Translations under genes and position numbers: made by a program
Notes under the pieces: model-generated
Databases searched by the model: none
The model's input: only the letters and a program-made list of their open reading frames with translations
Told to the model about the DNA's origin: nothing
Source: Pseudovirgaria hyperparasitica
Lineage: Eukaryota > Ascomycota > Dothideomycetes > Acrospermales > Acrospermaceae
Length of the DNA stretch: 64,000 nt
NCBI RefSeq assembly: GCF_010093815.1
Contig: NW_022985565.1
Coordinates: 1 to 64,000, forward strand
Reading direction: 5' to 3'
Shown: positions 1-64,000 of the stretch, piece after piece
Position numbering within the stretch: position 1 is the first letter of the stretch
How the letters are laid out: each line of letters opens with the position of its first letter

Positions 1-97
1 AGATAATATTAGTAATATCGATTACTAATATTAAGCTATTCCTAATAAGGAAATACCTTATATAAACTTATTAGATATAGTAGAGGTTAAGTTTACA
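1..97 (-). repeat. Copia-type LTR fragment, cut by window edge
   Basis: The reverse complement of this stretch matches the start of the LTR at 47588 onward, including the shared segment around TTCCTTATTAGGAATAGC. In LTR orientation it starts TGTAAAC at position 97 and runs off the left edge of the window. It is therefore the outer end of a second copia-family LTR in the opposite direction to the one at 47588. Only about 100 bp is visible, so a solo LTR and part of a full element cannot be told apart. Confidence 0.7.
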
Positions 98-2299
98 TAT
101 ATAGGTTTATATATATAGTATCCGGATTAATTAGTATTAGTACTATAAATACTAATACTATTAGCGATTTTTAAATATAGTTAATACGGTAGGGCGCCTA
201 GTTTAACTATATTAGGCTTAGCGCTTACTATTCCTCTATATAATTTAGCACGCGATTAGATAAAGGTATATATATATACCTAGTATTAGTAGAGAGTGTG
301 TAAATCTATAGTAACCGAAGGATGAGTTTAGCGTCCGCCCGCTACTATATTTATTAAGGGTATACCTTATTATAATATATATAAGAGTAATTATAGATAG
401 TAGAATCGGTTAGAATATACTACTATAGTACTTCTTTAATCTAAGGAATCTTAGGGACTATAGTAGAACTAACTTTAGAGCCTTAATTACTACTAGCCCT
501 ATAAATATTTTCTAAGTTATACTAGTATTATACTAATAATTAGTAACACGTCTAATATAATATAAGTAATATACCTTTACTTCTATATATATATTATTAT
601 ATATTAGATTACTTATACTAGCTTTTCTCTTCTCGGCTATCTCCTAGTCCTAGTATTTAGATACTATCTATCTAACTCTAGAGAGAAGTTAGTAACGGAA
701 GTCTATTATATCTTCCTTTACTAGTATAATAATATAGATAGAAGGTATATTTTATAAATTATAATTAAGGTAGTAGCTACTAAGATTAATATCTCCGGCG
801 GCTATCTAGGCCGATTATACTAGTATTCTAAAACTATCTAGACTACTATCTAGCTATATATTAAGGTAATTAAATACTAGTAGTAACTAGCCTAAAAACG
901 TTATAGTAATTAAAATCTCTATTATTATAAGATAATAGTCTTATTTATAAGGCTAGAGACTATCTCTATAGAACCGCCTCTTTTTATAGATAGTTAGTTC
1001 CCTCTCTACTACTATTTCTCTATCTTTATCTATTAAGCTAGATAGCTAATATAGTAGAGGAGAGAACGTAAGGCCGTTATATCCCTAGTTACTATTATAG
1101 TAGAATATTACCGTAACGTCTAAGCTATATAGGGCGTTACTACTATATTCGCTACTAGTATACCTAGGCTACTAGGTTATTAGTAGGTAAACGAACGCGT
1201 CGAGATAAGCTAGGTATATATATATATATATTTTTTATATTAATAGCTATTATATAAGTCCCTATTATTAATACTAATATATATCTATATTATATTATAT
1301 CTTCGTTTATCTATCCCGTTTAGTTTACTATAGTTACTAGATTATCTTCTATTAGTATTACCGCTATAGTAGCTAGATAGTCCCTTAACTATCTTCTATA
1401 TTAGAGGTTCTATAGAGAAGATATATAAGAGATTAGTAGATATTTTTATTAGCTATAGGTTAGTAACCTACTAGGCGATAATATTAGATAGTAGAATAAT
1501 AACTAGCTAGTAGATATAATAAAGGTTTAGGTGTAGACTAATATAGTATTTTTATAGACGCGTGATACTTATATATTATTATTAATAATTTTAAGTAAGC
1601 GTATATAGAAATTAAGGGGCTAAGAGCCGGGTAGAAGTTAGGGGTTAGTAGGTATATATCGGGCTTTCGACGGGCTTATACCTAACTTCTTCTAGTATAC
1701 GCCTAGAATATCCGCCGTATACTATATTATTACTATCTACTAATAATTATACTATAGTATTTTTCCTTTATAGTAACTATACCTCGAGATGCTACGGGCC
1801 GTAGTCTCCTACTAATACTATAGTAGAAAGATTAGTAGTATATACTATATAATCCGTAGGTACTATAACTTAGAACTGTATAGACGAGTACGGCTTACTA
1901 TATTACTATTATTATTATAACTATTAGGCCCGTAGCTACTACTATTAACTAGGTTATAGTACGGCTTTAGTACTTATAGTTATATTAGTTAATAGAACTC
2001 TTTAGTTCGCTCTATTAGTATTTAGCCGTTAAGTATTAATTAGAAGTCTAAGTCTATAGAATTAGATATATCTACTACTAATACGGCTCTATATAAAGAT
2101 ACTACTATATTCTCTAATTCTATTTTAGACCTAGAATCTATAGATAGTATTACTAGTAGCTATAGTACCGATCTAGTATATTAGTCTAATATATATAGTA
2201 GAAATACTATATCTATAGTAATAAGGGCGTCTAGTACTATATATTTAATAAAAACGTTTGAAGAAGAGAGTAGTATATATATTATAGTAGACTAGAGTA
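98..2299. other. AT-rich degenerate DNA, no gene recognised
   Basis: The stretch is saturated with TA dinucleotides and has dense stops in all frames. A small dyad (11-bp arms at 132-142 and 150-160, 7-nt loop) lies near its left end. The right part, from about 1700, may be the N-terminal end of the Plavaka transposase that becomes recognisable at about 2300, but I could not match it to a domain. No terminal inverted repeat of that transposon was found here. Confidence 0.5.
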
Positions 2300-4215
2300 G
2301 ACGTGATAATCCGTCTAATATAAGTATATATAGTCTAGATTTATAGTAGTAACTAATTTAGTAGGCCCGATTTAGTTAATTTAATAGTAAGTTTATAGAG
2401 CGCCTTATAATATAGATAAATTAGTTTAGTATTTCGAATATAGTATATAATAAATTAACTACTATCCTTAAATAGACTTCTACTATACCCTCTAACCTTT
2501 TTATACTAAAATCTAATATTATATATAAGTAGTTATTATACTACTCTAAAGGGATACTATACGAAAGTTAGTAGTATAGCTATAATATATCTAGTACTAC
2601 TATAGTTCAATACTAGTATAGAGATCCGCTTACGTTAGTAGAATTCCTTCTTAGATACTAACCGTTTACTAATAAGCTCGTGTTTAAGCTAGTACGATAA
2701 TTTACTAGTTTAGGCGACTAGGTATATAGTAAAGTCTATATAGTAGATAGTTAGTAGGATATATATACTACTATTCCGGATGGTACCGTTATCGTCTCTA
2801 TTATTTTATCTTTAGATAAGATAAACCTTACTAACTATAGTAGTAATAGAGTAGTATAGCTAGTCTATCTATCTATTTATAATCTACTACTAAACGTCCA
2901 CTTATCTAGGAGTCTACTATTATTTCTACTACTTACTCTATTACTAGTAGTTAAGCTAGAAATAATAGTAAATTACTTTATATTCTATTAGATTATAAGT
3001 AAAGTTCTAGCCTATATATCCGCCTATAATAGAGTTATTAACTATACTAATTATTATATAGCGTTATAGGCTATATAGAGTACTAGAGTATTAGTATTAT
3101 ATACTAATAGCGGCTTACGTAAGTACTATCCGCGTTTAGCTTTATATATTATAGATTTTCCGGAGTAGATACTTATCATAGGTATATCCCATTAGTATAT
3201 ATATCTAATATATATAGTCCCTAGTAATAGACGATAGTATCTATAAGAAGCCATTACTAGTATATAGAAGTTCTATATATACTCGTTATTATAGAAATAG
3301 ATTTACTATATATATCGCGAGTTAATAACTAATAGCTATAGTAGCAAGTATACTAGTAGTAAGATAGATAATAGAATAAGTATACCTAGTATCTTATTAT
3401 TTTCGTTAATGTCTTTCGCGCTAGTAGTATAGGGCTATTATATTCGCTAATTAGTTAAGAGTCGGTATTCTAGTAGATAGATAGAGCCATTAGATAATTT
3501 TACCTAGTTACTTACTAGAGTTAATATATACCGCGTGGTCGCTCCGGACATTCTATATTAACTATATAAGGGTATATTAGAATACACGTTTAATTAGATA
3601 GTCTTATATATTATTAATTAAGAGCGTACGGGATATAGATTAAAGGGTATATTTACTAGTATACCCCCTATAGAACGAGTAAAGAAGGTAATTAATAAGC
3701 GATTCGCGTCTATTAGGGTATTCGGTCGTTATAACCTACTTATATATATAACTTTAGTAATATAATAGACGGGGGCGATATTTAAGTATATACTAGTAGT
3801 GTTTATAGTTACGTTTAAACCGCTCCTATATTATAATCGATACTTTCTAAGCGTAGTACGGGCGGTTATTAATATATATATATTAGTAGTATACTATATA
3901 TATAATACGTAGATACTAGTATACTTAGAAGAGACTATATTACGCTTAGATAATCTAAAATACTAGTTTATACTATATCATAGAGATAAATCGAAGGATA
4001 ATTATTTTAACTTTCCGAAGTTCTATATATTATCGTACCTAGTTAATACTATTAAATACTATAGTTCGTTATATCTAATATTAGTAGAGCTACTAGAGTA
4101 ATCTTATATTATAGTAAAGAAATTATATTAAGGTTTAAATAAGAGGGAGACGTTTCTATAGTAGATACTAGTAGTAGATATACGCACGATAAATACTAAA
4201 ATCTCTAGTAGTATA
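2300..4215 (+). pseudogene. Plavaka-type transposase, N-terminal and central part
   Basis: A single plus-strand frame, broken only by RIP-type TAG/TAA codons, resembles the transposases of fungal Plavaka (EnSpm/CACTA-related) DNA transposons. Recognisable blocks are PDGTVIVSIILSLDKINLT (about 2776), matching the family's GATVIP-IILSSDKTQLT block; YPRLALYIIDFPEQILI (about 3128), matching the HP-F-CYVGDYPEQ block; a LYKGILEYTF block (about 3560); and NFPKFYILSYLVNTIKYY (about 4009), matching the FNIPKLH-L-HY-E-IR-FG block. The protein would cut and paste its own element in the nucleus. It is interrupted at 4215 by LINE F and resumes at 9541. The family assignment comes from remembered motifs, not a search. 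Confidence 0.75.
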
Positions 4216-4456
4216 ATAAGAATAATAATATTATATAACTAGATAGAGTAGTTTACTCTATAGGCGTATACCTTCTCTAGTCTAAGCTATTATATAAGAA
4301 GAAACCTTTATATAAGGAAAAACTCCCTTTTCTCTATAATTATATCTTATAAAACCTTTATATTATCTTAAGTATATAGCCGTTAGGTATACCTATAGGC
4401 CTATAATCTATAGTACCGTTATTTTACCCTTAGGTAGCATATATAGAGTACGGGGG

Positions 4457-4487
4457 TTATTAGTTAAGGGTTACCCTTAACTAATAA
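4457..4487. repeat. 31-bp LINE palindrome, F 3' side
   Basis: A dyad with arms TTATTAGTTAAGGG and its complement, the same motif found near both ends of every LINE copy in the window. Here it lies about 240 bp from the element's 3' end. Confidence 0.85.
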
Positions 4488-4539
4488 TTAGGGTTCTCCC
4501 GGGGTTCTTCCGGCGTATACTAGAGTCTATCTAGTATAT

Positions 4540-7500
4540 ATCTAGTTACTTCTAGTATGTATATCTAGGTCTATTAGTATTAGGGGAGAGGGAGATATAT
4601 AAGTATCTACTAGGTAATCTTCTTAGAGTACTTATTAAGCTACTATATAATATTAGAGGTCCTTATTATATAGATAAGTAATTATCTCAATATATAAAGG
4701 TCCGGGTATATTATAAGATAGTACTATATTATATCTCTCTAGCCGTATACTTTATACTATAGAGACGTATCTAGAACGCCCCTCTAGTATAGGTAGTATA
4801 GAAGTTCTATAGCTTCTATTCGAGCTTAGAGAAGGATAGATACTTAGGCTTTTATAAGCCCCTTATATATCTATCTACTTAGCTCCTTCTATAATCTCTA
4901 AATCTATTCTAAATATCTATTCTATTAGAATGTCTAATAGGTCCGGAGGACTTCCTTCTATTTATTCTAGGTCTATAACTATATAGCCTATATAAGCTTC
5001 TAAGGGTTCTACTAGTCTAGAGAGGCGTCTAGGTTATCCCCGATCTCTTATATAATTTAGTTTAAGTCTATCTCTATTAGACTCTTATACTATAGTTAAT
5101 TCTAGCCTATATATAGTAGTACTTAATAGTAGGTACTAACTCATGTATATAGCGCGGTAAAGGTATATTCAGCGTATTCTACGCGTTTCTATACTTATTA
5201 TTTAGTAAAGTATATTACCCTCTATATCTAGTAGAAGTTATATATACTTATTATATTTATCTTGCGCTATAGTAGTACTATATTAGTAGTCTTATATATA
5301 CTAGAAATAGGACGGAGTATACGGTTCTATATAGACTTAAGCTTTATTTATCTAGTCTATATAAGAACTATATACTAGTACTTATGTCCGTACGTAAAGG
5401 CGGGTCGTACTATAGAGATATATAGTTAGCGTGTCTTATTCTAGGCGGTTCCCTATATAGAGGCCGTAATCTAGTATATAGCGGCTTCTACCTTAAGGGC
5501 CCTAGATACTATATATATAATCTATAGGCTCTATTTAAGTTTATTATTAATTATAATACCGAGTATATATATACTCTATATCGGTAGTTTAGTAAAAGTA
5601 TCTATTCTAGAACGTCGCTCTCCTTTCTTAGTAGCCTATTTTCTATAGTAGTTAATAAAGTATATAAGTTAGTATTTCTTAGAGGTGAACTTTACTCTAT
5701 AGCGCTTTACCTACTAGATATATCTCTTATAGTCTTATTTAAGGCGTTTATATATTAAACTAGTATTATTATTAATAGCTAGAAGGTATATATTATTAGC
5801 GTATCCTACTACCTCTATATATTATATTCTCTATAGAAGGTCTATAGTAAAGAAGAGAAAGAGAATTAGGGAGATAGTACTTTCTTATAGAATACTATAT
5901 ATTATCTTCTTATATTTACTTTAATATCTAGAGATATATATCTAGGTAATTCTTTCGGTAAGGAAGGACTATATAAACCTTATAATCTATTTAGGTATAC
6001 GTCTCTTCCGTAGGTTATAGATAAGTCTTATATAGTTTATCTTATTAAATACGCCGGCTATATTAAGGGAGAGTAATATTACTACGCGTCTCTATTTCTA
6101 TATAGTCTAGATAACTTTAAGGATATATTAGATAGCGGTAATTAGAGAGCTCCTAGTTTTTACCTTCTAATTCGCTAGAAGAAGGTTATATTCTTATACT
6201 ATAGTACTTATCTTCTTCGTAATTATAGTCTTAAGTATCTTACTAAGATAGAAGAGAAGAGTAATTAGTCTCTATCCTTTTAGGGAGTTAGAGTTCTTCC
6301 CTAGTTTTAGAAGTATAATAGTATAGACGGCCTAGAAGCTTTAGGGGTAGTATCTATTCTTAGTATATATCTAGAAGATAAGGCTAATAAGTAGTAGGGT
6401 TATCTATATAGTATATTTAAGGTATCTATTTAGTATTCTATCCGGTCCGGACGCTTTATTATTTAGAAGTACTCTAATAGTATTAAGAATCTTCTCTTCT
6501 ATAATCTCTATAGGGATATTAACCGTGTCTAGATATATATTATTATTAATATCTAATAGATCTACTAGCTCTAGGAGGGGAAATATAACTTCTTAGAGGA
6601 TCTCTATCTTTTTGGGGCTCGTGGTATATATTCTCCCCTAGTATATTAGGGAAGATATTAGTAGTAGTAGCGTCTACACGTCCGCGCTCTTAGCCTACTT
6701 TACTATATACTATAGCTCTATAGCCTATTATATATATTTATTAGTAATTATATACTAGTATTTACGTCATTTATTACGGAGGGTCTTATCTTAAGATTAG
6801 ATTACCTCTTTCTATTCCTTCTATATCTTAGTTATCTAGATATAGTATACACGTATATATAGTCTCCGGGCTACCCTTCTACTTTTATATATTTAAGGTA
6901 TACCCCTTACGTCTAGGGGCTTATATATTTAGTATAGTACGTGTTTATTTCTTAAGTTTTAGAAGGCTTAAAGAAGGACTTATATAGCTCTATCTATAGC
7001 CGGACTATTAGAGACATCGACTATAGAGGGGTCTAGAATTATTAATTCTAGGTCCTTTCTATACTTCTCCTAGTTAGTATCTTTCTATAGCTATCTCCCC
7101 TATTATTCGTTAGACGTAGATATATCTATTACGGTCTCTATATATTCGTAATTAGAGTCCGTTTACGTCTTACTAGGGCGGTAGTATTATACTCTATAGC
7201 TTATATATTCCGTGGTAAAGGTAAGGTCGAGTATAGATCCCTCCTTATCTTCCTTATATTTCCTCTATATAATTTATCCGACTAGCGTAAGGAGGTATAG
7301 AAGGTTATAGTACCTTATATATAGCTCCCTTACTCTAAGCTCTTCTCTAATAACTATCGGGCCTCTCTACTATCTATAGTAGAGGTTAAAGTTACCTAGA
7401 AGGATATATTATCCTAGTTCCGTGATGCCCTCTAGTATAGTATCTAGCGTAAGTAATCCTCTCTAGTTATAGATATTATAGATATAGAGGGGCCCTATAT

Positions 7501-7780
7501 CTATCTAGAGGTATAGTATTATCTAGAGATTATCTTATTCTATATAGAACTATTCTAAGAGCGGGATAGATTTATATATATAGAAGAGGACTCTCCTATC
7601 TAGGCCTAGGGGGTAGATAGTATAGTATTCTAGGTGTGTCGTTAGTTTATTAGTTTAGTAGTATTTATAAGGTTTCTAAATAGCTATTATTACGGTATCT
7701 ATCTCTTCTAGAAGCGTAGCCTGGTTTTCTTATTTATATTATATATTCGCCTATATAATAATAAGTATATCTTAACTCCT
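4540..7780 (-). pseudogene. LINE F ORF2 remnant (endonuclease, RT, RNase H)
   Basis: By collinearity with LINE A this interval holds ORF2: an APE-type endonuclease (right end), reverse transcriptase (middle) and a C-terminal RNase H/Cys-His region (left end). The RT active-site region reads VGYANNIYLL near 5785-5815, with Asn in both catalytic Asp positions of the family's YADD box. Both are G-to-A changes on the coding strand, as RIP produces. The frame is full of stops. In life the protein nicks genomic DNA and reverse-transcribes the element RNA at the nick. Confidence 0.75.
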
Positions 7781-7789
7781 TATTAGGTG

Positions 7790-9255
7790 CTAGGGAATAC
7801 ATAAGTCTATATACTAGTAGTATTAAGGCGCGACTATCTCTATACGGTAGCTACCTTAAGGATACCCTAGGGTTATTCTATCTTTCTCTATATAGTATAC
7901 TATTATATATTAGTCTCTTCTCCTTATAGATTAGTTAGTATAGTTATAGATAAGGTTAGCGTAGATAGTAGGGGCCTCGTGGCTTAGTATATCTACCTCG
8001 CCCCTCTTACCTTTATAGCGTTAATATACTTAGTAACTTATCTATATTTTATATATATTACTAACTATAATAGGTAGTTTCTATTATAATTAGAGTACTT
8101 AGTAGTATCTTTATTACGTGTATAGTTCTCCTATTCTTTATATAGGTATTTCTAGATATAGTAGTTCTATTAGTACTATCCGTAGGTAGCTTTCTAAGAG
8201 TACCTCTATCTAGTATATCTATATCTCTAATAGTTAAAGTATTAGGTTATTATCTATACTCTATTCTATAGTTCCGCTATAAGTAACTCTCTCTTAGCTA
8301 AGAAGCCTTCTTATATAATCTAATAGACGAGAGTAGAGTCTTAGAGCTCTATTATTATAGTAGAGTATTTTTTTAATTTTACTTTAATCCCTTATATATT
8401 CTTCTACTATACCTTTATAATCTTAATCCCGGGGTATTTTCGGTTATTAGATTATTCTATTTACTTAATATTATTAGCGCTAATAATATATCCCTAGATA
8501 GGAACTATATATATCTATATTAGGTACGTGTTAGCGCGGACGGACGTACTAGAAAAGATATTATTAATCGCGTTCGGGTTATAGGAGATAGTCTACTAGG
8601 CTATATTAGTAGTAGTAGTTAGTACTATATCTCCTAGGGTAAGTTTAGCTATAACCATATTTAACTATATTTCTTTTTATTTATTAATCTTATTAATAAT
8701 ATTCTTTAGAGATACCTTCTAGATCTATATAAGGACTTCCTTATCCTAGATAATAATCCGTATACTATATACTTCTTCTATAGATATTCTTAGTATTTAG
8801 GTTATTCTAGTTATACTACCTAATGGTACCGCGACTTATACCTAAGTAGTTAGGCGTCTCTCCTAGGTAAGGCCTTCTTAGATTCTTAGTAGACTAGTCT
8901 TAATTTAGTCTAGCCTAGACTCCGGACTCGTTTCCGGTATCTATTTTACTTCTATAGTAAGCCTCTTAATATTCTAGACTAGACTTCGGAAGATATTAAG
9001 GAGGGTAGTCTCTTCTTTCTTAATCTCTCTCTCTATACGTGCTACCTAGTATTTAATCTTATCTATAAGGGTATCCGCAAGCGGAGTTCTCTCTATCTTA
9101 GTTATCTATAGTACTTTGCGCCTCTAGTTATTTTTTATTTTTTAGATAGTAGTTTAGTCATTCTAGAATATACCGCTATATAGCTATTTCTATTATACTA
9201 GTAGTAGGGGTATACCTAGCGGAAGTCGGGGTATATTAGTACCGGAAACTACTAT
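7790..9255 (-). pseudogene. LINE F ORF1 remnant (gag-like)
   Basis: By position relative to the 5' palindrome (9258-9288) and by similarity to copies A-D this is the ORF1 region, which in this family encodes an RNA-binding protein with Cys-His zinc knuckles near its C-terminus. It is degenerate, with no usable frame. Start and end are by analogy with copy A and are approximate. Confidence 0.55.
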
Positions 9256-9257
9256 AA

Positions 9258-9288
9258 TTATTAGTTAAGGGCTACTCTTAACTAATAA
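9258..9288. repeat. 31-bp LINE palindrome, F 5' side
   Basis: The second copy of the LINE family palindrome, just upstream of the ORF1 region in the minus-strand orientation. One arm carries a substitution relative to the other copies. Confidence 0.8.
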
Positions 9289-9540
9289 AGGGGGTTAGTA
9301 TATTAGTATTTATTAGTAGTAGTCTATACTTATTACTCTAAAGAGTTTTTAAGTATATATATATAGTATCTCTATATATCGGTACTATCGCGTATTATAT
9401 ACTATATGTATATATATATATTGGAAGTTATTATACTTGGTATACTCTATTAATTAGTATCTATAGATCGCTATATCGCCCCGAATTAACTAGTTCTAGT
9501 CCCTTTAAGATTTATATATATAATAAAGATTATATCTATT

Positions 9541-10174
9541 ATCTCTAGTAGTATAGAGGTAGTAGCTAGTACTAGTATATTAGTAGCCTCTAGCCTAGAG
9601 TAGCTTAATAATATATATAAGCTAGTTAGCTAGCGGTATATTCTAAAGGAGCTATACTAGAGTAAATATATACTCTACGTCTTATAGAGCTATAGACTAT
9701 CTACGTTCTACTAGACTACTATTAGTAACCTCTATAATGTATATAGTAGTAGTTTTATATTACTTAATACGGTTATACCTTTTATATATAACTATTATAA
9801 TCGGCTTATCGGGGATAATATATCGAAAGATATAAATATTAAATATATTAAAAAGGATCCTTCGTGGGTATAGGTCCTTTCTATCTATATATATAAGACT
9901 ATATATATACTAATACGACTAGATAGAGATATATCTATAGAGGCCTTCGACCTAATTTAGGTAAGGTATACCTATAACTAGTAAAAGAGTAGTAAGGCTA
10001 GAGAGAATTATATAATAGTATAGGAGTTTAACGAGGGTAGTAACTACCTTAATAGAAAGCGGGTTAGTAAAGTCTATATATTTCTAGAGGTATACGATAT
10101 AGAGAGTATTAATATAACTAGTAGTATAGCGGCGCGATTTCTAGGTACATTAGTTAAACTACTTAATAACTTAG
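9541..10174 (+). pseudogene. Plavaka-type transposase, second segment
   Basis: The Plavaka frame continues directly after the LINE F target duplication (9541-9555) and stays open for about 200 codons with only occasional RIP-type stops. It is cut by the gypsy element at 10175; the 5-bp duplication CTTAG occupies 10170-10174. The continuity of frame across LINE F supports a single original gene. Confidence 0.7.
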
Positions 10175-10414
10175 TATAAGGATTATAGACGTAGGATAGT
10201 AGTCTAACAGATTATAGAAGGATTCGGGAATATATTTAAAAGGGTAGTCTACTCTTCTAACGAGGTTAATTTCTAAAGAGTAGGAATTAAGTATATACGG
10301 CCTACTTATATAGTAGTCTCGCTTATTCTAGCTAGCTTACCCTAGGTCCACCTATTACGGACCGTACTAGACTATAGTATTCTAGTTAAGTCTATCCTAG
10401 TATTAGCCCTAATA
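10175..10414 (-). repeat. Gypsy 3' LTR (left)
   Basis: A 240-bp repeat nearly identical to 18552-18791. In element orientation the LTR starts TGTTAG-type and ends TCCTTATA. As the left-hand copy of a minus-strand element it is the 3' LTR. Confidence 0.9.
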
Positions 10415-10899
10415 ATATTCTTCTTCTTTTTATGCTTCGCCCTAAAGTACTTAGCTATATATAAATCCGTAATTCTATAAGCGTTATATTTATATACGCA
10501 TCTAATTAAATCTATATAATATTATTAATAGTCTTTATATTAGTAAACTTAAGCTCTAGTTTACTTTTATTTATACACGCGCTTATCCCTTACTTTATAG
10601 CTACTACCTTAAAGGTAGCTCCGCGGGTTATATGACCGCTATATTAACTAAGCTTATATTTAGTTCTCTTATTCTGAATTTTCTTCTCTAGTATATCCAC
10701 CTTACTCTTAAGGTAAGTCGTTAATTCGTATACTATCTCCTTTAGTTTAGATCTATTCGGGTCTAGAGTAGTCTATTTTCGTTAGAGCTAGTTCTATATA
10801 ATCTATTCGCGTTATTACGGTTACTAATTTAGCTTCTTTAATTACCTTTAAGGCTAAACGAGTATTCTACTCTTAGATCTCTAGCTAACGTATATATAT

Positions 10900-12300
10900 A
10901 GATATCTAATACTAGTCCTATTTCTAAGCCTACCTCCTTCTCTCGTAAGACTCGCTCTAAAGAGATTACCTCTACCCCGGCTATACTAGCTAAAAAATCT
11001 ACTTATTATAGTAGTATAAAGGCGCGCTCTAAGTTAGAGAAGAAGATAGCTAAGGCTACTACTACTATTACTACTAACGTAGCTACTAGTCGCTCTAATC
11101 TAGGTAATCCTAGTACTAGTGTTACGGAAGAGGTAGCTATAAAGCCTACCTACACCTACTCGCGCCGTCTATCTACTCTACCTTCTTTAGAGGATAAAGA
11201 AGATCTCGTCGTAGATAATAATCGAGAGTTTATACCTTCGCCGCCTTACTCTAAATACTATTCCTCTTTTCAGTCTAATATAGACCGACTTAGTCGCTCT
11301 AGATTCTTTTAGGACCTTAATATTTACTCTAAACCTAGCCCTAGTAATAATAAGGCCTAGGTCGCCGAAGATACTAAACGTAGTTACGGTTTACGCTATA
11401 GAAAAACGGCGAACTATAGTTTAATATACTTTAAGTATATTAAGGCTTATACTACCGGCTCTAAATATCTCTTCCGCTCTAACTCTAGTATTAGCTACTA
11501 CTCTACTAACCGCGACGGGCCTATATATCTAATCTTTAAGCTCTCTACCCGCTACCGCCGCTATACCGTCCTTAGTAAAGTTTATCTTTAGGTAAGTCTA
11601 TTAGGCTATTTTAGTCTAGAGTAATCTAAAGTTATCCATGCTAATACGTTTTTAGGTTTCTATTTATATATAAGATATATATAACGATCTTCGCGTCCAT
11701 GAGACTCTTAGTAGTTCTAGTAGTTATCTAGCTTCTATACGTAGGGAGTTTAGAGAGCGCTATAAGCTCTTTCTAGAGGTTATTAAAGTATAAGTTTAGA
11801 AACCGTTAATTATTATTAACCTTAGCTTATAATTTTCAGTCGCCGCGAGATTCCTAGCGCTTAGGCTATCTATTCTAGGGAGTTGGTTTTAGCTACTAAG
11901 GCCGTAGAAGAGATTCGTGCTATTCCTTCTTATCCGCCTTATACTACTAACGGGTCTTATAAGAGATCTACTAGTTCTCCTTCTAAGTTACCTCGTAAGA
12001 GGGTATATATTCTATTCTAGATTATTCTAGACCGCGTTAGCTAACTTTAGGTCTAGTCGCTCTACTCTAGCGCTTAGTTATTATCTTACTAGGCTCTAAC
12101 TAAGCGCGTGGTTACTCTAGAGGATAAGGTCTCTAACCTCCGTTACTCTATTACTCGGTTAGTTCGTTTACTACGCTCTAAGAGTAATAATAAGATAGAG
12201 GAGTAGCTCTATGGCTCTATTTACTAGGGTTTCTATATGGTATGTGTTGGCTCTATCTACCTGGTTTCTATCCGTTTTAGTCCTTTTTAGACCGTTTAGA
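10900..12300 (+). other. Antisense open stretch in the gypsy 3' region
   Basis: Between the integrase end and the 3' LTR, the strand opposite to pol has unusually long stop-free runs, the first about 130 codons (about 10900-11310). They have protein-like composition: Ser/Thr/Arg/Lys-rich at first, then an aromatic-rich stretch near 11400-11570, then a Glu/Lys/Leu-rich, coiled-coil-like part near 12110-12190. No clear ATG start is seen. I do not recognise a family. It could be an accessory antisense ORF carried by the element, or a captured gene piece. It is broken. Confidence 0.45.
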
Positions 12301-12457
12301 TACCTATCTACTAGTTTTCTAGTAATTTAATTCTTAACTTAATAATATTATATACGTTCTTATTTATTCTATAACTATTAAATTTTAGGTTCTAATTTCC
12401 TTTAAGTTACTTAAGTATAGGCATCGTATATAAATTAGTTTATCTCTCTAAATTATA

Positions 12458-12557
12458 TTAGAGTACCCGAACCAGTGGCCTAGTAGTTATTAGTTCGGGT
12501 ACTCTAACCTTTTATATTATATGTCACGAGTTTAATTCCGTAGTAGGGTACCTTTTT
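12458..12557 (+). ncRNA. tRNA-like pol III module with strong dyad
   Basis: An A-box-like TGGCCTAGTAGT (12476-12487) and a B-box-like AGTTTAATTCC (12529-12539) are followed by a T5 run (12553-12557) that could end pol III transcription. The A box sits in the 20-nt loop of a perfect dyad with 15-bp arms (12458-12472 and 12493-12507). No canonical acceptor stem forms, so it is a tRNA-derived relic rather than a working tRNA gene. Confidence 0.45.
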
Positions 12558-15500
12558 AGTTTCTTAGTCCTATGTTCTTCTCATATATAATAGTCTATAT
12601 TAGTCTATTCTAGACTTCTCTATATTATTCTATTATAATATATTACGTCGTATGCCTATAACGATTATTTACGTTTTCTTCGCGTTTAGTAACCGTGTAT
12701 CGCTTGAATTATAGGGCTATCTTATAGAGTTTTCCTAGTGTACGTTTAGAATTCGTGATTTAATACTTCGTTCTCTATAGTATCCTTCTTCTTTTTATAA
12801 CGGCCCTAATAGTACTAGGTTTACGGTAGTAATATGTTATTCTATAACCTCTATTTATATATAGCTATCGCGGTACTTAAGATATGTACCGTAGGTTTCT
12901 AGGTGTTCTTATCCTTAGTATAGTTCTTCTAACGAATTTAATACTTTTAGATACCGTTCTCGTTAAGCCTATGTTCGATAATATAGTCTACTTTATATAC
13001 GTCTAGTCTATCTTAGAGTATAATAGAGTGTAATTACACGTTCGTGCGTTTATATATATTAGGTCGAAACCTTTTAAGTAATAAGACGTAGAATATGTTA
13101 TGGACTTTTATATTATTTTCTAGGTTAAGCTTATAGACTCTTATACTAATACGACGTTTAATTCGGAAGGGACTAGCTATTTTATAATCGAGCTTTTTAT
13201 TTACTCGCGATGTTTATATATTACGGACGTTAAGAAGGACTTTATCTCTCTCCTTATACGCTTAATCTTTAACTAATCTATTATAGTACTTTATATACGA
13301 CTTATTCACTTACTAGATTATTACGCGATAGTTACGTGCGGTTTTAAAGATTTTAATTGCTAGTTCCTACGCGTGGACGTTAACATCTATCGTTCGGTTA
13401 AACTAGACCGTATAAGGTTCGAAACCTATCCTTAGACTATATTCTAGGTTCGCCTAGAAGGGCGTAATACCTATTATACTATAACGACTATTATTATATA
13501 TGAATTCTACTATACTTAGTAGAGAGGCCTAGTCGTCTTATTTGAAATTATAGAATGCACGAAGGTAGGCCTCGAGTATTTAGTTCTATCGCTCTATCTA
13601 ACTATCTATTTATAGATAGAATGCTATTAATATGTTTCTATTTATACCGGCTATTTTATAGAATAACGTCTAGAATTTAGACGTGAATATACTCCCTCGG
13701 TCTATAACGATCCTTTTTAGTATACTATAGACCTTAATAATCTTATTCTAGAATACTTATACTAGTTCTTTTAATGTGATTATCTTCTACATAGGGACGT
13801 ACCTAGATATCTTTATAAGTCTATCCACGATAATAAGAATTAAATTATAACTCATTCTAAGTATCTTACTTAGAGGTAAGTTAACTATAAAATCTATAGT
13901 AATATCTTCCTATATAAAGAGGGGGACTAGTAGAGACTATAAGTTCCTATATAGCTTATGCCTAGGTGCCTTTATTCTTTAATAAATTAGATAAGTAGCT
14001 ATCTATTCTTCGATATACTTAGGTATATCTTCCTAAAATTAGTACTAATAAATTAAGCTTAGGGTGCGTATATACCCGAAATGTTCTACTAGGTTAGCGT
14101 TATAGTATCGGCTAACTATAGTAAATCGTACGTTATCTATTAGTATATAGTACTTTCTATTATAGTAGAGTAAGCCATCCACGAAGGTCTACTTATAGTC
14201 TACTTCGGTCCGTAATAACCTATCTTACTATATTTTACGTAACTTTAAAACTATCGGGTCTATCTTTTATAGATCCACGATTAACTAGGCGAGGTCTACT
14301 TAATATACACGCCGGGTACTATCGCCCTCCCTAATAGCGCCGATAAATGGCTCGCTAGAGACTTCGGTACCGTGTCTTTAGTTACCGGCTTTAGTCTTAT
14401 AAATTTAATTACCAGCATCAGCGTTAGCATCTCGCTAATCGTCGGATAACTTATTATCTAACCTCGTCCTTAAGAGTTAGGCCTATAGCTACTCTAGGAC
14501 CCTATAGCTACTATAATCCTAGGCGCCTTCTTTATAGTTAGGTCTTCTTAATATTCTATTAGCTAGGTTTATACTTCTAGATCGATGGTAGATTATAAAG
14601 TAGAAATTTATAAGCTACTTAGCCTATCGAACCTATTAACGATTTAAAACTATTATACTTATAAACCCCTTTAAGTTATAGTAATTAGTTAGTAACTTAA
14701 TATTATATATAGTACCTTTAAGATAATATCGCTACTACTTAAACGACTCTACTATTACTAGTAGCTCTTGGTTATAAATAGTATATCTAGTCTTAACGTT
14801 AGCTATCTTACGCAAGAAGAACGTAACTAGATACTATTAGACCTTTTTAGACTCTATTAGTCTAGGCTAGGAGAGTATACCCGAGATTATAAATTCTAAT
14901 ATATTAGTTTCGACGTAAATAGGTTTAGTTAGATCGAAGTACACTAGTAATAGAGCGGTTATAAATGCTTCTTTAATCTTCTTAAAGGATATTCTTTTAA
15001 CCTTAGTTAATTTAATAGATTATAATTTAATATTATACTATTTCTATCTACCACGGACCGTAATAGATAAGTCGGTAGTAGTAGTATATATATTAAGTAG
15101 TGCGGCTAAATAGGAGAAGTATTTAATAAATTTTTAGTAGTAGTTAGCGAAGCTAATAAAGACACGTATATCTTAAACGGATTTTAGTTTAGGCTAGTCT
15201 ATAATAGTAGTAACTCTATCTCTCTCTATGGTTATACCTTAATTAGTAATAATAAAGCTAAGAAAGTTAATATAGTTCTAATGGAACTTATATTTAGATA
15301 GCTTAATATATAGCTTATACTTTTCTAGCCTATCTAGGACTATATATACGTGCTAGATATACTCCTCCTCGTTATCTAAGAAGATAAGGATGTTATCTAG
15401 GTACACGATATATATCGTATTAAGTAGGCCTACTAGTACGTTATTAATATACGCTTAGAAGGTGCCTAGTACGTTAGTTAGTCTAAAAGGAACTATAGTA

Positions 15501-15846
15501 TACTTAAAGTATCTATAACGGGTCCTAAAAGCCGTTTTCTATTCGTCGCCTTCCTTAATATAAAGGCGATAGTAGACGTTACGTAGATCGAGCTTAGTAA
15601 AGATCTTTACGCGTTCTAGTCTATTAATAGACTCGGAGATAAAAGGTAGTAGATAATAATTCTTTCGCGTAATATTATTTAGACTATAGTAGTTAATATA
15701 TAGACGGAGGCTCCTATCCTTCTTCTTTATAAAGAGAATTAGAGCTCCGGCTAGAGATATACTAGGCCTAATCTATTCTCGCGTAAGGTTCTTTTTAATA
15801 TATTCTCGAAGGGCTTATAACTTAGATTCTAAAAGAGGGTAGATAG

Positions 15847-15998
15847 TGTTAGGCACGTAAGGAGCACGTGGCCTGCCAGTTAATTATACATGTGTGTAGT
15901 AGTCGTATATAAGTAGTATACTCCACCCTTAAAGTAGTAGCTTCAAGATTCGGTCCTTTTAGTATAGTTGGTTAGTGTGTGGAGCCCGCCTCCTTATA
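15847..15998 (+). repeat. TRIM copy 1, left LTR
   Basis: A 152-bp LTR starting TGTTAGGCACG and ending CCTCCTTATA. It holds a TATATAAG box (15906-15913), a CACGTG E-box (15865-15870) and, at 15934, the sequence that pairs with the primer-binding site. An A-box match TAGTATAGTTGG lies at 15960-15971. Confidence 0.9.
15906..15913 (+). promoter_or_regulatory. TATA box of the TRIM LTR
   Basis: TATATAAG lies 28 bp upstream of 15934. That spacing predicts transcription starting at about the segment that is complementary to the primer-binding site. The same box is present in the right LTR and in TRIM copy 2. Confidence 0.55.
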
Positions 15999-16036
15999 TA
16001 ATCTTAAAGCTACTACGGGGTCACGGGTTCAACTCT
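15960..16036 (+). ncRNA. tRNA-like A/B box pair across the TRIM LTR junction
   Basis: TAGTATAGTTGG (15960-15971) fits the pol III A-box consensus TRGYNNARNNGG exactly. GGTTCAACTCT (16026-16036) fits the B-box consensus with one mismatch, 55 bp downstream. The A box lies in the LTR and the B box in the internal region, so only the left LTR plus the middle makes the full module. It may be a captured tRNA piece or an internal pol III promoter. No complete cloverleaf was found. Confidence 0.5.
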
Positions 16037-16295
16037 CGGTCTAGTCAACCGTTATTAAATTTCGCACGATTCCGTTTAGCTTGCCACGTTACGTGTCCTT
16101 TAAGCACGTGACGGATAACATGGTAGTAACATTACTATGGTAAGTTAGTGTGTCTGGTGCTAGAGGCGGTATTACGAGTATTGGTTATGTGTGTACATGG
16201 TTTATACTAGGCCCGTTACGGCTAGTTTAGTTTATCTTTCGTAAGGTAGTATACCCACGACGTGTAAGGATACGCGCCTTTGAAAAGGGGGATAA

Positions 16296-16447
16296 TATTA
16301 GGCACGTGAGGAGCACGTGGCCTACTAGTTAATTATACATGTATGTAGTAGTTGTATATAAGTAGTGTACTCCACCCTTAAAGTAGTAGCTTCAAGATTC
16401 GGTCCTTTTGGTGTAGTTGGTTAGTGCGTGGAGCCCGCCTCCTTATA
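16296..16447 (+). repeat. TRIM copy 1, right LTR
   Basis: A 152-bp partner of the left LTR, differing by a few transitions. Two CACGTG motifs lie near its start (16303-16308, 16314-16319). Confidence 0.9.
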
Positions 16448-18551
16448 GATAGGTTCATATAGAGGTTACTAGCCGTCTTCGAGATTAATAGTAAGGTTAG
16501 TAGATTAGTATTAAGGTAGTTTAGAGGAATCGATCGCTAACACGATATATTAGTATATTTTATACTAATATAGTAGGTTTTCGTCTACTTTAATACTAAG
16601 CTCGCTATTTTACGTGAGTAAGAGTATATAGATAGTAGAGATCGCCTTCTTATAATCCTTCTAGAATTATTTATTCTCGATAAGCTATACTAGTTTCTAT
16701 TAAGGTAGGTTTATACGCTAGCTAGCTATCTTCTTAAGGAAGTCTAGTTTTAGGTTATATTTCTTAAGCTATAGTATACCTAGAATTATATTAAAGGGAC
16801 TATCTACCACGATAAAGGTTAAGTAGTAGAGTTTCTATTTCCCTCCGCTATCCTAGATACCGTATTTAATAGTATAGATACTATATAACTTAATAGAACC
16901 GTCGATACTATGGAACATAGCACCTATTAGAGCTTAGATATCGGCGTTAAGTTCTCGTGCTCGTTAGGTTAATATAACGTTAGTAGCCGACCTACTATTA
17001 AGTATTATAGTTTAATATTATCTACGAGGGACCTTAATAGGTCTAGTCTATAGTTTAATATACTATTTAGCGGATTACCCCTCTATTATAGTCGCGTCTA
17101 TAAGTCGCGAGGGTTTCTCGTAGACTATTAGTTTTTTATATTCTATACTAGGTAGTTAGGCGCGATATGTTCTAGCTACTAGCACTTATAGTATATAACT
17201 AGTTAGTTAGTTATATTAGTACTTAGTAGCTTCCCTAAACGGTACTTAGATACTATATAGTCTATTCTACTATAGGTATAGTAAGTAACTTTAGGTCGTT
17301 TATACGAGTCGGTCCTTATATCTTAATATATTAATTAGTAGGGAGATCCACGATACGATCCGCGTGGTTTTAAATTTAAGGCGTGGTAGTAGCCTTATAA
17401 CGTCCCGCGAGATCTATTACTAAATCGGTTTTAGTTAGATAATTTTACGTTAGATTAGATTATTAGGGATAGTTATACACTAGCGCGGTGTTAATTATTT
17501 ATTATATACTAGTATCGCTCCGCGAGGTTTATAAGAGCTTAGAGGTCTATAGAGATTATCGTTATAAGGTTAAAACGGTCCTTTATATTTAGGGTAAGAG
17601 ACCGTTTAAAGTCGTTATACTATCGAATTATATAATCTTCTTCGGCTTCTCTCTAGAGGGGCCGAAGGTATTTAAGGAGTTATAACGGTAACTAATTATC
17701 TCGTTATCGAGTCTTAAAGATATGGCCCTAGGCCTAGTTACGTTGTTTAGCTCTATCGCTAAAATATTAGAGGAGAAATTCGGTAAACATGTCCTAGTTA
17801 TAGGCATCCTTAGAATATTCGATTTAGTATACTATCTAACGTTCTAAAGGCGTCGGGTTAAGGTAGTTCTAGGCGAATCTAATTTTATTACTATCGTTCG
17901 TAAATAGATAGAAGAATCGGCTATATTAGTAAGCCTATACGTGGAAACTCTTTCTACTTTTACTATTAAAGTAAGGTGGTTTCTTAGGTCGGGGTAATTA
18001 GGATAGTAGTAGACTAGAATGGATCGTTTTAGTTGGTATAGGTCTATATAAATATAGATTAGTCGTTGCTAGAACTAAAGCGTATAATATAGCTTTAAGT
18101 CTCGTAGTACGTCCTTAAGCTTTATTAAGTTTACGTAGTTATTACTCGAGTTAAACCTATCGTTACCTCTCTTTATATAGTCTAGTATATACGTCGTTAT
18201 AAGGTGTAGTTAATATTAGGCGATTCTAACGGATTAACTCATTAACGTTAATAAGGTCTAGCCTTATATTAAGGTTAGGTCTAGTATAGTTTAAACTAGA
18301 CCGAGATAGAGTATAATAGACTCTATCCTCGTATTCTATAATATCTTCTATAGTTATACGGAATATTATACGAGTTATTAGTACGATAGTCTATAAGGTA
18401 TAATTATCGGTAGGGGTAGTTATAGGTAGACTATTCTTCTTATTTAGGTTAGGAGAAGGTCTACTATAAGAGGCGGTACCACGAGTATTATAATAAGTGG
18501 TTAGAGCCGTTTCTATGAACTACTATCGTGCTATATAAAGAGAAATTAAAA

Positions 18552-18791
18552 TATAAGGATTATAGACGTAGGATAGTAGTCTAATAGATCATAGGAGGAT
18601 TCGGGAATATATTTAAAAGGGTAGTCTACTCTTCTAACGAGGTTAATTTCTAAAGAGTAGGAATTAAGTGTGTGCGGCCTACTTATATAGTAGTCTCGCT
18701 TATTCTAGCTAGCTTACCCTAGGTCCACCTGTTACGGACCGTACTAGACCATAGTATTCTAGTTAAGTCTATCCTAGTATCAGCCCTAACA
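18552..18791 (-). repeat. Gypsy 5' LTR (right)
   Basis: A 240-bp LTR that keeps TG...TA ends (TGTTAGGGCTG start, AATCCTTATA end in element orientation). A TATATAAG box lies inside on the minus strand. The sequence just inside the LTR (18541-18549) is complementary over 9 nt to 18643-18651 within the LTR, a possible self-priming primer-binding site. Confidence 0.9.
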
Positions 18792-19130
18792 CTTAGATAG
18801 AGGTAATATTAATACTATTAGTAGCCTTATACTATTATATATAGCGGGTTAAAGGTCTAGTAATAAGACTTATATAATAGATAGGTTCCGTGTCTATAAG
18901 CTAGAGCATATCCTACGCCCTATATAGATTATATTATATTAGTTAGTTATAGATAGTTTATTCTAGTTAAATACGTATAGTAATTAGGGGATCTATAACG
19001 AGGTATATAATCTAGACTTCTAGGCTATAAATAGATAAAACGTAACTATAGCGTTAAAACATGGGCGCGTATTATAAGTCTATCGCTATCTACTACTACC
19101 TACCGTAGTATACTAGTATATACTAGTATA
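18792..19130 (+). pseudogene. Plavaka-type transposase, C-terminal segment
   Basis: After the gypsy target duplication (18792-18796) the same transposase frame resumes for about 100 codons, with RIP-type stops, ending in low-complexity TATACTAGTATA DNA near 19110. The transposon's 3' end and terminal inverted repeat were not identified; they may lie in 19130-20000. Confidence 0.6.
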
Positions 19131-19523
19131 TAGTAGAAGTAATAGTTTATATATAGTAGCACTCGATAGTCGTATCCTATACTAGAATATCTCTAAGGAA
19201 TAATCGTGGTTTATTACGATCGGTTCTATAAAAGGCTTATATTTAATAACTATCTATAATTTTAGCTAAGGAGTATCTAGGGATATACCTCCTTATTATC
19301 TAATAATTACTAGCTAGTATAAAAACTCTACGCCTCTAAAAGGGGTATATAGAACTTAAAGAATTTTTATTCACGGGTAGAACTAGATACGGATAGTATT
19401 AACCTAATATAGATAGATTATATATATTAATACCCTAAAATCTAAACTATATCTCTAGGCCTACTAGACCTAGCTCGTATCTAATTCTAATGTTTTTATT
19501 ATCCGCGTTTATATCTTATTAGA

Positions 19524-19655
19524 TACCGGGTATATAATAAGTCTATAGTTAAGTAAGTATTAGGTATATAACGAGTCTATTAATAAATAAGTGCCGGGTA
19601 TATAATGAGTCTATATAAATAAGTATAAATAAGTATATACCGGGTATATAACGCT
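19524..19655. repeat. Degenerate tandem repeat, about 4 units
   Basis: Four imperfect units start with TACCGGGTATATAA or TAGGTATATAA and continue with an ACGAGTCTAT-like part and a TAAATAAGT-like part. Spacing is about 35-45 bp. It may be subterminal repeats of the Plavaka element. Confidence 0.55.
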
Positions 19656-19925
19656 CTTACTAGAGAAACGTCTTCCTTAAGTATCTCCCCCTTCTAATAT
19701 TTCTTCTTCTCTTTCTTTATTCTTTCTCTAGCCTTATAAGTATAGTTAGACTTATATTACTATATTATCGATATATACATTCTTATATAGACCGTTAGAA
19801 ACTATGGTAACTAGATATACATTCTTATAATAGATAAATATACCGTACTAATACGTTGCATTATTCGTGTTTAATATAAGGGTTTACTACTATAATTATT
19901 CGTTGTTACGCTTATCTATCTCTTC

Positions 19926-19997
19926 TTAATAATAGTACTAATTAATAATAACCTATTATAGAGATAATAGGTTATTATTAATTAGTACTATTATTAA
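19926..19997. repeat. 33-bp-arm perfect palindrome
   Basis: Arms at 19926-19958 and 19965-19997 are perfect inverted repeats around a 6-nt spacer (TAGAGA). The arms include TAGTACTAATTAATAATAAC. A perfect 33-bp dyad in RIP-mutated DNA implies recent formation or repair of one arm from the other. Confidence 0.85.
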
Positions 19998-20699
19998 ATA
20001 TTTATATATTAATATTATATAAGTATATACTTTATAGAGGTCCTCTATCCTTCTCTTAAGCTACCTAGACTATTCTCTAATTACTAGAAACTCTTATATC
20101 TAACTATTTCTACTATTTATTTCTTAGTTCTACTCGTTAGGCTTTGAACGATAGCGAACTATAATAGATTAGTAGTTATCTATATTTCGTGTACGCCGAG
20201 TTAGTATACCTAAATATAATAGATAATAGTATATTTATAATAGTATATACTAGATCTTATAGTATTCCTCTTTAGCGGTAGATCCACGTAGTTATAAAGA
20301 CGGTCTACTATTCTATTATATCTATATACTACGCTACTCTTTTATTATATATAGATAGAATTACTAGAGTAGAGCTATTATCTATTATACTTAACGTTAT
20401 ATATAGAGTATTATATATTTAATATTATTATTTCATGTACTCTATATTAGTGCGGGATTAAATACCGGTTATATATTTCCCCGCCTCTATTAAATTAATA
20501 AGTTATTACCGATAACTATATAGACTACTCGCGTTAATATAGCTATAATATACGTGTTATACCTACATCTATTATATAGAGTATATATATTATCTCTCTA
20601 TTACCCTAGTAATATACCCTATTCTCTATTCTATCTATCTATAGCTATATCCGGCTAGCCGCGAATAAATAGCCGAGTAGAAGCGAGTCTCGATATACT

Positions 20700-21640
20700 T
20701 TATATATTCAGGGCGTCTAATAGATAGAAACTTCGGGTACGTATAGAAGAGTTAATTTAAGAGGAATTTACTAGTCTATTACTAAACCTATATAGTAAGG
20801 AAGTAAAGGACTACTAGATAAAATAAGAGCGTTGCCTCTAGATAGTCGCGGATAAATATATATTTATTAATAGTAGTTATACTATTTCATGGGTAGATGC
20901 CATATATTAACTTAATACTATATTCTTAGTATTTACGCGTAACTGGCGGCGGTTAGCTAAATACTATTATATATATTAAAATAATACCCTAGGCTAGACG
21001 AGCTATTATAATATTATATATACTCTACGAACCTATCTAATATATCTAGCTAACCTAGTTATTTAACTATTAGACTATTAGTATCTATATCTCCTAAAGT
21101 AGCCGTGTCGCCATGTTATATATATATATCTATAGTCCTTATCCGCGATTATACTTAGGTTACCCTAGTACTAATAACGGCTATATAGAATGGTATAATA
21201 CTATTAAATATTAAGGGTATAAAAATACACGATATAGTAGGTCTTAGTATAAATAAACTATTAGAATTTATTAGCTCGTCTATAGATATACTAGGGGATG
21301 TAGACGGTTATAGATATAGTCGCGTCTACCTAGAATATCTAATTCTACTAAGCGAGTCGAGTAATATAATCCTTCGTAAGGATAGTTTAGACTAGGTATT
21401 ATAGTAGACTATTAAATAGATACTAGGCTTAGGACTAGATCGGGTGGTTTTCCGCGTGGGCGATATAAATAGTATATATAGAAGCCTACTATAATATATT
21501 AACTATAATCTAACTATATAGGAACGTCGCGCTATAAGTATAGTAGTAGAATTTCTCTATCTAGCGCGCGTAGATAAGCTCGAGATATATATACGCTAAT
21601 AGATATTAGTATATATCGATATATTACGACTACTAAGCGG
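20700..21640 (+). pseudogene. Unrecognised degenerate reading frame
   Basis: One plus-strand frame shows long protein-like runs with only TAG/TAA stops of the RIP type, for example EELI, EFTSLLLNLYSKEVKDY and ADKYIFINSSYTIS-like stretches. It is rich in Leu, Tyr, Arg and Gln. I do not recognise a family. It could be a second gene of the neighbouring Plavaka transposon or an independent relic. Confidence 0.35.
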
Positions 21641-22749
21641 CGTATACTAATGTATACTAGTATATCTAGTATATACTAGTATAATACCGTCGCTCTTCCA
21701 TAGACCTAATACTATTTATATATCTTAGGTTTTCGGTTATTAGTTATATATAGAGTTATATACACGGTAGATATCTTATTAGATTTAGGTCTTTCGTTAA
21801 TAGTATATAGATATGCTCTAGTCTACTTAATATAGACGTAGTTAACGCTTTATCTACTTAAATAATAGATGTTAATAATAACACGACTAGTATATTTATC
21901 TATTATATTATTAGCTAGCTAATATTATATTAGGAGAGTCGAGCGCCGCTATCCCGCCTACTCTACCCATTAATATTAATATACTAGTAATTATAATCTA
22001 ATCGCCTTACGAATTAATATATAATACTAGTATACTTAAGAGTTCGAGCAAACGTATAAAAGTCTAATATTATATACTATTTAGGGCTAGGGAGGAAGCG
22101 CCTACTAGCGTAGTAGTTATTAAGGCGATAGTAGAAGTCTATATATAACTAGATATACTAAGTCTATCTCCTTCTTATATAGTCCTATCGCTAGATAATA
22201 TTATTAGTTTTAATATTATAGGAGAGGAGTTTATAGACACGAACCCATGAATATTAGTATAATATTAGCTTAATAGTACGTATTATAGTATAAAGTAAGT
22301 TATATTTAAGTAGTAGTTAGATATATACGCTAGTATACTAACGGATATATAGTATCTCTACTATAAATAGAATAGGTAAGGTATAGCTAGTAATATCTTA
22401 CTATCTAGAAGAGATAGTTACTATAGAATTTAGAAGATAGACTTAGTATCTATAGTGTTAGTATGTCGGACGGCTAAACTTTTATATAATACTATTTACT
22501 TATATCTATATTTATCTAAGCCCCGATTTAATAGCCTTCTATAATATACTATATACTTAGTCGGCGAGCTACTAGACTTATATAATAGTAGTATACTACT
22601 CTACTTTATATACTACTTAAGCTACTATTACTTTAGCCTACGTTAATCTTAGCTTCCTTTAGTTATCTCTATATTATAAAAGAAAACTTCTATAAACCTT
22701 TTCTCTACTTATCTTGGTTTTTAAATCTAAATCTTACCTTCTATACTTT
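21641..22749. other. Degenerate DNA, nothing recognised
   Basis: RIP-mutated AT-rich sequence with no domain or repeat structure that I can name. A TATACTAGTATA-rich patch lies near 21650-21700. The right part may be the upstream region of the helicase-type gene that follows. Confidence 0.4.
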
Positions 22750-23993
22750 ATTCTATATTAATTATAACTATATATAAACGCTACGTCGAACTCGACTCTA
22801 TTAACCCTTAAGGTCCATTCTATATAATAGTTAATAAGATTATATTTATAGTTTATAATATAGATTAAGAACTCGTTATATTTAGTAATATTTAGGACTA
22901 GTCTATACTTAACGTAATTAAGCCTTACGTTTAAGCCGATCCTTATATTTAAGTCGAGTCTTACGTTTAAGTTAAGCCTTACGCTTAAGCTAATCCTTAT
23001 ATTTAAGCCGAGCCTTATATTTAAGCCAAGCCTTATGTTTAAGTCGAGTCTTACGCTTAAGCTAATTCTTATATTTAAGCCGAGCCTTACGTTTAAGCCG
23101 ATCCTTATATTTAAGCTAAGCCTTATACTTAAGTCGAAGCTTAAAATATAACTACTATCTTAACTAATAATAAACCACTTATCTTTAGTATACTTACCGG
23201 TAACTACTATTCTAATAATAAGTATAAACTTAAGAAGGTCTAAAGTAGTAAGGCTCCTGTTTCTACTTACGCTATCTATTAGATCTCTCTTATATAGAGT
23301 AATCTATAGTTAATCTTTAGGAATGTCTATAGTATTAGTAGAGAAATAGATAGACTTAAGTAGAAATAAGTGAAAACTTAAGCTAAGCTTAAGCTAGTAG
23401 TATTTAAGGCTCGTGGTAAAGGTTATAGCTTTAAAGAGTCGATTAGTTATATATATAGATTCCTTAAATTCCCTAAGTACTACTCTTAGATTAAGTTATA
23501 TACTCGCTTCTAATAGATTAATAAAGGGAAATTAGTATCCTTAATAAGCTTACTCCGCTTTAATTATACTAATATCCTTCTATTATCCGACTACCCTACG
23601 GTATAGATCTTTAAGATTAAGTAAGTAGATAACTTTATTAAGTATTTTTCTAAACTTTCTAATCTTATTATAAGCGAAGTAGATAAAGCTAATATACTAT
23701 ATACTAATACCGGTCTCTATAAAGACCCTTATAACTTTTAGATTATTAAACTTATAGCTAGTAAGCTTCTTAGTATAGGTTTTACTATCCCGTTATATAT
23801 TAGATCTAATATAATATATAAATAAGTAAAGTAATTCTTTTAAGATCTAGATACTTATACTATAGTTTATATCTTACTACCGCTATGTAACTCTATAGAT
23901 CTTACTAGCTTTAATAATAAGCTTAAACTAGAGAGCGATCCGATTAATTTATAGTATATAGAAGTTACTACTCCCTATATATAATATAGTATA
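22750..23993 (+). pseudogene. SF1 helicase/zinc-knuckle gene, N-terminal part
   Basis: From about 23160 to 23993 a plus-strand frame is stop-poor apart from RIP-type codons (e.g. the run SLISLLRFNYTNILLLSDYP near 23540). It stays in exact register with the frame that continues beyond LINE A at 29302: the phase matches once the 5308 bp of LINE plus target duplication are removed. Upstream it includes an 18-bp tandem repeat. No domain was recognised in this N-terminal part; its job is inferred from the helicase motifs downstream. Confidence 0.55.
22919..23141 (+). repeat. 18-bp tandem repeat, about 12 units
   Basis: About twelve units of the type AAGCCGAGCCTTACGTTT follow head to tail with scattered C/T and G/A differences. 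The 18-bp period is six codons. In the register of the downstream helicase frame each unit would read like a QAEPYV hexapeptide, with TAA where CAA would be expected. This suggests a repetitive N-terminal linker, if this part was translated. Confidence 0.8.
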
Positions 23994-24234
23994 GAGAAAA
24001 AAAACTTCTTACACCCCAACGGACCAAACTAGTCAATTCGGGGTAAAACAGCGATTTACATATATTAAATAATAGAGTATACCGAGTATAATAACCTCCG
24101 ATACACGTGCGTACGTATAGCGTATAATACGCGACGATACCGACGTATAGAGACACTATATATATACGCTTAAAGACTCTTCGATAACACGAGTATAGAC
24201 TATATCTAATAAACGCCGACACGCCGACCCCCTT

Positions 24235-24265
24235 TTATTAGTTAAGGGCTACCCTTAACTAATAA
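24235..24265. repeat. 31-bp LINE palindrome, A 5' side
   Basis: A dyad with arms TTATTAGTTAAGGG and its complement, ending two bases before the ORF1 start codon at 24268. The same arrangement is seen in copy D. Confidence 0.9.
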
Positions 24266-24267
24266 CC

Positions 24268-25735
24268 ATGGCGGCCTTAGGCATCGTAACACCCCGGTAT
24301 ACACCGGATATACCCCTACTAGTATAGTAGAAACGGCCATATAGCGATATTAATATAGATAGCTAGACACCTATCTAAAATATAGGAACTAACTAAGGGT
24401 ATAAAGCGCTATAGATAACCTAGACTAAGGGGACCCCGAGAGGGGAGACCCTCCTAGATAAAATTAAATACTAGGTAATACGTGTAGAGAGGGACGCTAA
24501 GGAGGGAAAGAAGACCCTTCTTTATATATTCCGGGACCTTATCTAGAACCTAAGAGAAATCACGGAGAAAGAAAGGAAGTCGCCACGAGAGGAACCTAGT
24601 AGTAGGCTTGACCGAATAGAAGCTAGCCTACGGAGAATCTAGGAAGAGCTATCCTAAGGTAAGCGCCCTAATACGTGGGCTTAGATTATAGTAACACCCG
24701 GAGCCACCGTACTAAGAACTACTAGAACTATAGATAGAGTATATAGTATACGTATCGTAATCTAGGATAAGAACACGCTAGCGTAGATCTAATAGGCATC
24801 CCTAAAGGAAATTATAAATAAGATTAATGAATAGAAAGGAATGTAGTTGAGCGTCGTGGCTACTAAAGTTACGCTAGGTAGGGTAGTACTTACTACTATA
24901 ACGAATACTACGTAGTAAAACATCTTATAAGATCCGAATATAATAGGTAGTATCTTCCCTAGCGCGTCTATTAGAGTAGCCATATACCCGATTATAGTAT
25001 ATATAGTATCCGTGCGGGGATAGGCTATCGGAGCGGAGAATATTACGCGTATAGAATAATCTAATACGCGAAAATACCTAGGGATTAAGATCGTGAAAGC
25101 GTGGTAGAAGAACCTATAGGCGATTAAGACGACGGTAAAAAAACACTCTACTATAATTATAGAGCTCCGAGACCCCGCCCTCGTATAACGCATTATATAG
25201 AAGGGATTCCTAATAGAAGGAGAGCTTCTTATAGCCGAGCTATAGAATAGGATATAGGTAATAATATAGTGCTTTAACTATTAAGGGTATAGATATACTA
25301 TATAAAGGTACTTATAGAAGACTAAGTGCGGATAGTACCGTAGGGACCATGCTACCTAGAAGTGCCCTTATGAACCGCGAGGAGACGGACCAAGAAATAG
25401 GGATATAGTATAGTATTTAAACTACGACGGGAAACACCCGTCGTGGTCGTTAACGTGTATAAAACGTAAATAGATTATAGAATATATTTATATAATAAAA
25501 GCGAGAGACGCGAGATAGTTATAGAATATAACACCTATTATAAGCCCTTCCTTTATAATATCCCTAATCTCCTCTCCGGAAGGTAGTTAGGTAGGATAGT
25601 AGACTATCCTAAAGACGATAGGACGACTAAAAGGTATAGTTAAAGCCGCTACCGCGTGAGGACAGTCGCGCCTCTAAGGAATAAGTATATAGGTATATAT
25701 ATTCTCTAGTATCTAATAAGGGACTAGAATATACT
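24268..25735 (+). pseudogene. LINE A ORF1 remnant (gag-like zinc-knuckle protein)
   Basis: ORF1 starts ATGGCGGCCTTAGGCATC (MAALGIVTPRYTPDIP...) immediately after the 5' palindrome. Near the C-terminus (about 25310-25450) the frame shows a zinc-knuckle-like region with KCG, DHAT and KCPYEP blocks, followed by a conserved GKHPSWS block. ORF1 proteins of Tad-clade LINEs coat the element RNA. The frame has many RIP-type stops, the first after about 18 codons. Start chosen by the conserved MAALG in copies A and D. Confidence 0.75.
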
Positions 25736-25739
25736 CCGA

Positions 25740-28700
25740 ATTATATAGGTAAACGTATAATATAAAAGAGAGAACTAGGCGACGCTCCTTAAAGAGACCG
25801 GGGCCATAATACTCGCCATCTAGGAACCCTATAAACACTACTAGACGAGTAAACCAACCACACACCCCGGATACCATACTATATACCCTCTAGGACTAGA
25901 AAGACGAGTCCTCTTCTACATTTATAGGTTAATACTACTCTTATTATAGTCGTATACTAAGCGCGATAACCTTAGGATAATACTACACCTATAAATAGAT
26001 ATAGGCCCTCTATATATATATAATATATATAACTAATAACGTGTACTTATACTAGACGAGATACTCGAGGGTACCACGGAACTAGGGTAATACATCCTCC
26101 TAGAAGACTTTAACCTCTACTACTAATAGTAGGGAGGCCTAGCCATGGTTAGGGAAGAACTTAGAGTAAGGGAACTACGTACCCGCTACTACGACTTCCT
26201 ATACCTACTTATACCTATAGAATAAGTTATATAGAAAAAACATAAATAGGATAAAGACGGGTCTATACTTAACCTTACCTTCGCCACGGAGTATATTAGT
26301 TACTAGATCTAATACTACCGCCTAGGCTAGGTATAGACGGATTCTAACCACGAATACATGGAAACCATAATAAACGTATATACCCCGAATGAATAACGGG
26401 GACGATAGATATAGAAGGATACTAACTAGGAAAAGTACCTAAAGGACCTGGAATCGGCGATCCTAGATCCCTCTATAGTTAATATATCTAACGACCTAGC
26501 TATAGACCAGGCCGTATAGATACTCCTATAAATATATTAGAATACGAGAAATAAACACGTACTATACTAAATATACCGGCCCCTAGAAGTAAAGGGGATT
26601 CCTTAAGTACGGGAAAGTAGATAAGACGCCTAAAGGCTATATACACGCGTATACCGTACGAGAACACCTAAGTCGTAGAAAGAATAGAAGGAAGTAATAT
26701 AATAATACGATAAAGTCCTCCGTAACGAAAGGCGTAAATAGTAGTATATAATTACTAGTTAATAGACACGATACGTAATAGGGCTATAGCGTATAGCGAA
26801 ATAGGCTAAGGGCGTAGACACTCCGACACCCCCGCTACTTATGCCTCCCCTAATATATTAGAGGAGAATATACTCTATAAGCCTTAAGAAAACTAAGGCC
26901 CTACGGGAGGCTATATTCCCTCTCCTAGAACTAGTAGACCTATTAGACGTTCACGGCGCTAAATATCTATACACGGTAGACATCCCCGAAGAAGTTACGG
27001 AGGAGGATATACTTAATATTATTAAGATACTCCTAAATGATAAAGCACCTAGACTAGATAGAATTCTAAATCGATACCTAAAAAGCACTATAAAAGCGAC
27101 CCTACCGCTTATTACTCGTATATTCTAAGCATACGTCACGTAGGGGTACCACCCCTAGAGCTTCCGAGTCGTCTATACTATTATACTCCTAAAACTAGGA
27201 AAGAGCCCTAACTCTCTAAAGGGATAGAGACTAATCGCCCTTCTCTCCTACCTAGGTAAGATACTAGAGGCTATGATAGCGAAGAAGATAAGTACCGCGG
27301 TATAGAAATATAATCTCCTCTCTCCGAACTAGAAGGTAAAGATAGATAGCTCCCTAATAATAGCTATCTAATATATTATTAAAGTCGTCTAGGCCGTATA
27401 GAAATAGGGACGGGTAGTATCGCTTCTCTCCCTCGATATGGCCGGAGCGTTTAATAAGGTAAACCATATAAGACTTATTTATAACCTCTAGATAAGACGA
27501 ATACTAGAATGGATTATACGCTTTATATAGTCATTCCTCATAGGAAGAATAACTTAGATATATATCCCTAGGTACTAGAGCGAATATAAAGAGACGGCAT
27601 ACGGCATCCCATAAGGGAGCACCATCTCTCTAATCCTATTCCTCTTCTTTATAGTAGATCTTCTTTAAGGAATAAAGTATATAGAGGTAGTCGGATACGC
27701 CGATAATATATACCTCCTAGCTATTAATAATAATACCAACCGAACGTATAGACGACTAGAATAGAACTATAAGAGGTGCCTCTAGTAGGTAAAACGCTAT
27801 AGAGTAAAGTTCGCCCTGGAGAAATACCAGCTCATGCACTTTATTAATCGTTAAGGGAAATAGGTAACTAGGGAAGGCGAATAACGCCCCCGAATCGACG
27901 CATTTAACGAACTACTAGTATAAAGTATACGCGCGCTTAGAGTCATACTAGATGGCAAGCTTAAATAGGGACCATAAGTAGCATACGCCGTCTCTAGGGC
28001 CCTCTAGGTAGAAGCCGCTATATAACGGATTATAGCCTCCACGTAGGGAACCGCCCGGGATAAGGCACGCTAGCTATATATATCTATGGCACGACCCGCC
28101 TTCACGTACGGATATAAGTGCTAGTATATAGCCCTTATATAGACTAGGCGAATAAAGCTCGAATCTATATAGAACCGTATACTCCGTCTTATATTAGGCG
28201 TATATAAAGCTACTAACACGGTGCTACTATAACGCGAGACAGACGTTATAAGTATATATAACTTCTACTAGATATAGAGGGTAGTATACTTTACTAAATA
28301 ATAAGCATAGGAACGCATAGGAAACGTAGAATATACTTTCGCCGCGCTACGTGCACGAATTAGCATATATTACCGCGTACTCCTATATATAGGCTAGAAT
28401 CGAATACGGTATAGGTGCTTAATAGAAGCCGACTCTAGCTAAGTAGTATAAGAAGTCCGAGATAACCCGGACGCTCTCCTAGACTAGTAGAGCCTTTAAG
28501 AACTTATGAAAAATATACGGTCGTGGACTTAAGATAAGTAGAAAGAGGCACTCTATGCCTACTAGACCTCCTAGTAGAATAGGTACCTAGAGTGGATTTA
28601 AGGGCTATAGAAGGAACCGAGTAAATAGATATATAAAGGGCTAACGAAAGCCTAAGTATCTATACTTATCTAAGCCCGAACGGGCGCCATGGGACTTCTA

Positions 28701-28945
28701 TACTATATCTATAAGAGAGGCGTTCCCGATACCTCCCTATAGTGTAAGGCGTGCGGTCGGAGAGGTATAATACGCTACTATCTAGCTATATACCCTAACC
28801 TCTATATATAACGGTAATGGCTTATCCACGTTACGAAGACTTTAGATATCGTATAATAGCTTAATAAGTACCCTAAGGACGTCTCCCGATAGATGCTTAT
28901 ATATCTACTACTCCTCTAGTACTAGTGGACCCGGAAATATATACC
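25740..28945 (+). pseudogene. LINE A ORF2 remnant (endonuclease-RT-RNase H)
   Basis: Domains in order: APE-type endonuclease (about 25740-26400, with ILLEDFNLYY for the usual LLGDFN block near 26095), reverse transcriptase (about 26990-27850; block DKAPRLDRI, then LDMAGAFNKV, and VGYADNIYLL as the active site at 27689), thumb and RNase H-like region, and a C-terminal Cys-His end (CKACGRE near 28747). This order is that of Tad-clade fungal LINEs. The second catalytic Asp of YADD reads Asn. Stops of RIP type are scattered throughout. Confidence 0.8.
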
Positions 28946-29011
28946 GGAAGAGACCTAGTATACGCCGGTAGTAACCTAATATATACCGGAAGAACCCCGG
29001 GAGAACCCCGA

Positions 29012-29041
29012 TTATTAGTTAAGGGTAGCCCTTAACTAATA
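29012..29041. repeat. LINE palindrome, A 3' side
   Basis: The second copy of the family palindrome, about 240 bp before the (TTA)n tail; the last base of the right arm differs. Confidence 0.85.
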
Positions 29042-29283
29042 GCCTCCGCATCTATACGTGCTACCTAAGGGTAAAATAACGGTAATATAGACTATAGGCT
29101 AATAGGCGTACCCTATAGCTATATACTTAAGACGAAATAGAGGTTTAACGAGATATAGTTATAGATATAAGGAAGTTTTTCCCTATGGGGTTTCTTTTTA
29201 TATAGTGGCTTAGACTAGAGGAGGCATAGGCCTATAGAGTACTACTCTACCTAGTTATACAATATTATTATTATTATTATTAT

Positions 29284-31947
29284 TATATATAATATAGTAT
29301 AATAAGTAGGCCGGATACTTAGCCCTAGATCTCTATTCTCTACCACGAGTTATTTAATAAGAAATTTAACTATCTAATATATATTACTATAAGTACCTTA
29401 TAAGATAAATAGGCGGATCTTCTATTATTCTAATTCTAAGACGTTACCGTCGGGTATATCTAGCTCTTAGATATTACTTTGGCGCTCTTAGCTATTATCT
29501 ATTCTATTAATATAAAAGGATTCTATTATATAGAACTAGGTAGTCGTAGATACCTTAAAGTAGATTTAAAGGATTATAATAACGATATATACCGCTTTAA
29601 AGTCCTTCAATTTCACCTAGGCGTCCTTCTATTTAAATGCCTCGCTCTAAAAGTCTTTAATAAGGTTAGACGTTCTTCTAAAGTACCTAAGGTACTAATT
29701 ATATTAATAGATATAGTTACTAATATAACTTAAGCTTATTCTAAATATTTTATTCGGACTAGCGATACTAGTTTAAGTATAATTAGATTATCCCTTACTA
29801 TACTTATAGAGTTTATAGACGTTCTAGCTTTAGTTAGCGTATAAACCTATAATAAGCTTACTAAGTAATATATTAATATATACTAGAAACTAACCTACTA
29901 CGCCGTATAAGCTTCTAGAGATAGTAGCGTAGATGACTATACTACTTAGAATGTATTTAATATGATAGTCCTTAATATTATTATAGACTTAGTGTCTATA
30001 TCTCTAATATATAGGTCCTCTAACTCTAATAATAAGATTCTAGATTATAGTATAGAGCCTTAGGATACCCTTATTACTCTTTCTAAATTATCTATATCCC
30101 TAGATAATAATAAGAATATAAATATAGAATATAGTCACGATGTTATTAGCGACGAAGGTTCTATTACTAGCCCTATTACTAATATATATATACTCCTAAT
30201 ATTATCTAAAGTCTACTCTAGTATTCTATCCCCTTTACTACCCTCCGTATAGAATCTAATACTTAGTAATAACTATCTAAATCTTTAACCCGTTAACTAT
30301 AACTACTACGTTAAAGATTATAAAAGATTCTATAATCTCTAGAATATTATATATTTAGAACTATCTCTCTAATAATAGTATATCTATATATAGGCGATAG
30401 ACGTACTTAGAGCTTAGTTCCTACTTTATAGCTATAGAGGAGCTAGGAAGAGCTATTTATAGCTTTATCTACTACTAGCTATACTTCTAATTAACGAAAT
30501 AAATAATACTCCTATTATCGCTTATACTACTAAGGTAGTTATTCTATCTAGCGATATAATAGCGTACCTCCCTATACTAGGTTCCATCTAAATATATAGA
30601 ATATATATATATATTATTATCGGTCTAACTAACGAAACCTACGACGACGCTATAAGAAAAGTATATAAATATATAAGTAATATATTTACTTACTATAAGT
30701 CTCTAAAGATACTAGTTATTCTTTAAAGATACCCCGAAGCCGTTAATTAAGAGGTTTTCTTTACTATAGCTAGACTATCTTATTACGGCGACCCTCTTAT
30801 CGGGCTAACCTAGAATAATATAATAGATAGTACTATCCTTACGTAAGCTTAGGCCGACTATAGTAAATAACTATTAGAATATAGTACGGATCCCCGTACT
30901 TATCTATAGAAACTATATACTAGTTATATTATACTTAAGGTTGTTAGACTTATTAAATCTTAATACTAATATAAATAGATCTCTAAGAATTTCGAGAAAG
31001 AAACAGCTTGGCTATTATATACTATCTATAAATATTATACTTATAATAAGGATATATCTAAGGAGGAGTATAATAGAATAAACGAGCTATACCTTACTAC
31101 CTAGAATCTAGTTACTATCTACGCCTAGATTTATATAGGGACCCTATATATTATAAATATCGCTAACGTAGTCTATAATATATATCTAATTTTAGTTATA
31201 ATAGAAGAGGCTACGTATATCCTTAAAAGTAATATACTTAGAATTATTATTAATTATACTACTATAGAATAGTAACTAACATTTATTTACGTCGGCAACC
31301 TACGCTAGCTTAACATCTACTAGTATAATAGTACTAATATATAGGCCGCGAACTAGAGGATCTTCTTTATAAAGCGCTAGATATAATATAGTTTTCTAAC
31401 TACTTAACTTACCAAGTTAGAATACTTAGTTCCTAGAATAATAAACGTTATATTACTAATTACTTACTTAGGCGAGCTAACGACCTTACCCTATATAATA
31501 AATAATATTAATATACTACTCGTAGAGACCGTTTAATAAATATTTAGAATCTATAGCTATTAATACGTTATATATACTAACGTTAATAGAGATTATATAT
31601 ATATAGTAAATAACTTAATATATAATATAGACTTATTATATTTTACTTAGTAGATTATTACTAAGCTCTTCTATTATAGCGTTATACTTAATCGCGTACT
31701 CTATATTTCTATATACGCTGTCTAATATAATCTATTTAAAGAGATAGTTAGAAACTTGCTTCTAACTATACTTACCGTAGTAGATAAAGCTTAATTTAAT
31801 ACCCTACCTAAGCCGGTATAGAAGCTTATCTAATGGCGTTTATAGAACGGTTCTTAGAGTTATAATAATAATATAGTCCTTATCGACCCGGTCTAAACTA
31901 ATTACTTCGGCTTCCTCTTAGAAGTAAACCGTAATATTATTACTATT
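29284..31947 (+). pseudogene. SF1 (Upf1/NAM7-like) helicase remnant, core
   Basis: The frame is collinear with 23160-23993 and unbroken by indels, including an open run of 84 codons at 29479-29733. Superfamily-1 helicase motifs lie in the same phase: a Walker-A-like SYRGARKSY at 30430, an IIEEAT motif II-like block at 31198, and a VGNLRQLN motif III-like block at 31291 (family form GD-QL). Such proteins unwind RNA or DNA using ATP. Whether this was a host gene or cargo of an element is unclear. It is interrupted by LINE A at the left and TRIM copy 2 at the right. Confidence 0.6.
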
Positions 31948-32548
31948 TATAAGGAGGCAGGCTCCACGTACCAACCAACTATACTAAAAGGACCGAATCT
32001 TAAAGCTACTACTTCAAGGGTGGAGTACACTACTTATATACGACTACTATACATATGTAGAATTAACTGGTAGGCCACGTGCTCCTTATGTACCTAATAT
32101 TATCTCCCTTCTCGAAGGCGCGTGTCCTTACGCGTCGTAGGTATACTACCTTACGAAAGATAAACTAAACTAGCCGTAACGGGCCTAGTATAAACGATGT
32201 ATACATATAACTAATACTCGTAATGCCGCCTCTAGCACTAGATACGCTAACTTACCATAGTAACGTTACTACCATGTTATCCGTCACGTGTATAAAGTAT
32301 ATATAATATGGTAAGCTAAACGAAATCGTGCGAAATTTAATAACGGTTAACTAGACCGAGAGTTAAACCCGTAACCCCGTAGTAGCTTTAAGATTATATA
32401 AGGAGGCGGGCTCCACGCACTAACTAACTATACTAAAAGAACCGAATCTTAAAGCTACTACTTCAAGGGTGGAGTACACTACTTATATACGACTACTATA
32501 TACATGTAGAATCAACTAGTAGGCTACGTGCTCCTTACGTGCCTAATA
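31948..32548 (-). mobile_element. 601-bp TRIM, copy 2
   Basis: The same family and exact length as 15847-16447, in reverse orientation, with the 5-bp target duplication CTATT (31943-31947, 32549-32553). LTRs are 31948-32099 and 32397-32548. The primer-binding site (32379-32395) is perfectly complementary over 17 nt to 32445-32461 in the LTR. It is more RIP-mutated than copy 1 and so older. TRIM plus duplication is 606 bp, which leaves the surrounding helicase frame in register. Confidence 0.9.
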
Positions 32549-33245
32549 CTATTACGCGTACTAAATAGATAATAGTTATTATTACTAACTTTATATCTCT
32601 TAAGAGGTAGAAAGTCCTAGATAGCGTGCTTAGTAAGATATAGAATAAGTATTCTAAGATTTATACAATATATACGTACATGACCCCCGATCTAGATAGC
32701 CTCCCTCTACTCTCTAATATATCTAATCTCTAATATAGTTACTCTATATTTAGTATTAGAGAGAGGGGAGAACGAAGCGATTAATAAACTACTAATAGTA
32801 CTAAGCCCCGTAAGCCGCTAGTCTACTATAAATATAATATTAAAGGATATAAGTCTATTAAGTATCTAAGAGGGTCGACGCTTATATATAATAACTATTA
32901 GGATATTAGCTATAAAGCTAATATTTACTCTAAACCCAAGACGCTTACGGGTACGTTTTATTATAATTATAAGACTACTAGTTATACTTAGCGTTATTAT
33001 CCTAGCCGTACTAAATTACTAGCACGTATAAATAGTAATAATCTAGTTAATACTACTAGAGCTAATACTACTAGACCTAATACTACTAGAACTAATACTA
33101 CTAGAGCTAATACTACTAACGAAGTAACTACTAGCGGCTAGGACGATAGAGACTATAAGGATACTAACCGAGACGGCGGTATTATAATATATAAAGATAT
33201 AGAAGTTAATTAGTAATAGTATATAATTAGACTTACGTGTTAGAG
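32549..33245 (+). pseudogene. SF1 helicase remnant, CCHC zinc-knuckle tail
   Basis: The helicase frame resumes in phase after the TRIM. Two zinc-knuckle skeletons are visible: YYKYNIKGYKSIKY (32824) and YYNYKTTSY-T--RYY (32959). They match C-x2-C-x4-H-x4-C spacing with every Cys and His replaced by Tyr, the change expected from RIP at TGY and CAY codons. A 15-bp repeat coding for NTTRA follows. CCHC knuckles bind single-stranded nucleic acid, which fits a helicase partner domain. The end near 33245 is approximate. Confidence 0.6.
33049..33120 (+). repeat. 15-bp tandem repeat, 5 units
   Basis: Units AATACTACTAGAGCT, nearly identical, read NTTRA/NTTRP/NTTRT in the helicase frame. This is a short repetitive linker after the zinc knuckles. 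Confidence 0.85.
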
Positions 33246-34199
33246 CTACTTAGTTATAGCTTCTTAGTAAGTATACCTCTATATCTATTTTAGATATAGT
33301 TATAATATTCTACTAGATAGATAGTTTAGCTCTATTAAAGACCTATTAAGGGTATTTCTATTACGTCTACTCTAGTATAGACGCGCTATTAGATAATATA
33401 GCGCTACTAGGTACGTTAACTAGTATCTACTAATTAAGAAATAAATACGATTCTTTATCTACTATAAGCCCCGGCCTAATAATATAGACTTCCTTTAGTT
33501 ATCCCCTTTATACTTTTAAAACTACTTCTAGCCTTTATATTAGGAGATATTACTATCTAAAGAGAAAATATAAAAAAATATACGCCCTAATTAAAGCCTC
33601 TACCTTTAGACTTTAACTATAATATATATAGAATATAGTAAACCTAAATATCGTGTACTTTAAAAGTATAGAAGGATATAATACTTAAATATAACGAAAT
33701 ATAGACGCACGATACTCGGAGAGTACCTAGAGATAAGTATATAAATATAAAATAGAATAAGACTAACGCGGTACCTTATATATATATAGCTATATACTAT
33801 TCTAGATGTAGTTACCTATAATATAATATTACGAGTTAAGAATTATAGCTATCTAATTCTATTAAGGGTATTAGACGATATAAAGTAAATAACTACACGT
33901 CTAACTACGCCATGCTAAGCCACGTGCGTGTTATAAACGCGTATTTAAGGAATAATAAGAATATAAATAAGTTTCACCTAGTAGATACCTCGTTATTCCG
34001 GCTTCTACCTCTATTATCTAATCTATATCTCCGTCTTCCTTACGCCTATAATATACTATATATATACTATATAATTAGTCTATAAATTATAAATACTATA
34101 TTAACTATATACGTTAACTATATATAATTAATATATTAAATCTAATTCTATAATAAAGTAACTATCTAAATATAATAATTACTATAGTACTACTTCATA
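33246..34199. other. Degenerate intergenic DNA, nothing recognised
   Basis: RIP-mutated sequence between the two helicase-type genes. No repeat, RNA gene or domain could be supported. Confidence 0.45.
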
Positions 34200-34526
34200 T
34201 CTTAAGTCTAGATATATAAGTAAAGTATAAAGCTATAGAGGCGCGTATAAGGTAGCTATATATAGAAGTATATATAGCTACTCTACTTATAGACTATAGA
34301 TATTAAACTAAGAACGAGCTTAGCGTAAAAAGAGTATATAAGATTATTAATAAGATAGCGGGCGAATTCCTAGTAGTATAGAAAAGAGTAGTAGAGTATA
34401 TAGAGATAAAGGCGCTATACTATATCTATAACTAGGTACGTACTATAGTATAGAAAACTATATATTATAGAAAAACTATCTCTAAGTATAAGAAGAGGCA
34501 TGTAATTATAGCCCTATATTCTACGA

Positions 34527-34670
34527 CCTTATGATCCCCGCCTATTATAACCTTATAATCTCTATCTATCGCGACCTTATAACCTCTATCTATTATAATC
34601 TTATAGCTCTTATATACCACGATCTTATAGTCTATACTTATAGTAGTCCTATAGCCTACTAATATATATA
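34527..34670 (+). repeat. 24-bp tandem repeat, 6 units
   Basis: Six units beginning CCTTATAA or TCTTATAG follow one another exactly every 24 bp (eight codons) within the N-terminal part of the SNF2-type gene. Confidence 0.8.
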
Positions 34671-36163
34671 CTATAAGAAAAATCGAATTTATAATTAGGT
34701 TTAATAATAATATATTCCTTAAAATACTAGTACCTATATCTAACTAGTAGAAAGATTATAGTAACGCTTCGTATATTAATTTAGTAGTATTTATATAGTA
34801 AATTAGGGTCTAATATATAATAAAGACTAGGAGGGCACTTAACTAGAGCTATACTACCATATATTCTATTATACTACTAGTTAAGTATATAATAAGTAAA
34901 ATAGAACTAGAGATAGATATTAGATAGCTTCTATAGTTACTAATTAAACGTATTCTAGAATATAGTAATAGTATAATACTCCTTAGCCTTAGATAGAATA
35001 TAGATAGTATACTAGAAGTAAAACGAAATATAAACCAGCGACTAATATATAATAGTATAGATAGCTATATATAGATTATACTTAAATGAATCTATCCTTC
35101 CGTCTCTAATACTATACTCGCTATAACTAGTATAATAATAGTAATAGAAAGCTACTATCTATAACGGTAGAGATACCCATAGAGATAGTATTATAGATAG
35201 TAGATAGTATTATCTAAACGACTCGACCCTTCCTCTAGTAATACTATATATACTACTATTAGTACCCGGAAAGCTATAAGACTAATCTATAAACTCTAAA
35301 GATAGTAACTTCGAAAGCCTTAGAAGTACCTTAGATATAGAGGATATAGATCTCGATTATAAAGAGTAATAGAATAATAAAAAGGGTACTAGGGGTAGTA
35401 AGAGTAGTACGCGTGTTTAGCCAAGGTAATATAATACTAATATAAGACGGGTTCTATCTATAGTATATTAGTATATACCTAATTCTACTAGCTATATAAC
35501 TATAGTACGTATATTTAATTAAGATATTAATATACTAGTATAAGCCGGCATCTATCTATTTTATATCGGTATACGCCTAGTTCTACTAGCTATATTATTA
35601 CTCTAATTATATTTGTATAAGATCTATACTAATAATTAAATATTTACTTATATACTTTACTTTCTCCGTACTTTACGAAATTATATTATAATTGGTAAAT
35701 ATAGTAACTTAACCTCTACTACCTAAATATAGTTTTTAACTCTTATCGCTACTAACTCTATCTTATTACCTATAATCTAAGTTATATATAGAAATATATA
35801 AGTATAGTAAGAGTTACGACCGTCCTAGCTCGACTACTAGCTATAGAATAGCTAACTATAATATATACGTACGACGTACGGAGGCCTTAAGTATTAGCGC
35901 CTTTCTACTATATATCTAGTACCTCTAAGGTCTATACCGACTACCTAAAATAAGTTATAGTATATATAGAGATACTATTATTAAGATAGCATGCGGAAAA
36001 GTATTATAAGAGCTTAAAAATAGTAGTATAGATACTACTATACTTATTAGAATAGTTAAGGAAACCATTACTAAAGAATTTAATTAGTATATCGTGGCTA
36101 TAGATAGTAAGTTAGTACTAATAGTTACGGCCATAGATATAATAGAGGCTAAACTAGATATAG

Positions 36164-37325
36164 ATATACTAGCTATAGATATATAGTTATAGTTACTATT
36201 AGAATATAAAGAGAAAGAGAATATAGAAGATACTAAAATAGAAGACGACGTAATAAGTATACTTAGATATATATATATACTCGGTACTAGATACTAATAT
36301 TAGAGTAGTATTAAAGATAGATGCGGCTATAATTACTAACTTAGATAATCTCTCTATAAGTACCGTTATATCTAGCGAAGCTTATATACGCGTAAATATA
36401 CTAGCTATAGATATATAGTTATAGTTACTATTAGAATATAAAGAGAAAGAGAATATAGAAGATACTAAAATAGAAGATGACGTAATAAGTATACTTAGAT
36501 ATATATATATACTCGGTACTAGATACTAATATTAGAGTAGTATTAAAGATAGATACGGCTATAATTACTAACTTAGATAATCCCTCTATAAGTACTATTA
36601 TACCTAGTAAAGCTTATATACACGTAAATATACTAGCTATAGATATATAGTTATAGTTACTATTAGAATATAAAGAGAAAGTAGTTATAGAAGATACTAA
36701 AATAGAAGATAACATAATAAGTATACTTAGATATATATATATATACTCGGTACTAGATACTAATATTAGAGTAGTATCGAAGATAGATACGGCTATACTT
36801 ACCGACTTAGATAATCCCTCTATAAGTACCGTCGTATCTAGCGAAGCTTATACACGCATAAATATACTAGCTATAGATATATAGTTATAGTTACCGTCGG
36901 AATATAAAGAGAAAGTAGTTATAGAAGATACTAAAATAGAAGATAATATAATAAGTATACTTAGATATATATATATATACTTAGTACTAGATACTAATAT
37001 TAGAGTAGTATTAAAGATAGATATAGCCATGCTTACCGACTTAGATAATCCCTCTATAAGTACCGTTATATCTAGCGAAGCTTATATATACGTAAATATA
37101 CTAGCTATAGATATATAGTTATAGTCGCTATTAGAATATAAAGAGAAAGTAGTTATAGAAGATACTAAAATAGAAGACGACGTAATAAGTATACTTAGAT
37201 ATATATATATACTTAGTACTAGATACTAATATTAGAGTAGTATTAAAGATAGATATAGCTATAATTACCGACTTAGATAATTATATAATAGATACCGTCG
37301 TGCCTCTAGATACTAGTAAAGCTTA
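36164..37325 (+). repeat. 232-234-bp tandem repeat, 5 units
   Basis: Units start at 36164, 36396, 36628, 36862 and 37096 with ATATACTAGCTATAGATATA. The 234-bp units equal 78 codons and read through as ...YKEKVVIEDTKIEDNIISIL... followed by DTNIRVV and LTDLDNPSIS blocks. The 232-bp units differ by one TA in an internal (TA)n tract. High similarity between units suggests a recent expansion or gene conversion before RIP. Confidence 0.9.
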
Positions 37326-40261
37326 TCTATAGTTACTAGTAGTAAAGAGAATACTCTCGAATAATATAGTAAACCCTATAGATTCTCCTAAACGCTTAAA
37401 ACTAGAATATAGTATACTACTAGATATTAACCGGTAGATACTTAAGTACTAGGATCTAATCGGGTTAATAGACAATTTATATAGTAGAAATATATTAGAT
37501 ATATTAGATAATATATTAGTAGATAATATTACCTTTATTACTTATCCCCTAGGCGATAAGTCTAATAAAGATAAAGTAAAACTAGATACGGATAACGATC
37601 TTCTAGTAGATAATAACCTTAGTATAAAACTTTAGGAAGTATAAGTTATACTAAGTAGTAAGTAGAAATATATACTACTATACTAATATATCTATAGAGT
37701 ATTTACCGTTAATAACTCTAATAAAGTAATCTAAGCTATCTCTTATTATATAGAAGAGATATAGTTACTTACTATAAGTATATTTAGACTCGCGCTAGAT
37801 AATCTAATAAAGGACTTCGGCTATATATCTATTCTATATCTAGCCTTTAGTATAAGTAGGTTATATAGACTATAGGCCGGCTAATTACTCGCGGTAGTTA
37901 CTATATTTAAGTAGCGGACGGGTCCGTAGAACTACTAGATCTTAGTAGATAGTCTAGGGCTAGAGAAGACTATTATACTTATAATATTTATCTACCTTAT
38001 ATTCTATTAGGACTTTCTACGCGATAATATAGAACTATATCTAGAAAAGTATCTTCTACCGACTTAAGACCTAGGCATAGATAGAAAGTACCTAATATAA
38101 TCTCTATATCCGATTAAATATCTATATAGCTAGACTAATGAATTTAGTAAGGTGCCCTACCTCTAAGAACTATTTATACTATACTATCTAAGGAACCTTC
38201 TAGTATTATATTAGCTATAGCGCTTTAACTAGATATACTATAATGCGGATAGTATATTTACTAATAAAATCGATAAACGGAACCTAATAAAGATAGTAGT
38301 ACGGTTAGCGTACTCGAAAACCCTTCTTAATATCTCTAATATCTAATAACTCTTATCTATAGACGTATACTATCTAGCTAAGAGGTACCCTAACTCCGAA
38401 TAGGAATATCACGATAATATTAGTAATCCTATGAAATACGAGACCGGTAAGGAGTATATTACTAAGAAGTAGTTAATTTATGTTAATAAGACCGCTACTA
38501 TTAAATTCCCGTTATAATATACGAAGAATAATATAGTCTATACTACTATCTAAAGTATAGAGATCTAATATATTATAAACTTCGCTAGATACATAGTTCG
38601 AAAAGAGAAGAAGGCGAAAAAATTTAGCGCTAATATTATTTAAACCTATAATATAGTATTTATTAGTATATTTATAGTAGACGAGTTCTATACCTTAAAA
38701 AAACCTATAATAAAATAGTATAGGTATACGCGACTTAATCCCTTTATATTTAGTATATAGGTTAGTATAACGCCCCTCTTAAATAGTCTATTAGATATTT
38801 TATCGGCTATTAGAATAGATATTCTAGATCGGTTACCTAACTACATTAACGATAATACTACTAAATTAGTATTCAAGAGTATATAGAAGGGATCTATAAA
38901 AAAGATAGTTATAACGTAGTTAAATAAACTCCTCTCTTAAATAAAAAACAAGCTAGTAGAGATAATAGCCGGTATAGTTAGTATAGTATTAGAAACTATA
39001 GATAGTAAGCGTATACTACGTATAGTAGCCGATTAGTATTTACTATTTATTCTATAAAGGGGATAACTAAGTAAGTAGTTTAACGGAAAGAACTATCTAT
39101 CTATAATAGTAACTCTAGTAGTAGATATTATATATATCGCCGCTATAGATATAGAGAAGCGGGTCGTATAGTTATATAAGAATAAAGGCCAAAGGCTCCT
39201 TAAATAAGCTATTGCCTAGGGTAAATCGAACGGGCTCGGGTATAATATATACTACTATAAGGCTAGGCTAGCTACTATATATATACTACTTATATACCTT
39301 ACTAATAAAAGGATAAGTAAGGAATATATTAAAATTAGGCTTATATATCTATTAATAGATAATAATAGTATACTAGATAGAGTGATTGTTAATCCTATAC
39401 GCGAATTACTCCCCTAGCTAGATAATAGTATATAAAAGAATATAATCTTACTAGCTTTAAAAGGAGTCGCTTTAAAGGTAAACTAGCTCCATAAGCTTAT
39501 TAATAAAAAGATTTATAATAAAAATACTAAATACACGCGTTAAATGTTTACTAACTAACTAGAGAAAATCGTAATTATATCTACTATACTAGTAACTATA
39601 ATATTCCTATATATAGTAAGTATTTATATTAGTACTTACTAGTAACATAATTTACTAATATATATATAGGCACTACGTTTATATATAAAATTAAAAATAT
39701 TAGTATATTTACTAGCCGGCCTAAGTATATCTAGTATAAATAAGGTATACTAAGATTTTAGGTTGAATAAGTTAGATTCTCTATATATTTTACTAGCCTT
39801 AGCTTTATAAGTCTATAAGGGATAAGACCTAATAGTTACTAGTTATATTATATTAGTAGACTAATATCTATATAAGAAGACATGGCCATAGATAAATATA
39901 AGATATTATTACTATAGATAATATTAGTCTATAGTATATATATATACTTTAGTTTTAGACTATTTAGGGGTTAAGAGTAGACTTACCGCGTTAGACTAGG
40001 TAATCGAAAGTATAAGGAAATAAGCCTTAGACCTAGAAAAAGAAGATATATCTATAGTAGCGATAACTATACCTAATATACTAGTATTAGATATATACTT
40101 TAGTAATCCCGTAGAGATATAGAAGTAAGTAAGATAGTTAGTTAAGTAGCTTCTAAGAGACTAGATAGTATAGTAGTATAAATATAAACTACTATTTACT
40201 TATAATTATATATCTATATATATATATACGTAAAGAGAAATAAGATATTTATTCTATACTA

Positions 40262-40460
40262 GTATATAGTAGAACGTTACTATATATACCGGTATATAAT
40301 AGAATATTCTAATATACGCCGGTATATTATAGGATATTTCTAGATACTTAAAATATAGTCGTAATATAAAGTAGTATTACTATTATATACCGGTATATAG
40401 TAGAACGTTACTATATATACTAGTATATAATAGAATATTCTAATATACGCTAGTATATAA
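40262..40460 (+). repeat. Direct repeat pair with TACCGGTATA motifs
   Basis: About 70 bp starting GTATATAGTAGAACGTTAC occurs twice (about 40262-40336 and 40391-40460), each with CGCCGGTATA or CGCTAGTATA near its end. It follows the SNF2 C-terminus. Confidence 0.7.
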
Positions 40461-40489
40461 CGGAATTAAATATTTTCTTAATATTTAAT

Positions 40490-40665
40490 AGAATAATTCT
40501 AGAAGAACCGGGATAGCTCTAGAAGAACTAGAATAACTCTAGAAGAACTAGAATAACTTAAGAAGTACCGGGACGACTCCGGGAGGAATAGGATAACTCT
40601 AGAAGTACCGGGATCTATTTAGAATAACTTTAGAAGTACCGGAAGACCTAGAAGTACTAGGAGCG
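40490..40665 (+). repeat. About 20-bp minisatellite
   Basis: Imperfect units of the type CTCTAGAAGAACTAGAATAA or CTCTAGAAGTACCGGGAT are repeated eight or nine times, just before the copia fragment. Confidence 0.7.
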
Positions 40666-40684
40666 TCGTATCTTTTCTAATGTA

Positions 40685-41035
40685 AATTAGACGGTTCTAT
40701 AGATAAATATAAAGCTAGATAGATAGCTAAAGGGTTTCTTTAAAAATATAATATTAATTATAAAGAGACTTTTACTTCTACCTCTAAACCTAGTATTATA
40801 AGACTACTATTATCTATATTTAATTATCTAGATTAGGAAATATACTAATAGAATATAAAATAAGCATTTCCTAACACTAAACTAGATAATAATAGTACTT
40901 ATATATAACTTCCTATAGAATTAGAAGATTATATATTAGAAAAAACTCTAAAATCTTCTAGAAATAAAGAGACTATAGATACTATAATATCTATTATAAA
41001 GAATAAAGAATATAATAGAGTTATATATCTCTTAA
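40685..41035 (+). mobile_element. Copia-type element, first RT segment (fossil)
   Basis: Plus-strand sequence resembles the N-terminal part of a Ty1/copia reverse transcriptase (the KYKARxVAKGF-type and TSKPxxIRLLL-type regions are recognisable). It starts abruptly next to a minisatellite, so the upstream part of the element is absent here. LINE B splits it; its continuation is 46342-47587. It is broken. Confidence 0.75.
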
Positions 41036-41274
41036 GAAGCGACTTCCTTTACATCCCCAAGAGGCCAACTTGGTCCATTCGGGGTAATACAGCGAGATAC
41101 ATACCTTAATCGATAGAGTATACCGAGTATACTAACTACTACTATACGCACGTACGTGTAGCGTCGAAACCAAGACGTTATCGCCGTATAAAGATATATA
41201 TATACCCTCTTAAAATCCTTATAGAGATAGAGGTATAGACTACGCTATTAGAACGCCGATACGCTAACCCCCTT

Positions 41275-41305
41275 TTATTAGTTAAGGGTAGCCCTTAACT
41301 AATAA
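41275..41305. repeat. 31-bp LINE palindrome, B 5' side
   Basis: A perfect dyad, same motif and position as in copy A, just before the ORF1 start region. Confidence 0.9.
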
Positions 41306-41307
41306 AT

Positions 41308-42770
41308 ATAGCGGCCTTAGGCACCGATATACCCCGGTATATACCGGATATACCCCCACCGGTACGATAGAAAAGGCCATATAGCGATATTACTAAGGGT
41401 AACTATATACCTATCTAAAACGTAGAATACACCTAAAGGCGCACGCCGCCATAGATAGACGGAATAAAGGGGACCCCGAGAGGGGAAACCCTTCTAGATT
41501 ATATCGACTACTAGATAGTACGTATAGAGAAGGAAGCCGGAGAGAGCTAGAAGACCCTTCTATATATATTCTAGAACCTTATCTAGAATCTAAAGGGAAT
41601 TATAGAGGAGGAGAAGAAGATATAACTAGGAGGACCGGAGGGTAGGCTCGACTAAATGGAGGCTAGCCTACGTAGAATCTAGGAGGAACTTACTTAAGGT
41701 AAGCGCCCTAGTATATAGGTATAAATAGTAGTAATACCGGAGGCTATACCACGGGCCCCCTAGACCGGCGACGTGGTATATAGTATATATATCGTAATCT
41801 AGAATAAGGACACCCTAGTATAGGTCTAGTAAGTATCCCTAAAGGATATAGTAAGTAAGATTAATAAATAAAAGGGAATATAGTTAAACGTTATCGCTAC
41901 TAAACTCACGCTAGGAGGAGTAGTACTTACTATAATAATAAATATCGCGTAGTAGACTATCTCGCGCGATCCGAACGCGATTAGTAGTATCTTTCTAGGC
42001 GCCTCTATTAGGGCGGCCATATACCCGATATAGGTATACTCTATATCTATAAGCGGATAGGTTATTGGAGAAGAGGATATTACGCGGATAGAATAGTTAA
42101 ACGAGCGAAAATACCTAGGGATTAAGATCGTAAGAGTATAGTAGAAGAATATATAAGGAATTAAAACTAGATTAAAGGTATACTCTACTATAATAGTAGA
42201 GCTTAAGGACCCCGCCCTCGCGTATCGAATTATATAAGAGGGATTCCTAGTAGAAGAGGAGCTTCTTATAGCGGAACCATGGGATAGAGTATAGGCGATA
42301 ATATAGTACTTTAACTATTAGAGATACGGGTATACGGCATAGCGGTACTTCTAAAAGACTAGGTATAGATAGTATCGATAAGAATATAGTACCTAGGAGT
42401 ACCCCTACGGGACATAAGGAGAGGGCTAGAGAGATAGGGATATGGCGAAGTACTCTAACTACGACGGTAAGTACCCGTCGTGGTCGGCTACGTGCGCGAA
42501 ACGCAAATAGGTTACCGAATATATCTACTTAATCCGGATAAAGGGAGTAAGGTAGCTATAAACGATACGACCTACTACCGTTCCTCTCTTTACTATAATA
42601 CTACTACTATAGACTACCTCCTTACGAGGAAGCGGTTAGAAATAGTAAACCGTCCTAAGAAAGCTAATAATAGAACGGCCCCGAGGAATTACTAAGGCCG
42701 CCGCTATACGAGGATAGTCGCGTCTTAGAGGAATAAATATATAGGTCTATATATTCCCTAGCACCTAATA
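41308..42770 (+). pseudogene. LINE B ORF1 remnant
   Basis: Collinear with LINE A ORF1; the start codon position reads ATA. The zinc-knuckle-like region and the GKYPSWS-type block are near 42360-42500. Many RIP-type stops. Confidence 0.7.
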
Positions 42771-42774
42771 AGAG

Positions 42775-45700
42775 ACTAAGATATACTCCTAATTATATAG
42801 GTAAACGTATAGTATAAACGTAAGAACTAGGCGATACTCCTTAAGGAGACTAGAGCTATAATACTTACTATATAGGAGCCATATAAATACTACCAGATAA
42901 ATAAACTAATAACACACCTAGAATATTATATAATATACCCCCTAGGACCGGAGAGGAGAGTCCTCTTCCATGTCTATAAGTCTATTCTACTCTTATTATG
43001 GTTGTATACTAAACGGGATAACCTCTAGATAATACTACACCTCTAGACGAATATCGGACCCCTCTATATATATAATATATATAATTAGAACCGATCGCTT
43101 TAGGCGGATAATATGCTTAAGGGCACTACCGAGCTAGAATAATATATCCTCCTAGGAGACTTTAACCTCTATTATAGCTAGTAGGGTAGACTAACCGTTA
43201 CCCGCGAAGAGCTTCGAGCTAGAGAACTACGTACCTAATACTACGGCTTTCTATACCTTCTTATACTAGTAGGATAGATTACCTAGCGAAAATATAAATA
43301 AGATAAGGGCGGATCCATACTCGGCCTTACCCTAGCTACTAGATACATTTATAATAGGACTTAATACTACCGCCTAAGCCTTATATAGATAGACTCCGAC
43401 CATGAATATATAGAGACCGTAATAGACGTATCTATCCCTTAAGACTAATAAGGGCGATAGCTATAGAAGAATACTAACTAGGAAAAGTACCTAAAGGACC
43501 TAGAATTAATAATCCTAGACCCGTCTATAGTCGACGTATCTAATGGCCTAGCCATTAACCAGGCCGTGAATATACTCCTATAGGCGTACTAGGGAGTAAG
43601 AGATAAACACGTACCGTACCGAATATATAGACCCCTAGACCCGAAAAGTATACCTTAAGTATAAGAGCATAGGCAAGAAGTCCGGAGATTATATACACGT
43701 ATATACTATAACCGCACACCTAAAGCGTAGGATAAATAGAGAGAGGCGAGAAGATAACGAGATAAGGTTCTCCGTAACGAGCGACGTAAATAGTAGTATA
43801 TAGTTACGGATAGATATACACGTAATACTACTAGACTATAGTATATAGTAAAATGGGCTAAAAGTACCGCCTCCCCGACACCTATACCACTTATACCCCC
43901 TCTTATATATTAAGAAAAGACGTACTCTACGAGCCTTAAGAAAATAGAGATTCTATAAGAGGTTATATTCCCTCTCCTAGAACCCGTAGACCTATTAGAT
44001 ATTAACGGCACGGAATACCCGGAAGCCGTAAGTATCCCTAGGGAAATTATAGACGACGATATACTCGGCGCTATTAAGACACTCCTAAACGATAAAGCGC
44101 CCGGGCTAGACGGAATTCCGAATTAATGCCTTAAGAGGACCATATAGGCGACCTTACTAATTATAGGCCATATATTCCGAGCGTGCGCCCGTATAGGATA
44201 CTACCCATAGAGCTTCCGAACTATATATATAGTTATACTCCTAAAACTAGGGAAGAGTCTAAACACGCCGAAGGGATAGAGGCCGATCGCCCTTCTCTTC
44301 TACCTTAGTAAGATACTAGAAGCTATGATTACTAAGAAGATAAGTATAGTAGTATAGGTACACGGCCTTCTCCTAGTAAACTAGAAGGCGAAGGTAGGAA
44401 GCTCCCTAATCACGGCTATTTAATATATCCTCGAGATTATCTAGACTATATAGAAATAAGGACGAGTCGTCACGCTACTCTCCCTAGATATAGTAGGGGC
44501 GTTTAATAAGGTAAACTATATAAGACTTATCTATAACCTCCGGATAAGGCGAATACCTAAGTAGATTATACGATTTATATAGTCCTTCCTTACGTAAAGG
44601 ACTACTTAAATATATATCCCTAGATACCGAAGTAAATATAAGGAGACGGTATACGGCATCCTATAAGGGAGCACTATCTCCCTAATCCTCTTCCTCTTCT
44701 TTATAGTAGACCTTCTTTAGGGAATAGAATATATAGAGATAGTCGGATACGCGGACGATATATACCTCCTCGCGGTCGATAGTAGTACTAGTAGAATATA
44801 TACACGACTCGAACGAGACCACGAGAAATACGTCTAGTAGGTAAAGCGCCACGGAGTAAAATTCGCACCTAAAAAATACTAGCTTATATACTTTATTAAC
44901 TACTATAGAGGATAGGCTACTAGGGAGGGGGCACGTCGCCCCTAAATCGACGCCTTTATAGAACCACTAGTATAGAGTATACGAGCACTCGGTGTCATGA
45001 TTAATAATAAGCTAAAATAGAGACCATAGGTGGTACACGCCGTCTCTAGAGCCCTCTAGATAGAAACCGCTATACGCCGGATTACGGTATCCACGTAGAG
45101 AATAGCCTAGAATAAGGCGAGATAGCTATACGTCTCCCTAGTACGCCTAGCCTTTATATACGGACACGAGTACTAGTATACGGCCCTTATATAAGCTTAG
45201 CGGGTAAAGCTTAAGTCTATATAAAACCGTATACTCCGCCTTATCTCTAGCGTATATAAAGCTACTAACACGATACTCCTCTAACGCGAGATAAACGTAA
45301 CGAGTATATAGAACTTCTACTAGATATAGAGACTTATATACTTTACTAAATAATAAGTATAAGAACGTGGAGGAGATAGAATATATATCTTCGCCGTACT
45401 ACGTACACGTATCCACGCGTATTACTAGGCCCTCCCTACTATAGAATAAACTCGAGTATAATATAAATACTATATAGAGGCGGACTCGAGCTAGACCGCG
45501 TAGGAGGTTTAAAATAACCCGGATACCATCCCGAGCTAATAGAGCCCTAAGGAGCTTAGCCGCGTTATATAGTCGTGGATCTAGAATAAATAGAGGGAGG
45601 TACTTAAAGCCTAGTAGGCCTCCTAATAGAATAGGTATCTAGAATAGATCTAAGGGCCTTAGAAGGAACCGAGTAAATAGATATATAAAGGGCTAACGAA

Positions 45701-45985
45701 GGCCTAAGTATCTATACTCCTCTAAGCCCGAATAGGCGCCATAGGTCTCCTATATTACCTCTACTAGAGAGGTGTCCTAGATATATCTCCCTAGTATAAG
45801 GACTACGGCCGGAGAGGTATAATACGCTACTACCTCGCGACGTGCTCTAGCCTCTATACCCTAAGATAAGCCCTTGTCCGTATAACGAGGACCTCTAATA
45901 TTACGCGATAGCTTAATAAGTACCCTAAGGACGTCGCCTAATAGATGCTTATATACCTTCCTCTCCCCTAGTTCTAGTAGACCCG
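42775..45985 (+). pseudogene. LINE B ORF2 remnant (endonuclease-RT-RNase H)
   Basis: Collinear with LINE A ORF2. The endonuclease region includes LLGDFNLYY near 43135. The RT active site reads VGYADDIYLL near 44740 with both catalytic Asp retained. The C-terminal Cys-His region lies near 45790. RIP-type stops interrupt the frame throughout. Confidence 0.8.
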
Positions 45986-46063
45986 CGTATATATACCGGA
46001 AGAAGCCTAATATATGCCGGAAGAACCCCGGTATACGTCGGAAGAACCCCGGGAGAACCGCGA

Positions 46064-46094
46064 TTATTAGTTAAGGGTAGCCCTTAACTAATAA
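46064..46094. repeat. 31-bp LINE palindrome, B 3' side
   Basis: A perfect dyad about 235 bp before the (TTA)n tail. Confidence 0.9.
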
Positions 46095-46341
46095 TCTCCG
46101 TACCTACACGTGCTACCTAAGGGTAAACTATTATAATATAGGCTATAGGCCCATAGGTAGCCCCTAGGGCTATATATATATAAAGAACGAGAGGATAGAT
46201 AGAGCGTAGTTATGGATATAAGGGAGTTTTTCCTATTCGTAGGTTTCTTCTTATATAGTAGCTTAGACTAGAGGAGGCATGCGCCTATAGAGTAGTACTC
46301 TACCTAGTTTACTAATATTATTATTATTATATATCTCTTAA

Positions 46342-47587
46342 ATAAAGCTCTATATAGATTAAAGTAGACTAGTAGATAATAGTAATTACTACTAGCTAGT
46401 ATATTAGAGGGTCTAGACTTTATTAATCTAAAATTAGATAATAGTATTTATATTCATAAATATAAATATATTATTCTAGCTATCTATATAGATAATATAT
46501 TAGTCTTCTCTAAAAATTTAGAAGATATTAATATACTCTATAAGGATATATCTAGAGTCTCTAAATTAGAAGTATCTAATTTAGAAGAAATAAAGGAATT
46601 CTTAGGAATAGAGATTATAAGAGATAGAAAACGAAAATCTCTTATTATTTCCCAAAAGAGCTTTATTAATAAGATTATATCTAAATATAATAAAGCTACT
46701 AATAAGCCTAAGGATATATCTATCTCTATAGAAGTTAAACTATCTAAAAATCTAGATAAAAGTAATTCTAAGCTTATAGAATAGTACTAGTAAGAGATAG
46801 AGTCTTTAATATATATATCTATATTTACTAGATCTAACTTAGTCTATTCTATAAACTATTTTACTAGATTTATATCTAATTCTAGTCTAGAATATTATAA
46901 ATACTTAAATAACTACCTATAGGGTTATTTAATTAAGACTAAGGATTTAGTACTAGATTTAACTCTAGACTCTAGTTCTAATCTAATCTCTAATTCTATT
47001 AATCTAATAGGAATTAGTAATTCGGATTAGGGAGGGAATATAGACTCTAGAAAATCTACTACGGGTAATATATTCTTATTATCTAATAAGAATAAAGAAG
47101 ATAGTAATATAGCTATTAGCTAGCTATCTAAATTATAAAAAATAGTAGCTATTAGTTTAGCTAAGGCCGAATATATAGCCTTAAAAGAAGCTACTAAAGA
47201 GAGTCTATTCTTAAATAATTTTATTAAAGAACTCTTTAATAGTAACTCTAATATTAAAGAGTATTATAAGGTCTTTAATAAAATAAATACTATTAAAATA
47301 GACTCTTTAAGTACTATAGAACTAGCTAAAAACCCTATATACTATACTAGGACTAAGTATATAGATATTACTTATTACTTTATTAGAGAAAACCTAAGCT
47401 CTAATAAAATAGAACTAGTTTATAAAAATACTAGTACTATATTAAGTGATAATCTAACTAAATAAACTAATAAAGAGAAATTTTAAGACTTTATTAGTAA
47501 AATTAGACTTATAAATATCTCTTAAGACTATTTATACTATTCTATATATATTTATATATATATATACCTTATAAAACTTAAGAGGGT
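46342..47587 (+). mobile_element. Copia-type element, RT/RNase H segment (fossil)
   Basis: Continues the copia element after LINE B. The KALYxLKQ-type RT region is at the left junction, an active-site-type YVDxxL region near 46490, and a copia RNase H region near 47120-47200. A short purine tract (about 47579-47587) precedes the LTR. Broken, with many breaks. Confidence 0.8.
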
Positions 47588-48060
47588 ATATAAACTCTAC
47601 CTCTACTATCTAATAACTTTCTATAAGGTATTTCCTTATTAGGAATAGCTTAATATTAGTAATCGACCTTACTAATATTATCTACTTATATATATAAATA
47701 CTCTATACTCTTATAGAAGTTTCTAGAACTCTCTAGAAACTTCTAGAGGTCTTTAGAAATATAAACTTCTATAGAATTCTATAAGATTCTACTATAGAGT
47801 CTATAAGTTCTATAGAATTCTACTCTACTCTATTCTATTCTAAGGAAACTACTAGAGCTATAGAATATATATATATATATCTAGAGGTCTAGAAGATTCC
47901 TATTATTAATACAGAGAAGAATCTAGAATATATAAGGAGGAATATATAAGGAACGGTCTCTCTATATATTTAGTTCTCTCTCTATCTTGTCTTTACTTTA
48001 AGAATTATACTATATTCTTATTATCTTTAAGCTATACTCTACTAATCTATTTATTATATA
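47588..48060 (+). repeat. Copia-type LTR
   Basis: Starts TATATAAACTCTACC after a purine tract and shares its first part with the minus-strand LTR fragment at 1-97. The right boundary, near 48060, is a guess from where copia gag-like sequence begins soon after. Only one LTR is present between copia sequence on both sides. Confidence 0.6.
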
Positions 48061-48129
48061 ATAGTCTATTATAGCTAGATTCTATTATATAACTCTATTT
48101 AGATATATATTCCTTATATAAGGAATATT

Positions 48130-49262
48130 ATATATCTATTTATACCTACCCTTTTTACACTAAGGAATATAAGAACCTAGTAACTATTATTACCTAGTCT
48201 ATTAGAAAAGATAGGGATTTAGATATAGATAAAATATTTAACTATCTACTAGATAAGTCTAGAAGGATAAAATTAAAGTCTTTACTAAAAAATAAGATAA
48301 TAGATATAGAAATAGTAAATAATACTAGTTCTAATAAATACTCTTACTATAAGAAACTAAATTATATAGAAGATAAGTATTTTAAAAAATATCCTTATTT
48401 AAAACCTTCTAATAAAGGGAAAGGAAAGTAAAAACTAAAGAAAAAGAAAGAGAAAAAGAAAGAGATAAATACTTCTTCTAAATAAGAAGAAGAGGTATTT
48501 ACTACTTTAATTAATAACTCTACTATTTAAAAAATAGAGTCTATTAATAGCTCTTTCTATAAAACCTCTTAGATTATAGATTTAGAGACTAGTATTAATA
48601 TATACTCTAATAAGAGTCTCTTTATTAGTATTAAAGAATATAATAATACTATTAAATAGGGAGATTTAAATAGAGTTATAAATGCTAGTAGTATAGCCGA
48701 TTATAGAGTTCTAATTATATCTACTAATATAGAGATATTAATTAAGAACTACCTTTATATACCTAATTTTAGAGTAAATCTAATATCTATAGAAAAGATA
48801 ATTAGAGATAGAAAGTCTATATTATTTAAAGATAACTATATCTATATCTATTTAAAGAATAAGAGGCTATTAGCTAAGGCTAGTATAATAAATAATATTA
48901 GTATTCTTAAGATAACTTCTATATATAAAGAACCTGATTCTTTATATACCTCTATAGAAAATAAGATTATAGACACTTAAAGTAGTTCTATTAATTCTAC
49001 TATAGATTTATAGTATAATAGATTAGGCTATATAAATTAAAAGGCATTAAATTAACTAAAAATATAATAAGATTATAGAATTCCTAGATAATAATCTATT
49101 ATATAAAGAGTGTAAAATATATCTAAAGGCTAGTTATACTAAAATATATAAGTCTAATTATATTCCTAAACCTAAGGAATATCTAGAGGTTATATATAGT
49201 AACATTTATAGTCCTTTACCATCTACTATAAATAATTATATATATATTAAGATCATTAATAA
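48130..49262 (+). mobile_element. Copia-type gag-protease-integrase segment (fossil)
   Basis: Plus-strand remnant that follows the LTR: the distal part of gag with a zinc-knuckle region near 48340, a Lys-rich stretch, a protease region near 48570, and a pre-integrase/integrase start near 49020-49250 (EYLEVIY-type block). The proximal half of gag is absent and the segment stops within integrase at about 49262. Broken in several places. Confidence 0.75.
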
Positions 49263-50531
49263 GTCAAGTTAAATTAGTTATAAAGTATACTATTTTCTAT
49301 CTATATATCTAGTTAGTTATATTTATACATCTAACTAGTTTACTACTATCTATAGTAATTATATATAATATATACTACTACTATAGCTATAATAAGGTAT
49401 CTAAATTTGAGAAAACCTACTACTATTCTTAGTAGCTTTATACACGACGCTTAGCTAGGTATAGATTTATATCTTTATAGATACTATAGCGTAGTTAATC
49501 TACTACTAAACTAATATTTATAAGTTCCTTACTAGGTGTAATATACTTTATAGTTCCTTTAGAGCGACCTTATTACTTAGCTAGTAGCTTAGTAACCTTA
49601 TTATCTTAATCCTTATTCTAGTTAACTTATAGTATCTTACTAGTAGATAGTATACTAGTTAGTTTATATAAAGCTATTATAGTCTTATCTTATATACTAT
49701 TAGAGTTATTATCTAGAAAAACTAGTTTTATAACCTTTTAGTATATCTTATAATATAATAGTCTATTTAGTAGTAGTTTAGTAAGATAAGGTTTATGCTA
49801 TTTATAACTATAAGTAGCTATAGTAGTATCTTTATGTCTAAAGCTATAATAGTAGTAGATATTCTAGTAGTATTTAACTATTTACTTTAGTATTAACTTC
49901 TTAGTATAAAACTTATACTTAGTATTATAGATCTAATTAGAGTACTTCTATATATACTTACTAATTTTATTATTGAACGACCTTATAGTATATTTACTAT
50001 ATTTATAAATTAACTTTATAGACTTAAGAAGATTAACTATCTCTTCTAGAGACTCTAGTTACTTAATTAGCTTATCTATCTAGTATAAGTAATATTCTAG
50101 CTCCCTATAGTTAGCTAGAGAATAAGCTAACTTACTTAGGCTAGATAGAAGACCTAGATAGTTAACTAAATTAGGCTACTTAGGCTTTTATTAAAATAAC
50201 TAAGATAATATTTTTAAGATAGTTAAGGTTATCTTAAGAACTAGACGGGGCTATATTATAGTAAAATTACTATTAATTTCTTTCTTATCTAATAAGATAA
50301 TAAATTATTCTTTTATAAGCTTAGATTAGATAATATAAGGGTCCTTCTTAATAGATAGTTTTTTAAAAACTAGACTTTCTATAACTACTCTATTAAGGCT
50401 CTATATCTTTTTAGTAGTAATTACTTTCTACTAAAAGTTCTAGAATAATATAATATATATATCTAGGTTACTCTTAACTTTAAAGAAGTCTTTAGTTATT
50501 AAAATAGTATACTTAAATATAATAGAATTCT
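49263..50531 (-). pseudogene. Unrecognised degenerate gene-like region
   Basis: On the minus strand a frame with protein-like runs appears, for example RSFNNKISKYI, HKDTTIATYSYK and ELEYYLYWIDKLIK, interrupted by RIP-type stops. It is rich in Tyr, Leu, Lys and Asn. I do not recognise the family. It abuts the truncated copia segment on the left and LINE C on the right and may be another transposon gene. Confidence 0.35.
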
Positions 50532-50769
50532 TTAAAAAACTTCTTATACCCTAACGAACCAAACTAGTCAATTCGGGGTAAAACAGCGATTTACATACAT
50601 TAAACGATAGAGTACACCGAGTATAATAACCTCCGACATACATGCGTACGTGTAGCGTATAATACGCGATAATACTAACGTATAGAGACACTATATATAT
50701 ATACTCAAAGACTCTTTAATAACATAAGTATAGACTATATCTAATAAACGCCGATACGCCGACCCCCTT

Positions 50770-50800
50770 TTATTAGTTAAGGGCTACCCTTAACTAATAA
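50770..50800. repeat. 31-bp LINE palindrome, C 5' side
   Basis: The same dyad and relative position as in the other copies. Confidence 0.88.
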
Positions 50801-50802
50801 TT

Positions 50803-52297
50803 ATAGCGGCCTTAGGCACCGACGTACCTCGGCTTCTACTAGGTATACCCCTAATACTAGTACGGTAGAAACGGCTATATAGCGGTATATTCTAGGATGA
50901 TTAAACCCCCGTCTAATAAACGACGAATAACTAAGGGTATATAATACTATAGATAATGGAGACGAAGGGGACCCTACCCGGGGAGACCCTCCCGGATAAG
51001 ATTAACTACTAGATAGTATATATAGAGGGGGAAGTCGAGAAGGGAGAAACGGCCCTTCTTAGTATCTTCCGGAACCTCGTCCGGAATATTAGGGAGCTTA
51101 CTATAGGAGTAAAATAGGCGCCGGAACTAGACCTAGAATCTAGACTAGATCGTATAGAGGCTAGTCTATAGAGGATCTAGGAGGGCCTTATCTAGGGAAA
51201 ACGCCCTAGCACGTAGGCATAGATCGCCGCACCTATAAGCGGAATAGCTATATTAGCTAAAATACTAAGGGCACCTACGGACGGGGTATATAGTATATAA
51301 GTTACTATCTAGGATAAAGAAGTACTCGTATAAGTCTAGTAAGCGTCTCTAAAGGATATTATAAATAAGATTAATAAATAGAAAGGGATATAGTTAAATA
51401 TAGTAGCTACCAAACTTACCCTAGGAGGTATAGTACTAACTACTACTACTAACACGGCCTAGTAGACTATCTCGCGCGACCCGAACGCGATTAACGATAT
51501 CTTCCCTAGCGCGTCCGTCCGCGTAACCACGTACCCGATATAGATATATACCGTCTCTATCTAAGGACATGTTATCGGAGAAGACGATATTAAGCGAATA
51601 GAGTAATCTAATAAACCGAAGTACCCTAGAATTAAGATCGCGAAGGCGTGGTAGAAGAACGTCTAGGGGATTAAGATAAAATCGAAAAAGCACTCTACTA
51701 TAATAGTAGAGCTTAGGGACCCCGCTCTCGTCTATAGAATAATATAGGAGGGCTTCCTAGCTAAAGGAGAGCTACTTATAGCGGAACCATGGGATAGGGT
51801 ATAGATAATGACGTAATACTTTAACTATTAAGGATATGGGTATACTAGGTAGAGATACTCTTAGAAGACCGCCTATAGGTAGTATAAATAGGGCCATAAT
51901 ACTAAGGAATGCCCTTATAAGACGTAGAGCGACGAGACGCGAGATAGGGATACCGCTAAGTACTCTAACTACGACGGGAAACACCTATCCTAGTCGGTAA
52001 CATGCACGAAACGTAAGTAGGTCGTAGAATATATTAACGCGATAAAGATAAGAGGAGTAAGGTAGATATACTAAGCTATGAGGCCCTCGCTGCCCTCGCC
52101 GCCATCCCTAACTTTACTTATGAATCCGGTAACTACCCCCCGAAGGGGAGAGGATAACGTATAATAGTATACTATATAGAGAAAGATAGGCCGACCCCGG
52201 GGCATACTTAAAGCCGCTACCGCGCGAGGATAATTACGCCTTAGCGCCACTAATATATAGACTCGAACTTTCCCTAGCACCTAATAAGGGTATAAGA
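50803..52297 (+). pseudogene. LINE C ORF1 remnant
   Basis: Collinear with LINE A ORF1; the start position reads ATA. Degenerate, with RIP-type stops. Short open frames on the opposite strand here (about 51436-52280) are shadows with no family resemblance. Confidence 0.65.
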
Positions 52298-52545
52298 TAT
52301 ACTTATTATAAAACTTCCTTTACATCCCTAAGAGGCTAACTTGGTCCATTCGGGGTAATATAGCAAGATATACACCTTAATCGATAGAGTATACTAAGTA
52401 TACTAACTACTACTATACGCACGTACGTGCAGCGTCGAAACCAAGACGTTATCGCCGTGTAAAGATATATATATACCCTCTTAAAATCCTCACGGAGATA
52501 GAGGCACGGACCACGCTACTAGAACGCTAATACGCCGACCCCCTT

Positions 52546-52576
52546 TTATTAGTTAAGGGTAGCCCTTAACTAATAA
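52546..52576. repeat. 31-bp LINE palindrome, D 5' side
   Basis: A perfect dyad ending two bases before the ORF1 start ATGGCGGCC at 52579. Confidence 0.9.
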
Positions 52577-52578
52577 AT

Positions 52579-54050
52579 ATGGCGGCCTTAGGCACCGACA
52601 TACCCTAGCATATACTAGATATACCCCTACTAGTACGATAGAAAAGGCTATATAGCGACATTACTAAGGGTAACTATATACCTATCTAAAACGTAGAATA
52701 TACCTAAAGGCGCACGCCGCTATAGATAGATAGAATAAAGGGGACCCCGAGAGGGGAAACCCTTCTAGATTATATTAACTACTAGGTAGCACGTATAGAG
52801 AAGGAAGCCGGAGAGGGCTAGAAGACCCTCCTATATATATTCTAGGACCTTATCCGGAATCTAAAGGGAATTATAGAGGAGAAGAAGAAGATATAACTAG
52901 AAGGACCGAAGGGTAGGCTCGACCGAATAGAGGCCAGCCTATATAGAATCTAGGAGGAACTTACTTAAGGTAAGCGCCCTAGTATATAGGTATAAATAGT
53001 AGTAACACCGGAGGCTATACCACGGGCCCCCCGGACCGGTAACGCGGCGTGTAGTATACGCGTCGCAATCTAGGATAAGGACACCCTAGTATAGGTCTAG
53101 TAAGCATCCCTAAAGGACATAGTAAGTAAGATTAATAAATAAAAGGGAATATAGTTAAATATTATCGCTACTAAACTCACGCTAGGAGGAGTAGTACTTA
53201 CCACGATAACGAATATCGCGTAGTAGACCATCTTACGTAATCCAAACGCGATTAGTAGTATCTTTCTAGGCGCCTCTATTAGGGCGGCTATATACCCGAT
53301 ATAGATATACTCTATACCTGTAAGCGGATAGGTTATCGGAGAAGAGGATATTACGCGGATAGAATAGTTAAATAAGTAAAAATACCCAGGGATTAAGATT
53401 ATAAGAGTATGGTAGAAGAATATATAAGGGATTAAAACCAGATCGAAGGTATACTCTACTATAATAGTAGAGCTTAAGGACCCCGCCCTCGCGTATTAAA
53501 TTACGTAAGAGAGATTCCTAGCGGAAGGGGAGCTTCTTATAGCGGAACCATAGGATAGAGTATAGGCGATAATATAGTGCTTTAACTATTAGGGATACGG
53601 GTATACGGTATAGCGGTACTCCTAAAAGACTAGATATAGATAGTATTAATAAGAATATAGTACCTAGAAGTACCCCTACGGGACACGAGGAGAGGGCTAG
53701 AGAGATAGAGATATAGCGAAGTACTCTAACTACGACGGCAAGTACCCGTTATAGTCGGCTACGTGCGCGAAACGTAAATAGGTTACTAAATATATCTACT
53801 TAATCCGGATAAAGGGAGTAAGGTAGCTATAAACGATGCGATCTACTACTATTCCTCTCTTTACTATAATACTACTACTATAGACTATCTCCTTATAAGG
53901 AAGCGGTTAGGAATAGTAAACTATCCCGAGAAAGCTAATAATAGGACGGCCCTAAGGAATTACTAAGGCCGCCGCCGTACGAGGATAGTCGCGTCTTAGA
54001 GGAATAAATATATAGGCCTATATATTCCCTAGCACCTAATAAGAGACCAA
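52579..54050 (+). pseudogene. LINE D ORF1 remnant
   Basis: Starts ATGGCGGCCTTAGGCACC (MAALGT...), as in copy A, and is stopped after a few codons by RIP-type change. The zinc-knuckle-like region is near 53640-53770. Confidence 0.7.
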
Positions 54051-54064
54051 GATATACTCCTAAT

Positions 54065-55535
54065 TATATAGGCAAACGTATAGTATAAATGTAAGAACTA
54101 GGCGACACTCCTTAAGGAGACCGGAGCTATAATACTCGCTATATAGGAGCTATATAAACACTACTAGACAAATAAACCAATAACACACCTAGGATATTAT
54201 ATAATACACCCCCTAGGACCGGAGAGGAGAGTCCTCTTCTATGTCTATAAGTCTATCCTACTCTTATTATAGTTATATACTAAACGGGATAACCTCCGGA
54301 TAATACTATACCTCTAGATAAATATCGGACCCCTCTATATATATAATATATATAATTAGAACCGATTACTTTAGGCGGATAACATGCTTAAGGATACCAC
54401 CGAGCTAGAATAACACATCCTCCTAGGAGACTTTAACCTCTATTATAGCTAGTAGAGTGGACTAACCGTTACCCGCGAAGAGCTTCGAGCTAGAGAACTA
54501 CGTACCTAATACCACGGCTTTCTATACCTTCTTATACTAGTAGGATAGATTACCTAGCGAAAACATAAATAAGATAAGAGCGGATCCACACTCGACCTTA
54601 CCCTAGCCACTAGATACATTTATAATAGGACTTAATACTACCGCCTAAGCCTTATATAGATAGACTCCGACCACGAATATATAGAGACCGTAATAGACGT
54701 ATCCACCCCTTAAGACTAATAAGGGCGATAGCTATAGAAGGATACTAACTAGGAAAAGTACCTAAAGGACCTAGAATCGACGATCCTAGACCTGTCTATA
54801 GTCGACGTATCTAATGGCCCGGCCATTAACCAGGCCGTGAATATACTCCTATAGGCGTACTAGGGAGTAAGAGATAAACACGTGCCGTACTGAATATATA
54901 GACCCCTAGACCCGAAAAGTATATCTTAAGTATAAGAGTATAGGCGAGAAGTCTAGAGATTATATATACGCGTATACTATAACTATATACCTAAAGCGTA
55001 GAATAAATAGAGAGAGACGAGAAGATAACGAGATAAGGTCCTCTATAACGAGCGATATAAATAGTAGCGTATAGTCACGGATAGATATACACGTAATACC
55101 ACTAGACTATGGTATATAGTAAAATGGGCTAAAAGCACCGCCTCCCCGACACCTATACTACTTATACCCCCCCTTATATATTAAGAAAAGACGTACTCTA
55201 CGAGCCTTAAGAAAATAGAGATTCTATAAGAGGTTATGTTCCCTCTCCTAGAACCCGTAGACCTATTAGATATTAATAGTACGGAATACCCGGAAGCCGT
55301 AAGTATCCCTAGGGAAATCACGGACGATAATATACTCGGCGCTATTAAGATACTCCCGAACGATAAAGCGCCTAGGCTAGATAGAATTCCGAATCGATGC
55401 CTTAAGAGGACTATATAGGCGACCTTACTAATTATAGGCTATATATTCCGAGCGTGCGCCCGTATAGGATACTACCCATAGAGCTTCCGAACTATATATA
55501 TAGTTATACTCCTAAAACTAGGGAAGAGTCTAAAC
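54065..55535 (+). pseudogene. LINE D ORF2 remnant, cut by the scaffold gap
   Basis: Endonuclease region with LLGDFNLYY near 54423, then the start of RT. An open 60-codon run at 55236-55418 contains PNDKAPRLDRIPNR, the conserved RT block of this clade. The frame is cut by the N gap. Confidence 0.75.
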
Positions 55536-55545
55536 NNNNNNNNNN
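55536..55545. other. Scaffold gap of 10 N
   Basis: Ten N bases. Sequence on the left (52433-55535) repeats as the first 3103 bp on the right (55546-58648), so the gap most likely marks an unmerged contig overlap of negative true length. Confidence 0.95.
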
Positions 55546-55658
55546 CGTCGAAACCAAGACGTTATCGCCGTGTAAAGATATATATATACCCTCTTAAAAT
55601 CCTCACGGAGATAGAGGCACGGACCACGCTACTAGAACGCTAATACGCCGACCCCCTT

Positions 55659-55689
55659 TTATTAGTTAAGGGTAGCCCTTAACTAATAA
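55659..55689. repeat. 31-bp LINE palindrome, E 5' side
   Basis: The same as 52546-52576, displaced by 3113 bp; probably the same physical site. Confidence 0.85.
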
Positions 55690-55691
55690 AT

Positions 55692-57165
55692 ATGGCGGCC
55701 TTAGGCACCGACATACCCTAGCATATACCAGATATACCCCTACTAGTACGATAGAAAAGGCTATATAGCGACATTACTAAGGGTAACTATATACCTATCT
55801 AAAACGTAGAATATACCTAAAGGCGCACGCCGCTATAGATAGATAGAATAAAGGGGACCCCGAGAGGGGAAACCCTTCTAGATTATATTAACTACTAGGT
55901 AGCACGTATAGAGAAGGAAGCCGGAGAGGGCTAGAAGACCCTCCTATATATATTCTAGGACCTTATCCGGAATCTAAAGGGAATTATAGAGGAGAAGAAG
56001 AAGATATAACTAGAAGGACCGAAGGGTAGGCTCGACCGAATAGAGGCCAGCCTATATAGAATCTAGGAGGAACTTACTTAAGGTAAGCGCCCTAGTATAT
56101 AGGTATAAATAGTAGTAACACCGGAGGCTATACCACGGGCCCCCCGGACCGGTAACGCGGCGTGTAGTATACGCGTCGCAATCTAGGATAAGGACACCCT
56201 AGTATAGGTCTAGTAAGCATCCCTAAAGGACATAGTAAGTAAGATTAATAAATAAAAGGGAATATAGTTAAATATTATCGCTACTAAACTCACGCTAGGA
56301 GGAGTAGTACTTACCACGATAACGAATATCGCGTAGTAGACCATCTTACGTAATCCAAACGCGATTAGTAGTATCTTTCTAGGCGCCTCTATTAGGGCGG
56401 CTATATACCCGATATAGATATACTCTATACCTGTAAGCGGATAGGTTATCGGAGAAGAGGATATTACGCGGATAGAATAGTTAAATAAGTAAAAATACCC
56501 AGGGATTAAGATTATAAGAGTATGGTAGAAGAATATATAAGGGATTAAAACCAGATCGAAGGTATACTCTACTATAATAGTAGAGCTTAAGGACCCCGCC
56601 CTCGCGTATTAAATTACGTAAGAGAGATTCCTAGCGGAAGGGGAGCTTCTTATAGCGGAACCATAGGATAGAGTATAGGCGATAATATAGTGCTTTAACT
56701 ATTAGGGATACGGGTATACGGTATAGCGGTACTCCTAAAAGACTAGATATAGATAGTATTAATAAGAATATAGTACCTAGAAGTACCCCTACGGGACACG
56801 AGGAGAGGGCTAGAGAGATAGAGATATAGCGAAGTACTCTAACTACGACGGCAAGTACCCGTTATAGTCGGCTACGTGCGCGAAACGTAAATAGGTTACT
56901 AAATATATCTACTTAATCCGGATAAAGGGAGTAAGGTAGCTATAAACGATGCGATCTACTACTATTCCTCTCTTTACTATAATACTACTACTATAGACTA
57001 TCTCCTTATAAGGAAGCGGTTAGGAATAGTAAACTATCCCGAGAAAGCTAATAATAGGACGGCCCTAAGGAATTACTAAGGCCGCCGCCGTACGAGGATA
57101 GTCGCGTCTTAGAGGAATAAATATATAGGCCTATATATTCCCTAGCACCTAATAAGAGACCAAGA
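55692..57165 (+). pseudogene. LINE E ORF1 remnant (duplicate of D ORF1)
   Basis: Matches 52579-54050 with an offset of 3113 bp, including the ATG start and the same early stop. Probably the same physical ORF as in D. Confidence 0.7.
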
Positions 57166-57174
57166 TATACTCCT

Positions 57175-60100
57175 AATTATATAGGCAAACGTATAGTATA
57201 AATGTAAGAACTAGGCGACACTCCTTAAGGAGACCGGAGCTATAATACTCGCTATATAGGAGCTATATAAACACTACTAGACAAATAAACCAATAACACA
57301 CCTAGGATATTATATAATACACCCCCTAGGACCGGAGAGGAGAGTCCTCTTCTATGTCTATAAGTCTATCCTACTCTTATTATAGTTATATACTAAACGG
57401 GATAACCTCCGGATAATACTATACCTCTAGATAAATATCGGACCCCTCTATATATATAATATATATAATTAGAACCGATTACTTTAGGCGGATAACATGC
57501 TTAAGGATACCACCGAGCTAGAATAACACATCCTCCTAGGAGACTTTAACCTCTATTATAGCTAGTAGAGTGGACTAACCGTTACCCGCGAAGAGCTTCG
57601 AGCTAGAGAACTACGTACCTAATACCACGGCTTTCTATACCTTCTTATACTAGTAGGATAGATTACCTAGCGAAAACATAAATAAGATAAGAGCGGATCC
57701 ACACTCGACCTTACCCTAGCCACTAGATACATTTATAATAGGACTTAATACTACCGCCTAAGCCTTATATAGATAGACTCCGACCACGAATATATAGAGA
57801 CCGTAATAGACGTATCCACCCCTTAAGACTAATAAGGGCGATAGCTATAGAAGGATACTAACTAGGAAAAGTACCTAAAGGACCTAGAATCGACGATCCT
57901 AGACCTGTCTATAGTCGACGTATCTAATGGCCCGGCCATTAACCAGGCCGTGAATATACTCCTATAGGCGTACTAGGGAGTAAGAGATAAACACGTGCCG
58001 TACTGAATATATAGACCCCTAGACCCGAAAAGTATATCTTAAGTATAAGAGTATAGGCGAGAAGTCTAGAGATTATATATACGCGTATACTATAACTATA
58101 TACCTAAAGCGTAGAATAAATAGAGAGAGACGAGAAGATAACGAGATAAGGTCCTCTATAACGAGCGATATAAATAGTAGCGTATAGTCACGGATAGATA
58201 TACACGTAATACCACTAGACTATGGTATATAGTAAAATGGGCTAAAAGCACCGCCTCCCCGACACCTATACTACTTATACCCCCCCTTATATATTAAGAA
58301 AAGACGTACTCTACGAGCCTTAAGAAAATAGAGATTCTATAAGAGGTTATGTTCCCTCTCCTAGAACCCGTAGACCTATTAGATATTAATAGTACGGAAT
58401 ACCCGGAAGCCGTAAGTATCCCTAGGGAAATCACGGACGATAATATACTCGGCGCTATTAAGATACTCCCGAACGATAAAGCGCCTAGGCTAGATAGAAT
58501 TCCGAATCGATGCCTTAAGAGGACTATATAGGCGACCTTACTAATTATAGGCTATATATTCCGAGCGTGCGCCCGTATAGGATACTACCCATAGAGCTTC
58601 CGAACTATATATATAGTTATACTCCTAAAACTAGGGAAGAGTCTAAACACGCCGAAGGGATAGAGGCCGATCGCCCTTCTCTTCTACCTTAGTAAGATAC
58701 TAGAAGCTATGATTACTAAGAAGATAAGTATAGTAGTATAGGTACACGGCCTTCTCCTAGTAAACCAGAAGGTGAAGGTAGAAAGCTCCCTAATTACGGC
58801 CATTTAATACATCCTCGAGATTATCTAGACTATATAGAAATAAGGACGAGTCGTTACGCTACTCTCCCTAGACATAGTAGGGGCGTTTAATAAGATAAAC
58901 TATATAAGACTTATCTATAACCTCCGGATAAGGCGAATACCTAAGTAGATTATATGATTTATATAGTCCTTTCTCGCGTAAAGGACTACTTAAATATATA
59001 TCCCCAGATACCGAAGCAAATATAAGGAGACAGTATACAGCATCCCATAAGGGAGCACCATCTCCCCAATCCTCTTCCTCTTCTTTATAGTAGACCTCCT
59101 TTAGAGAATAGAATATATAGAGATAGTCGGATACACGGACGATATATACCTCCTCACGGTCGATAGTAGTACTAGTAGAACATATACACGACTCGAACAA
59201 GACCACGAGAAATACGTCTAGTAGGTAAAGCGCCACGGAGTAAAATTCGCACCTAAAAAATACTAGCTTATATACTTTATTAACCGCTATGGAGGATGGG
59301 CTACTAGAGAGGGGGTACGTCGCCTCTAAATCGACGCCTTTATAGAACCACTAGCATAGAGTATACGAGCACTCGGCGTCATAATCAATAATAAGCTAAA
59401 ATAGAGACCATAGGTGGTACACGCCGTCTCTAGAGCCCTCTAGATAGAAACCGCTATACGCCGGATTACAGTATCCACGTAGAGAATAGCCTAGAATAAG
59501 GCGAGATAGCTATACGTCTCCCTAGCACGCCTAGCCTTTATATACGGACACGAGTACTAGTATACGGCCCTTATATAAGCTCAGCGGGTAAAGCTTAAGT
59601 CTATATAAAACCGTATACTCCGCCTTATCTCCGGCGTATATAAAGCTACTAATATAACGCTCCTCCGACGCGAGATAAACGTAATAAGTATATAGGACTT
59701 CTACTAGATATAGAGACTTATATACTTTACTAAATAATAAGTATAAGAACGTGGAGGAGATAGGGTATATATCTTCGCTGTACTACGTACACGTATCCAC
59801 GCGCATTACTAGGCCCTCTCTACTATAGAATAAACTTAAGTGTAATATAAATACTATATAGAGGCGGACTCGAGCTAGACCATATAGAAGGTTTAAAATA
59901 ACCCGGATACCGTCCCGAGCTAATAGAGCCCTAAGGAGCTTAGCCGCGTTATATGGTCGTGGATCTAGGATAAATAGAGGGAGGTACTTAAAGCCTAGTA
60001 GGCCTCCTAATAGAATAGATATCTAGAATAGATCTAAGGGCCTTAGAAGGAACTAAGTAAATAGATATATAAAGGGCTAACGAAGGCCTAAGTATCTATA

Positions 60101-60375
60101 CTCCTCTAAGCCCGAATAGGCGCTATAGATCTTCTATATTACCTCTACTAGAGAGGCGTCCTAGATATATCTCCCTAGTATAAGGACTACGGCCGGAGAG
60201 GTATAATACGCCACTACCTCGCGACGTGCTCTAGCCTCTATACTCTAAGATAAGCCCTTATCCGTATAATAAGGACCTCCGACATCACGCGATAGCTTAA
60301 TAAGTACTCTAAGGATGTCGCCTAATGGATGCTCGCATACCTTCCTCTCCCCTAGTTCTAGTAGACCCGTATATA
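57175..60375 (+). pseudogene. LINE E ORF2 remnant (endonuclease-RT-RNase H)
   Basis: The complete ORF2 region of the element: endonuclease near 57190-57850, RT with an open 60-codon run at 58349-58531 and an active site reading VGYTDDIYLL near 59126 (Thr in place of Ala), then the RNase H-like region and a Cys-His end near 60190. RIP-type stops throughout. Up to 58648 it duplicates copy D. Confidence 0.8.
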
Positions 60376-60447
60376 TATACTAGAAGAAGCCTGATATATA
60401 CTAGAAGAACCCCGGTATACGTCGGAAGAACCCCGGGAGAACCGCGA

Positions 60448-60478
60448 TTATTAGTTAAGGGTAGCCCTTAACTAATAA
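60448..60478. repeat. 31-bp LINE palindrome, E 3' side
   Basis: A perfect dyad about 240 bp before the (TTA)n tail of the D/E element. Confidence 0.9.
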
Positions 60479-60720
60479 TCTCCGTACCTACACGTGCTGC
60501 CTAAGGGCAAACCATTATAATATAGACTGTAGGCCCATAGGTAGCCCCTAGGGCTATATATATATAAAGAACGAGAGGATAGACAGAGCGTAGTCATGGA
60601 TATGAGTAAGTTTTTTCTATTCGTAGGTTTCTTCTTATATAGTAGCTTAGACTAGAGGAGGCATGCGCCTATAGAGTGGTACTCTACCTAGTTTACTAAT
60701 ATTATTATTATTATTATTAT

Positions 60721-63700
60721 TATACTTATTATTATATAGGCGAACGTATAATATAAACGAGAAAACTAAGTAACGCTTCTAGAAGAGATAGAAGCCGTAA
60801 TAATAGCTATCTAGGAACTATATAAACACTACCAAACCAACAAGCCAATAATACACCTAGGATACTATACTATCCACCCCATAGGCCCGGATAGGAGAGT
60901 TATATTTTATATATATAAGTCGATCCCGCTCTTAGAATGGTCTTATACCGAACGTAATAACCTCCGGATGATACTATATCTCTAGATAAGTATAGGGCCT
61001 CTCTATATCTATAATATCTATAATTAATAGTAATCGCTTATGCTAGATAATATACTCGAGGGCACCACGACGCCGGGATAATATATTCTTCTAGGCGACT
61101 TTAATCTCTACCATAGGTGGTAGGGAGACCCAGCCATCGCGAGAGAAGAACTTAGAGTAAGAGAACTATATACACGGTGCTATAACTTTCTATACCTCCT
61201 TACACCCGTGGGGTAGATTACCTAGAGGAAATATAAATAGGACGAGAACGGGTCTACGCTCGACCTTACCCTTGCCACCGAGTATATTAGCTATAGAGTA
61301 TAGTACTACCGCCCGAGCCGGATATAGATAGACTCCGACCACGAATGCATGGAAACTATAATAGACGTCTCCACTCTTAACTAATAACGTAGGAAATGGC
61401 TATAGAAGGATACTAATTAGGATAAATACCTAGAGGACCTAGAATCGGTAATTCTAGACCCCTCTATAGTCGACGTATCCAACGGCCCAGCCATAGATAA
61501 GGCCGTGCAAGTCCTCCTTTAAGTATACTAAGCTATAAGAGATAAACACGTACTATACTAAACGTATAGACCCCTAGAAGTAAGGGGTATACCTTAAATA
61601 TAAGAGTATAGAAGAGACGCCCGTAGACTATATACACGTGTATACTATATCCGGACGACTAAGGCGTGGAAAGAGTAGAAGGAAGTAGTGCGATATTATA
61701 ATAGGGCCCTCCGTAATAAACGACGAAAATAATAGCGTATAATTACCGATAAATATATATAGTAAGCCGTAGGGCTATAGCGTATAGTAAAGTAGGCTAA
61801 GGGTATAGACGCGCCGATACCGCCGCTACTAATACCTCCCCTAATATACTAAGAAAGAATATACTCTATAAGCCTAGAGAAGACGGAGATCTTATATAAA
61901 GTTATATTCCCCCTCCCGGAGCTAGTAGATCTATTAGATATTAATAACACTAAATACCTAGATATAATTAATATCCCCTAAGAGGTTACCGAGGAGGATA
62001 TACTTAATACCGTTAAAGTACTCCCGAATAATAAGGTACCCGGACCGGATAGGATACTAAATAGATGCCTTAAACGCACTATACTAGCTACCCTACCGCT
62101 TATTAGTTATATATTTCAAGCATGTATTAAGAACGGATACCACCCCTAAAGCTTCCGGGCTATCTATACTATTATACTCCCGAAACTAGGGAAGAACCCT
62201 AGCTCCCCGAAAGGATAGAGGCTAATCGCCCTCCTCTTCTATCTTAGAAAGATACTAGAGGCTACGATCGCGAAGAAGATAAGCGCCGTAGCATAGAAAT
62301 ATAACCTCCTCCTAGTAAACTAGAAGGCGAAGGCTAGAAGCTCCCTAATTACCGCTATCTAATATATCCTCGAAGTCGTCTAGACCGTATAGAAGTAGGG
62401 ACGTATAGTAACGCTACTCTCCCTTGACATGGCCGGCATATTCGATAAAGTAAACCATATAAGACTTATCTATAACTTGCGGAAGAGGCGTATACCCGCG
62501 TGGATTACGCGGTTTATATAGTCCTTCCTCGCCGAAAGAGTTACCTAGATATATATCCCTAGATATTAAAGTAAGTATAAGAAGACAGCTTACGGCATCC
62601 TATAAGGAAGTACTATCTCCCCGATCCTCTTCCTCTTCTTTACTATAGACCTCCTCTAGAGAATATAATATATAGAGGTAGTAGAATACGTAGACGATAT
62701 ATACCTTCTAGCTATCGATAATAATACTAGCTAAATATATAGACGACTCGAATAAGACCACGGGAGATATATCTAATGGGTAAAGCGCCACGGAGTAAAG
62801 TTCGCCCCCGAAAAGTACTAACTCATGTACTTTATTAACCGCCGTAGAAAATGGGCTACTAGGGAAGGCGAGCAACGCTCTAGAATAGACGCCTTCGACG
62901 AACCGCCGATATAAAGTATACACGCACTTAGCGTCATGATCGATAATAAGCTTAAATAGGGACCATAGGTAGCATACGCCGTTTCTAGGGCCCTCTAGGT
63001 AGAAGCCGCTATACGACGGATTATAGCCTCTATATAGGGAACCGCCCGGGATAAGGCACGCTAGCTATATATATCTATGGTACGACCCGCCTTCACGTAC
63101 GGACACGAGTACTAGTATATAGCCCTTATATAGACTAGGCGAATAAAGCTCGAATCTATATAGAACCGTATACTCCGTCTTATATTAGGCGTATATAAAG
63201 CTACTAATACGGTACTACTACGACGCGAGATAGACGTTATAAGTATATATAACTTCTACTAGATATAGAGGGTAGTATACTTTACTAAATAATAAGTATA
63301 GGAACGTATAGGAAATATAGAATATACCTTCGCTACGCTACGCGCGCGAGTTAGCGTATACTACTAAGTACTCTTATATATAGGCCGGACTCGACTATAG
63401 TATAAGTACCCGATAGAAACAGACTTAAACTAAGTAGTATAAGAGATTAAGGATAATCTAGATGCCCTTCTAGACTAATAGAGCCTTCGAGAGCTTAGAC
63501 GAAGTATATAGTTATAGATCTAAGATAAGTAGAAAGAGACACTCTAGGCCTAGTGGGCCTTCTAGTAGAATAGATACCTAGAGTAGATCCGAGGACCATA
63601 GAAGGAGCTAAGTAAATAGATATATAAAGGGCTTATAAAGGCCTAGGCATCTATACTCCTCTAAGCCTAAACGGGCGCTATAGAACTTCTATACTACCTC

Positions 63701-64000
63701 TATAAGAGAGGCGTCCCTAACGTGTCTCTATAGTATAAGGCGTACGGCCGGAGAGGTATAATACGCCACTATCTCGTAATATACCCCGATCTTTACACGT
63801 AAAGGTAGAAGCTTATCTATATAATAAGAACCTCTAATATCGTACGATAGCTTAATAAGTACCCTAAGGAAGTCGCCCGGTAGATAATTATATACCTACT
63901 ACTCCTCTAATTCTAGTAGACCCGGAAATATATACTAGAAGGAACCCGGCATATATTAGAGGAAACCCGGTATATACTAGAAGAACCCCTTAACTAATAA
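60721..64000 (+). mobile_element. Tad-like LINE, copy C, 3' part
   Basis: Resumes LINE C after the D/E insertion and runs to the window edge, ending about 250 bp short of the expected 3' end. At 63987-64000 only the right arm of the 3' palindrome remains; the left arm and adjoining bases are deleted, apparently between short CCC repeats. Confidence 0.88.
60733..63950 (+). pseudogene. LINE C ORF2 remnant (endonuclease-RT-RNase H)
   Basis: Collinear with LINE A ORF2: endonuclease with LLGDFNLYH near 61089, RT start with LPNNKVPGPDRI near 62020 and the LDMAGIFDKV block near 62425, active site reading VEYVDDIYLL near 62680 (Val in place of Ala), and a C-terminal Cys-His region near 63730. RIP-type stops interrupt it, but several catalytic blocks are better kept than in A. 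Confidence 0.8.

Follow-up and report, generated by a model that had tools for sequence, protein, structure and literature searches.

A 601-bp TRIM whose primer-binding site pairs with its own LTR: probable Tf1-like self-priming with a candidate chromovirus helper

The TRIM present in two copies in the window (the whole 64-kb stretch of DNA that was analysed) carries, beside its 5' LTR, a 17-nt arm that is complementary to a segment of the same LTR downstream of the TATA box. Here it is proposed, with a probability of roughly 0.77, that this element would be primed in the manner of Tf1 by the 5' end of its own RNA, with enzymes supplied by a Tf1/sushi-like chromovirus. Tf1-like self-priming and dependence on a self-priming partner had both been suggested in the original prediction. 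The anatomy fits the first suggestion, and for the second a plausible family is found in the window, namely a chromovirus whose LTRs have the termini and the TATA motif of the TRIM and whose TSDs are equally long; it also has a 9-bp LTR/PBS match, in a layout that two relatives keep with substitutions in both arms. Judged from sequence, the TRIM has what self-priming requires and the enclosing chromovirus has a similar site; the simplest reading would be that the TRIM primes itself and is mobilised by a chromovirus from this group.

The 601-bp unit is a genuine LTR element. Both copies have LTRs within 100-250 bp, a short non-coding interior and a total length below 1 kb, with a 297-bp interior between LTRs of 152 bp (32397-32548 and 31948-32099 in copy 2) and no frame above 58 aa, and the TSD, the PBS position and the polypurine tract expected of an LTR element are all present (Table 1). 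The LTRs start with TGTTAGG or TATTAGG and end with TCCTTATA, and the two LTRs of each copy differ by transitions only (copy 1, 10; copy 2, 12). The copies are 90% identical across 610 bp, and 41 of the 58 differences between them belong to the two classes that RIP predicts, CpA/TpA and TpG/TpA; the window as a whole is heavily RIP-mutated, as would suit a filamentous fungus (GC 33%, TpA/ApT 1.66, (CpA+TpG)/(ApC+GpT) 0.16). A self-search of the window gave these two copies only, the TRIM motif had 0 matches in GTDB genomes and 0 in IMG/VR, and no match to the TRIM was found in plasmid sequences.

Table 1. Positions of the TRIM copies, the chromovirus enclosing copy 1 and their features in the window.
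Feature	Position	Strand	Remarks
TRIM copy 1, 601 bp	15847..16447	+	longest overlapping stop-to-stop frame 52 aa
Copy 1 TSD GATAG, left	15842..15846	+
Copy 1 TSD GATAG, right	16448..16452	+
Copy 1 5' LTR, 152 bp, TGTTAGG...TCCTTATA	15847..15998	+
Copy 1 TATA box TATATAAG	15906..15913	+	first T 28 nt before LTR arm
Copy 1 LTR arm GTAGTAGCTTCAAGATT	15934..15950	+	proposed transcript 5' end and self-primer
Copy 1 A-box-like motif	15960..15971	+	in 5' LTR; 3' LTR counterpart at 16409 less altered by RIP-type changes
Copy 1 internal arm AATCTTAAAGCTACTAC	16000..16016	+	proposed primer-binding site, one base past LTR
Copy 1 B-box-like motif GGTTCAACTC	16026..16035	+	nine bases beyond internal arm
Copy 1 polypurine tract GAAAAGGGGGA	16282..16292	+	precedes 3' LTR; read from sequence
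Copy 1 3' LTR, 152 bp	16296..16447	+
TRIM copy 2, 601 bp	31948..32548	-	TSD AATAG; longest overlapping stop-to-stop frame 58 aa
Copy 2 LTR arm	32445..32461	-
Copy 2 primer-binding arm	32379..32395	-	17/17 paired
RIP-damaged Ty3/gypsy chromovirus holding TRIM copy 1	10175..18791	-	candidate helper family
Chromovirus LTRs, 240 bp	18552-18791 and 10175-10414	-	10 differences, transitions only
Chromovirus LTR arm AGAAATTAA	18643..18651	-	38 nt after first T of its TATATAAG
Chromovirus internal arm TTAATTTCT	18541..18549	-	2 nt past 5' LTR

The complementarity claimed in the original prediction was recovered in both copies, with one mismatch in copy 1 (16 of 17 pairs) and a perfect match over 17 nt in copy 2, and it counts as one observation because the copies share descent. 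Two details of its placement were revised. The internal arm had been put two bases inside the LTR end; the LTR stops at 15998 and the arm begins after T15999. The LTR arm, which occupies LTR positions 88-104, had been put 28 bp after TATATAAG, which is right when counted from the first T (15906) and wrong when counted from the end of the motif (15913), as the arm follows that end after 20 bp. As RNA duplexes the arms have energies of -18.5 and -22.6 kcal/mol. The 127-nt leader from the proposed start folds no better than its shuffles in copy 1 (z -0.66) and exceptionally well in copy 2 (z -2.80).

The copies differ at arm position 11 by C/T. The letter is identical in both LTRs within each copy, so the difference is probably older than the insertion, although RIP might have produced it in parallel. 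An A stands opposite this position in the PBS of each copy, which gives the A/C mismatch of copy 1, and the PBS side of that mismatch is a RIP-type site. The pattern would agree with arms that were fully paired when the copies inserted, which two copies cannot prove.

The match could in principle be a chance product, or a by-product of rearrangement, in RIP-mutated DNA of low complexity. Inverted repeats of at least 16/17 with a gap of 3-300 are indeed commoner in the window (53, overlapping, and many of them from one palindrome) than in ten second-order Markov simulations (1-11), and an Rfam search with the stem itself gives just weak, sub-cut-off matches to miRNA hairpins. The pairing is meaningful through its location, next to the LTR end and on the downstream side of the TATA box, and not as an inverted repeat as such. 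As a control, the TRIM copies and the LTR regions of the chromovirus were masked and 20,000 random 40-mers drawn from the rest of the window. Each stood in for the start of an internal region (offsets 0-4) and was scored for a perfect match to the copy 2 5' LTR; at least 13 bp was reached at a frequency of 0.0001 and at least 14 bp in 0 of the 20,000 draws. With a similar layout seen in different letters in three chromoviruses (below), a chance origin is highly improbable. Long palindromes of the window include 19926-19997 (94% over 72 bp) and 40245-40438 (80% over about 200 bp), and a tandem array at 36161-37301 consists of units of about 232 bp, mostly 90-92% alike.

In Tf1, pairing with the PBS involves the first 11 bases of the RNA, and cleavage by RNase H falls between bases 11 and 12 (described in PMC7175516). 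By the same route, the TRIM RNA would start at 15934 or close to it and fold its first 17 nt onto the primer-binding site, the RNase H of the helper would cut after about nt 17, and the freed RNA end would prime minus-strand DNA, the enzymes coming from a Tf1/sushi-like chromovirus of the 10175-18791 kind that shares the TRIM LTR ends. Each round would then re-copy the primer-binding site from the 5' end of the RNA itself, so that fresh copies would be fully paired and the mismatch of copy 1 would be later RIP damage. If transcription began at 15939 instead, the distance from the first T of the TATA box would be 33 nt, as in one of the chromovirus relatives (L001, below), and the primer would have 12 nt; it would leave five further pairs of the TRIM unexplained.

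A primer-binding site for a tRNA 3' end makes the interior start with TGG, or with TAG as a RIP product. The TRIM interior starts with neither in both copies, and a tRNA 3' end is thus unfitting. Another tRNA-based reading is that the primer is an anticodon half, cut from the inside of a host tRNA, as in most fungal Helenus TRIMs, and that the LTR match has some other cause. Most fungal Helenus TRIMs are described as matching the tRNA anticodon loop and as being moved by Copia elements with 5-bp TSDs (both in the account given in PMC10886601); Copia pol fragments are present in the window at 46335-46722 and 48576-48804 (RVT_2 and Pol_BBD). This reading leaves the 17-bp LTR match at the proper distance from the TATA box unexplained, the same account describes Helenus families as having no complementarity between the tRNA-like part of the LTR and the PBS (PMC10886601), and the LTR ends of the TRIM match a chromovirus; it is considered quite unlikely. 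LTRs of the Copia fragments were not found in the window. A pair of 99-bp inverted copies (1-99 and 47587-47683, 91% alike), the second of which is near a Copia fragment, are perhaps LTR pieces.

The TRIM also contains A-box-like (TGGTGTAGTTGG) and B-box-like (GGTTCAACTC) motifs, called against the consensus of these boxes, and they are a hint of Pol III transcription that tRNA searches do not support. The B-box pattern has four matches on both strands of the window, two of which are the TRIM copies. This would agree with a Helenus-like Pol III transcript, driven by an A box within the LTR and a B box lying beyond the PBS, in which the stem is mainly structural. Such a reading is very improbable: ARAGORN with default settings found no tRNA, Rfam gave no tRNA at E up to 10, the B box of the TRIM is outside the LTR, and a TTTT run starts at nt 24 of the proposed RNA. 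Relaxed ARAGORN hits fall on the TRIMs, as two of 103 in the window, a number for which they were dropped as tRNA evidence. The lack of other TTTT runs in the TRIM was rejected as a Pol III sign, with 1002 of 2544 windows of 448 nt likewise without them. The two mechanisms might also be combined, in a self-primed Pol III TRIM in which the 17-nt RNA start replaces the tRNA and the boxes replace a Pol II promoter, with all proteins supplied by a chromovirus. Of the two LTRs only the 5' one would then give a complete promoter, as its A box alone is followed by the B box just beyond the PBS; this combination is regarded as unlikely.

Priming of the TRIM by its own RNA, as preferred here, also involves a helper, for which the chromovirus that encloses copy 1 is the candidate family. 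RVT_1, RT_RNaseH_2, RT_RNaseH and SH3_Tf2-1 exceed the Pfam cut-offs in it when stops are read through, and Ty3 RT is its top match among solved structures; the stretch 10175-18791 has the Ty3/gypsy RT, the RNase H and the integrase SH3 domain by which Tf1/sushi elements are recognised. A chromodomain match directly after the SH3 domain is sub-threshold (E 0.0069, 16.7 bits vs a cut-off of 25.1). The TSD of the chromovirus (CTAAG, 5 bp) has the same length as those of the TRIM, and its LTRs have in common with the TRIM LTRs the TGTTAGG start, the TCCTTATA end and TATATAAGTAG. This chromovirus copy is older than the TRIM insertion that it carries and is not necessarily the helper. A recurrent 5.3-kb family of the window was rejected as a TRIM partner, being a non-LTR element (RT, with a sub-cut-off endonuclease match). 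In this family, two adjacent RIP-mutated stretches of 3.1 kb (52433-55535 and 55546-58648) are 99.97% identical, vs about 69-93% for other copy pairs, and represent either an artefact of assembly or a duplication that followed RIP.

The chromovirus has its own LTR/PBS match of 9 bp, with TTAATTTCT complementary to AGAAATTAA. Random draws reach 9 bp anywhere in its LTR at a frequency of 0.024, and at 0.0005 in the zone 20 to 45 nt after the TATA box, a zone picked only after the match had been seen. The first 48 internal nt include a second perfect 9-bp match, farther from the LTR, and two higher-scoring matches with G-U pairs tolerated, also deeper. The 9-bp duplex is weak (-6.2 kcal/mol) and is absent from the minimum-energy fold of the leader.

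A GTDB genome scan with a piece of the chromovirus RT gave one relative among 110 pattern-matching stretches, L001 (QHXS01000157.1), with an RT 44% identical to that of the window chromovirus; the assembly of L001 contained a second relative, L004, with an RT 79% identical to that of L001. This assembly, a soil MAG, is labelled Acidobacteria, and we infer that the two contigs are eukaryotic contamination, probably fungal. No further relatives were found in IMG/VR or in phages, a search of the 396 genomes of the phylum of G001 gave G001 alone, and three plasmid records match at 28-38% identity. L001 encodes a protease, RT, RNase H, integrase and a clear chromodomain, and its LTR was placed at 4745-4994. 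Its 387-bp terminal repeats were rejected as LTRs, as they are located in gag-like coding sequence; this self-overlap, expected of a circle or a tandem, suggests a circularly assembled contig.

In L001, TTCGAAGCT (4998), three bases past the LTR, is the complement of AGCTTCGAA (4848), which lies 33 nt downstream of the first T of TATATATA. In L004, AGCTTTGAA (4312) pairs with TTCAAAGCT (4485), again three bases past the LTR, and a TATA box was not found with the pattern used. Each has one further 9-bp inverted repeat in the scanned stretch, and the random frequency of at least 9 bp anywhere in the LTR is 0.0026 for L001 and 0.0074 for L004. Five of the nine pairs vary among the three chromoviruses, each of them in both arms, and one of these changes is a C-G to T-A exchange that separates L001 from L004, close relatives that are not fully independent of each other. 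As the arms were picked by their pairing, the 27 of 27 paired cells follow by construction, and what counts as evidence from the chromovirus arms is only that they recur in the same place, together with the random frequencies. Counted from the first T of the TATA box, the arm begins at 28 nt in the TRIM, 33 in L001 and 38 in the chromovirus of the window, and the PBS is offset from the LTR by 1 nt in the TRIM, 2 in the window chromovirus and 3 in both L001 and L004. The letters of the TRIM arm differ from those of the window chromovirus arm, and its length is 17 bp vs 9 in the three chromoviruses; the TRIM arm includes AGCTTCAAG, resembling the arms of L001 and L004.

If the proposed reading is true, promoter, primer and primer-binding site of the TRIM would fit within about 110 bp and be usable in trans, which would offer a small substrate on which the needs of Tf1-type machinery could be tested. 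It would also give a simple route to match fungal mini-elements with self-priming helpers.

Self-priming is called likely common in Tf1/Sushi elements in PMC6317226, where it is also predicted for the plant TAR Copia elements; self-priming alone thus names no chromovirus helper, and a helper other than a chromovirus is possible for the TRIM. Elements named as self-priming in PMC6934838 are Tf1, Tf2, Tj1, Maggy, Cft-1, Skippy, Grasshopper, Boty and Afut1, Tj1 being so named in PMC4600332 as well. Self-priming is not universal: SM-Tcn1, which is a plant element from the related Tcn1 clade, showed no sign of priming by itself or by a tRNA, according to the passage on it in PMC2864245. A paper on bivalve TRIMs, the nearest among the matches listed, presents self-priming as known elsewhere and puts forward no clear mechanism for the element it describes (in the relevant section of PMC6934838). 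No self-primed TRIM was recognised in open-access titles and abstract starts among the matches listed, which is weak evidence of novelty.

Like the Tf1/sushi chromoviruses, the TRIM would have an RNA 5' end complementary to the PBS beside the 5' LTR, given the RNA start predicted here; those elements are autonomous and coding, whereas the TRIM has 601 bp and no frame above 58 aa, and the pairing of Tf1 covers 11 bp, compared with 17 bp in this TRIM. With TRIMs in general it shares a length below 1 kb, LTRs of 100-250 bp, the PBS position and the polypurine tract; TRIMs are usually described with a tRNA-matching PBS (as in PMC6934838), whereas that of the present element pairs with its own LTR. 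Helenus elements are likewise fungal and short, with box-A- and box-B-like motifs, and the 5-bp TSD seen here is reported for both fungal and plant Helenus TRIMs (in PMC10886601). They differ in the tRNA primers and the Copia helpers proposed for them (in the same source, PMC10886601), in contrast to the self match and the chromovirus-like ends found here, and they have boxes A and B inside the LTR, whereas the B-box-like motif of this TRIM is in the interior; with its B box outside the LTR and no tRNA found by default ARAGORN or Rfam, the TRIM falls outside the Helenus definition as tested. Self-priming itself is known from autonomous fungal chromoviruses, and what seems new is its combination with a TRIM.
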